Assembly (NCBI GenBank): GCA_025929425.1
Contig: JAICME010000007.1
Span: 1-42,603, forward strand
From: Thermoleophilia bacterium
GTDB lineage: Bacteria > Actinomycetota > Thermoleophilia > Gaiellales > Gaiellaceae
Length of the DNA: 42,603 nt
Direction: 5' to 3'
The translations under genes and the position numbers were made by a program. The notes under the pieces are model-generated. The model did not search any database. It saw only the letters and a list, made by a program, of their open reading frames with translations, and was not told where the DNA came from. Of this stretch, positions 1 through 42,603 are shown in pieces (the first letter of the stretch is position 1; each line of letters opens with the position of its first letter).

Positions 1-1754
1 ATCATCCCGAAGTCGGAGAGTGCCGAGTAGCGTCCGCCGATCGACGGCCAGCCGTGGAAGACGGCGCGATAGCCACTGCGTTCGGCAAGCTGCTCGAGCG
101 GCGTCCCCGGGTCGGTGATCGCGATGAATCGCCGGCCGGCCTCCTCGGCGCCGAGCAGTTCGGTCACGCGAGCGTGGAAGTAGGCGGCGAAGATGTTCGG
201 CTCGAGGGTCGTTCCCGACTTCGACGAGACGAAGAACAGCGTCTTCGAAAGGTCAAGTGACTTCTCGATCGACCCAATCTGCTCCGGATCGGTCGAGTCG
301 AGCACTCGCAGCCGCGGCAGCCCTTCCGCGGGCGGGAACGTGAGCGCGAGCACCTCCGGGCAGAGACTCGAGCCGCCCATCCCCAGCAGCAGCGCCTGCT
401 CGAAGCCGCCCGCGCGGACGTCGTCGACCAAGGCGAGGAAGCGGTGCGAGTGGGTGAGCTGGTCCATCGGCACCGTCAGCCAGCCCAGCCAGCGTCCTTC
501 GTCGCCGTCGGTCCAGAGCCGGGCATCGCGAGCCCACAACCGCGCGACCTTGTCACCATCGCGCCAGTCCTCGATCGCCGCCTCGACCGCTCGGGCGAGC
601 TCGGCCGGCAGCGAACGGGTGAACGCCGGAGGTTTCGGCTCGGCCGGTCGCAATGACTGCTCGACCGAGGCGAGCAGCTTGCCCTGGGCTTCGATGAACT
701 TGGTTACGCCCTCGTCGAGCAGGCTGGCGGTGACCTCGTCGAGGTCGACGCCTTCCTTTGCGAGATCTTCGAGCAGTGCCAGCGCGACGGGCAGGTCTTC
801 GCTCAGCGTCGGCCGTGCCTTGCCGTGGTCCTTGAATGCCTCGTAGGTGGCGGGATAGATCGTGTCGACGGTGTCCGGCCCGATCAGCGACTCGACGTAG
901 AGCACGTCGGAATAGGCCGGGTTCTTGGTGCTGGTCGACGCCCAGAGCAGCCGCTGGACGCGGGCGCCGCGACCCTGCAGAGCCTGCCAGCGCTCACCCT
1001 CGAACAGCTCTCCGAAGGACGCATAGGCGAGCTTCGCGCTCGCGATCCCAACCTTGCCCTGCAGAGGCGCGCCCAATCGATGGTCGACCGCGGAGTCGAT
1101 CCGGCTGATGAAGAAGCTCGCCACCGATGCGATCCGGGCGACGTCGCCGCCGCCGGCGAGCCGGTCCTCCAGCCCTGCCAGATACGCCTCGACGACGCGT
1201 TCGTAGACCAGGACCGAGAAGAGCAGCGTGATGTTGACGTTGATCCCTTCTCCGATCAGCTGCCGGATCGCGGGGATGCCCTCTTCGGTTCCGGGCACCT
1301 TGATCATCAGGTTCGGCCGGTCGACGGCTCCCCAGAGGCGTCGCGCCTCCGCGACCGTGCCCCGGGTGTCGTGTGCCAGGTCGGGAGCGACCTCCATGCT
1401 CACGTACCCGTCGCCGGCGCCGGTCTCCTCGTAGACCGGGCGCAGCACGTCGGCCGCCTGGCGCAAATCGGCGATCGCCAGCCCCTCGTACACCGACTTC
1501 GGGTCCGGCGCTTCGCCATCAGTCGCGGCGGTCCGCGCTTCCGCCAACGCGTCGTCGTAGTCGGTCGAGCCGACGATCGCCTTCTCGAAGATCGACGGGT
1601 TCGAGGTCACGCCGCTCAAGCCGTCCTCGCGCACCATCCGCTCGAACTCGCCGGAGGTGAGCAGCCCGCGCCGGATGTTGTCGAACCAGACGCTCTGACC
1701 GAGCGCGACGATCTCGCCGATCGGTCCCGCTCTCAAGGAAGTGGAAATGGCCAT
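1..1754 (-). CDS. tal-pgi: Bifunctional transaldolase / glucose-6-phosphate isomerase, C-terminus beyond window
   Basis: The reading frame starts at ATG 1754 and is open to the left edge, giving 584 residues. Residues 1 to about 370 are a transaldolase: SGVTSNPSIFEKAI near the N-terminus, and NLMIKVPGT holding the Schiff-base lysine (K152). From about residue 400 a glucose-6-phosphate isomerase domain begins, with LLGMGGSSLCPEVL and FVSSKSGTTLEPN sugar-phosphate motifs. Such fusions are known in actinobacteria and cyanobacteria. The cytoplasmic enzyme would link the non-oxidative pentose phosphate pathway to fructose 6-phosphate and glucose 6-phosphate. The ATG shares one base with the stop of rpiB (TGATG), so the two are probably translationally coupled. 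The isomerase active-site end is outside the window. Confidence 0.93.
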   Translation of the reverse strand, partial: MAISTSLRAGPIGEIVALGQSVWFDNIRRGLLTSGEFERMVREDGLSGVTSNPSIFEKAIVGSTDYDDALAEARTAATDGEAPDPKSVYEGLAIADLRQAADVLRPVYEETGAGDGYVSMEVAPDLAHDTRGTVAEARRLWGAVDRPNLMIKVPGTEEGIPAIRQLIGEGINVNITLLFSVLVYERVVEAYLAGLEDRLAGGGDVARIASVASFFISRIDSAVDHRLGAPLQGKVGIASAKLAYASFGELFEGERWQALQGRGARVQRLLWASTSTKNPAYSDVLYVESLIGPDTVDTIYPATYEAFKDHGKARPTLSEDLPVALALLEDLAKEGVDLDEVTASLLDEGVTKFIEAQGKLLASVEQSLRPAEPKPPAFTRSLPAELARAVEAAIEDWRDGDKVARLWARDARLWTDGDEGRWLGWLTVPMDQLTHSHRFLALVDDVRAGGFEQALLLGMGGSSLCPEVLALTFPPAEGLPRLRVLDSTDPEQIGSIEKSLDLSKTLFFVSSKSGTTLEPNIFAAYFHARVTELLGAEEAGRRFIAITDPGTPLEQLAERSGYRAVFHGWPSIGGRYSALSDFGM

Positions 1755-2227
1755 CAAGCCTCGATCTCCTTTGCAGTCGCTCCTGTGCGAGCGACGTTGT
1801 CGTTTTCGATCTCGGCCACCTCGGCCAGACGGCGCACGTGACGCTCGGCGCCGCTGAACCGCGCGGCCGCGTAGGTGCGCACCAGCTCGCGCGCGAGCTC
1901 CGGGCCGATCACGCGCGCCCCCAGGCAGAGCACGTTGAGGTCGTCGTGCTCAACGCTCTGATGGGCGGTGTAGCCGTCGCTCACCGTCGCGGCCCGGATC
2001 CCCCGCACCTTGCTGGCCGCAACGGCCACGCCGGCGCCCGACCCGCAAACCAATACTCCCCGCTCGGCCTCGCCGTCGAGGATCGCGGCTGCGACCGCGC
2101 GTGCGCTCTGCGGATAGTCGTCCGCGTCGCCCAAGTCAAGCGCCTCATGGCCGGCGTCACGGAGGCCGCTCAGCACCGCATCGCGAAGCGGGACTCCGGC
2201 ATGGTCGAACGCGCAGGCGACCCTCAC
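1754..2227 (-). CDS. rpiB: Ribose-5-phosphate isomerase B
   Basis: This is a 157-residue RpiB/LacAB family protein that interconverts ribulose 5-phosphate and ribose 5-phosphate. It opens with VACAFDHAG, the usual family N-terminus, and carries VLVCGSGAGVAVAASKV with the catalytic cysteine at about residue 61, then VEHDDLNVLCLGARVIG with the family histidine. I chose GTG 2227 over an in-frame GTG at 2275 because the protein then begins at the family start and GAGGGG lies just upstream. The extra 16 residues of the longer form are basic and not family-like. It is followed by tal-pgi with a one-base overlap, so this is a pentose phosphate pair. Confidence 0.9.
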   Translation of the reverse strand: MRVACAFDHAGVPLRDAVLSGLRDAGHEALDLGDADDYPQSARAVAAAILDGEAERGVLVCGSGAGVAVAASKVRGIRAATVSDGYTAHQSVEHDDLNVLCLGARVIGPELARELVRTYAAARFSGAERHVRRLAEVAEIENDNVARTGATAKEIEA

Positions 2228-2364
2228 AGCCCCTCGAGCAAGAGAAGTGCGCCGCTCACGCCGAACCCGGACCACTGGCCGCTGTGTGGGGAGTCACATT
2301 TCTCTAGCGTCGTCTCGCCCGGTCTTCTTACGCTTCGGCCGGCGTTCCGGCCTAGGCTTTCGCG

Positions 2365-3105
2365 ATGCTCGGTTTGCCGGAAAGCGTGCGCGCGTGTTTG
2401 TTCGACCTGGACGGCGTGCTCACGCAGACCGCGAAGATTCACGCTGCCGCCTGGAAAGAGATGTTCGATGCCTTCCTCCGCGAACGGGCGGCCAAGGCCG
2501 GCAAGCCGTTTCGGCCCTTCGATCCGGTTGCCGACTACGACGAGTACGTCGACGGCAAGCCGCGCTACGACGGCGTGCGTTCGTTCCTGGCCGCCCGCGG
2601 CATCGAGCAGCCGGAGGGGGCGGAGAGCGATCCCGCTGCCGCGGCGACGGTCTACGGGCTCGGTAACCGCAAGAACGAGATCGTCCAGCGCATGATCCAC
2701 GAGCAAGGTGTGGAGGCATACGAGGGCTCGGTGCGGTACGTGCGCGCCGCACGCGACGCCGGTCTGAGGAGGGCGGTCGTCTCGTCGAGCAGCAACTGCC
2801 GCGAGGTGCTGGTCGCGGCGGGGATCGAGGATCTGTTCGAGCAGCGGATCGACGGCCTCGTCGCAGAACGCGACCATCTCAAGGGGAAGCCGGCCCCGGA
2901 CACATTCCTGGCCGGCGCGCGGGCGCTCGGGGTCGGGCCCGAGCGGGCGGCGGTGTTCGAGGACGCACTGGCCGGCGTCGCGGCGGGGCGGGCAGGCGGC
3001 TTCGCCTGCGTCGTCGGGGTCGACCGGGTCGGCCAGGCAGACGAGCTGCGCGAACATGGCGCCGACCTCGTCGTCTCCGACCTGGCGCAGCTGCTCGACC
3101 GATGA
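2365..3105 (+). CDS. Beta-phosphoglucomutase-type HAD hydrolase
   Basis: This 246-residue haloacid dehalogenase protein has motif I DLDGVL with the nucleophile D14 and acid/base D16, motif II VVSSSS near residue 140, the lysine motif KGKPAPDTF, and motif [10 protein letters not shown]. The helical cap between motifs I and II fits the beta-phosphoglucomutase group. It would convert beta-glucose 1-phosphate to glucose 6-phosphate. The GH65 phosphorylase gene begins inside its stop codon (ATGA), which is the usual pairing: an inverting phosphorylase releases beta-glucose 1-phosphate and this enzyme brings it into glycolysis. Trehalose-6-phosphatase-like activity is a less likely alternative. Confidence 0.88.
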
Positions 3106-5459
3106 TCGAGCATCCGTCTTTCAGCGTCGAGCCGTGGGCGCTGCGCGAGACCGAGCTGGATCTGGATTTGCTCGCCCAGGCGGGGTCGGTGTTCGCACTC
3201 TCGAACGGGCACATCGGGCTCCGCGGGAACCTCGACGAGGGCGAGCCGAACGGCCTGCCTGGCAGCTACCTGAACGGCTTCTACGAGGCGCGGCCGCTGC
3301 CCTACGCCGAGGCCGGCTACGGCTACCCCGAGGCCGGCGAGACGGTGGTGAACGTGACCAACGGCAAGATCATCCGGCTGCTGGTCGACGACGAGCCCTT
3401 CGACGTCCGCTTCGGGGAGTGCCACCGCCACGAGCGGACTCTTGACTTTCGCGCCGGCGTGCTGCATCGGCGGGTGCGATGGACCTCGCCGGCCGGCCGC
3501 GCTGTGCAGGTCTCCTCGATCCGCCTGGTCTCGTTCGTCCAACGCGCGATCGCCGCGATGCTCTACGAGGTCGAGCCGCTCGACAACACGACACGGCTCG
3601 TGGTGCAGTCGGAGCTCGTGGCGAACGAACCAATGCCGGACTCGCCCGACGATCCGCGCACCGGCACGCGCGCCGTTTCGCCGCTCCGTTCGGAGCAGGG
3701 CTTCGGCCGCGACACCAGGGTCGTGCTCGTGCACGCCACCCAGGCGAGCGGACTGCGGCTGGCCGCCGGCATGGATCACCTCGTCGAGGGGCCGTCAGGC
3801 ACCGAGACGCGCCCAGCCGAGTACGGCGACGACCTCGGACGAGTAACGATCACCGCCGACGTCGAGCCCGGCCAGCGGCTGCGAGTAGTGAAGTTCCTCG
3901 CCTACGGCTGGTCGAGCCAGCGCTCGACGTCGGCCCTGCGCGATCAGGTCGCCGCGGCGCTCGCAGAGGCCCATCACACCGGCTGGGAGGGTCTGCTCGC
4001 CGGCCAGCGCGCTTACCTCGACGACTTCTGGGACCGCGCCGACGTCGAACTGGAAGGCGACGCCGAGCTGCAGCAGGCGCTCCGTTTCGCACTCTTCCAC
4101 GCGCTGCAGGCGGGGGCCCGGGGCGAACGGCGGGCGATCGCCGCCAAGGGCCTGACAGGGCCCGGCTACAACGGGCATGCCTTCTGGGACACCGAAACGT
4201 TTGTCCTGCCGCTCCTCACCTACACGGTCCCCGACGCCGCGCGCGACGCCCTTCGCTGGCGGCACGCCACGCTCGAGCTGGCGTGTGAGCGCGCGAAGCA
4301 GCTCGGCTTCGCCGGGGCGGCTTTCCCCTGGCGAACGATCGCAGGCCAGGAATGCTCGAGCTACTGGCCGGCGGGAACCGCCGCCTTCCATGTCAATGCG
4401 GACATCGCCGACGCGGTCGGCCGCTACCAGGCAGCAACCGGCGACGAGACCTTCGAGCGGGAGGCGGGGCTCGAGTTGCTCCTCGAGACGGCGCGGCTGT
4501 GGCGCTCGCTGGGCCACCACGACGCCGAAGGACGGTTTCGGATCGACGGCGTAACCGGCCCCGACGAGTACAGCGCCGTCGCCGACAACAACGTCTACAC
4601 CAATCTGATGGCGCAGCGGAACCTGCTGCTGGCCGCCGACGCCGTCGAACAGCACGCCGACCGCGCAGCCGAGCTCGGCGTCGACCTGGAGGAGGCGGCC
4701 GGATGGCGGGACGCCGCCACGGCGATGTTCGTCCCCTACGACGACACGCTGCGGGTTCATCCCCAGGCGGAGGGCTTCACCGAGCACCAGCCTTGGGACT
4801 TCGCCGGCACCGCTCCCGAGCAGTACCCGTTGCTCCTGCACTTCCCGTACTTCGACCTGTATCGCAAGCAGGTTGTCAAGCAGGCCGACCTTGTGCTGGC
4901 GTTGCACCTGCGCGGCGACGTCTTCAGCGCCGAGGAGAAGGCCCGCGATTTCGCCTATTACGAGTCGCTGACCGTCCGAGATTCCTCGCTGTCGGCCTGC
5001 ACCCAGGCGGTGATCGCCGCGGAGGTCGGCTACCTCGAGCTGGCCTACGACTACTGCGGCGAAGCCGCCCTGATTGACCTCCACAACCTGGAGCACAACA
5101 CCCGCGACGGCTTGCACATTGCCTCGCTGGCCGGCGCCTGGATCGTGGCAGTCGCCGGCTTCGGCGGCATGCGCGACCACGGCGGCAGGCTCGCGTTCGC
5201 CCCTCGGCTGCCGGAGCGACTCAACCGCCTGGCCTTCGGCCTTTGCTTCCGCGGGCGGCGGCTAAAGGTCGAAGTCGACCAGCAGCAGGCTCGCTACTCG
5301 TTGCGTCAGGGGGAGACGCTCGAGATTGCACACTATGGCGAGGCGTTCGATGTGACCGGGGTGGAGCCGGTGACGCGCCCGATCCCGTCGACGCCGGCAC
5401 GGGACCTTCCGGCCCAGCCGCCGGGGAGGGAGCCCGCGCGGCGGCGTCCAGCCGGATGA
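3102..5459 (+). CDS. Glycoside hydrolase family 65 disaccharide phosphorylase
   Basis: This 785-residue GH65 protein has an N-terminal beta-sandwich domain (about residues 1-280), a linker, the (alpha/alpha)6 barrel, and a small C-terminal beta domain. The catalytic acid is the Glu of TGPDEYSAV (E489), close to the position in characterised maltose phosphorylases. [16 protein letters not shown] near the end of the barrel fits the phosphate site, and the N-terminal [14 protein letters not shown] is typical of the family. It would cleave an alpha-linked glucosyl disaccharide with phosphate to give beta-glucose 1-phosphate and glucose. Substrate (maltose, trehalose, kojibiose or nigerose) cannot be settled from sequence. 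It overlaps the preceding mutase gene by 4 bp. The C-terminal 30 residues are proline/arginine-rich and may be unstructured. Confidence 0.9.
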
Positions 5460-5595
5460 AAGACGGCCGGTTCGGTCCGTCGTAAGACTTGTGCGTTCTT
5501 CGACGCTGGAGCAGCGTGGGCATCGGACTGACGGCTGGCGTAAGAACCTCGACCATGGCGAGTAGACACGACAACGAATTTGCGAGGCGGCGGCC

Positions 5596-6060
5596 GTGAA
5601 GCGATGGGATCTGCACTCGCTGGCACCGTCGTCGAAGAAAGAGACAGCCCGGGCGCCGGGAGCCGACGCACCGCGCGTGCCCCGGTCGGGCGCACAGATG
5701 CCGCGCGTGCTGTTCACCTCGCCCGAGTGCAGGGCAGTCGTGCTCGACCTTCGGGCCGGAGAGGAGCTCGGCGACCACCACGTTCGCGAGCGGGCTGTGG
5801 TTGAAGTGCTCTCCGGCCGCGTCTCGATCGAGTCGTCTGGTGAGACGGTGGACTGCGAGACCGGGACGCTGCTGACCTTCGATCCCGGCGAGCTCCACAC
5901 CGTCCATGCCCTCGCCGACGCACGACTGCTGCTGCTCCTGGCCCCTTGGCCCGGCACGCAGCACAACACTGAGGCGCAGAAAGGCCATGACCAGCATCTG
6001 CCGGTCAACGCCGTGACCGAACCGATTCCGCCGGCCAACCCGGCCGACCCTACGGCCTGA
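5596..6060 (+). CDS. Small cupin-domain protein
   Basis: This 154-residue protein has a single cupin fold at about residues 45-120: LDLRAGEELGDHHVRERAVVEV is a cupin motif 1-like stretch and LLTFDPGELHTVHAL a motif 2-like stretch ending in His. The metal ligands are only partly canonical. No signal peptide is visible. Both flanks are proline-rich and probably flexible. Such stand-alone cupins often sense or bind a small ligand, but nothing here identifies it. The GTG start has no strong ribosome binding site; an ATG at 5699 would drop the first 34 residues and keep the whole cupin. The 136 bp before it hold nothing I recognise. Confidence 0.68.
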   Translation: MKRWDLHSLAPSSKKETARAPGADAPRVPRSGAQMPRVLFTSPECRAVVLDLRAGEELGDHHVRERAVVEVLSGRVSIESSGETVDCETGTLLTFDPGELHTVHALADARLLLLLAPWPGTQHNTEAQKGHDQHLPVNAVTEPIPPANPADPTA

Positions 6061-6340
6061 CCCGAACGCGAAAAAAGCCGCCCAGAGCCGTCGACTCCCA
6101 CGATCGAACGGACAGCGAGAGGCATGCTGGGCAATCTGCGGGAAAGCGAATTTCGGGCTCCAACGGCATACACCAACATCCGATACAATCAGTTGCAGAC
6201 GGGTCGTAACGCTCGGCCCGCGGACTACCGGTCATAGGCCACTGGCCGGACACGTCCGCCCTCAGCAGAGCAGGTCGGAGCAGTTCTCGATCGGTCGCAA
6301 GAACGCGGCCGCCCCCGACGCTTAGCTGTAGGAGACCTTC

Positions 6341-7225
6341 TTGCACGCGACCGACGTTCACGGCTCGACCGGCAAGACGGGTCGCCCCCTGCTCTTCGCG
6401 GCAACGGGATTCGTGCTGCTCGCCGCGACAGTTGCGGTCGCGCTCCTTCTCCATCCACCGCTGCTCGGCTGGGTCGGCTTCGCCCTCGTCTGCGCGATCG
6501 TCTTTGGGTTGGCGACATTCGCCGCGGTCGTGTTTCCGCGGCTCCGGGTGAGCGCCCAGCGGCCGGCCGAGCCGCCTGATAGCGAGAAGCGCCTGCTGGT
6601 CGTAGCCGACGAGCATTGCGGTTCACCGGGGCTCTGGAAGTCCATCGAGGCCGCCCGGCTGGCCGGCGCGGTCGCGGTTCACCTCGTCGTGCCCGTGCGT
6701 GTCTCGCACCTGCACTACGTGACGAACGACGAGGCAAGCGAATCGCGCGCGGCCGAAGACCGCGCCGGGCTCGCCGTCGAACTGCTCCGCCAGCAGAGGA
6801 TCTCGGTCACCGGAGGAGCCGGCAGCGACGACCCGCTCGAATCGATGACTGACGCGCTCGGATCATTCCCCGCCACCCACGTGCTCCTGGCGACCTCGAC
6901 CGCGCAGGACTCGTACTGGCTGGAGCACGACCTGCTCGCGAAGGCGCGGGCGCTGACATCACTCGAGGTGAGTCAGGTCGTCGTTCCGCCGAACGCACCC
7001 ACTCAATCGGACGGCACGCAACAGGCAGCTCGGGCCGGAACATCGCCGAGTGGCACGGCAAGGATCTCGGCGATCGCGACGGAGACAAGATCGGAAAGCT
7101 GCGCACCGGACATCGCGCTCGGCGGCGACGAGGTCTCGCAGCGAGACGAATCGGACCTCTACCACCACCAGCTCAACTACGTGCCCCCCGCGAGCGAGAG
7201 CGGACGGAGACTGGCCCGGAGATGA
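6341..7225 (+). CDS. Membrane protein with two N-terminal helices and a Usp-like soluble domain
   Basis: A TTG start at 6341 follows AGGAGA at 6330-6335, giving 294 residues. Two hydrophobic helices (about residues 18-38 and 42-65) are followed by a soluble alpha/beta region (residues 85-215) that begins LLVVADEHCG and ends HVLLATSTAQDSYWLEHDLL and VSQVVVP. The spacing of beta strands resembles a universal stress protein fold without the glycine-rich nucleotide motif. The last 70 residues are polar and low in order. It overlaps the next gene by 4 bp (ATGA) and heads a run with two Usp genes, so a membrane-linked stress role is reasonable but inferred. The 280 bp before it contain no gene; TACAAT at 6184-6189 is a possible -10 box without a clear -35. 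Confidence 0.62.
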   Translation: MHATDVHGSTGKTGRPLLFAATGFVLLAATVAVALLLHPPLLGWVGFALVCAIVFGLATFAAVVFPRLRVSAQRPAEPPDSEKRLLVVADEHCGSPGLWKSIEAARLAGAVAVHLVVPVRVSHLHYVTNDEASESRAAEDRAGLAVELLRQQRISVTGGAGSDDPLESMTDALGSFPATHVLLATSTAQDSYWLEHDLLAKARALTSLEVSQVVVPPNAPTQSDGTQQAARAGTSPSGTARISAIATETRSESCAPDIALGGDEVSQRDESDLYHHQLNYVPPASESGRRLARR

Positions 7226-7992
7226 GCCGGCACCCGACGCCGGCGCAGGCGAGCGGCACGTTGGAAGCGGAGCGCCTGCGCCGCGCCCGTCTGAGCGTCT
7301 GGGAATACGAGGGTGGCAGCCTTGGCCCGCCAGGTCCGCCGCTCGAGCAGCGGACCGAAGTCGTCTTCGACGGCGTCACGATCCTCACCTCCCCTGGGGT
7401 CGTGATGACCCCCCGTAACACGACGGAAGCGCTCGTCGACTGGGCGGTCGAATGGATCGGCTCTCGGTCGGTGCGAGTCGCGGATGTCGGTACCGGCTCG
7501 GGCGCAGTGGCGGTCGCCGTCGCGCTCCGGGCCCCGGGCGTCCGGGTGTGGGCGACCGACGACAGCGAGGCCGCGATCGCCCTGGCACGTGCGAACGTCA
7601 GACGAAAGAGCCTGGGGGAGCGGGTGCAGGTGCTGCTCGGCGACCTGCTCGAGCCGGTGCCCGGCCGGCTCGACCTCGTCCTGGCGAACCTGCCCTACCA
7701 AGCCGCGGCTCGCTCGCGTGGCCCGGCCGCAAGCGTCTGCCGCGAGCAGCCCGAACACGCGATCTACGCGCCCGGCGACGGCCTCCAGTTCAACCGCGAC
7801 CTGATCGACGCATGCCGCACGCGGCTCGCGCCGAGTGGCGCTCTCGCGATTCAGCTCTACGGGCAGGTGCTGAGCGCGGGGCCGGGAGAGCTCGACCAGC
7901 TGCTGTGGGAGATCGAGGCCCGGGCGGCAGACGGACGGGAAGCGCGCGTGGCGGCAGACGCAGATGGAAGGGGACGCCGATGCTGCGCGTAG
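7222..7992 (+). CDS. HemK/PrmC-like SAM-dependent methyltransferase
   Basis: This 256-residue Rossmann methyltransferase has motif I VADVGTGSGAVAVAVAL (about residues 88-104), the acidic residue after strand 2 in VWATDDSEAA, and a motif IV reading LANLPYQ near residue 153. The layout matches HemK/PrmC glutamine N5-methyltransferases, but that family has NPPY; NLPY is more typical of adenine N6-methyltransferases. The substrate is therefore open. The N-terminal PrmC helper domain is short and contains FDGVTILTSPGVVMTPRNTTEALVDW split around the substrate entry. It is translationally coupled to the upstream membrane protein gene (4-bp overlap). Confidence 0.75.
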   Translation: MSRHPTPAQASGTLEAERLRRARLSVWEYEGGSLGPPGPPLEQRTEVVFDGVTILTSPGVVMTPRNTTEALVDWAVEWIGSRSVRVADVGTGSGAVAVAVALRAPGVRVWATDDSEAAIALARANVRRKSLGERVQVLLGDLLEPVPGRLDLVLANLPYQAAARSRGPAASVCREQPEHAIYAPGDGLQFNRDLIDACRTRLAPSGALAIQLYGQVLSAGPGELDQLLWEIEARAADGREARVAADADGRGRRCCA

Positions 7993-8047
7993 CACTCGTC
8001 GACCGCCTGAACCTCCGCGTCGCAGCGCGCGCCGGTGAGGCGCCCGA

Positions 8048-8551
8048 ATGACCGAGAACGGGAGATCGACGGCGGACCCGGCTGTGATCGTCGGTGTCGA
8101 CGGTTCCGCCGGGTCGGACGAAGCCCTTCGCTGGGCGCTTGGCGAAGCGCGCCTGCGCAAGGCGCCGCTGCGGGTTCTGCACGCGTGGGTCGACCTGCAC
8201 GCGCTGGTGCCGGCACTCGTCGGGTATCCGTACGTCAGACGCGGCTCGTTTGAGCCCCATACCGCAGACGACGCCACTGCTGGGCGGCAGGCGGCGGAGA
8301 CAGTTCTCGAGCGAGCGATCGTCGAGCTCGGTGAGCTAGGCGACGTCGAGGTCGAGCGCGTGATCATGGAGGGCTCCGCCGCACAGGTGCTGATCGACGC
8401 TGCCTCCGAGCACGACCTGTTGGTGGTCGGCTCGCGCGGGCACGGCGGCTTCGCCAGCCTCTTGTTGGGCTCTGTCAGTCAGCAGTGCGCGCAGCACGCG
8501 GGCTGCCCGGTCGTGATCGTCCGCGCCCCAGGGGCGGTGAAGGAGCAGTAG
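8048..8551 (+). CDS. Universal stress protein (UspA family), first of two
   Basis: This 167-residue protein is a single UspA domain. The first strand is VIVGVDGSAGSDEALRWAL, and the ATP-binding signature is VVGSRGHGGFASLLLGSVS (G-2x-G-9x-G-S), followed by CPVVIV. It is therefore of the nucleotide-binding type. It lies 55 bp after the methyltransferase gene, and its stop codon shares one base with the GTG of the DUF488 gene. The protein is a close paralogue of the Usp at 9013-9573, including long identical stretches such as RLRKAPLR, so the pair arose by local duplication. USPs of this type respond to starvation, hypoxia or oxidative stress; the trigger is not visible. Confidence 0.92.
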   Translation: MTENGRSTADPAVIVGVDGSAGSDEALRWALGEARLRKAPLRVLHAWVDLHALVPALVGYPYVRRGSFEPHTADDATAGRQAAETVLERAIVELGELGDVEVERVIMEGSAAQVLIDAASEHDLLVVGSRGHGGFASLLLGSVSQQCAQHAGCPVVIVRAPGAVKEQ

Positions 8552-8922
8552 TGGACATTCGCCTGAAGCGCGCCTACGACCCGGCCTCGCCGTCGGACGG
8601 CTATCGAGTTCTGATCGATCGGCTGTGGCCGCGTGGCGTCTCGAAGCAGCAGGCGAAGCTCGACGAGTGGGAGAAGGAACTGGCGCCCAGCACCGAGCTC
8701 AGGCAGTGGTTCGGACACGAGCCCGATCGCTTCGCGGAGTTCCGGCGTCGCTACATCAGCGAGCTTCGCCGCCAACGCTCCCGCCTCGCGGAGCTGAGGC
8801 GACGAGCGAGAGAGGGGACGCTCACGCTCGTCTACTCCGCCCACGACAGCGAGCACAACGACGCGGTCGTGCTCGCCGAGGTGCTACGGCGCGGTCTGCC
8901 TAAATCGGCGGCGCGGCGATGA
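8551..8922 (+). CDS. DUF488 family protein
   Basis: This 123-residue protein has the DUF488 (YeaO-type) hallmarks: an N-terminal IRLKRAYDP, then LIDRLWPRGVSK, LAPSTELRQWFGHEP, and a C-terminal LTLVYSAHDSEHNDAVVL. The biochemical function of the family is not established. I chose GTG 8551, which shares one base with the preceding stop (TAGTG) and has AGGAG at 8541-8545 in good position; earlier in-frame starts would lie inside the usp gene. Its place between two Usp genes suggests a shared stress response, by context only. Confidence 0.88.
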   Translation: MDIRLKRAYDPASPSDGYRVLIDRLWPRGVSKQQAKLDEWEKELAPSTELRQWFGHEPDRFAEFRRRYISELRRQRSRLAELRRRAREGTLTLVYSAHDSEHNDAVVLAEVLRRGLPKSAARR

Positions 8923-8984
8923 CGACCGCGAAAGTACGAGGCTTGAGGAAGTGCCGGGCCCCCGGGTTGTCCGGAGACCTGTAC

Positions 8985-8998
8985 CCCGCAGCTGCGGG
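8985..8998. promoter_or_regulatory. Perfect 14-bp palindrome before the second usp gene
   Basis: CCCGCAGCTGCGGG is a perfect inverted repeat that ends directly before the AAGGAG ribosome binding site (8999-9004) of the Usp gene starting at 9013. A second GC-rich near-palindrome, CCGGGCCCCCGGG, precedes it at about 8954-8966. Either could be an operator or a hairpin near the ribosome binding site. No known box is matched, and GC-rich palindromes occur by chance in such DNA. Confidence 0.35.
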
Positions 8999-9012
8999 AA
9001 GGAGCAACGACC

Positions 9013-9573
9013 ATGAGTGAACACGCAAATCAGAACGGAAGCTCGAAGAACGGTCCGGCGGTGGTTGTCGGTGTCGACGGCTCCGCCGGAGCGAGGGAAG
9101 CGCTGCGCTGGGCGCTCGCCGAGGCACGCTTACGCAAGGCGCCGCTGCGGGCCGTTCACGCCTGGATGTTCGGCTACATCGGCGGCAGCGTCGAGGGCTA
9201 CCCCTACTGGGGCGGCTCACTCGGCTCGTACACGTCGCTTGGAGTCGACGTGGGGGATCTGCACCGGGCGGCAGAAGATCTGCTCGAGCGGGCGCTCGCC
9301 GAGGTCGAGGACGAAGCCGAGGGCGTCGAGATCGAGCGCCAGGTCGTTCAGGGGCCTGCCGCGGGAGTCCTCGTGGACGCCGCCGCACCGGGCGATCTAC
9401 TGGTCGTCGGCTCGCGCGGACACGGTGGCTTCGCCGACCTGCTGCTCGGCTCAGTCAGCCAGCAATGCGTCCACCATGCCCGCTGCCCGGTCGTCGTCGT
9501 GCACCAGCCGAAGCCAACGGCCACCGATACCGACTCGGGCGCTGCGGCCCGGGCCGCGAGCCCAGCGAAGTGA
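9013..9573 (+). CDS. Universal stress protein (UspA family), second of two
   Basis: This 186-residue UspA-domain protein has VVVGVDGSAGAREALRWAL at the N-terminus and VVGSRGHGGFADLLLGSVS as the ATP-binding loop, then CPVVVV. It has an insertion of aromatic and glycine residues (GYIGGSVEGYPYWGGSLGSY) after the first helix, longer than in its neighbour, and a disordered alanine/threonine tail. ATG 9013 is well supported by AAGGAG eight bases upstream. It is a paralogue of 8048-8551 but has its own 90-bp leader with a palindrome, so it may be transcribed separately. It is the last gene before the island boundary. Confidence 0.92.
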   Translation: MSEHANQNGSSKNGPAVVVGVDGSAGAREALRWALAEARLRKAPLRAVHAWMFGYIGGSVEGYPYWGGSLGSYTSLGVDVGDLHRAAEDLLERALAEVEDEAEGVEIERQVVQGPAAGVLVDAAAPGDLLVVGSRGHGGFADLLLGSVSQQCVHHARCPVVVVHQPKPTATDTDSGAAARAASPAK

Positions 9574-9737
9574 CGCGTGTCGCTGCACCTCGTCCGTCGT
9601 CGTCTGTGCGCTGCCGCGGCCCGGCAGCTCGCTGCTCACGACGCTTCTTCACTCGAGTGAGATCGTGGTGACTGGTTTGCAGCCGCGGCAGCAGACGATC
9701 GTGTTCGAGCGCGCATTTCTCGCCATGATAGGCAACA

Positions 9738-9753
9738 AAAGCGCGATTTGCAG
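9738..9753 (+). repeat. 16-bp repeat AAAGCGCGATTTGCAG, left copy
   Basis: This is an exact match to 33729-33744, in the same orientation. It ends 12 bp before the tRNA-Asp fragment, so it lies just outside the inferred island, while the right copy lies inside. It includes the ATTTGCAG word found at four places around the two boundaries. Confidence 0.7.
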
Positions 9754-9765
9754 TAACTTCTGAAG

Positions 9766-9811
9766 CGGGAGCGACGGGACTCGAACCCGCGACCTCCGGC
9801 GTGACAGGCCG
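9766..9811 (-). pseudogene. tRNA-Asp 3' fragment (46 bp), left attachment site of the island
   Basis: These 46 bp are identical to 33846-33891, the part of the intact tRNA-Asp gene running from the 5' side of the anticodon stem through the anticodon loop, T arm and acceptor 3' strand to the discriminator base. Beyond 9811 the match stops and the D arm and acceptor 5' strand are missing, so this copy cannot make a tRNA. Site-specific integration into a tRNA 3' end leaves exactly this: an intact gene at one end and a displaced 3' half at the other. The anticodon loop in the repeat is a common crossover place for tyrosine recombinases. Confidence 0.88.
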
Positions 9812-9857
9812 ATTCGGGTGCGGAAGCGCCCGGCGACGGACCACCTCGAACTAGCTC

Positions 9858-9865
9858 ATTTGCAG
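9858..9865 (+). repeat. ATTTGCAG, left inner copy
   Basis: ATTTGCAG followed by GG lies 46 bp inside the left tRNA fragment. The same word with GG follows at 33825-33834, and it occurs again at 33737-33744 and 9746-9753. In an excised circle this copy and the right-end copies would flank the tRNA core, as arm sites flank attP. Confidence 0.45.
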
Positions 9866-9927
9866 GGCCTCTGCGCGCTTCCAGTCGGATCTCTCCGGAT
9901 CGTTGCGTAGGTTCTCAATGCGGCGTT

Positions 9928-9948
9928 TGGGCCACGAGTGGGCCACCA
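9928..9948 (+). repeat. Tandem TGGGCCAC element, left end
   Basis: TGGGCCAC, three bases, TGGGCCAC, then CA: two near-palindromic TGGNCCA words 11 bp apart, so on the same face of the helix. It matches 33764-33784 with two differences in 21 bp, same orientation. It lies 116 bp inside the left tRNA fragment. A binding site for an integrase arm domain or excisionase is a reasonable inference. Confidence 0.55.
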
Positions 9949-10019
9949 CGCGACTTGTGAGCGAGCATGCCGGCGGTGGCAGGGGGCGGGGTGTGTGACC
10001 TGAATTGGCGCTTGGCCGC

Positions 10020-11261
10020 TCAAGGGCACGCCCGTTGGCCGGCTCCGATCGCGATTGTCTTTTTGCAGTCGTAGAGGCCGATCTGGTGGGGGTCGAACTT
10101 CTGGCTTGCCACCTTGTGGCCGTTTGCGTCGTAGGCGTCGGCTTCGACGAGTCGGTGTTGTCTTGGCCAGTGCGTCTTCGGGATGTTGTAGAGGACGTGG
10201 CCGTCGACTGGTTGCAGGGTCAGGCGTGTTCCGTCTTGGAAGTGGAGGACGACGCGGGTGACGTTTGGCTTCAGTTGTGCGTCGAACCCGGTGAAGCCCT
10301 TGCCGTGGCTGAAGCCGCCCTCCATCGGCTCGGTCTGGAAGCGCGGTGGTGCACAGCCGGAGCCGATCGTCTTGCCGCGGTATTGGAGCCAGGAGCAGTT
10401 GCCGCCGGTGCGGGAGGGTGCGATGGCGATGGAGAGTGGGCCGCTGCGGAGGATGACGTGCCGGTCGGCTCGGTTGCTGACCCTGTTCGGGTTTGACCAT
10501 GATGGCGGAAGCCGGAAGATGGATCGGACGCGGGCCAGGACCTGCCCCTTCTGGTCGAGGGCGACGATCTCGGTCGGCCGGTGGCTTGGTTGTCGTTCGG
10601 CGTCGGTCAGTTGGTAGAGGTAGAAGCCGCGGTTGATCGGTGGGCTGACCCAGAGGAGCGGCAGGGTGACTTGGCGTCCGTCGGCGAAGCGGAGCTCGAG
10701 TTTGGCGGTCTGTTCGTTGGCGACGCTTCCCTCGATCGTTCTGAGGCCGCGGTTGCTGAAGCGGGCGACGTCGAGCTGGCTCATGTTGAGGTCGCCGTTT
10801 CGGTCCGAGATGCGGGCGTGGCGCGCGACGCAGCCGCCGCCGCCGAGCACGTAGCAGAAGCCGCCGCCTCGGGTGGGGGCCACCCAGAGCGGCATGCGCT
10901 TTCCGTTTCGTAGGTGGTAGGTGGTGACCAGGCGCGTCTGGCCTGGGATCACGTGCGGGTTCATTCCGCGGGGCGCGCCGACGCCCATGATCGCGAACTG
11001 GTGGACGACGCGTTTCGGTGCGTGCTTGGCCGAGAAGAAGTCGAGGAACGGCGGCCCGAGCCCCAGTGCAGGCGCCGCGACCGCGATTAGCAGTACGAGG
11101 ACGGCGGCGGCGACCCAGAGCGCATGCTTGCGCGGCAAGCGCCGGTCGGGGCGAATCGCGCCGGCTCGGGCGAGCACGGTTTGCCAGTCGCCTGCCAGCT
11201 CGGGCTCATAGGGCGAGAGGCGCTTCAGTTCATCCAGGATCAGGGGCTCGACGTCAAGCAT
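10020..11261 (-). CDS. Single-pass membrane protein with large extracytoplasmic domain, sigma-factor partner
   Basis: This 413-residue protein has a cytoplasmic N-terminus of about 45 residues (ILDELKRLSPYEPELAGDWQ), one transmembrane helix (about 47-67), and an exported region of some 340 residues with several cysteines. The exported part has two repeated units, each with an FxLPxxW or VxLHFQDGT-like strand pair, and no domain I can name. There is no HxxxCxxC zinc motif. Its GTG/ATG region overlaps the upstream ECF sigma gene by 8 bp, so the two are co-translated; a membrane-bound regulator of that sigma factor is the natural inference. It is the leftmost island gene and is read toward the attachment site. 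Confidence 0.78.
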   Translation of the reverse strand: MLDVEPLILDELKRLSPYEPELAGDWQTVLARAGAIRPDRRLPRKHALWVAAAVLVLLIAVAAPALGLGPPFLDFFSAKHAPKRVVHQFAIMGVGAPRGMNPHVIPGQTRLVTTYHLRNGKRMPLWVAPTRGGGFCYVLGGGGCVARHARISDRNGDLNMSQLDVARFSNRGLRTIEGSVANEQTAKLELRFADGRQVTLPLLWVSPPINRGFYLYQLTDAERQPSHRPTEIVALDQKGQVLARVRSIFRLPPSWSNPNRVSNRADRHVILRSGPLSIAIAPSRTGGNCSWLQYRGKTIGSGCAPPRFQTEPMEGGFSHGKGFTGFDAQLKPNVTRVVLHFQDGTRLTLQPVDGHVLYNIPKTHWPRQHRLVEADAYDANGHKVASQKFDPHQIGLYDCKKTIAIGAGQRACP

Positions 11262-11739
11262 CGGCTTCCACCTTTCGCAGCTTCTTGCGCAGCGTCGCGT
11301 GCGCTGTCGCGAGCGTCGCCGACACGGTCCCGACCTCGATCTCCAGTGCGTCCCCGATCGTGCGGTAGTCGAGATCGGCGTAGTAGCGAAGGAACACGGC
11401 CAGCCGCTGCCGCTCGGGTAGGGCCGCGATCAGCGGTGCCAGCCTGCGCACCGGCTCCGGCACCTGGTACACGGCATCAGGCTCCGAGCCAGCCTCGACG
11501 AGCGGGCGCCTGACCGCGTCTCGGGCAGCGTTCACCACCGCCCGCCAGACCCACGCCTCCAACGGGCCCTCGCCCCGGAAACGGTCGCGACCTCGAATCG
11601 CCCCCACGAACGCCTCCTGCACGACCTCCATCGCCCGGTCGCGATCACCGACGATCGCGCACGCGACCTGGACGAAGTGAGGGAACCGCTCCCTATAGAG
11701 CGCCTCGAGCTCCGACAGCCGCCGGTCAGGATCCTTCAT
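11254..11739 (-). CDS. ECF RNA polymerase sigma factor (1 of 6)
   Basis: This 161-residue protein has sigma region 2 (LYRERFPHFVQVACAIVG, VVQEAFVGAIRG, FRGEGPLEAWVWRAVVNAARD) and region 4 (LIAALPERQRLAVFLRYYADLDYRTIGDALEIEVGTVSA split over the helix-turn-helix). It is short and has no extra C-terminal domain. It ends inside the start of the membrane protein gene 10020-11261. The 93 bp before it separate it from 11833-12786, so it could belong to a longer sigma/membrane/sigma/membrane operon or have its own promoter; I see no clear one. Confidence 0.92.
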   Translation of the reverse strand: MKDPDRRLSELEALYRERFPHFVQVACAIVGDRDRAMEVVQEAFVGAIRGRDRFRGEGPLEAWVWRAVVNAARDAVRRPLVEAGSEPDAVYQVPEPVRRLAPLIAALPERQRLAVFLRYYADLDYRTIGDALEIEVGTVSATLATAHATLRKKLRKVEADA

Positions 11740-11832
11740 CTACTCGTTTGACTCGCCCGCGACGAATCTTGTTTAGGCGGGAACAGACGAACGCTTGCAC
11801 ACTCACGGCGAAGCTGAAGACCTGCTGCAGCG

Positions 11833-12786
11833 TCACTGGCACATGACCCAGATTCGGCCGTCTCGGGTGTGGCGTACGTTGAGCTGGAGTCGCCGGTCGT
11901 GCGAGCGCCGGTAGCGACCTTGGGCGGCCACGGGGATGGTGATTGTGAGGACATGACCGGCTCCTCGGCAGCCGACGTTGTCGCCCGGGCGCGCCCTTGC
12001 GAGATAACCGACTTCGCCTCGGTCGAGGGTGAACGTCTTCATTCCAGCCGCGGTCGTCACGACTGGCTTCGGGGGCCGCATGCAGATGCGGGGCCCGAAT
12101 GTCAGCGTCTTCCGGACGATCGCTCGACCCTTTGCGTCCAGGACGACGAAGGTGGATGACCAGCGGCAGATCGCTCCCGGTTGGAGCCCGGTGAAGATCG
12201 GGTGGTTGATGGTGATCGGGACGATGAAGAAGCCGCTTCTCCCGATGCGGGCGCTGGCGGACTTGCCGCCGGGATAGTTGAAGTGGACACGGGCGGCAGC
12301 GCCTTTTCGCGCGCGTCCGACGATCACCACGCGCGTCCCGCCCTGGGCGGCGTGTCCGATTCCGTAGGGGCCGGCCCAGAAGGCGACCGAGGCTTGCTTC
12401 CGGGAGATGCAATCTCCACCCTCTCTGTGGGGGCCAGGGTGATACCACGGGTCGCTGAGCAGGGTGCAGAACCCGTCCTGTTCATTCGGGGTCGCGTAGA
12501 GCTTGTATGGCCCTTTGCCTGCGACCAGCACTGCCTTGCCGGGTTGGGGGTTGAAGCCGAGTTGCGGGGCGTACGAGCCGAAGTCGGACTTGACGTTGGG
12601 CGGTGCGGGGGCCCCGACAAGCCAGCCCGTTGCGGCGATCGCCGTGCCAACGATGATGCCGGCGGCGGCGAGGGCGCTCGTGAGGAACACGAGGCGACGC
12701 CGTCGACGCGCCCGGCTCTTGTGCCAGCGCTGAGAGGCGGCGACCAGGTCTCCGCGGTAGGCGCTGAGCGCGTTGTCGATGTTCAC
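11833..12786 (-). CDS. Single-pass membrane protein with extracytoplasmic domain, sigma-factor partner
   Basis: From GTG 12786 this is a 317-residue protein: a short basic cytoplasmic tail (SQRWHKSRARRRRR), a transmembrane helix at about 31-56, and an exported domain with four or more cysteines (DGFCTLL, GDCISRK, AICRWSS, RICMRPP) that may form disulfides. The frame is open far upstream, but those residues are Arg/Pro-rich out-of-frame translation of the sigma gene. GTG 12786 overlaps the sigma stop as GTGA. It ends LNVRHTRDGRIWVMCQ. It has no zinc anti-sigma motif and no domain I can name. Coupling suggests it controls or is controlled by the preceding sigma factor. Confidence 0.75.
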   Translation of the reverse strand: MNIDNALSAYRGDLVAASQRWHKSRARRRRRLVFLTSALAAAGIIVGTAIAATGWLVGAPAPPNVKSDFGSYAPQLGFNPQPGKAVLVAGKGPYKLYATPNEQDGFCTLLSDPWYHPGPHREGGDCISRKQASVAFWAGPYGIGHAAQGGTRVVIVGRARKGAAARVHFNYPGGKSASARIGRSGFFIVPITINHPIFTGLQPGAICRWSSTFVVLDAKGRAIVRKTLTFGPRICMRPPKPVVTTAAGMKTFTLDRGEVGYLARARPGDNVGCRGAGHVLTITIPVAAQGRYRRSHDRRLQLNVRHTRDGRIWVMCQ

Positions 12787-13346
12787 GGATCGCCTCCTTG
12801 GAGGAAGGTCTGCATGGCTCGCAGGCCGCGGGAGACGCGGCGGCGCACCGTCACCTCGCTCGCACCGGCGACGGTCGCGATCTCCGGGTACTCGAACTCG
12901 TCGAGCACGCGTGCGGTCACGGCTGTCCGCTGGTCGGGCGTGAGGCGTGCGAGCGCGAGCCGTAGGTTGCCGTGGCGCCGCTTGGCGTCCATCCGTGCCA
13001 CGGCGTCTTCGGCTTCGTCGGCGTCGACTGAAAGCCCGAGCCGACGGCGTGCCTTCGCGTCGACGGCTCGGTGGCGGTGCCAGTCGCGGAGCAGGTTGCG
13101 GCCGGTAACGACCAGCCACGGCCAGAGGGACCCGTCGGTGCCGGTGCGAACTCGCCGGCGATGCACGATCAGCCGCGCGAAGACCTCCTGGACGGCGTCG
13201 AGCGCGATGTCCTCGCTTGCGCCTTCCTGCCGGAGAGAGCGAGCAAGTCGTTGGGCGTAGCGGTCGTAGAGCACGCCGACCGCCTCCGGGTCTCCCCGAA
13301 GCGCCTGCAGCAGCTCGGCATCGGTCGGGCCTCGACCGCTCACCAC
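12783..13346 (-). CDS. ECF RNA polymerase sigma factor (2 of 6)
   Basis: This 187-residue protein has region 2 (AVGVLYDRYAQRLARSL, ALDAVQEVFARLIVHRR, WPWLVVTGRNLLRDWHRHRA) and region 4 (RLTPDQRTAVTARVLDEF then IATVAGASEVTVRRRVSRG). Two GTG codons in frame lie side by side at 13346 and 13343. CGTATA sits 9-12 bp before them, so the mRNA may be nearly leaderless. It is coupled to 11833-12786 by a GTGA overlap. Confidence 0.92.
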   Translation of the reverse strand: MVSGRGPTDAELLQALRGDPEAVGVLYDRYAQRLARSLRQEGASEDIALDAVQEVFARLIVHRRRVRTGTDGSLWPWLVVTGRNLLRDWHRHRAVDAKARRRLGLSVDADEAEDAVARMDAKRRHGNLRLALARLTPDQRTAVTARVLDEFEYPEIATVAGASEVTVRRRVSRGLRAMQTFLQGGDP

Positions 13347-13349
13347 CTA

Positions 13350-13379
13350 TATACGAATAGGTCCCAGAGGTTGTGACAA
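13350..13379 (-). promoter_or_regulatory. Possible promoter of the sigma gene at 13346
   Basis: On the minus strand TTGTCA (13374-13379) is followed, after 17-20 bp, by TCGTATATA ending about 4 bp before the first GTG. It could be a housekeeping-type promoter with a very short leader. CGTA here lies 12 nt before the second GTG, as in the island promoter element, but the -35 is not GGAC. Confidence 0.35.
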
Positions 13380-13416
13380 CCCGGCGCGCGGCGACTTGGC
13401 TTCGATCGGCAGGGCG

Positions 13417-14889
13417 CTATCTGGGACTCCACGCGAACTGCGCCGACCAGGCGATCTCGGCGTAATACTGGGGCCAGTTGTTTGGCGGGAAGAGCGGTGT
13501 TGCGATTCGGACTGGCTGGCTTGTCAGCGTCGGCAGTAGCCAGAGCGCATCGTCGCGGACGTAGAGCAGGCTGCCGTGATTCGCCGACCAGTTGACTGCC
13601 GTCGCGCCGCGTGCCTCGGGCACTGAGCGTGTGCGTCCGTTCGCACCGTTGTAGAGGAGGATGCGATGGGCGGCGAACCAGGCGGCGATTCGTTTCTGAG
13701 ACCACGGGCCGATGGCAACGTTCGGAGGCTGGGCGTAGGCGAGCGTCTTGCCGTTCGATGACCAGGCGGGGTCGACCGTGACCGTGGTGGGGGCATGAGG
13801 GAGCGGCTGACAGGAGATCGGTCCGCACAGCTCGACCTGTTTGTCCTGCCAAGCTGCTCGGCCGCCGCCGTGATCGGTGACGATGGCGAGATCGCCGTTG
13901 GCGCCTGCAGCGATGGCGTCCGTCCCGCCGTCCGACAGTGTCCGCCCGAGCAGGCGTGGCCGAGCGCCCGCTGAGCTGACCACATCGAGCGGGGTTGCGT
14001 CCAAGTTGTGGATCATCCCGTCGCCGAAGACCCAGAAGCCGATGCCGAGGTGGCGCCACCAACCTGCCATCTGGAAGAGGACCCCGTTCATTCGGTTTAG
14101 TCGCTGGTGAGCGCCGATCGTGAACCAAGTCGTTCCAGGGCCGCCGGCGGCCGGATAGACGACGAGCTTGGAGACCGGGTGGGTGATTTCTGAGACTGCA
14201 ATGCTCTGGCCGTTCGGAGACCACGCGGCTCCATCGATCCAGGAAGAGCGCGCGAGCGTCCGGACTGAACCCTGAGGCGATGCGACCCTGAGCGTCGTCG
14301 GCGAGTAACAGGGACATGGCCGCGTCGTCCGCTCCGGTCCCGCGGCGACGGCGACCAGATCCTGGGTCGGACTCCAGCCGTCGAGCGAAGCAACCTGCAA
14401 CCCCTGGATCGCGCGCGCGTCGGATCCGTCGGAGCGCGCGATCCACAGCTGTGAGTAGCTCTCGTTCCCGCTTCGCGGCGTCTCCAGGTAGGCGAGCCAC
14501 TTGCCGTCCGGCGAGAAGCTGGGAGCGACTGGTCTGAAGCGACCGCTGCGGCTCGCCAGCCTCCGCAGCAACGCTCGCTGGCCGTCCAGTAGCCAGAGCG
14601 TTCCCCTCGAGATGAAGGCCAGGCTGCCCTGCTGCGCGAATGCCCGTACGTTGACAACGGGGCCATTTGGGATCACCTCGACGCCGCCGGCTCCGGAGCC
14701 GCCTGTACCGATCGACCCGTAAACGACCCCTCCGATCGCCAACGCTCCAAGAAGCGCCGCAAGCAGGCGTAGACGACGACGGCGCTGTCTGGCGCGCGCC
14801 TCGCGCACCAGCAAGTCCAGGTCAGCGCTCCGCCGCTCTCGCTCCGAAACCGACGGCGCCTGCGTCGAAGGAGGGAAGAGCGTCGCCAT
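13417..14889 (-). CDS. Membrane-anchored TolB/WD40-like beta-propeller protein
   Basis: This 490-residue protein has a cytoplasmic N-terminus with LDLLVREARARQRRRRLRLL, a transmembrane helix (about 40-60), and an exported propeller. Blade-like repeats include PSFSPDGKWLAYLE, AAWSPNGQSIAVSE, DPAWSSNGKTLAYAQ and VNWSANHGSLLYVRDDALWLLP, the SPDG...LAY pattern of TolB/PD40 repeats. It closely resembles the protein at 15273-16640, down to the C-terminal WPQYYAEIAWSAQFAW. It lies 12 bp after a GntR-type repressor gene on the same strand with GGCGGAG before the ATG, so the two form an operon. The role is unknown; a surface ligand-binding or sensing domain is inferred. Confidence 0.82.
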   Translation of the reverse strand: MATLFPPSTQAPSVSERERRSADLDLLVREARARQRRRRLRLLAALLGALAIGGVVYGSIGTGGSGAGGVEVIPNGPVVNVRAFAQQGSLAFISRGTLWLLDGQRALLRRLASRSGRFRPVAPSFSPDGKWLAYLETPRSGNESYSQLWIARSDGSDARAIQGLQVASLDGWSPTQDLVAVAAGPERTTRPCPCYSPTTLRVASPQGSVRTLARSSWIDGAAWSPNGQSIAVSEITHPVSKLVVYPAAGGPGTTWFTIGAHQRLNRMNGVLFQMAGWWRHLGIGFWVFGDGMIHNLDATPLDVVSSAGARPRLLGRTLSDGGTDAIAAGANGDLAIVTDHGGGRAAWQDKQVELCGPISCQPLPHAPTTVTVDPAWSSNGKTLAYAQPPNVAIGPWSQKRIAAWFAAHRILLYNGANGRTRSVPEARGATAVNWSANHGSLLYVRDDALWLLPTLTSQPVRIATPLFPPNNWPQYYAEIAWSAQFAWSPR

Positions 14890-14901
14890 GAAAGCTCCGC
14901 C

Positions 14902-15261
14902 TTAGCCGACGCTCTCGATGATCCGCACGAGCTCTTCGGTGCGGTAGCCCTGCTGGCGAGCGAAGCGGACAAGGTCCCGGGCGCGGGCGATCACCGCCCC
15001 CTGCTCGGGGGTCCCCGCTACGTGGATGCCGCGTCCGCGCCGGAATTCGAGCAGGCCTTCGTCGCGGAGGAGGCGGAGCGAGCGGAGGACGGTGTTGGTG
15101 TTGACGTCGAGCACGGCGGCGAGGTCGCGGGCGGGGGGTAGCCGTTCACCCGGCTTCGCTTCCCCTTCTGCGATCGCGCGGCGGATCTCAGCTGCGACCT
15201 GTTCGAACAGGTCGGTTGGTTCTTGGCGGTCGATCTTGACGGTCAGCATCGTGATATTCAT
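14902..15261 (-). CDS. GntR/YtrA-type transcriptional repressor
   Basis: This 119-residue protein has a winged helix of the GntR family: DLFEQVAAEIRRAIAEGEAKPGERLPPARDLAAVLDVNTNTVLRSLRLLRDEGLLEFRRGRGIHVAG across residues 16-84 (given here as the span only in sense; key residues are the PPARDLA helix and NTNTVLRSL recognition helix). The effector part is a short helical tail of about 35 residues, as in the YtrA subfamily, which usually regulates linked transporter or membrane protein genes. Its start codon is only 11 bp from the divergent start at 15273, so one bound dimer would cover both promoters. It is probably autoregulated. Confidence 0.9.
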   Translation of the reverse strand: MNITMLTVKIDRQEPTDLFEQVAAEIRRAIAEGEAKPGERLPPARDLAAVLDVNTNTVLRSLRLLRDEGLLEFRRGRGIHVAGTPEQGAVIARARDLVRFARQQGYRTEELVRIIESVG

Positions 15262-15264
15262 ACT
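15236..15264 (+). promoter_or_regulatory. Promoter of the 15273 operon, inside the divergent gntR gene
   Basis: TTGACG (15236-15241), a 17-bp spacer and CATACT (15259-15264) make a good housekeeping promoter. The -10 ends 8 bp before the ATG at 15273, so the transcript should be leaderless or nearly so. The promoter lies within the first codons of the divergent repressor gene. The AT-rich patch ATACTAGCACTACAT (15260-15274) covering the -10 and both starts is the likely operator region; the symmetry is too poor to define a half-site. Confidence 0.6.
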
Positions 15265-15272
15265 AGCACTAC

Positions 15273-16640
15273 ATGATCGCCCCGCCTAAGCCCCCGTCCA
15301 GCGACGAGCTTGAGGCTCTGATCAAAGAGGCGCGGGCTCGGCAACGGCGGCGTTGGCTTGGAGGCGCAGCCCTGGTCGCGGCTATGGCAGCGCTCGTCAA
15401 CGTCGCCTTCGCGATTGGAGGAGGCTCCGGTCGTGCCTTGACGCGTGCGAATGCTGGTGATCCCGTGGTCAACGGGCACGCGTTCTCGCGTCGTGGCCAG
15501 CTGGCGTTCGTCTCGCGCCGGGCGTTGTATGTGCTCGACGGGAGGACCGAGAAGCTGGTCCGTGTCGCTCCTGCCAAGGAGCAGCCCGATGCGCCCGTCT
15601 TTTCGCCGGACGGCCGCTGGCTCGCCTTCGGCTTATCCCACGGCCGCATTGGAATCGCACGTGCGAATGGCACGGCGCCCAGCGTCCTCACGGCTCGGGG
15701 CTACCCGCGCTGGCTGCCAAATGGAAGGCTGCTTGCCGGACGGACGATCTACCGGATCGCGCAATCGACGACGGCTATCCGTGTCGGCCGGGTGCCGTCT
15801 GGCCTGGTTGGGTGGGCGAGGGATGGGAGCAGTTACGCCTTCGTCGTCGATCGCTTCGTCCGCCAGAAGGACGGCTCGTTTCACGGCGTCGAACTCCTCA
15901 ACGTTGCGAAGACGCTGGACGGCGCGCAGACGACTTGGTATCGCGTGCCGACGCGGTTCACTCCCAGCAGCGGCTACACGAGCCCAGCGATCGGACAGGT
16001 CGTCGTCCTACCGCACCGGCAGGGACTCCTCTTCTGGCTCGATCCTGACCACTCCGCATCGCTGGCGGCCGATGGGTTGGCGCTCTACGAGCTCGCACGA
16101 CCGGGAGCCAGGCCGCGCAAGGTGGCGGTCACGGTTGGCTCTGCCGTATCGCTCGGCGGCAACTCTGGGTTCGCTGTCGGTGCCGGTGGAGACCGGTACG
16201 CCTGGCGCACCAAGCACGCCGTGGCTTGCTCGACGGGCTCCAGTTGTGCGACCGTGCCAGCCCCAACCGGGCACCTCTCCCTCGATCCGGCGTGGTCTCC
16301 GGACGGATCCACACTCGCCTACGTCGCAGCCCGTGCCGGCCGCTCGAGCAACTTCTTCCAGCAGACGATCCGCCGCTGGTATGACACGCGTCAACTCTGG
16401 CTTCTCGCCAAAGGATCGCGGCCCCGCGTCGTCCCCGAAAGCACCGGCGCGGCAGCCCCAACATGGTCGCGGGACGGACGCAGCGTCCTCTTTGTCGCCA
16501 ACGACTCGCTCTGGCTTCTTCCGCATCTGAACGCACACCCGATTCGAATCGCCGGGCCGCTCTTCCGACCCTCGTTCTGGCCTTCCTACTACGGACAAGT
16601 CGATTGGATCGACCAGTTCGCGTGGCGGTCGCGACCGTGA
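15273..16640 (+). CDS. Membrane-anchored TolB/WD40-like beta-propeller protein
   Basis: This 455-residue protein has a cytoplasmic SDELEALIKEARARQRRR, a transmembrane helix (about 28-48) and an exported propeller with PVFSPDGRWLAFGL, DPAWSPDGSTLAYVA and PTWSRDGRSVLFVANDSLWLLP repeats. It is a paralogue of 13417-14889, and the two flank the repressor gene divergently. It begins the operon 15273-18377; the next start overlaps its stop (GTGA). The likely function is surface binding or sensing. Nothing indicates an enzyme. Confidence 0.82.
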   Translation: MIAPPKPPSSDELEALIKEARARQRRRWLGGAALVAAMAALVNVAFAIGGGSGRALTRANAGDPVVNGHAFSRRGQLAFVSRRALYVLDGRTEKLVRVAPAKEQPDAPVFSPDGRWLAFGLSHGRIGIARANGTAPSVLTARGYPRWLPNGRLLAGRTIYRIAQSTTAIRVGRVPSGLVGWARDGSSYAFVVDRFVRQKDGSFHGVELLNVAKTLDGAQTTWYRVPTRFTPSSGYTSPAIGQVVVLPHRQGLLFWLDPDHSASLAADGLALYELARPGARPRKVAVTVGSAVSLGGNSGFAVGAGGDRYAWRTKHAVACSTGSSCATVPAPTGHLSLDPAWSPDGSTLAYVAARAGRSSNFFQQTIRRWYDTRQLWLLAKGSRPRVVPESTGAAAPTWSRDGRSVLFVANDSLWLLPHLNAHPIRIAGPLFRPSFWPSYYGQVDWIDQFAWRSRP

Positions 16641-17293
16641 ACGTGATCGCACCCCCACCCACGACGCAGCCTCAGCCGGATGAGCTTGAGGCTCTGATCA
16701 AGGAGGCCCGCGAGCGACAGCTACGGCGGCGTCTCCTCGGTGCGGCAGCTGTCGCGATCGTGGCTGCGATCGGCCTCGGCGCCTATGCGCTCCTCATCGG
16801 CGGCAACCCCGGCAACCTGGCCCAGGGGCCGGCGAACGCGGGTCGCGCAAGTGGTCCGCTTTGTCGCGCATCGCAGCTCTCCGCCGTCGTCGCCCTGCAA
16901 GGAGCCACCCAGTCGATGCTGGGCGGAGCGACTATCACGAACACGAGCCGTGCAACATGCTCGCTTCCCGCTGGGCAACCGCGCCTTCGCCTCAGCTGGG
17001 GTAACAGGCCAATGGGCGTCCGAGAGCAGCGGTGGCCCTACAAGCCGAGCCTTTTCCGGACGCCCGCCCACGTGCTGGCGGCGGGCGACAAGGCCGCGAT
17101 CTATCTGCAGTGGTGGAGTTGGTGCAGCAAGGTCAGCGGCGGCTCGATGCGGTCGAACCTCAGATTCGAGCTGACCTTCAACGGCGGCCTGGAGGTCCCC
17201 GCGTCACTCGGACCGACGATCGGCATGCCGCTCTGCGTCTTCCCATCACGTGGCTCATACATCTATGTCAGCGCTCCCTACCAGTCGCAGTAG
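16637..17293 (+). CDS. Membrane-anchored DUF4232-like protein
   Basis: From GTG 16637 this is a 218-residue protein: cytoplasmic DELEALIKEARERQLRRR, a transmembrane helix (33-53), and an exported beta-rich domain beginning GPLCRASQLSAVVALQGATQ and ending with GMPLCVF. That beginning, with ITNTSRATCSLPAG, resembles the DUF4232 beta-sandwich of actinobacterial secreted proteins. Four cysteines could form two disulfides. The DNA for its first 20 codons is nearly a repeat of the start of the preceding gene (compare 16679-16730 with 15303-15352), so the anchor was duplicated and joined to a different domain. It overlaps the upstream stop by 4 bp. Confidence 0.78.
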   Translation: MNVIAPPPTTQPQPDELEALIKEARERQLRRRLLGAAAVAIVAAIGLGAYALLIGGNPGNLAQGPANAGRASGPLCRASQLSAVVALQGATQSMLGGATITNTSRATCSLPAGQPRLRLSWGNRPMGVREQRWPYKPSLFRTPAHVLAAGDKAAIYLQWWSWCSKVSGGSMRSNLRFELTFNGGLEVPASLGPTIGMPLCVFPSRGSYIYVSAPYQSQ

Positions 17294-17297
17294 CAGC

Positions 17298-18377
17298 ATG
17301 TCTACACAAGCTCCCCAGCTGCCGTTTGCTCTCGACCCGCTGATCGCGGAGGCGAAGCGGCGGGCGCGGCAGAGGCGGGTGGTCGTCGTTGCGGCGGCAC
17401 TTGTGATTGCGGGCTGCATCGCGGGCACAACGCTCGCGCTGCGCTCGGTGGGCGGGGGCAACGAGGCTCTACATCGCTACACGTTTAGCGTTGAGAGCGT
17501 TAACTCAAGCCGAATGGTCAATGAAGTGAAATACGTATCGATTCTCTCCCCTGTAGCGCTCTCAAAGAGAAACCTGACTCGTACTCCGCTGTTCAACATC
17601 ACGGGAGCATTTCACCTGGTCGGGAAGCGCGCCCAGGGATCAGTGGTCTGTTCATTCACGAAGACGATCACGGGCTCGACCACGTTCCCGAACGCAGACG
17701 GCAAGACAGTAACGGTCAGGGTCTACGGACGAACGTCGCCAGCGCTTGCCGCACGCACGTGTAGGGCGTTCGAGACATTCTCGCTCAGCTGGCTGGACTA
17801 CGAGAAGGCGCACGGTTACGGCGCCTCCAACGCAGGACTCGGTCCCTTCAACGGGATCAGCGCCGCACAGCGAGCGAAGAGCAGCGCCGACGTCCTCCCC
17901 TCTGGAGTCCTCGCACAGGTCAAGCAGATGAACACGCAAAGCGCCAACCCATCTAGCGCCGGCGTCGAACCCTGGCGACTTCTGCCGGACACCGCGCGTG
18001 TTCTCGGAAAGGCGCCCGATGGTTTCACTCTCTACGGGCTGACCGACACCCGCGGTGACCTTTGCGTCTTCGGCGCGGCAGGCGGCGGTTGCGGCCCTCC
18101 GCTCAGCAAATCGCACCCGATCACGATGGGCATGGCCAACGCCTCCCCGACGACCGGCGGCACCTTCATCGTCAGCGGCGTCGCTATGGACGGCGTCACC
18201 TCCGTCTCGTTCACGGTGTGGGGCAAGGATGTGACGGTGCCGGTCGAGAACAACGTCTACCTGTTCAAGGAACCGAACACGACCGCACACGGGACCAGAT
18301 GCGTCGTCGCCCACTTCGCCGACGGGACGAGAGTCACCCCCTTCCCGGAGGTCTCGTGCCCTTCAGGCGGTCGCTAG
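17298..18377 (+). CDS. Membrane-anchored protein of unknown function
   Basis: From ATG 17298 this is a 359-residue protein: cytoplasmic DPLIAEAKRRARQRR, a transmembrane helix (about 28-48), and an exported region of 310 residues. The exported part has a central PNADGKTVTVRVYGRTSPALAAR stretch and a C-terminal part with FTLYGLTDTRGDLCVFGAAGGGCG, VSGVAMDGVTSVSFTVWGKDV and VVAHFADGTRV. The last elements recur in the proteins at 10020 and 19086 (..FDDGT.. / ..LHFQDGT..), so these exported domains share a fold. It lies 4 bp after the DUF4232-like gene and ends the operon. The 181 bp after it carry only the promoter of the next sigma gene. Confidence 0.72.
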   Translation: MSTQAPQLPFALDPLIAEAKRRARQRRVVVVAAALVIAGCIAGTTLALRSVGGGNEALHRYTFSVESVNSSRMVNEVKYVSILSPVALSKRNLTRTPLFNITGAFHLVGKRAQGSVVCSFTKTITGSTTFPNADGKTVTVRVYGRTSPALAARTCRAFETFSLSWLDYEKAHGYGASNAGLGPFNGISAAQRAKSSADVLPSGVLAQVKQMNTQSANPSSAGVEPWRLLPDTARVLGKAPDGFTLYGLTDTRGDLCVFGAAGGGCGPPLSKSHPITMGMANASPTTGGTFIVSGVAMDGVTSVSFTVWGKDVTVPVENNVYLFKEPNTTAHGTRCVVAHFADGTRVTPFPEVSCPSGGR

Positions 18378-18523
18378 CAGGAAACCGAACACCGCAGCTG
18401 GAGCAGCCGCCGGTACGCCAAACAACAGCACAGGTCCGCCTAGGCAACGCTCGCTCGGGCCGGTGCTCCGGAAAGACATCTGGAGGCGGAGAAAGAACCT
18501 GCGCGCCGGACACCACGAGCAAG

Positions 18524-18549
18524 TAACGATTCTCGGGGCGTCGGCCGTC
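18524..18549 (+). promoter_or_regulatory. Variant island promoter before the sigma gene at 18559
   Basis: TAAC (18524-18527), 18 bp, CGTC (18546-18549), then the GTG 13 nt after the first base of CGTC. This is the spacing of the island element GGAC-N18-CGTA (22 nt from first base to first base) with changes in both boxes. It also fits the general AAC...CGTC form of ECF promoters. Confidence 0.4.
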
Positions 18550-18558
18550 TAAGCTGTT

Positions 18559-19089
18559 GTGGGAGCTTCCGATAGCGACCTCGTAAGAGAGATCGAGCGG
18601 ATCTACCGTGATCGCTACACAGCGATGTGTCGTCTCGCGACGGCGGTCACCGGGCGAGTCGAAACGGCGCGTGAAGCGGTCCAGGATGGTTTCGCTCTCG
18701 CGCTGGCACGCCGGGGGGATTTCCGGGGAGAAGGCTCGCTGGAAGGGTGGATAGGGCGGATTGTGGTGCGGGCAGCGCTCGACACGCGGCGTCGGCCTGC
18801 GCCCGACCCCATCCCGCTCGACGAACCTGGTCGCGAGGCGTTGCTGTGGGCACCTGAACTTCCGCACGCGGATCGCGATCCGGTGCTAGTTGCTGCCGTT
18901 GAAGGCTTGCCGCGTCGCCAGCGACAGGTTGTCTTTCTCCGGTACTTCGCTGATCTCAGTCACGCCCAGGTGGCGGAGTTGCTTGGGATCTCGCCTAACA
19001 CGGTTTCGGCCCTGCTCCACCAGGCCCGAACGGCGCTCGCTCGGCGGCTCGAAGATGAGGACGCACACGCACAGGAGGTGCAGAGATGA
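18559..19089 (+). CDS. ECF RNA polymerase sigma factor (3 of 6)
   Basis: This 176-residue protein has region 2 (IYRDRYTAMCRLATAVTG, AVQDGFALALARRGDFRGEG, LEGWIGRIVVRAALDTRRR) and region 4 (AVEGLPRRQRQVVFLRYFADLSHAQVAELLGISPNTVSALL across its helix-turn-helix). It is most like sigma 1 of the island (RGEGxLExW, VFLRYxADL). It is coupled by ATGA to the membrane protein gene that follows. The GTG start lacks a ribosome binding site, in keeping with a very short leader. Confidence 0.92.
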   Translation: MGASDSDLVREIERIYRDRYTAMCRLATAVTGRVETAREAVQDGFALALARRGDFRGEGSLEGWIGRIVVRAALDTRRRPAPDPIPLDEPGREALLWAPELPHADRDPVLVAAVEGLPRRQRQVVFLRYFADLSHAQVAELLGISPNTVSALLHQARTALARRLEDEDAHAQEVQR

Positions 19090-19937
19090 CGGACAGCCTC
19101 GACCAAACGATGAGCGAACGCTTCGCTCTCCAACACGACGAGCTACCTCTGCCTGACTTCGCGGACGTGCTAGGCCGGGCCACCCGACTCTCACCCCTCT
19201 CCGAGCCCCGCCCTCACGCTGAACATGGCTTCCGCAGGCTCAGCCGGCTGCGGTCCTGGCGTCGACGCAGCGTTGTGCTCGTCGCGGTTGCGGCGCTCGC
19301 CGCCGTCGGCGCAGCCTCGGCGGTCGCCTATCACTACCTCGGCCCATCGCCCGGCTTCAGCGGAGGCTTGTCCTCGCTGAACAACTTGCCTCAGGCTTCC
19401 TGGCCTTCGAGCCTGCCAAGAGACGCACTTGACCACGCCGCCGCTGCAACTGACCTCACAGGAGCCGAGGCCGCGCAACGACTGCGCCTCGTTCAGACCG
19501 GGCTATCGCTCGGCCAAGAAGCAAGGGGGAACATCAGCCTCTACGCCTTCCAGGGCAACTCCAACACTGGCTGCCTCTTCATCACCGGCCCCGACTCCGG
19601 TGGCATCTGCCTCCCCACGCAGATGACCAGCAACCCGGCGCTCGACAGCATTGCCTGGGCTGCCGGAGGCGGCAACTCGATCCACACGCCCGGCCCCTTG
19701 GCGGTCTACGGCCTCGTGGCCGACAACATCCGCGACGTCGAGGCCGACGTCAGCGGAACGACTCGCAGCATCCCGATCGTGAACAACTCGTTCTACGCCG
19801 ACTACGACGGGATCACGAGCAAGGACTCGATCAAACTGATCGTCCGATTCGATGACGGAACTACCAGGACATTCACCGCACCGAATCCCTATGGAGACAA
19901 CGGACCAGTCAAGATCTTGCCCTACACGCCAGCCTAG
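19086..19937 (+). CDS. Single-pass membrane protein, sigma-factor partner
   Basis: This 283-residue protein has a cytoplasmic N-terminus of 60 residues (MSERFALQHDELPLPDFADVLGRA), a transmembrane helix (about 62-84) and an exported domain with a cysteine pair (TGCLFITGPDSGGICLPT) and VYGLVADNIRDVEADVSGTT followed by VRFDDGTTRTF. The last elements match the C-terminal parts of 17298-18377 and 10020-11261. There is no zinc anti-sigma motif. It begins inside the stop of the sigma gene, so a regulatory pair is inferred. The N-terminal pattern PLPDFADVL..A is of the kind seen in other sigma-coupled membrane proteins. Confidence 0.75.
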   Translation: MTDSLDQTMSERFALQHDELPLPDFADVLGRATRLSPLSEPRPHAEHGFRRLSRLRSWRRRSVVLVAVAALAAVGAASAVAYHYLGPSPGFSGGLSSLNNLPQASWPSSLPRDALDHAAAATDLTGAEAAQRLRLVQTGLSLGQEARGNISLYAFQGNSNTGCLFITGPDSGGICLPTQMTSNPALDSIAWAAGGGNSIHTPGPLAVYGLVADNIRDVEADVSGTTRSIPIVNNSFYADYDGITSKDSIKLIVRFDDGTTRTFTAPNPYGDNGPVKILPYTPA

Positions 19938-19978
19938 ATACCGAACCCGCCCGCTAAGACCGCTCCCTAGCCGCCAAA

Positions 19979-19992
19979 GCCGGTCCACCGGC
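19979..19992. terminator. Weak hairpin between convergent genes
   Basis: GCCGG-TCCA-CCGGC forms a 5-bp stem with a 4-base loop in the 158-bp gap between the convergent genes ending at 19937 and 20096. There is no T run on either side, so it could only be a weak, factor-assisted terminator. Confidence 0.2.
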
Positions 19993-20095
19993 CGGCCTCC
20001 GTCGTCAGTCGAGGGTGAACGGGTGAGGTGCTCCGTGGCTTGCCGCGTCGAACGGTCGGAACCACTCGTTGAACTTGAGACCGACCACAGCGTGC

Positions 20096-21052
20096 TCAGT
20101 CGAGGTGAGCGAGCACGGCCGTGCGGAGGGTTCGAGAATCGATGCGGATCACGGTGTAGCCGGGCGCGGTTCGGCTGAGGGGAACGATCACTGTTGCGAC
20201 CCAGATGACTTGGGGCTTGACGATGAGTGCGTCGGCGCTGCCGGGGATGTCGATGTGTCCGGTGCGACGGCCGCTGCGTTGATCGATGCGGACGAGTGTG
20301 GTGTGTGCGCCGCTGTTGCTGAGTGCCCAGAGGGCGCCGTCGCCGGCCGCGAGGTCGTGCTGGAAGCCACTGAGGCGTAGTTGGCCGGTGTGGAGGGTGC
20401 GGGTTCTGCCGGTGCGCTCGTCGATCCGGACGATGCTGCGGCCTTGGGGAAGCCAGACCGCGCCGGCGCCGGTCGTGAGATCGCCGAGGCGGGCTCGCAG
20501 GACGTGGTGGATGCGTCCGCCGGGGTCGATGTGGAGGAGCCGGTGGTCGGTGGAGATCCAGCAGCCGGTGGCGTCGGCGGCGATGCGACCGGCGTCGGGA
20601 ATGCTCCAGCTACGGCTCAGCTGGCCGGCTAGGCTGAAGCGGGCGATCCGCGTCCGGACCGGCGCGGTGGTTGAGCCGATGAGCACCCAAACGCCGCCAG
20701 CCCCGGCTGCGACGTACTGGACGGAGTGATTGGCCTTGCGCCAGAGCACGCGCGTCTTGCGGGTGCGCTCGTCGATGCGGGTGAGTGTGCCGTCGAGGTA
20801 GCCGTTCTCGACGCTCGCGACCCAGACTGCGCCGCCGGCCATGGCGACGCTGAGGGGATAGGCGGCGCCGACGAGCTGCGGGCTGGCGAGCAGGCGGCCG
20901 GTGCGAGCGTCGAACTCGCGCACGCCCGGCTCGCCGACGAACCAGACGCGGCCGTTGCCCGCAGCAAGGTCGAGGAAGTCGCCGCCCGCCCGGGCCGGCG
21001 AGGCGACGAGCAGCAGGGCGGCCGTCGCGAGCAGACCGACCGCGAACTTCAC
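20096..21052 (-). CDS. Secreted Vgb-like beta-propeller protein
   Basis: This 318-residue protein starts with a clear signal peptide (FAVGLLATAALLLVASPARAGG, cleavage after ARA). It then has repeats of the form GNGRVWFVGEPGVREFDARTGR, GGAVWVASVENG, GGVWVLIGST, GAVWLPQGRSIVRIDERTGRT and GALWALSNSG, about 40-45 residues apart. This is the G-x-x-W-V/L pattern of YVTN/Vgb-type propellers. No Vgb lyase catalytic histidine can be assigned. The GTG start overlaps the stop of the upstream propeller gene (GTGA), so both come from the promoter at 22173-22198. Confidence 0.8.
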   Translation of the reverse strand: MKFAVGLLATAALLLVASPARAGGDFLDLAAGNGRVWFVGEPGVREFDARTGRLLASPQLVGAAYPLSVAMAGGAVWVASVENGYLDGTLTRIDERTRKTRVLWRKANHSVQYVAAGAGGVWVLIGSTTAPVRTRIARFSLAGQLSRSWSIPDAGRIAADATGCWISTDHRLLHIDPGGRIHHVLRARLGDLTTGAGAVWLPQGRSIVRIDERTGRTRTLHTGQLRLSGFQHDLAAGDGALWALSNSGAHTTLVRIDQRSGRRTGHIDIPGSADALIVKPQVIWVATVIVPLSRTAPGYTVIRIDSRTLRTAVLAHLD

Positions 21053-22164
21053 GTGCTCGCGAGCCGACGCGGGGCGCCGCCGCGGGTGACCGTCCAGACG
21101 AACCCGTCGGCGACGGCGAGCCGAACGCCGACAGGGACAGGCAGCCGTTGGAGGATCCTGCCGCTGGCGGGGTCGATCCGCTCGAGCAGCCTGCCCTCAA
21201 CGCGTCCGACCCAGAGCGAGCCGGCGCCGTAGGCGGCCACGAGCTGTCCGGCCGGAAGGGGGGTGATTCCTTGCACGCGGTTGTGAGCCGTGTTGATGCG
21301 GGCCAGGCCGTTGCGATTCGTAAGCGTGCCGCTGCTCGTCCACTCGCCCAGCGCGAGTAGGCGCTTTCCTGCCGGCAGGAGTTGCCCCAGATCGAGACGG
21401 CCGCGGGCGGGGCCGATCGGGATTCGTGCCACGACGCGGTTGGTGTGGCTGTCGACCCGGTAGAGGCCGAGCATGCTCTCGCTCAACCAGACGGCCCCGG
21501 GTGCGGTCGCGATCGTCTGGAAGGCTTCCGGGGGGAGGCGCAGCATTCCGGTCAGCCGTCGCAGGCGCGCATCGGCTCTCGCGAGCGCGCCGCGATCGGT
21601 GGCGACCCAGACGCTGCCCTCACCGACGACGACCGCCTCCGGAAGGAAGGCCTTGCTGCGATAGCTGGAGGTGACGATGGAGAACGGAAGTTTCAGGTGC
21701 AGCGTCTTCGTCAGGCGTAGCGTCTGCCGCTCGAGCCGGCGCACGCTGCCCCGTTCGAAGTCGGTCACATAGATCCCCTCGGGACCGACAGCGATCGCGC
21801 CGGGGTGCGCAAGCTTCACTGAGTCGATCACCTTGTTCGTGCGCGGGTCGATCTCGATCACTCGGCCGACACTCCGCTTCGCTTCGCCTGAGCATCCGTG
21901 GTCGCAGGTCAGCAGCCAAAGCAAGCCGTGGGCGGAAAGGAGCTGAAGCGGCGCACCGCTCAAGCGCGGCCGACTAGCCACCGCTGCGCTCTCCGATCCT
22001 GCTACTCCGACCAGAACGACGGTCAGCAGGAGGCAGGCGACGATCCCGCCGCGTCGCAACAGCGATTGCCACTGTGTCCGCGCGCCGCGAAGGGCAGGCT
22101 GACGGCGCGGACGGCCAGTCGACAGCAGGGGCAGAGCGAGACGCCCGACGGTCGCAACACGCAT
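21049..22164 (-). CDS. Secreted or anchored Vgb-like beta-propeller protein
   Basis: From ATG 22164 this is a 371-residue protein. A basic N-terminus (about 38 residues) precedes a hydrophobic helix (GIVACLLLTVVLVGVAG) that may be a long signal peptide or an anchor. The exported part has propeller repeats: GLLWLLTCDHGCSG, GRVIEIDPRTNKVIDSVKL, EGIYVTDFERGSV, GSVWVATDRGAL, GAVWLSESMLGLYRVDSHTNRV and GSLWVGRVEGRLLERIDPASGR. The frame is open to 23103, but the extra 313 residues are out-of-frame reading of divergent genes. ATG 22164 is set by the promoter element exactly 12 nt upstream. It is co-transcribed with 20096-21052. Confidence 0.8.
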   Translation of the reverse strand: MRVATVGRLALPLLSTGRPRRQPALRGARTQWQSLLRRGGIVACLLLTVVLVGVAGSESAAVASRPRLSGAPLQLLSAHGLLWLLTCDHGCSGEAKRSVGRVIEIDPRTNKVIDSVKLAHPGAIAVGPEGIYVTDFERGSVRRLERQTLRLTKTLHLKLPFSIVTSSYRSKAFLPEAVVVGEGSVWVATDRGALARADARLRRLTGMLRLPPEAFQTIATAPGAVWLSESMLGLYRVDSHTNRVVARIPIGPARGRLDLGQLLPAGKRLLALGEWTSSGTLTNRNGLARINTAHNRVQGITPLPAGQLVAAYGAGSLWVGRVEGRLLERIDPASGRILQRLPVPVGVRLAVADGFVWTVTRGGAPRRLAST

Positions 22165-22172
22165 TCTCTCTC

Positions 22173-22198
22173 TACGGGGGAACGCCCGCAGCCAGTCC
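22173..22198 (-). promoter_or_regulatory. Island promoter GGAC-N18-CGTA before propeller gene 22164
   Basis: On the minus strand GGAC (22198-22195), 18 bp, CGTA (22176-22173), and the ATG 12 nt after the first base of CGTA. It is one of four exact copies in the island, all before propeller genes. There is no ribosome binding site between it and the start. Confidence 0.65.
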
Positions 22199-22247
22199 CG
22201 GCACTTGGCTGGGAACTTTTCAGCCTGCCGTCGACAATACGGTTGTA

Positions 22248-22838
22248 GTGAGTGCGCGGGCTGGCTCGGGGGCGGTGGAAGACGCGGTCGTGATTTCGCG
22301 TTCTGTGCGGATGCCGCAGGCCTTCGAGGCGATTTTCGACCGGCACTTCGACGCGGTGCACGGGTATCTGGCCCGGCGTGCCGGTCGCGAGCGTGCGGAC
22401 GATCTTGCGTCGCAGACGTTCGTGGTGGCGTTTGCGCGGCGGGCCACATTCCGGTCTGACGCCTCCGATGCGCGGCCGTGGCTGTTGGGGATCGCGACCA
22501 ACCTCTTGTCGAACGACCGGCGTGCCGAGCGGCGGCTGCTGGAGACGTTGTCGCGGGTTCGCGGCGACGCGCGGGTAGCAGTCGTTCAGGTCGGCTCGGT
22601 AGGCGAGTCGGATCGTGATGTGGCGGCCGCCTTGGCGGGGCTCGATCCTGCGCAGCGCGACGTGCTGCTGTTGCACGCCTGGGGCGAGCTCTCCTATGAG
22701 GAGATCGCCGACGTGCTCGGGATACCGCTCGGAACCGTGCGCTCGAGGCTCTCGCGCGCTCGCGCGAGCTTGCAGGCCGAGCTCGAGACGGTGGACGCAG
22801 CCCCTCCAATAGCCCGAACACAGCGGGAGGTCTGGTGA
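22248..22838 (+). CDS. ECF RNA polymerase sigma factor (4 of 6)
   Basis: The protein is 196 residues from GTG 22248, or 175 from ATG 22311 (MPQAFEAIFDRHFDAV, a more typical ECF start). Region 2 has FDRHFDAVHGYLARR, LASQTFVVAFARR, ARPWLLGIATNLLSNDRR; region 4 has LDPAQRDVLLLHAWGELSYEEIADVLGIPLGTV and a helix-turn-helix. The family is that usually linked to CU044_5270 proteins, and such a gene follows with a GTGA overlap. GGAACTT at 22212-22218 looks like an ECF -35, but no matching -10 lies at the right distance. The start is uncertain; the frame runs open to 22074 into the divergent gene. Confidence 0.88.
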   Translation: MSARAGSGAVEDAVVISRSVRMPQAFEAIFDRHFDAVHGYLARRAGRERADDLASQTFVVAFARRATFRSDASDARPWLLGIATNLLSNDRRAERRLLETLSRVRGDARVAVVQVGSVGESDRDVAAALAGLDPAQRDVLLLHAWGELSYEEIADVLGIPLGTVRSRLSRARASLQAELETVDAAPPIARTQREVW

Positions 22839-23917
22839 TCGACGAGCTACAGCGAGTGAAGGAGTTTCGCATCTCAGAGCCAGCGCCCAGCGAGGCGGCG
22901 CGGAATGCGGCGCGGGCAGCGCTGGTCCGCGCGATCGCGGAGGGGAACACCCAGTCCCGTCCGGGGAGGCGTTGGCGCGTTCCCCGTTTGCGGGCGATGG
23001 CGATCGTGGCAGCCGCGGTGGCCACGGCTGTGGCCCTGCTCGGCGTGTTCGGCTGGGGCGGTTCGCCGGCCGGGCCGTCGCCGGCCGCGGCAGCCGTTCT
23101 CAACCGGCTCGCGCGGCTGATCGCCGCGCAGCCGCTGACGCCGCAGCCCGGCCAGTATCTGTACGTCGAGTCCAGGTCGGACTATCCGAGCTTCAGCGGC
23201 AGCTGTGAGACGCTCGCCGTCGATCATCGCCAGATCTGGATCGGGACGGACGGCTCGGGACTGATACGCGAGAGCAGGGGGCCCGAGCGTTTCAGCTCGG
23301 CGGCCGACCGCGCCGCCTGCCTGCAGGCGGATCCCAAGATGCAGCTGCGGAGCGGCGCTACGAGTAATGACTGGTTCGCACCGCAATGTCTGGCTCTAGG
23401 GCCGACGAACGATTGGAACAGCCTTTCCAGCGACCCGCAGGTGCTGCTCCAGCAGATGCGGCAAATCGACGGCGGGCCAGCGACGCCCGGGGAGGACTTC
23501 GTCCACATCGGCGACTTCCTCCGCGAAACCGACGCCCCACCCGCGGTGCGTGCCACCCTCTACCGAGCCGCCGCGCTGATCCCCGGCATCCAGCTGCTGG
23601 GCACGGTACGCGACCACGACGGGCGGTCGGGCCTCGGCATCGCCTACCCCTCGCAGGGGCCGTACGCCTCGAGCGGATCCAGTTCCGAGTTGATCTTCGA
23701 CCCGCAGACCGGAGAGCTGCTTGGCGAACAAGGCACCGGACCCCAATACTGGGCCGTCTACCTGCGCGAGCAAGTCGTCAGCGCGCTCCCAAGCAAGCCG
23801 CCGGCACCGCTCAAGCCCCCCTGCGTCAACACCGGCGGGACGGTCAAGCAGATACCGGGCGGCTCGATAACAACCGGCGCTGGCCTGAACGCAACCCCGA
23901 CGCCAGCCAACCCCTGA
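22835..23917 (+). CDS. CU044_5270-family membrane protein, sigma-factor partner
   Basis: This 360-residue protein has a cytoplasmic N-terminus (DELQRVKEFRISEPAPSEAARNAARAALVRAI), a transmembrane helix (about 50-70) and a long exported region with AAVLNRLARLIAAQP..QYLYVESRS, VDHRQIWIGTDGSGLIRES, LLQQMRQIDGG and ALIPGIQLLGTVRDHDGRSGLGIAY then LIFDPQTGELLGEQ. These elements in this order are the CU044_5270 family, widespread in actinobacteria after ECF sigma genes. The exported domain recalls lipoprotein-localisation folds. It is GTGA-coupled to sigma 4. The function in the family is not established; membrane-linked control of the sigma factor is inferred. Confidence 0.85.
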   Translation: MIDELQRVKEFRISEPAPSEAARNAARAALVRAIAEGNTQSRPGRRWRVPRLRAMAIVAAAVATAVALLGVFGWGGSPAGPSPAAAAVLNRLARLIAAQPLTPQPGQYLYVESRSDYPSFSGSCETLAVDHRQIWIGTDGSGLIRESRGPERFSSAADRAACLQADPKMQLRSGATSNDWFAPQCLALGPTNDWNSLSSDPQVLLQQMRQIDGGPATPGEDFVHIGDFLRETDAPPAVRATLYRAAALIPGIQLLGTVRDHDGRSGLGIAYPSQGPYASSGSSSELIFDPQTGELLGEQGTGPQYWAVYLREQVVSALPSKPPAPLKPPCVNTGGTVKQIPGGSITTGAGLNATPTPANP

Positions 23918-23989
23918 CGGCGAAGGGAACCGGCCCGGTTCCACCGGCTGCCGCCGACCTGGCGGGAACGCTCGAGGATCGGGTGCGCG

Positions 23990-24015
23990 GGACTTCTCAG
24001 CCGAGGTGCCGCGTA
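23990..24015 (+). promoter_or_regulatory. Island promoter GGAC-N18-CGTA before propeller gene 24023
   Basis: GGAC (23990-23993), 18 bp, CGTA (24012-24015), with GTG 24023 beginning 11 nt after the first base of CGTA. The preceding bases GCGCGG resemble GCGTGG before the copy at 25240. No ribosome binding site follows. Confidence 0.65.
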
Positions 24016-24022
24016 CTGATTT

Positions 24023-25195
24023 GTGATGGGCTCGGCGTTGTTCGCGGCTGTGCTTGCCTCGGCGGTCTTGCCCTCGCACGGGTGCAGGGCACCGCTTCCG
24101 CAGGGACCGGCGGTGCCTGCGGCGATCGTCGTTCGGACAAGCTGCGGCTGGTTTGACGTCAAGCCGAGCGGTCGGGTGCGGCGTCTGCCTCGCAGCCCCG
24201 TCGGGTTCGGCAGGGGCCGAATCGCCGAGGACGGCAGCCGCCACTACGGAGCTGACCTCTTCATCCGCCGCACCCATCCCGGCCGGTTCATCGTCTGGCG
24301 CCTCCGCCGCACACCCGCCGGACGGCTCACCCGCACCGTGATCTGGCATTCGTCCCGCGACTACTACAACACCGGCGGCGACAACGCCTTCGGCCCGCAC
24401 CTGTTCGCTTTCGACGACTACTACCACGGCATCTTCCTCACCGACTTGCGTCATCCGGAGCGGATGGTGATGCGCGGACGCGGGCTCTATCCAATCGGCT
24501 TCACCCGTGGTGGCGACCTCCTGATCTCGATGCGCGGATACTCGATCGCGGTCGTCGCCCCTACCGGCAGGCTGCTTCGCCGCTTCTCCTACAGCGGCCG
24601 CAACTCATTCACCTGGGACGAACACACCGACACGCTCTACTTCGTCCGACCCGACGGGATGCTCGCCGCCGCCCACGGCGCCCACGTACGCCTCATCCGC
24701 CGCCTGACCGGGATCGAGGGCGGGATCTGGTTCACGCCGCCCGGCCTCCTCGTCTTCAACGGACGGCGCAGCGTCACGATCACCGACCTCGACGGAAAGC
24801 TCATCGCCCGAGACCGATGGCCGCGCACAGCGATCGACAACTTCGACTCCGGGCTCAGCGTCTCGCCCGACGGCCGCACCTTCGCCTTCCGCCTATCCAG
24901 CGCCCACCCCGGGGCAAGGCACGGAAAAGCCGTCCTCTACGTCCTCCATGCGGGACAGTCGGAGGCCCGCGCGATCTACCGGCATCAGCTCGGCCCCAGC
25001 GGCTGTGCGGTCGGTGCCAGCATGGAATGGCACGGCCGCTACCTGCTCTACAGCTCCGCCGACGGACAACGCGCGGTCCTCGACACCAGCACCGGTCGCC
25101 AGATCAGCCTGATGCGCCTCCTCCACCGGATCCCGCAGCGTGGCCGCTCTCAGGTCTACGACGTCTTCTGGCGAAGCAACCTCGCGCGCCGCTAG
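24023..25195 (+). CDS. Secreted beta-propeller-like protein
   Basis: This 390-residue protein has a short signal sequence (SALFAAVLASAVLPSHGC, possibly a lipoprotein-like end) and then propeller-type strands: GGDLLISMRGYSIAVVAPTGRLLRRF, TDTLYFVRPDGMLAAAHG, GIWFTPPGLLVFNGRRSVTITDLDGKL, LSVSPDGRTFAFRLS and GRYLLYSSADGQRAVLDTSTGRQISLM. The SPDG...FAF element is shared with the TolB-like proteins. The start could be GTG 24023 or ATG 24026. It carries its own island promoter. No enzyme motif is visible. Confidence 0.75.
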   Translation: MMGSALFAAVLASAVLPSHGCRAPLPQGPAVPAAIVVRTSCGWFDVKPSGRVRRLPRSPVGFGRGRIAEDGSRHYGADLFIRRTHPGRFIVWRLRRTPAGRLTRTVIWHSSRDYYNTGGDNAFGPHLFAFDDYYHGIFLTDLRHPERMVMRGRGLYPIGFTRGGDLLISMRGYSIAVVAPTGRLLRRFSYSGRNSFTWDEHTDTLYFVRPDGMLAAAHGAHVRLIRRLTGIEGGIWFTPPGLLVFNGRRSVTITDLDGKLIARDRWPRTAIDNFDSGLSVSPDGRTFAFRLSSAHPGARHGKAVLYVLHAGQSEARAIYRHQLGPSGCAVGASMEWHGRYLLYSSADGQRAVLDTSTGRQISLMRLLHRIPQRGRSQVYDVFWRSNLARR

Positions 25196-25239
25196 GCGCG
25201 CCGTCTCGACGCCCGCCGATCGACGGGCCAGGACGCGTG

Positions 25240-25265
25240 GGACTCGCGACCGCTGCTGTGCCGTA
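25240..25265 (+). promoter_or_regulatory. Island promoter GGAC-N18-CGTA before propeller gene 25274
   Basis: GGAC (25240-25243), 18 bp, CGTA (25262-25265), and GTG 25274 12 nt after the first base of CGTA. With the copy at 23990 it shares GCGYGGGACT at the -35. A 5-bp hairpin (GCCCG/CGGGC, 25211-25228) lies just upstream and may end the previous transcript. Confidence 0.65.
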
Positions 25266-25273
25266 TCTCAGTT

Positions 25274-26647
25274 GTGCTTGTGCGAGGCGCATTGGTCTTC
25301 TTGGGCGCTGCCGGCCTGCTGGCGCTGCTGGGCGCCGCGCCGGGGACGCACTCGAGCGGACACCTCGGCGTGCTGCCGTTGCGGCAGGCAGCACCGACCT
25401 TCGGAGGACGGTTGTTCGGCTTCGCGTACGGGTCGTCGACGACGCGGCTGGCGCGGATCGATCCGGCGACGCTGCGAGCGTTGCCTGGCCGGTCGCCGCC
25501 TCTTCCTGGTGTTCTGGCTTGGGCGGCCTCGCCGGATCGCTCGCGGCTCGCGGTCGCCGAGTGTGGTCGAGGGAGCAGCTGTCGTGGGCTGGTGCAGCTG
25601 TTCGCGATGCCGTCGATGCGGCCGCTGGGGCGGAGGATTGCGATCGGTCCGCCGGCGGTCGCTTTGTCCTGGGCTGGAAACGATCGCCTGCTTGTGCTGG
25701 CCGGCCACTGTTGTGCCGGCAGCGCGGAGGTCGTCAGCCTCTCCGCGCACTCGGGCACGGTGAGTGAGCGGCGGCGGGTGCCAGGCACGGTCGTCCGCTA
25801 TGCGCGCAGCAAGACCGGGTTCGTCCTGCTGGCCGCTCCGCGCAACAGGATCGGTGTTGCCGAACTCGTGGTTGCCGACGGACTTCGACTGCGGACGGTG
25901 AAGCTCGCCCGAGTCGAGGCGGGCTTCGTACCGGGAGGCATTCGCAACGCGGCGATCAGCACCGACCGCTTCCCAGGCCTCGCACTCGATTGCAGCAGCC
26001 GTCGTGCCTACGTCGCAGACCCCGACGGAACCATTGCCACCGTCTCGCTCCGTTCGCTCAAGGTCTTCTACCACCGGCCAAGCACGAGCCGGACCCTGTT
26101 CGAGCGTCTCGGCAGCTGGCTGGAGCCGACCGCCCAGGCCAAAGGCGATCGAGGACCGTGGCGGCAGGCGCAGTGGCTCGGCGACGGGCTGCTCGCCGTG
26201 ACCGGCATCGATTGGCACGCCACTGGAAGCGTGAGCGGCAATGTGATCTCGGAGACGCTGCACGAGCGGCCGGCCGGCCTCGAGATCGTCAACACGCGAA
26301 CCTGGCAGCAACAGACACTCGACCCCAACGCCGACACGATCAGGGTCACAGACGGCCTGCTGCTCGCGACCGGAACCCGCTGGGACGTCACGCCAGGCAG
26401 GAACCGAACCAGCGGCGAAGGGCTCATCGCCTACGACGCGCAGGGCGGTGTTCGCTTCCGCCTGTTCGCCGGCCGCTCGGTCTACGTCAACGTGGTGATC
26501 GAGCGACACGCGTACGTCACCGTCACCGCACCCTCCGGCCACCATCACGAGTACAGCGTTGACCTACGTACGAGGAGCGTGACCGCGAGACCGGACTCCG
26601 AGTGGCCGTGGCTCCTCCTCGGCGCCGCCCAACCTGACAGCGGCTGA
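25274..26647 (+). CDS. Secreted beta-propeller-like protein, paralogue of the broken gene at 29604
   Basis: This 457-residue protein has a signal peptide (ALVFLGAAGLLALLGAAPG), then propeller strands: TTRLARIDPATLRALPG, LAWAASPDRSRLAVAECG, ALSWAGNDRLLVLAG, LALDCSSRRAYVADPDGTIATVSLRS, AQWLGDGLLAVTG and GLEIVNTRTWQQQTLDP. It aligns along its length with the frameshifted gene at 29604-30963 (for example SWLEPTAQAKG against NWLTPAALAKG, and QWLGDGLLAVTG against QWLGDGLIALTG). It is driven by its own GGAC-N18-CGTA promoter. Its role is unknown; an exposed binding or sensing protein is inferred. Confidence 0.78.
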   Translation: MLVRGALVFLGAAGLLALLGAAPGTHSSGHLGVLPLRQAAPTFGGRLFGFAYGSSTTRLARIDPATLRALPGRSPPLPGVLAWAASPDRSRLAVAECGRGSSCRGLVQLFAMPSMRPLGRRIAIGPPAVALSWAGNDRLLVLAGHCCAGSAEVVSLSAHSGTVSERRRVPGTVVRYARSKTGFVLLAAPRNRIGVAELVVADGLRLRTVKLARVEAGFVPGGIRNAAISTDRFPGLALDCSSRRAYVADPDGTIATVSLRSLKVFYHRPSTSRTLFERLGSWLEPTAQAKGDRGPWRQAQWLGDGLLAVTGIDWHATGSVSGNVISETLHERPAGLEIVNTRTWQQQTLDPNADTIRVTDGLLLATGTRWDVTPGRNRTSGEGLIAYDAQGGVRFRLFAGRSVYVNVVIERHAYVTVTAPSGHHHEYSVDLRTRSVTARPDSEWPWLLLGAAQPDSG

Positions 26648-26812
26648 CCGTCGCGGGCGCAGGCCTTCGGCGACCCGCGGCCCACGGCCGGAAGACAGAG
26701 CCTGGCTGGGGTACGCGCCTGCCGTATACGTGAGTGGTTCTCGGCGGCGGCTGTAATGAATCGGGCTTCGTGAGCGATGTAGGGGTGAAACTCGCGTCTC
26801 AGGAGGCCCGCG

Positions 26813-27685
26813 ATGACGACCCACTCTGAACCTGTCGATCCTCCGCTCGAGCTGCTGCGCCGGCTCAACCCGGTTCCGGAGGCTCCCGTCACACCGGGAG
26901 TCGACGAAGCGCTCGGCGAGGTCGTGCGCGCGATCATGCGCCAGCCTCATACGACGTGTCGGAGCGCCCTCAGTTCTCGTCTCAAGATTGCGGTCGCCGC
27001 GGGGGTTGTGGTTCTGATCGTCGTGGGTGTTGCCACTGCGGCCGTGGTCCTCCACGCCCACACCGGCTTGTTCCCCAGCGGTCCGAACGCGTCGGTCGGT
27101 GGTCCCGGCGAGGAGCTGAACCTAGCGGCGCCGGACTTCGGGAGCGTGGCGCTGAAGCTGTCGGCGGGCATTCCCTATCCGGCCGGCTATGCCTCCTGGC
27201 GCCAATCCGTCGTGACTGAGCAGCTGCCGGGCCCAGGCGGCGCGGCCGCAGGTGATCAGGTGACGACGGGCGCGGTGCGCGGCTCGTTCGCGGCCAGCGC
27301 CTTCTGCGCCTGGGTGCAGGACTGGCGCCAAGCTGTACAAGGCGGCAACTCCGCCGAGGTCAACCGGGCCGCCACGACAATCGCAGCGGCGCCGGGCTGG
27401 AGCGCGGTAACCGCTGAGGACCCGCATCCCAGCGCGACGGGTCCGAACGATCCCGGCGCGGAACCAGGGACACTGTTCGGCTGGATGCTCCCGTATCGCA
27501 GCGCCGTCCTCGCCGGAAATACGGCCGGGGTGGATCAGCTGCTCGCGAGCGGCTACGGGGACGGCAAGTGCTGGTTGAGCGATCCAGCCTGGATGACGCT
27601 GTGGCGCGTGCACGGGCAGGAGTGGCGCACACAGAGCCAGCTGGCGGAGCACTACCGACAGTTCCTCGCCCAGGAGCGCCCATGA
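26813..27685 (+). CDS. Single-pass membrane protein preceding sigma factor 5
   Basis: This 290-residue protein has a cytoplasmic N-terminus (PLELLRRLNPVPEAPVTPGVDEALGEVVRAIM), a transmembrane helix (57-80) and an exported domain with AFCAWVQDWRQAVQGGN, GTLFGWMLPYRSAVLAGNTAGVDQLLASGYGDGKCWL and a C-terminal LAEHYRQFLAQE. The start has a strong AGGAGG at 26801-26806, unlike the leaderless propeller genes. It overlaps the sigma gene by 4 bp (ATGA), but here the membrane gene comes first. No domain could be named. The 165 bp upstream show no GGAC-N18-CGTA element; CGTATACG at 26723-26730 is a small palindrome. Confidence 0.75.
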   Translation: MTTHSEPVDPPLELLRRLNPVPEAPVTPGVDEALGEVVRAIMRQPHTTCRSALSSRLKIAVAAGVVVLIVVGVATAAVVLHAHTGLFPSGPNASVGGPGEELNLAAPDFGSVALKLSAGIPYPAGYASWRQSVVTEQLPGPGGAAAGDQVTTGAVRGSFAASAFCAWVQDWRQAVQGGNSAEVNRAATTIAAAPGWSAVTAEDPHPSATGPNDPGAEPGTLFGWMLPYRSAVLAGNTAGVDQLLASGYGDGKCWLSDPAWMTLWRVHGQEWRTQSQLAEHYRQFLAQERP

Positions 27686-28290
27686 CACGGGCTAAGGAGG
27701 AGCGCGAAGCGAGCTTCGAGCGGCTCTTCGAGGCGACGCGCGCGGACATCCTCGCGTACAGCCTGCGGAGGGTGAGCCGTCCAGACGAGGCGGCGGATGT
27801 GCTGAGCGAGACGTTCCTGGTCGCCTGGCGGAAACGCGACGCGCTCCCGCCGGGCGACGAAGCTCGCCTCTGGCTCTTCGGGGTCGCGCGCAACGTTCTC
27901 CGACGAGGAGTAAGCCGAGAACGGGCGCTCCAGGTCGGGGTCGAGCGGCTGGCCGCCGAGCTCTCTGAGGCAGTATCGACCGGTGTGCCGGGGGAGGAAG
28001 AAGGATCGCCAAGGCTACGGGCCGCTCTGGAAGCTCTCCCCGAACGGCAGCGCGAGGCCATCCTCCTCACAGCCTGGGAGGGACTGAGCCCGCGGGAGAT
28101 TGCGGCCGTCACCAGAACCCCTGTGAATCTCGTCCGCGTCCGCCTCCACCGGGCCCGAACCCGGCTCAGACGGGAACTCGCCACCGAGGATCTGGAAGCG
28201 CCGACGAGAGAATCACCCGCCTCGCCCGGCGACTGCCCCCACCACAAGCTGCGTGTCCGAGCCGCTCTCGACTCGACTACGCAGCGGTAG
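27682..28290 (+). CDS. ECF RNA polymerase sigma factor (5 of 6)
   Basis: This 202-residue protein has region 2 (FERLFEATRADILAYSLRRV, AADVLSETFLVAWRKRD, ARLWLFGVARNVLRRG) and region 4 (ALEALPERQREAILLTAWEGLSPREIAAVTRTPVNLVRVRL over its helix-turn-helix). A tail of about 35 residues follows (APTRESPASPGDCPHHKL). AGGAG at 27672-27676 precedes the ATG, which overlaps the upstream stop. The family is close to sigma 4. It converges with 28297-28965, with 6 bp between the two stops. Confidence 0.92.
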   Translation: MTRAKEEREASFERLFEATRADILAYSLRRVSRPDEAADVLSETFLVAWRKRDALPPGDEARLWLFGVARNVLRRGVSRERALQVGVERLAAELSEAVSTGVPGEEEGSPRLRAALEALPERQREAILLTAWEGLSPREIAAVTRTPVNLVRVRLHRARTRLRRELATEDLEAPTRESPASPGDCPHHKLRVRAALDSTTQR

Positions 28291-28296
28291 CCGGGG

Positions 28297-28965
28297 TCAG
28301 CCGAGAGTCTGGGCGAGCGTATTGGCGGCCGTCTCCGTGAGGTGTTTGCCTTCGAGGCGGAGGGTGAGGTGGCCGTCGTGCCAGAGCAGGACCGCGTGGG
28401 CGAGCCGCGGTGGACCGCTGGGAAGGATGAAGAGGTGCGGTGCGCCGGAAAGCCAGAGGCCCGCGTTGTGGCCGACCTGTACGGGCACGATGTGAGTGGC
28501 CGAGCCGGCGAGCTTCTTGACCAAGACGCCGTTGCGGTCGGAGATCTCGGAGAGCAGCACGACCGCGCCGTGGTAGCGGAAGAGCAGAGAGACGATCCCG
28601 TCCCTCAGGTGCAGCGGTGGCGGCGGCGCGAGCGGGGGGAGAAGGAGCATGCCCTGCAGGGTCGCTTGGGCGGCGGCGGTGGGGACGGTCGGGCCGAGTC
28701 CGGCTGCGAGGGGCCGCTCCTGCGCTGGGGGTAGCTGTTCGACGATCTGGACGGTCGCGGCTCCGAGGTGGAAGAAGCGGAGGATGGCCGCCCGCGACGG
28801 CGGGACGGCGAGCGCAGCCGCGATCGCAGTCAGGCTGAGCGCGAGGGCTGCGAGGACTGGCCGTCGCAGCTCGCGCCGGCGAGGCTCGAGCCGTGGCCGC
28901 AGCGTCGGGGTGGGCGGCCAAGCGATCTCGCTTGCCAGCGCGTGCAGCTCAGACTCGAGTTGCAT
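28297..28965 (-). CDS. Single-pass membrane protein, sigma-factor partner
   Basis: This 222-residue protein begins ESELHALASEIAWPPTPTLRPRL, a cytoplasmic motif seen before the anchor in many sigma-linked proteins, then a transmembrane helix (35-54), then an exported domain rich in prolines around residues 110-120 and ending LFILPSGPPRLAHAVLLWHDGHLTLRLEG. The C-terminal part resembles DUF4367-type domains. No zinc motif is present. It overlaps the 3' end of the sigma gene 28949-29503 by 17 bp, so it is co-translated and probably modulates that sigma factor. Confidence 0.78.
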   Translation of the reverse strand: MQLESELHALASEIAWPPTPTLRPRLEPRRRELRRPVLAALALSLTAIAAALAVPPSRAAILRFFHLGAATVQIVEQLPPAQERPLAAGLGPTVPTAAAQATLQGMLLLPPLAPPPPLHLRDGIVSLLFRYHGAVVLLSEISDRNGVLVKKLAGSATHIVPVQVGHNAGLWLSGAPHLFILPSGPPRLAHAVLLWHDGHLTLRLEGKHLTETAANTLAQTLG

Positions 28966-29503
28966 AGGTCTCCCTCAGTCGGTCGAGCGCACGCGCGGTG
29001 CGCGACTTGACGGTGCCCCTGCGGAGGCCGAGCGCTGCCGCGGTCTCGCGCTCGGAGAGGTCGAGCAGGTAGCGACACTCGAGCACCAGACGGGCGTCGT
29101 CGGGCAGCTGCTCGAGCGCGGCGAGCAGCAGTTCTCGCTCCGAGCCGGCCAGGGTCGCCTCCTCGGGCGAGGGGGCCGCCTCGCCCGAGAAGTCTGCGGC
29201 CGCGCGGAGCGCGAGCTGCGCCCTGCGGCCACTCGCGCGGCTGCGGTTTCGCGCCTCGTTGGCGACGATCCGCAGGAGCCAGGGCCGCAAAGGTGCGCCA
29301 GCCCGGAAGCGGCCGAGTCCGCGCCAGGCCTTGACGAGCGCCTCTTGGGCGGTGTCTTCGGCATCGGCTGGGTTGCGGGTGATCAGGTAGGCCACTCTGA
29401 ACGCGAGCTCCTGGTGCGGCGAGACGAGGTCTTCGAACGCGCGCATGTCGCCGCGACGCGCGCGCAGCACGAGCTCCCGCTCGTCCGGTGGACGGCCCTC
29501 CAC
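28949..29503 (-). CDS. ECF RNA polymerase sigma factor (6 of 6)
   Basis: From GTG 29503 this is 184 residues: ERELVLRARRGDMRAFEDLV, LITRNPADAEDTAQEALVKAWRGL, LRPWLLRIVANEARNRSRA (region 2) and ALEQLPDDARLVLECRYLLDLSERETAAALGLRRGTVKSR (region 4, split by helices). The frame is open to 29821, overlapping the divergent gene, so the longer form is unlikely. GTG 29503 lies 13 nt after the start of a YGTA box and fits the island promoter rule; GTG 29524 is the alternative. It is followed by 28297-28965. Confidence 0.9.
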   Translation of the reverse strand: MEGRPPDERELVLRARRGDMRAFEDLVSPHQELAFRVAYLITRNPADAEDTAQEALVKAWRGLGRFRAGAPLRPWLLRIVANEARNRSRASGRRAQLALRAAADFSGEAAPSPEEATLAGSERELLLAALEQLPDDARLVLECRYLLDLSERETAAALGLRRGTVKSRTARALDRLRETYATRV

Positions 29504-29512
29504 TCCCCCGAC

Positions 29513-29538
29513 TACACCGACCACCCCGAGAGGGTTCC
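29513..29538 (-). promoter_or_regulatory. Variant island promoter before sigma gene 29503
   Basis: On the minus strand GGAAC (29538-29534), 17 bp, TGTA (29516-29513), and GTG 29503 13 nt after the first base of TGTA. The distance between first bases is 22, as in the exact GGAC-N18-CGTA copies. GGAAC is a classical ECF -35. Confidence 0.45.
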
Positions 29539-29569
29539 ATGCGGGCCCGGCTTCTACTCGGAGCAGGAC

Positions 29570-29595
29570 GGAACCTGTGCGCCCGCGCCGGTGTA
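29570..29595 (+). promoter_or_regulatory. Variant island promoter before propeller gene 29604
   Basis: GGAAC (29570-29574), 17 bp, TGTA (29592-29595), and ATG 29604 12 nt after the first base of TGTA. It is the same variant as the divergent copy at 29513-29538, with the same 22-nt offset as the exact copies. Confidence 0.45.
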
Positions 29596-29603
29596 TGAGG
29601 AGG

Positions 29604-30963
29604 ATGCGACGCCTCGTGCTCCTCCTCGGTTGTTCCATCGCGGTCGCAGCCGTGGCGGTGACCCTGGCAGCGGGCTGGAACCAGTGGCGTTCGCTGCTGC
29701 CACTGCACGCGCCGACCAGGGCGACACCGAGCCTGACCGCAGTCCTGTCGGACGACAGTGGTTCGCGGCTCGCGCAGATCGAGCCGGCGACCTTCGCGCG
29801 GCTCCGCGCCTCTGCGCGCATGACCTACTACGAGGGCTGGGTGCGCTCCCCCGACGGGAGGCTGCTCGCCGTCTCCACCAACCCCGACTCGAACGACGTC
29901 AGCTACTCGACGCTCCACTTCGCGACCGTCTCGAGCCTTCGCTGGCAGCCTCCTGGCGTCAGGCTGAACGGCTACTTCGACGCCGCGATCTGGCCCCGTC
30001 CCATAGCGCTGTACGCGCTCGTCGGCGACTACAGCGGACCCGGCCTGACACTCGACAAGATCGACGTAGCGGCGAGGAAGATCGTCGCGCAGACCAGGCT
30101 CCCCGGACCGGTACTCGACATCCAGCGCTCGGCGAAAGGCCTCGTCGTGCTCGAGGGCGGAAAGAACAACGCAATCAGCCCTGCCCGGCTGCTCATCCTC
30201 GACGCGGATGGCGCCGTCCGCTCCCTGCGTCTCGCACGGATCCTCGCCGGCACCCACTTCGACCAGTCGGCCCAGGACCCGATCGGCACCATCCGCGAGC
30301 CGGGCCTCGCGGTCGACCCGTCCCACGCCGTGGCCTACGTCCTCGACCCGGACGGACTCGTCGCCGCCATAGGCTTACGCGACCTCGCCGTCACCTACCA
30401 CCGGCTCGGACACAAGTCGCTAGTGGCGCGTCTGTCCAACTGGCTGACGCCTGCAGCCCTGGCCAAAGGCGCGAACGGACCGATGCTGACCGCGCAGTGG
30501 CTCGGCGACGGGCTGATCGCACTGACCGGCAACAACGAGTCCACATCAAGGCACAAGGACGGCAGCCTCGACTTCTCGATCCAGCCAGCAGGGCTGGCGC
30601 CTCGTCGACACCCGACACTGGCGCGTCCGCACACTCGACCCGCAAGCCGACAGCCTGCTCGTCGCCAACGGAGTGATGCTCGCCAGCGGCGGCAGCTCGC
30701 ACTCCAACAGCAACGGCTCGACCAACTCGGGCGAGGGCATCGCCGCGTACAACCCGAACGGATCGCTCCGCTGGCGGCTCGATCCAGGAAAGAGCGCCCA
30801 GCTGGTCGCCGCGTACGGGAACCGAGCGCTCGTCCAGTTCGACACCACATCCGGCCTGGGACCGCTCCAGCTCGTCAACCTCGCAACCGGACAGGTCGTC
30901 CGCCAGCTCCCCAGCAACAGCTACGCCACGCTCCTCCTCGGCAGCGGCTCCCACCAACCGTAA
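29604..30963 (+). pseudogene. Secreted beta-propeller-like protein broken by one frameshift
   Basis: A signal/anchor sequence (RRLVLLLGCSIAVAAVAVTLAAG) and propeller strands run from ATG 29604 in one frame through SLDFSIQPAGL at 30596. The continuation, LVDTRHWRVRTLDPQADSLLVANGVML to the stop at 30963, is in the next frame. Against the intact paralogue (GLEIVNTRTWQQQTLDP) there is one base too many in 30597-30603, GCGCCTC. The first frame continues as arginine/proline-rich nonsense to 31088. Either the gene is inactivated, or the base is a sequencing error, or the shift is programmed; no slippery heptamer is evident. With the shift corrected it would be about 452 residues. Confidence 0.78.
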
Positions 30964-30999
30964 GCCAGTCCAGCCAAGCCGCGCGGGTCAATCCTGTCC

Positions 31000-31025
31000 G
31001 GACCTGGTTGTCGCCCGCAACCGTA
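31000..31025 (+). promoter_or_regulatory. Island promoter GGAC-N18-CGTA before propeller gene 31034
   Basis: GGAC (31000-31003), 18 bp, CGTA (31022-31025), and GTG 31034 12 nt after the first base of CGTA. It is the fourth exact copy. It lies 37 bp after the stop of the frameshifted propeller gene. Confidence 0.65.
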
Positions 31026-31033
31026 AGAGGGGT

Positions 31034-32206
31034 GTGCGTGGCCGTCCCCCGCTTGTTCTCGTCGCCCTGGCGTCATTGCTGGCAGTAGGCGGCGGGGGCG
31101 CGAGCAGTTCGCTTGCCGCTGCTCGTGCCGCGTGCCGCTGGCAGCCCGCTTTGGTGCAAGACCCGCATCCGCACCTGTACGACCGATTCAACTCGGTGAC
31201 GGCCACGGCATCCGGGAAGGCTTGGGCGGTGGGCGAGTACTACACAGGCCACGAAGGAGGCCCTAACGGTGCGTTCATCGAGCAGTGGACGGGACGACGC
31301 TGGCATCTGGTGGGAAGACCGCTGCCCAACGCCTCGCTCTGGTCGGTATCGGCGTCCGGCCCGGACGATGCTTGGGCCGTGGGCGATCACCTACTCGAAC
31401 ACTGGAACGGCCATGCCTGGCGCAGAGTCGCTACGGCACCGGTTGGGGGCAACATCCTATGGGGCACCGCGACCCTCCGACCCGGGCAAACGTGGCTCGT
31501 CGGCGAGCGGTGGCGCGGTAAACGCAAGAACGGCAAGACGCTCGCCGAACGGTGGACCGGCACGCGTTGGGCCGTGGTCCCGACGCCGAACCCGCCTGCC
31601 GCAGGCCACCGCTACGACGCGATCCTGCAAGCCATCAGCATCCGTTCTGCCTCCGACGCGTGGGCCGTCGGCTACTGGCTCAGCGGGCCGCACATGCTGG
31701 TCTCGCGCACACTGATCGAGCACTGGGACGGGCGACGCTGGCGGCTTGTCCCCAGTCCGAGCGTCCGGGCCTCAAACGGCGTCCTCTACGACATTCTCTT
31801 CGCAGTCACTGCCGACCGCTCAGACGACGCCTGGGCGGTTGGCGCTTTCGAGCGTCACGCCGGAGGCTATGGCGGCGGAGGCGAACACGCACTCGTCCTG
31901 CACTGGAACGGACGGCACTGGTCGCGTGCCAGCGTGTTACCGAGCCGCGAGCGGACCTTCCTACATGGCGTCGTCGCCAGGCCGGGAAGTGCATGGGCCG
32001 TCGGTGATCGCGGCCTTCCGCCTCACCACCACCGCACCCTGATCGAACGGTGGGACGGAAAACACTGGAAAGTCGCTCAGGCGCCGGGCGGGTTCGATCT
32101 CGCCGGAGTCTCACAACCGGCCCGCAACAGGACGTGGGCGGTCGGCGCCGTCGGCCGCCGACCGCTCGCAGCACAACTCGTCTGCGCTTCACACAAGACG
32201 CAATAG
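31034..32206 (+). CDS. Secreted seven-repeat DAWAVG-type beta-propeller protein
   Basis: This 390-residue protein has a signal peptide (LVLVALASLLAVGGGGASSS) and then seven repeats built on AWAVG: GKAWAVGEY, DDAWAVGDH, GQTWLVGER, SDAWAVGYW, DDAWAVGAF, GSAWAVGDR and NRTWAVGAV. The first six are followed after about 15-40 residues by (I/L)E(H/R)W-(D/N/T)G-xxW. Seven such units would make one closed seven-bladed propeller. It has CxW near the mature N-terminus and one C-terminal cysteine. Its blade sequence differs from the TolB-like and Vgb-like proteins of the island, so at least three propeller types are present. No catalytic motif is visible. It is driven by its own island promoter. Confidence 0.82.
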   Translation: MRGRPPLVLVALASLLAVGGGGASSSLAAARAACRWQPALVQDPHPHLYDRFNSVTATASGKAWAVGEYYTGHEGGPNGAFIEQWTGRRWHLVGRPLPNASLWSVSASGPDDAWAVGDHLLEHWNGHAWRRVATAPVGGNILWGTATLRPGQTWLVGERWRGKRKNGKTLAERWTGTRWAVVPTPNPPAAGHRYDAILQAISIRSASDAWAVGYWLSGPHMLVSRTLIEHWDGRRWRLVPSPSVRASNGVLYDILFAVTADRSDDAWAVGAFERHAGGYGGGGEHALVLHWNGRHWSRASVLPSRERTFLHGVVARPGSAWAVGDRGLPPHHHRTLIERWDGKHWKVAQAPGGFDLAGVSQPARNRTWAVGAVGRRPLAAQLVCASHKTQ

Positions 32207-32212
32207 AAGAGG

Positions 32213-32928
32213 TCAAGTCGGCGCGTCTGGGTTGGCCGACTCCGGCGGCTCACCTGGCGGCGGGGCCCGGAGCTCGCGCTGGGCCGCGTAGGTCGTCCAG
32301 CCGCCAGAGTCGCTTCGCGTCTCGATGTCGGACCAGAGGATTTCGGCCTCGGCCGCGGCGTCGCGTACGAGGGCCGAGTCGATCTCGTTTCTCGTCTCGG
32401 GGATCTCAGCGGCGGGCCACTGACACACGAACGCGAGCGGGCCCTCGGGCGGAAGCGGCCAAACCCAGAATCCCTGAGACCACCGCCCGTCACCACCACC
32501 CCCGCCACGCGGAAAGAGCACCGGCCCCTCAGGGGCTCGTCCGGTTCTCCGGGCATCGGGAACCGCATCCGGTTCTCGATGTTTGTCGCCTTGCGGCCAT
32601 CGGAGAACTGGATCCCAAGCCGTAGAAGCTCTGGGTCGAGTCCCTCCTCCGGCGTACGACGCCGCCGCCGCGGATGGTGGGCGAAAAAGAACGGATGCCC
32701 GAACTCCTCTTCGTCAATGCGGCCGCGCAACTCAACGTCAAACTCAAATCCATCCGGGAAGGCCGTCACGGCGGGAATCCAGAGCGCCGCCTTATCGGAT
32801 CGACCAATCACAAGATTGAGCGCAACCGTCCTGCCGATCACCGCGTCGCGCGCCCCAGCCCAAGGTCGCCGCGGCGGCTCAGGCGGCGGCTCAGGCGGCG
32901 GCGAAGGCGGCTCGAAGAAAGACGACAT
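32213..32928 (-). pseudogene. Conserved actinobacterial protein of unknown function, frameshifted
   Basis: The frame from ATG 32928 reads MSSFFEPPSPPPEPPPEPP, then AGARDAVIGRTVALNLVIGRSD, FPDGFEFDVELRGRID, LRLGIQFSDGRKATN and MPGEPDEP at 32533. The rest (EGPVLFPRGGGGGDGRW, FWVWPLPPEGPLAFVCQWPA, and EIPETRNEIDSALVRDAA to the stop at 32213) lies in another frame. Restoring one C in the run at 32532-32535 joins the two parts into a 238-residue protein that looks whole. I recognise the WVWPLPPxGPLxFVCxWPA element from other actinobacterial hypothetical proteins, but no function is known. The homopolymer position makes a sequencing error as likely as true loss. It converges with 31034-32206. Confidence 0.72.
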
Positions 32929-33117
32929 CGCCCTAGTCTTCCATCGCTGCGGATCCACGGCGAATAGCCTCGCCTACGCGCGCGTCCTCCACGTCGAGTC
33001 TCCTGACGCACCGCGCGGTGGGTACCTCGTCCTCGCACGAGGTTCAAATACGTCACCAGAAAGTGTCCCAGCTTTTCCCGATGCGGGCCGTCGCTTCGTG
33101 CGTCGTAGACTCGGTGC

Positions 33118-33447
33118 GTGTCGGGCGGCAAGGAGACAGCGAGGGATCGGGGTGTATTGCGCGAGCAGCGTCGTCGCGCGCTGCAGCAGGCGAACCAGGT
33201 CCGATCGGAGCGGGCGAGGTTGAAGAAGGACCTGGCCACGGGCAAGGTTGGACTGACGGAGGTCCTGGCCCGGCCGCCCGCCTGCGTCCGGACAGCGAGG
33301 GTGAGCGACCTGCTGGTGGTGCTTCCGAAGATCGGGTCGGTCAAAGCGGGCCGGATCCTCACCCGGTGCGGCATTGCAGACTCGAAGACCCTCGCCGGTC
33401 TGACCGATCGTCAGCGGGCGGAACTGGCCAACCTCTTCCGGCGCTAA
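33118..33447 (+). CDS. mihF: Integration host factor, actinobacterial (mIHF/sIHF) type
   Basis: This 109-residue basic protein has the mIHF layout: a long N-terminal helix (LREQRRRALQQANQVRSERARLKKDL), then the helix-two-turns-helix domain VSDLLVVLPKIGSVKAGRILTRCGIADSKTLAGL and DRQRAELANLF. These match the family's SxLLxxLPGVGxxxAxxIMxxLGI and GLGxxQxxxL pattern. mIHF binds and bends DNA and was found as the host factor for integration of mycobacteriophage L5. The chromosomal copy usually sits beside gmk; this one sits alone beside the tRNA-proximal end of the island, so it may be an island-borne paralogue. The GTG start has TAGACT 6 bp before it and no ribosome binding site, so a very short leader is likely. 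Confidence 0.85.
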   Translation: MSGGKETARDRGVLREQRRRALQQANQVRSERARLKKDLATGKVGLTEVLARPPACVRTARVSDLLVVLPKIGSVKAGRILTRCGIADSKTLAGLTDRQRAELANLFRR

Positions 33448-33519
33448 ACCGAGTCAGCAGGGTTCACCAGGTCGGCCCTCCGCCGCCGCTCGACCACCAC
33501 CTGATCGGGTGCGCCTTCG

Positions 33520-33539
33520 TGTGGAAAACCTGTGGAAAC
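33520..33539 (+). repeat. Tandem TGTGGAAA repeat with 11-bp period
   Basis: TGTGGAAAA (33520-33528) and TGTGGAAAC (33531-33539) are separated by CC. The period of 11 bp puts both on one face of the helix, as for the TGGGCCAC tandem. Each differs by one base from the actinobacterial DnaA box read on this strand, so a replication or DnaA site is possible, but two copies are too few to call. Confidence 0.35.
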
Positions 33540-33728
33540 GCTTACCGGGCGGATGAGGCCGATAGGACGCCCCGTGAGATGCATCTATGCGGTCACCCAA
33601 ATTGCAGGCAGAGGGTGTCGGCCAACCGGTGGCGTTCGGCAACTCATAGCCATCGGCGCGGCCAGCCGGCGGTCACAAGGCCGATGACCTGGTTCCGTTT
33701 GTGTGGCCGGTGCACAAGCGGCGACCGG

Positions 33729-33744
33729 AAAGCGCGATTTGCAG
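33729..33744 (+). repeat. 16-bp repeat AAAGCGCGATTTGCAG, right copy
   Basis: This is identical to 9738-9753. It lies 101 bp inside the right island end and includes ATTTGCAG. Confidence 0.7.
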
Positions 33745-33763
33745 GTCTTTTACGATCTCAGGC

Positions 33764-33784
33764 TGGGCCACGATTGGACCACCA
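33764..33784 (+). repeat. Tandem TGGGCCAC element, right end
   Basis: TGGGCCAC, three bases, TGGACCAC, then CA. It matches 9928-9948 at 19 of 21 positions and lies 61 bp from the tRNA 3' end. In an excised circle the two copies would flank the core in direct orientation. Confidence 0.55.
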
Positions 33785-33823
33785 ACCACCGTTCTGGTGT
33801 CGTGGGCGACAACAGAAGTTGTT

Positions 33824-33832
33824 GATTTGCAG
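33824..33832 (+). repeat. GATTTGCAG, copy next to the tRNA
   Basis: This copy ends 13 bp before the tRNA-Asp 3' end. The corresponding chromosomal copy at 9745-9753 ends 12 bp before the left tRNA fragment, so both tRNA 3' ends have the word at nearly the same distance. Confidence 0.45.
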
Positions 33833-33845
33833 GGACGTTCCGAGA

Positions 33846-33919
<74 letters not shown>

Positions 33920-33983
33920 GCGGGACGGCCCAGTGTAGCGGGGCCGGTGTAGCGGGGCCGGTCTCGCCTCTACGCTGCGGTCG

Positions 33984-35123
33984 GTGAATCTGGCCGACGG
34001 AATCGCGATCGTGATCGTGCTCATCGCGGCGGTCGGCGGGATGCGCCGAGGACTCGTCCTGAGCGCTTTCTCCCTCGTCGGCCTCGCGGCCGGCGCCTAC
34101 GTCGGCTCTCGCATCGCGCCGCACGTCCTGCACGGGGGATCGACCTCGACGTGGACGCCCGTCGCCGGGCTCGTCGGCGCGGTGCTCGGCGCAATGCTCC
34201 TCCAGTTCGCGGCGCTGCTGGCGGGATCGTTCATTCGCGGTGGCCTGCGGCCGAGGCCGTTGCGGCTGATCGACACGGCCGGTGGCCTCCTCCTCGGCAC
34301 CGCGATCGGCCTGGCCATCGTCTGGGTGGGCGCCTCCGTCGCGCTGCTCTCGCCCGGCGAGACACGGATCCGCGCTGAGGTCGAGCGCTCCGCGATCGTG
34401 CAGCAGCTCGACGCCGCGCTGCCGCCGCGCACGCTCCTCAACCTACTCGCGCGCATCGATCCGTTTCCGTCGATCGTCGGTCCCAGGCCCCCTTCTCTTC
34501 CGCCGAGCAAGGGCGTGCTCCGCGATCCGTCCATTCGGGACGCGACGACACGGGTCGTCAAGGTTCTCGGCCTCGCCTGCGGCGTCGGGGTCGAGGGCAC
34601 GGGCTGGGTGGCCGCGAACGATCTCGTCGTCACGGCGGCGCACGTCGTCGCAGGGGAGGAGAACCCGACGATTCGCATTCCGGGGCAGGTGCTGCCGCGG
34701 CTCGCCGACGTCGTCCTGCTGGACATCCACAACGACGTCGCGGTGCTGCACGTCGAGGGGCTCGGCCTGACGCCGCTGCCGCTCGCAGATCCGCGATCCG
34801 GGGCCGCCGTCGCGATCATCGGCTATCCACTCGACGGAGGGCTCAGGGCGACGCCCGGTCGGATCGGTCTGACGGCGACCGTGCTGACGCAGGACGCGTT
34901 GGGTCACGGGCCCGTGGCGAGGACGATCACGGCGGTCGCGGGAGAGGTCGAGCACGGCGACTCGGGCGGGCCTGCCGTCGACGCCGCCGGGAGGGTTCAG
35001 TCGTCGATCTTCGCCGCCCGGCTCGGCTCGGCCAGCGGCTACGGCGTGCCGCCCTCGATCATCCGAGCCGATCTCGCGCGCGCCGGCACGCAGCGTGTCG
35101 ACACCGGCACCTGCGCTCCCTAG
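33984..35123 (+). CDS. MarP-like membrane serine protease (CvpA-type N-terminus)
   Basis: This 379-residue protein has four N-terminal transmembrane helices of the CvpA type (about 5-22, 24-42, 58-82, 96-118), a linker, and a chymotrypsin-like protease domain from about residue 180. The triad is H220 in VVTAAHVVAG, D251 in DIHNDVAVL and S327 in EHGDSGGPAVD. Cysteines in GLACGVG and the C-terminal TGTC could form the disulfide known in the MarP family, which protects mycobacteria in acid by processing periplasmic targets. GTG 33984 is the only start that keeps the first helix whole. It converges with 35120-36934; the stops overlap. Confidence 0.88.
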   Translation: MNLADGIAIVIVLIAAVGGMRRGLVLSAFSLVGLAAGAYVGSRIAPHVLHGGSTSTWTPVAGLVGAVLGAMLLQFAALLAGSFIRGGLRPRPLRLIDTAGGLLLGTAIGLAIVWVGASVALLSPGETRIRAEVERSAIVQQLDAALPPRTLLNLLARIDPFPSIVGPRPPSLPPSKGVLRDPSIRDATTRVVKVLGLACGVGVEGTGWVAANDLVVTAAHVVAGEENPTIRIPGQVLPRLADVVLLDIHNDVAVLHVEGLGLTPLPLADPRSGAAVAIIGYPLDGGLRATPGRIGLTATVLTQDALGHGPVARTITAVAGEVEHGDSGGPAVDAAGRVQSSIFAARLGSASGYGVPPSIIRADLARAGTQRVDTGTCAP

Positions 35124-36934
35124 TCCGCCTCGGGCAGAAGCTCGACCACGTCGAGTGGCCGGCGGAACGGCGCGAGGACATAGACGCCGGCGGCGAGCTC
35201 GCGTGCGCCTTCGATCAGCTCCTGTCCCAGCGCCGGCCCAACATCGCGCGCGGCCGGCCCGGCTGCCCGGTACCGCTCCTGCACGTGCTCCGGAACTACG
35301 ATCCCCGGCACCTCGTTGTGGACGCGGACGAGCGTCTCGGTCGTCCGGATCGGCCAGACGCCGACGAGCACCGGCACCGGCCAGCCGCCGACCCGTTCCC
35401 GGAACGCTACGAGCGACTCGAGGTCGAACAGGATCTGCGTCATCGCGAAGCGCGCGCCTGCGGCGACCTTCCGGTGGAACCGCTCGGCCTCGAGCTCGAG
35501 GTCGTCGGCGGTCGGATTCACCGCGACGCCGGGGAGGAAGGTCGTCGGCGCGTCGATCGCACGGCCGTGCCAGTCCTCGCCCGCGTTCAGCTTCACGATC
35601 AGCTCCACGAGGCCGATCGAGTCGACGTCGTAGACCGCATGCGTGCCGGGATAGTCGCCGGCATCGGGCGGGTCGCCCGTCACGGCGAGGATGTTCCGGA
35701 CTCCCTCGGCGTGCGCGCCGAGCAGGAGCGATTCCAGCCCGGTGATCGTCGTGTCGCGTGGGGTGAGGTGCGGGATCGTCTCGACCCCGGTGAAGCGCTC
35801 GATCGCGACGGAGGCCATGATTCCGCTCATCCGCGCGCGTGCGCGTGGGTTGTCGTTGACGTCGAGGAACTGCGCCCGTCCCGACTCGCGGACCGCGCGC
35901 GCCGTTTCGATCAGCGCTTCCGGATTGGCTCCGAGCGGCGGGTCGACCTGGACGGAGATCACGAATTCCCCTTCGCGGAGCATCCGCGCGAGCTCGGTCT
36001 CTCCCGTCGTCGGCTCGAACGGCGCCGCCTGCTTGCGCTCGTGCACGAGGAACGAACCGGAGGGACGGCGGTCCGCCTCGGCCGCCTCGCGGATCGCCGC
36101 GATCTGGGCCGGCGTGGTCCCGCAGCAGCCGCCGATCAGTCGTGCTCCGAGCGCCCGCGCCTGCGCTGCGAACTCCGCGAAGTAGGCCGGCGTCGCGTGC
36201 GGAAAGACGATGCGCTGGCCGCTCATGCTCGCGAGCCCGACGTTCGGCAGCGCGGCAAGGACGGCTCCGTCTTCGCCGCCCATGCGCGCCAGAGCAGCGA
36301 GCGCCGCCGCGGGCCCGGCACCGTGGTTCGCGCCGAAGGCGGCGAGGTCGAGCGTCCGCAACCGGGCCGCCGCATCCTCGGCTGTCACCCCCGCGATCGT
36401 CTCTCCTTGCGCGTCGAAGGTCATCAGCGCGACGAGCGGGAGAGCGGAAACGGAGCGGATCGCGGCGATCGCGGCCTCGAGCTCGTCGAGCTCGTAGAAC
36501 GTCTCGACCATGAACAGATCCACGCCGCGCCCTTCGAGCACGTGCGCCTGCTCGGCGTACAGCTCGGCTCGGTCGAAGCCGCCGAGCTCGGCGTCGCCGA
36601 GCGGGCCGATCGAGCCGGCGATGAAGACGTCGCGGCCGGCGACCTCTCGGGCCTCGCGCGCGACGCGCACCGCCGCTGCGTTGATCCGCTCGAGCTCGTC
36701 GGCGAGGAACTGACGCGAGAGCTTCGCGCGGTTCGCGCCGAAGCTGTTCGTCTCGATCAGCTCGGCGCCCGCGCGGATGTAGCCGAGGTGCACTTCGAGG
36801 ACGCTCTCGACCGCGCGCAGGTTCGCCTCCTCGGGGCAGCGCAGTCCCGGCACGGCGCTCGAGAGGAGGGCACCCATGCCGCCGTCGGCGACGATCGGCA
36901 TCTCCTCGGCCAGCCGTTCGAGAAACCGGCTCAT
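35120..36934 (-). CDS. Homocysteine S-methyltransferase / methylenetetrahydrofolate reductase fusion
   Basis: From ATG 36934 this is 604 residues. The N-terminal half (1 to about 290) is a homocysteine methyltransferase: VADGGMGALL, ETNSFGANRAKL, and the zinc ligands C in GANHG-region and CC in LIGGCCGTTPAQI. The C-terminal half (about 320-604) is a MetF-type reductase barrel: FVISVQVDPP, FLDVNDNP, HLTPRDTTITGLES, NILAVTGDPP and FAMTQILFD. The fusion would make 5-methyltetrahydrofolate and, perhaps with another donor, methylate homocysteine. It is known in Firmicutes and some actinobacteria. Its ATG overlaps the SDR stop (ATGA). The frame is open far upstream, but that part overlaps the SDR and has nonsense composition. 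Confidence 0.9.
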   Translation of the reverse strand: MSRFLERLAEEMPIVADGGMGALLSSAVPGLRCPEEANLRAVESVLEVHLGYIRAGAELIETNSFGANRAKLSRQFLADELERINAAAVRVAREAREVAGRDVFIAGSIGPLGDAELGGFDRAELYAEQAHVLEGRGVDLFMVETFYELDELEAAIAAIRSVSALPLVALMTFDAQGETIAGVTAEDAAARLRTLDLAAFGANHGAGPAAALAALARMGGEDGAVLAALPNVGLASMSGQRIVFPHATPAYFAEFAAQARALGARLIGGCCGTTPAQIAAIREAAEADRRPSGSFLVHERKQAAPFEPTTGETELARMLREGEFVISVQVDPPLGANPEALIETARAVRESGRAQFLDVNDNPRARARMSGIMASVAIERFTGVETIPHLTPRDTTITGLESLLLGAHAEGVRNILAVTGDPPDAGDYPGTHAVYDVDSIGLVELIVKLNAGEDWHGRAIDAPTTFLPGVAVNPTADDLELEAERFHRKVAAGARFAMTQILFDLESLVAFRERVGGWPVPVLVGVWPIRTTETLVRVHNEVPGIVVPEHVQERYRAAGPAARDVGPALGQELIEGARELAAGVYVLAPFRRPLDVVELLPEAD

Positions 36935-37704
36935 GCCTCGTGAACGGTGCGGCCTTCCATCCCGCCCGCGACCGTCACGAGCTCGCCGGTGACATGGCCC
37001 GAGAGATCGTCGGACGCGAGGACGACGACCGCGCGGGCCACGTCCTCCGCCTGCGCGACCTTCCGCAGCGCCATCGTCCGGCTGATGCGTGTGACAAGCG
37101 CCTCGTCGAGCTCGCCGCGGGTCATCGGAGAGTAGGTCCACCCTGGCGCGACCGCGTTCACGCGACCACGGGGCGCGATCCGGACGATCTCGTTCTTGAG
37201 GCTGAGCAGGAGCCCGCCCTGGAGCGCGGCCTTTGCGGCGGCATAGTCGGCGTGGCCGGCCTCCCCGAATCGGCCGGCGGTCGAGCCGACGAGGACGAGA
37301 TTGCCGTGGCCGCTGCGTTCCACGACGCGGAGGAACGCACGTGCCGTGAGGAACGTCGCGGTGAGGTTCGCGCGCAGCGTGGCCTCCCAGCGCTCGAGTG
37401 GCAGCTGCCAGACCGGCTCGTCGTCGCGCGGCCAGGCGCCGGCCACCGCGGCGCAGACGTCGACGCCGCCGAGCTCGCGCTCGACCGCGTCGAACAGCCG
37501 CTCGACCTCGTCCTCCACCGTGAGGTCCGCCTGGAGCGGTACGCCGCCCGTCTCGAGCGCGAGCTCCTCCGCGCGCGCGCGGCTCGTGCGGTAGTGGATC
37601 GCGACCTTTGCGCCCTCCGCGGCGAACGCGCGCACGCACGCCGAGCCGATTCCGCCTCCACCCCCGGTCACGAGGACGCGCTTCCCGCCCAGTCCCGTCT
37701 CCAC
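36931..37704 (-). CDS. Short-chain dehydrogenase/reductase
   Basis: This 257-residue classical SDR has the cofactor motif VLVTGGGGGIGSACV (residues 10-24), an AVAGAW motif near residue 88, catalytic Ser in VGSTAGRFG, and YAAAKAA with the catalytic Tyr and Lys. The stretch NAVAPGWTYSPM is the usual post-active-site loop. IHYRTSRARA after strand 2 suggests NADPH. It resembles FabG-type 3-oxoacyl reductases, but the substrate cannot be set. It is coupled to the methyltransferase fusion gene, an odd partner. The GTG start lies 23 bp from the divergent start at 37728. Confidence 0.88.
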   Translation of the reverse strand: METGLGGKRVLVTGGGGGIGSACVRAFAAEGAKVAIHYRTSRARAEELALETGGVPLQADLTVEDEVERLFDAVERELGGVDVCAAVAGAWPRDDEPVWQLPLERWEATLRANLTATFLTARAFLRVVERSGHGNLVLVGSTAGRFGEAGHADYAAAKAALQGGLLLSLKNEIVRIAPRGRVNAVAPGWTYSPMTRGELDEALVTRISRTMALRKVAQAEDVARAVVVLASDDLSGHVTGELVTVAGGMEGRTVHEA

Positions 37705-37727
37705 GGCTTGACGTTATCGTCCCGCCC

Positions 37728-38534
37728 GTGCGCGTCCACGTGATCAGCGACATGGAGGGCGTCGCCGGAATCGTGAAGTGGCAGCAGACGACCGGCGGCG
37801 AGAGGCTCTACGACGAGGGCCGCGTCCTCTACACGGAGGAGATCAACGCGGCCGTGCGCGGAGCGAAAGCGGCGGGCGCGACCGAGATCGTGGTCATGGA
37901 CTGTCACGGCGCCGGGGGCGCCTACAGCTTCAACTCGCTCCTTCCGGAGCTCCTCGACCGCGATTGCGAGTACGTCGTCCAGGAAGAGTGGACGGAGTAC
38001 ACCGGGTTCCTCGAGTCCGGCTGCGACGCTGCGCTCTTCGTCGGCATGCACGCGATGGCGGGTGCCGCGGACGGCGTCCTCTCGCACACCGTCTCGGGGC
38101 AAGCGTGGCAGAACCTCCGCTTCAACGGGACGCTCGTCGGCGAGACCGGGATCAACGCGGCGCTCTGCGGGCACTGGGGCGTGCCGGTCGTTCTCGTGAC
38201 CGGCGACCGCGCCGTCTGTGCCGAGGCTCGGGAGCTGCTCGACGGCGTGACGACCGTGGAGGTGAAGGAGGGTCTCGGCCGGTTCAGCGCCCGGATGAAG
38301 ACGCCGCAGCGAGCACGCGAGCTGATCGAGGAGGGCGCGAAGCAGGCGCTGTCCGACGTCTCGAGGGTCGCGCCCTACGACCCGGGCCGCCCGTGCGAGA
38401 TCGAGATCGACTTCACCTCTCCCGACCGCCTGCAGGAGTACGTCAACCGCAAGGGCGTCGAGGTGACCGGCTCACGCAGCATCGCCATCCGCGGCGACGA
38501 CTGGTGGTCGGCCTGGTCGGGGTTCTTCTTCTAG
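37728..38534 (+). CDS. dppA: M55 family D-aminopeptidase (DppA-like)
   Basis: From GTG 37728 this is 268 residues. The M55 zinc site is visible: SDMEGVAGI (Asp and Glu), MDCHGAGG (His), VGMHAMAG (His) and VGETGINA (Glu). It also has the family SHTVSGQAWQNLRFNG. B. subtilis DppA forms a decamer and cuts D-Ala-D-Ala and D-Ala-Gly-Gly; relatives act on other short peptides. The longer open frame from 37608 reads across the divergent SDR start and is not used. TTATCGT a few bases upstream may be a -10 with a short leader. It converges with 38531-40318 with a 4-bp overlap of stops. Confidence 0.9.
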   Translation: MRVHVISDMEGVAGIVKWQQTTGGERLYDEGRVLYTEEINAAVRGAKAAGATEIVVMDCHGAGGAYSFNSLLPELLDRDCEYVVQEEWTEYTGFLESGCDAALFVGMHAMAGAADGVLSHTVSGQAWQNLRFNGTLVGETGINAALCGHWGVPVVLVTGDRAVCAEARELLDGVTTVEVKEGLGRFSARMKTPQRARELIEEGAKQALSDVSRVAPYDPGRPCEIEIDFTSPDRLQEYVNRKGVEVTGSRSIAIRGDDWWSAWSGFFF

Positions 38535-40318
38535 CGGTGGCGGTGGTGGTGGCGACGCTTGACGACGTGGATCCGCTTCGTGTTGCAGCGCTTGCCGGCG
38601 ATCGGGGAGACGACCACGAGCCCCTTCTTCTTCATCTTCACACGCCGCGTGATGACGCCCTTCCGGTTCGACGGTCTGGTGCGAACCTTCATCTTCGGTC
38701 CCCTGATTCGCACCCGCACGCCCTTGACCGGCTTGCCGTGCCTGGCAAGGTGAATCGTCAGCCTCGTCTTGCGACCGACGATCAGGCGTTTGGGCCTGAC
38801 CTTGGTCACCTTCACGCAGAAGTGACTGGCCTCGTGCTGGCAGGACTCCTTGGCCGAGGCGGTGGGATTGTTGGCATTCGCCGTGGTCACGGTCGCCGCA
38901 TTGCCGTACGTCGAGCACTCCGTCACCGACGTTCGAGCAGTGACGTGCACCCGGTAGCCGGCGCCCACGGGCAGTGTGCTCGAGGCCAGCGCCAGGGTCT
39001 GATGGCCCTTGGCGCCACTCAGCACGAACCGGGACGGGGTGCCGACGGTCTTGTCGATCGCCCAGGTCACGCCGGAGCCTGAGCCGGCCGGAAGCGGGTC
39101 GCTCAGCTTGACCCCGGTTGCGTCGCCCGGGCCGCCGTTGCTGACCACGACGGTGAACCCGACCTGGTCGCCGGCGTTCACCGGCGCCGAGTGGTCGGCC
39201 TTCTTCGTGACCGACACCACCGGCGAGTTGGCCGCCGGGATGCGGAACGTCGTGCAGACCTCGCCGGCATCGCCGCCACCGATATGGGGGTTCTGGTCGG
39301 TGTCGTGGGCGAGGCCCTGGACGCGGTAGGTGTGACCACGCTGCAGCGTCACGTATCCACCCTTGCCGCCGTCCGCGGTCGCGTCCCACGCCTTCAGCCC
39401 GGCGACGTGCCAGACCACTTCGGCTCCGTACCCCTGATCGAAGGAGCTCGTCGGCGTGCCGAACGCGTCGATGGCCGGGGGCGGGTCGGCGTGCGGGCCC
39501 AGATTCCAGTGGTTCTTGTTGACCGGCTGCGTCTTCAACGCGGGCGACCACGAGCCGTAGAGCGCATCCGCGACGGGGGGCGTCCCGGCGTTCGCTGCCG
39601 TGCCGCCCTGCTCGTAGTCGCCGCCCGTCGCCGTCGGGTTGGCCGTGATGTCGGTCAGGTAGATCAGCGGCGGGACGGATCGACCAGCGAGATCCGCCCC
39701 GCTCCCGAACGCGGGGGGAACGGCTTCGCCGTAGGCGTCCGGGTCGGCGATGTTCGAGGCGCTCGCGAAGCCGCGAGCAGCCTGCTGCGTCGCCACCGAA
39801 ATGGTCCTGGCGCCTACGGGAGACGCCGCCGTCGCGGTGAAGATCTGGGTGTTGGGCGCCGTGCCGATGACGATCGGGTCGTTGACCGAGACGGCCACGG
39901 TCAGCCCGGGGGACGCGACGGAGATGCTCGAGAGGATGCTGCCGGCGGAGATCGGCTCGCCGAGCTTCCCGATCGTGGAGCCGACGGTGGAGGAGGGAGT
40001 CCCGCCGCTGCCGATCAGGAGTCCGGACTCGTCGTTCGTGAACATGCCGATGCGACCGCTCAAGCCCACGCCGTAGAACCAGATCGAGCGGGTGACCGTG
40101 TTCTCGTTGAACTGCACCGTGCCGCCGCCCGGCTTGGGCGCGACGTTGGGGTCGTAGCCGCAGGTGTCGGTGCTCGTAGCCGCGGCCTCGGCGACCCGTG
40201 CGCCGGAGGTGGCGGTACCGGCGCCTATCGCGACGGCGACCACCGCAAGCACTGCCGTCGAGATGAGGGCAGCCCGCGAGGACTCGCGCCGAACGACGAA
40301 CCGCAGTCTCTTCACCAT
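38531..40318 (-). CDS. Large secreted protein with DUF11-like domain and basic C-terminus
   Basis: From ATG 40318, preceded by GGAAAGAAGGGGG, this is 595 residues. The signal sequence is ISTAVLAVVAVAIGAGTATSGA. A beta-rich region follows (about 50-350), with GGTVQFNENTVTRSIWFYGVGLSGRIGMFTNDESG and YRVQGLAHDTDQNPHIGGGDAGEVC as notable stretches. Around residues 365-480 there is a DUF11-type repeat (VSVTKKADHSAPVNAGDQVGFTV, NGGPGDATGVKLSDPLP). The last 100 residues are very basic (KKKGLVVVSP, HVVKRRHHHRHR) and may bind cell-wall polymers. No anchor or sorting motif is seen. It is probably an exported surface or matrix protein, by inference. Confidence 0.78.
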   Translation of the reverse strand: MVKRLRFVVRRESSRAALISTAVLAVVAVAIGAGTATSGARVAEAAATSTDTCGYDPNVAPKPGGGTVQFNENTVTRSIWFYGVGLSGRIGMFTNDESGLLIGSGGTPSSTVGSTIGKLGEPISAGSILSSISVASPGLTVAVSVNDPIVIGTAPNTQIFTATAASPVGARTISVATQQAARGFASASNIADPDAYGEAVPPAFGSGADLAGRSVPPLIYLTDITANPTATGGDYEQGGTAANAGTPPVADALYGSWSPALKTQPVNKNHWNLGPHADPPPAIDAFGTPTSSFDQGYGAEVVWHVAGLKAWDATADGGKGGYVTLQRGHTYRVQGLAHDTDQNPHIGGGDAGEVCTTFRIPAANSPVVSVTKKADHSAPVNAGDQVGFTVVVSNGGPGDATGVKLSDPLPAGSGSGVTWAIDKTVGTPSRFVLSGAKGHQTLALASSTLPVGAGYRVHVTARTSVTECSTYGNAATVTTANANNPTASAKESCQHEASHFCVKVTKVRPKRLIVGRKTRLTIHLARHGKPVKGVRVRIRGPKMKVRTRPSNRKGVITRRVKMKKKGLVVVSPIAGKRCNTKRIHVVKRRHHHRHR

Positions 40319-40442
40319 CCCCCTTCTTTCCTGACGAGTAGAGCGCCCTGCTTCGACCGTGAGAGTTTCCCGCAAACGGAGTCGTAAAGTGAAGCGAAAC
40401 CCCGAGGCCCGTTCGATGGGCTAGTCGCTGCCACCCGTTTGC
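40319..40442. other. Intergenic region, nothing identified
   Basis: Between the secreted protein start and the end of the nucleotidyltransferase-like gene. A short AT-richer patch at 40375-40395 (GTAAAGTGAAGC) may belong to a promoter, but no -35/-10 pair stands out. Confidence 0.4.
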
Positions 40443-41024
40443 CTAACGGACAGCGGAAACGTCCTCGGGAGAATCGACGACCCCCAGCCCCTCGACCAGC
40501 GTGAAGAACGCACGGGCAAACGGCGATGCCTCGCTGCGGGCGCGCACCTCGTTCCAGTCGATCTGCTCGCGGAGCGCCCGCGTCCACTCGAGCAAGGCAC
40601 CGAAGTCGGGCTCCTGCTCCGTCAGCGCCGCGAGCTTCGAGACCATGACGTCCTCGAGCGTGGAGACGTGAACACGCACGGCCATCACCTCCGCGAGCGG
40701 CGCGCGCTCGATCAACTCGTCGGTGATCGGGCCGCTCGCGGGGTTGTGGATCAGGTCGACGAGCGAGCCATTCTGATGCCAGGCCTTGACGAGCCAGCCC
40801 TCGGGCGGCCGATCCGTCTCCCAGCCCTCCGCCTCGAACGCGGACAGAGCTGTGTCGACGTCGTCAGGGCGCACGAGGAAGTCGACGTCGTGCTCACTGC
40901 GCGGCCCGCCGCGCGCCCACGCCGAAAGACCGCCTCCCAGCACGAACGGGATTTCCGCTCGCTGCAGTACGCCGACCGCGTCCTTCATGGCCTGGATCAG
41001 CTCTTCGAACGTGGGCTCCGGCAT
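40443..41024 (-). CDS. Nucleotidyltransferase-like protein
   Basis: From ATG 41024 this is 193 residues. FVLGGGLSAWARGGPRSEHDVDFLV has the GG...R.T/S.D.D pattern of minimal nucleotidyltransferases (residues about 28-50); a third acidic residue follows at SLVDLIHNP. The longer frame open to 41993 covers the metallophosphoesterase gene on the other strand and is rejected. These single-domain proteins (uncharacterised nucleotidyltransferase families) may act as tRNA- or protein-modifying AMP transferases or toxin/antitoxin parts; no HEPN partner is next to it. It is divergent from 41070-41834. Confidence 0.78.
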   Translation of the reverse strand: MPEPTFEELIQAMKDAVGVLQRAEIPFVLGGGLSAWARGGPRSEHDVDFLVRPDDVDTALSAFEAEGWETDRPPEGWLVKAWHQNGSLVDLIHNPASGPITDELIERAPLAEVMAVRVHVSTLEDVMVSKLAALTEQEPDFGALLEWTRALREQIDWNEVRARSEASPFARAFFTLVEGLGVVDSPEDVSAVR

Positions 41025-41069
41025 CGCCGGGTCGTTTCCGTTTTGTCCAAACGCGCAACATGAGCCTCC

Positions 41070-41834
41070 GTGGTCCGCATCGCTGCAGCGGCCGACATCC
41101 ACGCGTCCGACGTCAGCGCCGAGCGCGTCGAGCGCGCTTTCGCCGAGCTCGGGGGCGAGGCCGATGTCGTTCTTCTCGCCGGTGATCTGACGACGAGCGG
41201 GGAGCCCGAGCAGGCGGAGGTGCTCGCCCTCGCGTGCCGGCAGCTCGACGTGCCGATCTTCGCCGTTCTCGGCAACCACGACCACCACGCAGAGCGCGCC
41301 GCAGAGCTGGAGGACGTGCTCGCCCGGGCAGGCGTCCGGCTCCTCGACCGCGAGTGCGCAAGCTGCGACGTAGACGGACTGGAACTCGGGATCGTCGGCG
41401 CGAAAGGCTTCGTGGGCGGCTTCCCGGGCTCGGCGCTCCCCGACTTCGGCGAGCCCCTGCTGCGCCGCGTCTACGCCGAGACGAGCGCCGAGACCGACTC
41501 GATCGCGCGCGGTCTGCAGGCGATCGTCCACTGCGACATCCGGATCGTCCTCCTTCACTACGCGCCTGTCGTGGACACGCTCGAAGGGGAGCCGCCCGGC
41601 ATCTACACGTACCTCGGCTGCGACCGGCTCGCCACGCCGATCGCCGAGAATGGCGCCGACCTCGTCCTCCACGGCCACGCCCACGCCGGCTCGTTCGAGG
41701 GCTCCATCGGCGAGATTCCCGTCTACAACGTCGCCGTCCACGTGACCGGCCGGAACTTCTGGATCTTCGAGCTCGACGGCAGCGGCGTGCGGCGAGGCGG
41801 CGAGGTCGTGGAGGTACGCGAGCCTCCTCAGTAA
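41070..41834 (+). CDS. Calcineurin-like metallophosphoesterase
   Basis: This 254-residue protein has all family motifs in order: AADIHAS (D-x-H), LLAGDLTTSG (GD), VLGNHDHHAE (GNHD), the histidine in VLLHYAPVV and VLHGHAHAGSFEG (GHxH). Two metal ions would be bound. Substrate is open; relatives act on cyclic nucleotides, phosphodiesters or nucleotides. There is no signal peptide, so it is cytoplasmic. The GTG start at 41070 has no good ribosome binding site. The MOSC gene follows 10 bp later, so the two are probably co-transcribed. Confidence 0.9.
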   Translation: MVRIAAAADIHASDVSAERVERAFAELGGEADVVLLAGDLTTSGEPEQAEVLALACRQLDVPIFAVLGNHDHHAERAAELEDVLARAGVRLLDRECASCDVDGLELGIVGAKGFVGGFPGSALPDFGEPLLRRVYAETSAETDSIARGLQAIVHCDIRIVLLHYAPVVDTLEGEPPGIYTYLGCDRLATPIAENGADLVLHGHAHAGSFEGSIGEIPVYNVAVHVTGRNFWIFELDGSGVRRGGEVVEVREPPQ

Positions 41835-41844
41835 GGTTGGAGGC

Positions 41845-42603
41845 ATGGAGGGCCGGGTCGCACGCATCGCAATCGCGCCTGTGAAGGCGTTGCATGTCGT
41901 GGAGAAGGACGAGGTCGAGCTCGCCTTCACCGGCGTCGCGGGCGACCGCCGCTTCTGGATGGTCGACGCCGACGGGAGGCTCGTCAACGACAAGCGTCAT
42001 CCGCATCTCCTACGCGTCCACGTCGAGTGGGACGAGGCGACACGCGAGCTGGGGCTCGAGTTTCCGGACGGCCGACGTGTCGCGGGCGTCGTCGAGCTCG
42101 GGAAGCCTGTCGAGGCGGAGATGTACGGCCAGCCGCACGCGTCCCGCGCGGTGGTCGGTCCCTGGCAGGAGGCGCTGTCCGAGTACGCCGGCGAGCCGGT
42201 GACGTTTCTCTGGTCGGAGCGCGGCGCGGTCGACCGCGGCGTCGGAGGCGGCGCTGTGACTGTGATCTCGCGCGCCTCCCTCGACCGGCTCGGGCGGGAA
42301 TCGGGCGTGGCCGATGCGGTCGACGGTCGCCGCTTCCGGATGTTGTTCGAGATCGACGGCGTCGGCGAGCACGAGGAGGACGGGTGGTTCGGGCAACGCG
42401 TCGCGATCGGCGGCGCCGTCGTCGCTCCGGTCGGCGATGTGGGTCGGTGTGTCGTGACGACGAAGAACCCGGACACCGGCGAGACGGACATCGACACGCT
42501 GAAGACGCTGGCCGACTATCGGCGTGAGGGACGCACCGAGCCGTTGCCGTTCGGGATCCACGCGGCCGTCGTCCAGCCGGGGCAGGTCCGGGTGGGCGAT
42601 GCA
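41845..42603 (+). CDS. MOSC-domain protein, cut by the right edge
   Basis: The frame from ATG 41845 stays open to the window end, giving 253 residues. GGAGG at 41839-41843 precedes the start. The N-terminal part (VARIAIAPVKALHVVEKDEVELAFTGVAGDRRFWMVD split over about 35 residues) is the MOSC N-terminal beta-barrel pattern, and the C-terminal part has FRMLFEIDG, the conserved cysteine in VGRCVVTT, and TGETDIDTLKTL. MOSC proteins act on molybdenum-cofactor-linked sulfur or reduce N-hydroxylated compounds; the cysteine is the expected ligand or sulfur carrier. Only the last few residues seem to be missing. Confidence 0.88.
   Translation, partial: MEGRVARIAIAPVKALHVVEKDEVELAFTGVAGDRRFWMVDADGRLVNDKRHPHLLRVHVEWDEATRELGLEFPDGRRVAGVVELGKPVEAEMYGQPHASRAVVGPWQEALSEYAGEPVTFLWSERGAVDRGVGGGAVTVISRASLDRLGRESGVADAVDGRRFRMLFEIDGVGEHEEDGWFGQRVAIGGAVVAPVGDVGRCVVTTKNPDTGETDIDTLKTLADYRREGRTEPLPFGIHAAVVQPGQVRVGDA

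What the first reader, a model, noticed from the sequence alone, without database searches (positions are those of the whole stretch)
33118..33447. An mIHF-type integration host factor is the gene nearest the tRNA attachment site
mIHF is normally a chromosomal gene beside gmk and assists phage integration. Here a homologue stands alone inside an island that has lost or never had an integrase, within 400 bp of the inferred arm sites. It may be a mobile-element copy that serves recombination, or a nucleoid protein that silences island promoters.
Basis: partly seen in the sequence, partly recalled or inferred. Interest (0 to 1): 0.7.

Follow-up and report, generated by a model that had tools for sequence, protein, structure and literature searches.

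The report
Second, horizontally acquired mIHF on island
A soil actinobacterium carries, besides its normal copy, a second gene for the DNA-bending protein mIHF inside a genomic island next to a tRNA gene; this extra copy was acquired by horizontal transfer, but what it does for the island is unproven.

Summary
Observation confirmed. ORF 33118-33447 (+) is an actinobacterial-type IHF, above the curated NCBIfam cut-off, with a model matching the solved sIHF-DNA structures. The genome (a draft Solirubrobacterales MAG) has a second mIHF directly beside gmk and pyrD; it is only 53% identical and follows the genus tree (98% to the nearest congener). The window copy is not vertical. It forms a clade with two rare copies: a pseudogene in one congener and an intact gene in another family outside the order. 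Those two are 90% identical, while gmk-linked copies between the same groups are ~65% identical. Purifying selection is visible (dN/dS ~0.15). The island is real: a 48-nt tRNA-Asp 3' end is duplicated at 9764-9811 and 33844-33891, and ATTTGCAG, a likely integrase arm site, occurs four times in 42.6 kb, always within 110 bp of those cores. No integrase is encoded in the contig. The proposed roles (recombination helper or silencer) are untested; position favours the first. But other elements of the genome with the motif and an integrase lack an mIHF, and other extra mIHF copies almost never sit near integrases. Most likely it is an island-borne nucleoid protein working alongside host mIHF: a new member of a known kind.

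The parts
33118..33447 (+). accessory mIHF gene (mIHF2), 109 aa, GTG start
   Evidence: NCBIfam NF041260 75.7 bits; PDB 6tob/4itq by sequence; AF2 model pLDDT 87.7, Foldseek 6bek/4itq TM-score 0.89-0.90 normalised to the target
33106..33111 (+). TAGACT, -10-like hexamer ending 6 nt before the GTG; GAGAAT sits at the same place in the G344 copy, which would fit a leaderless mRNA (weak, by eye)
   Evidence: upstream sequences compared
33844..33920 (-). intact tRNA-Asp (GTC), the integration target
   Evidence: ARAGORN; same tRNA and right-flank genes in congeners
33844..33891 (-). attR core: 3' 48 nt of tRNA-Asp
   Evidence: direct repeat with 9764-9811
9764..9811 (-). attL core: truncated copy of the tRNA-Asp 3' end
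9812..33843 (.). 24-kb island between the two att cores
   Evidence: att duplication; the sequence beyond the tRNA 3' end is unrelated in four congeners
33736..33744 (+). GATTTGCAG, putative arm-type site, right end, distal
33824..33832 (+). GATTTGCAG, putative arm-type site, right end, proximal
9858..9865 (+). ATTTGCAG, putative arm-type site, left end of the island
9745..9753 (+). GATTTGCAG on the outer side of attL, within a 16-mer (AAAGCGCGATTTGCAG, 9738-9753) shared with 33729-33744: the end of a second, tandem element

Best explanation
The gene is a horizontally acquired, accessory paralogue of the actinobacterial integration host factor, carried at the tRNA-proximal end of a 24-kb island integrated in tRNA-Asp (shown). 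It encodes a small basic H2TH DNA-binding protein that keeps the mIHF fold and has been under purifying selection (shown). It most likely acts as an island-encoded nucleoid-associated protein that binds and bends DNA without strong sequence preference and adds to the pool made by the gmk-linked host gene, so helping the island's DNA and regulators fit into the recipient's chromatin; any help to Int-mediated recombination at the nearby att site would be one consequence of that general activity rather than a dedicated role (inferred).
For: Family and fold. A second, gmk-linked mIHF in the same genome. Separate clade with the G005 and G344 copies, support 95/94, while the gmk copy groups with congeners. 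G005 and G344 copies 90% identical at dS 0.13-0.17 although the gmk-linked copies between those groups are 64-65% identical. dN/dS about 0.15 (0.19/1.24) for window versus G344. Island borders. mIHF and sIHF bind DNA without sequence preference and compact or bend it: PMC3724605, PMC10028186. Actinobacterial plasmids carry mihF genes too; the six annotated neighbourhoods read show no annotated integrase.
Against: No expression, binding or phenotype data. Position next to the arm sites, in the slot that integrases occupy in two other islands of this genome and at the tRNA-Asp of G005, favours a more specific recombination role. One of the three known clade members is a pseudogene, so the gene can be dispensable. 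The clade has only three members, and the window copy sits on a long branch (0.53).
Confidence: 0.55

Rival explanations
1. A dedicated accessory factor for site-specific recombination: it bends the ~211-bp attP formed by the island ends so that an integrase can bridge arm and core sites, as host mIHF does for phage L5, freeing the element from dependence on the recipient's mIHF.
For: The gene ends 289 bp from the first arm site and 396 bp from the tRNA, in the slot next to the tRNA where integrases sit at C59 (tRNA-Thr), C148 (tRNA-Cys) and at the tRNA-Asp of congener G005. The three arm-like sites and core span 211 bp, close to the 240-bp L5 attP that needs mIHF (PMC4111918). One other extra mIHF, in G246, lies 0.3 kb downstream of a tyrosine recombinase.
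Against: Elements with the same motif in this genome (C59, C148) carry an integrase but no mIHF: the genome has only two mIHF genes. About 20 other non-gmk mIHF copies in the class almost never lie near integrases or tRNAs. Neither the G344 nor the G005 copy has an integrase or this motif on the stretches held next to it. Host mIHF is already present.
Confidence: 0.22
2. Passenger: an acquired mIHF gene retained by chance and decaying, with no role for the island.
For: The congener's copy is a pseudogene with a TAG and a frameshift; very patchy distribution, 3 of the roughly 440 class genomes searched; long branch of the window copy; stands alone, not in an operon.
Against: The window ORF is intact and scores above the equivalog cut-off; dN/dS 0.10-0.15 over the mIHF domain against G344; -10-like element at the same distance from the start in G344.
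Confidence: 0.17
3. A vertical or within-genome duplicate of the gmk-linked mIHF.
For: Same family; both proteins begin Val-Ser and share the lineage-typical SKTxxGL loop.
Against: 53% identity to the genome's own gmk copy against 71% to a copy from another family; separate clade 95/94; of 15 congeners, G005 alone has a trace of it, broken, and the rest none.
Confidence: 0.03
4. Assembly chimera or contamination of the MAG.
For: Draft MAG, 197 contigs, 3.3% contamination.
Against: The right flank (protease, MTHFR fusion, tRNA-Asp) is syntenic with congeners at 58-89% identity on the same contig; the att duplication explains the junction.
Confidence: 0.03

Closest known systems
mIHF/sIHF (M. 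tuberculosis Rv1388, S. coelicolor SCO1480; NCBIfam NF041260 mihF)
   Same: Same domain architecture and fold: long N-terminal helix plus H2TH; 36% identity to sIHF-DNA 6bek over 89 columns, TM-score 0.75 (query) to 0.89 (target).
   Different: Those are the gmk-linked chromosomal genes (mihF-gmk-rpoZ in M. tuberculosis, PMC6155035). This copy is island-borne, additional, in a separate clade, and has K-T-L-A where Mtb mIHF has R-R-L-R in the loop after the H2TH motif; the genome's own gmk copy has K-T-V-G, so that change is lineage-typical.
mihF genes on actinobacterial plasmids (Streptomyces, Rhodococcus, Tsukamurella, Dietzia)
   Same: Extra mIHF on mobile DNA, with no gmk among the annotated neighbours.
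   Different: They belong to the Actinomycetes side of the tree (100/98) and are at most 42% identical; the window copy is an independent case on an integrated island of Thermoleophilia.
Island- and plasmid-borne homologues of nucleoid proteins (H-NS family in EARL/ROD21 islands, Sfh, Lsr2 homologues; review PMC7074111)
   Same: Nucleoid-protein paralogue carried by a tRNA-integrated island alongside a chromosomal homologue.
   Different: Unrelated protein fold; mIHF binds without sequence preference and is not known as a xenogeneic silencer; the review's text does not mention mIHF.
Mycobacteriophage L5 integration system
   Same: tRNA 3'-end attachment (general knowledge), arm-like repeats flanking the core, attP of similar length (211 versus 240 bp, PMC4111918).
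   Different: L5 uses the host's mIHF and encodes its own integrase; here mIHF is on the element and no integrase is on the contig.

Membership tests
Actinobacterial integration host factor (mIHF, NF041260) | Sequence match above the curated cut-off over the whole domain | tested here: met
   75.7 bits against 60, residues 15-107 to model 7-101 of 102
Actinobacterial integration host factor (mIHF, NF041260) | mIHF fold with long N-terminal helix and H2TH | tested here: met
   AF2 pLDDT 87.7; Foldseek best hits 6bek, 4itq, 6tob
Actinobacterial integration host factor (mIHF, NF041260) | Non-specific DNA binding and bending | not testable with these tools
   Needs purified protein; net charge about +15, pI 11.6
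Actinobacterial integration host factor (mIHF, NF041260) | Linkage to gmk (chromosomal orthologue; a feature of the orthologue, not of the family) | tested here: not met
   Not linked; the genome's other copy is. So it is a paralogue or xenologue, not the orthologue
Horizontally acquired nucleoid-protein homologue on an island | Additional to a chromosomal homologue, on mobile DNA, with a discordant tree | tested here: met
Horizontally acquired nucleoid-protein homologue on an island | Affects transcription of island or host genes | not testable with these tools
   No expression data
Dedicated recombination accessory factor | Encoded with a cognate integrase and att site | tested here: inconclusive
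   att and arm-like sites present; no integrase on the contig, but the tandem left element is truncated by the contig start
Dedicated recombination accessory factor | Accessory copies generally associated with integrases | tested here: not met
   One of about 20 non-gmk class copies clearly beside a tyrosine recombinase; a second, G371, has a possible fragment noted by eye only

The most novel reading that the evidence does not exclude
The island brings its own mIHF as a dedicated architectural factor for a family of integrases that share the ATTTGCAG arm motif but target different tRNAs, giving the element independence from the recipient's nucleoid proteins; island-encoded mIHF would then be an integration helper that travels with att sites, separable from the integrase.
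Probability: 0.18. Interest if true: 0.6.

Novelty: new member of a known kind. Interest (0 to 1): 0.4.

Why it matters
mIHF was discovered as a host factor that a phage needs for integration. A copy that has itself become mobile, and sits at an attachment site in one case, would let one ask whether elements bring their own architectural proteins to integrate in, or adapt to, hosts with diverged ones. It also extends island-borne nucleoid-protein paralogues, known for H-NS and Lsr2, to mIHF. In the papers searched I found no description of island- or plasmid-borne mIHF, although plasmid copies are annotated in public records.

Tried and rejected
Only-copy/vertical gene: rejected. Phage origin: no match in 50,697 phage records, none in IMG/VR, no PHROG family. 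Hidden integrase in the island: none by Pfam on the main island ORFs, by genome-wide PF00589, or by tblastn with local integrases. A closer source in the wider phylum: 396 sampled genomes gave nothing nearer than the class's own gmk copies. Arm motif next to the G005 and G344 accessory copies: absent. Empty site in congeners: four have the tRNA with the same right flank but unrelated DNA downstream, so the site is a hot spot and no clean empty site was found. Partial tRNA copy near the G344 and G005 genes: none seen.

Full report
OBSERVATION. The ORF at 33118-33447 (+) encodes 109 aa. It is an actinobacterial-type integration host factor: NCBIfam NF041260 at 75.7 bits with a cut-off of 60, Pfam H2TH_5, and sequence matches to the solved M. 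tuberculosis mIHF (6tob, E 2e-12) and S. coelicolor sIHF (4itq, E 2e-9). An AlphaFold model from four sequences (pLDDT 87.7) finds sIHF bound to DNA (6bek, 4itq) as its best structural matches, TM-score 0.89-0.90 normalised to the target, then 6tob.

ISLAND. tRNA-Asp lies at 33844-33920 on the minus strand. Its 3' 48 nt recur at 9764-9811 (54 nt at 94%, aligned), which delimits a 24-kb island, 9812-33843. ATTTGCAG occurs exactly four times in the window, all on the plus strand at 9746, 9858, 33737 and 33825, all within 110 bp of an att core; the expectation is 0.24 and no shuffle of 100 reached 4. In the whole genome GATTTGCAG occurs 12 times against one for the reversed pattern. Three of the other sites lie directly downstream of tRNA 3' ends: tRNA-Thr-CGT on C59 and tRNA-Cys on C148, each with a tyrosine recombinase nearby, and tRNA-Thr-GGT on C43. 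I read this as an arm-type site shared by several elements with different tRNA targets. In the window the motif has the opposite orientation relative to the tRNA from those three sites, so the reading stays an inference. The outer side of attL also carries the motif, within a 16-mer (AAAGCGCGATTTGCAG) shared with the right end, so the DNA left of 9758 looks like the end of a second, tandem element; its methyltransferase gene is absent from all 15 congeners searched. Congeners share the tRNA and the right flank but have unrelated DNA beyond the tRNA: a hot spot.

SECOND COPY AND TREE. The genome (86% complete MAG) has one other mIHF, at C53, directly upstream of gmk and downstream of pyrD, 53% identical to the window copy. 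Across the class most genomes have the gmk-linked gene, 46-56% identical to the window protein. Only two places encode something closer. In congener G005 there is a pseudogene (75% identical over residues 53-108, with a TAG and a frameshift). In G344, of a different family outside the order, there is an intact copy, 71% identical. In a tree of 113 rows the three form one clade (95/94), while the window genome's gmk copy groups with its congeners, 98% identical to the nearest. The tree has few columns and the bootstrap had not fully settled, so deeper forks are unsure. The G005 and G344 copies are 90% identical with dS 0.13-0.17, whereas G344's gmk copy is 64-65% identical to the gmk copies of the window's genus: horizontal transfer between distant hosts. 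Window versus G344 gives dN/dS 0.15 over residues 15-109 and 0.10 over residues 53-108, so selection has kept the protein.

FUNCTION. Shown: an intact, selected, mobile mIHF paralogue next to an att site. Inferred: what it does. Known mIHF and sIHF bind DNA without sequence preference and bend or compact it (PMC3724605; PMC10028186); mIHF was found as a factor for phage L5 integration, whose attP is 240 bp (PMC4111918). The joined ends of this island would make an attP of 211 bp with three arm-like sites, and mIHF2 occupies the slot next to the tRNA where integrases lie in sister islands and at the tRNA-Asp of G005 (L132). That is the case for a dedicated recombination role. Against it: no integrase on the contig; sister elements with motif and integrase lack mIHF; the G344 and G005 copies show no att, tRNA scar or integrase in the DNA available; of about 20 other non-gmk mIHF copies in the class, only the one in G246 lies clearly beside a tyrosine recombinase, with a possible recombinase fragment near the G371 copy (by eye); and in the plasmid neighbourhoods read, no annotated integrase lies near mihF. 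I therefore favour a general nucleoid-protein role for the island DNA, comparable in logic to island-borne H-NS and Lsr2 homologues (PMC7074111), with recombination help as a possible by-product.

VERDICT. The mechanism remains open. It is a member of the mIHF family by sequence and fold, not the gmk-linked orthologue, and a new member of a known kind, nucleoid-protein paralogues on mobile DNA.

Noticed in passing
window 9746, 9858, 33737, 33825; G000 C59:5941, C148:442, C43:7277: ATTTGCAG/GATTTGCAG marks tRNA attachment sites of several elements in this genome with different tRNA targets (Asp, Thr-CGT, Thr-GGT, Cys), probably an integrase arm site; orientation relative to the tRNA differs between the window and the other three.
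   Followed up: partly
window 1-9757: Apparent second element in tandem with the island, sharing the end sequence AAAGCGCGATTTGCAG; carries GH65 (3102-5459), a HAD hydrolase (2365-3105), a methyltransferase and two related universal stress proteins (8048-8551, 9013-9573).
   Followed up: partly
window 11254-22838: Four sigma-70 family (ECF-like) sigma factor genes (11254-11739, 12783-13346, 18559-19089, 22074-22838) with a GntR regulator and two PD40 beta-propeller proteins on one island.
   Followed up: no
window 22835-32206: Run of long ORFs with no Pfam match above cut-off; those tested against PHROGs also had none. Two share a 104-nt repeat at 77% (26104-26207 and 30428-30531).
   Followed up: no
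L159 2065-3677 (G246:C5); L161 (G371:C251); L205 (G391:C141): A second set of non-gmk mIHF genes, 79-82% identical to the G246 copy, in the family of G344; in G246 the gene lies 0.3 kb downstream of a tyrosine recombinase, in G371 an ORF looks like a recombinase N-terminal fragment.
   Followed up: partly
families f8, f10, f11, f12 of the class: Most genomes there carry a further divergent mIHF (30-40% identical to the window copy); G192 has two mIHF genes in tandem before gmk (L077/L088).
   Followed up: no
L132 7647-8828 (G005:C14): A tyrosine recombinase gene runs up to and into the 3' end of tRNA-Asp, at the same site as the window's island.
   Followed up: no
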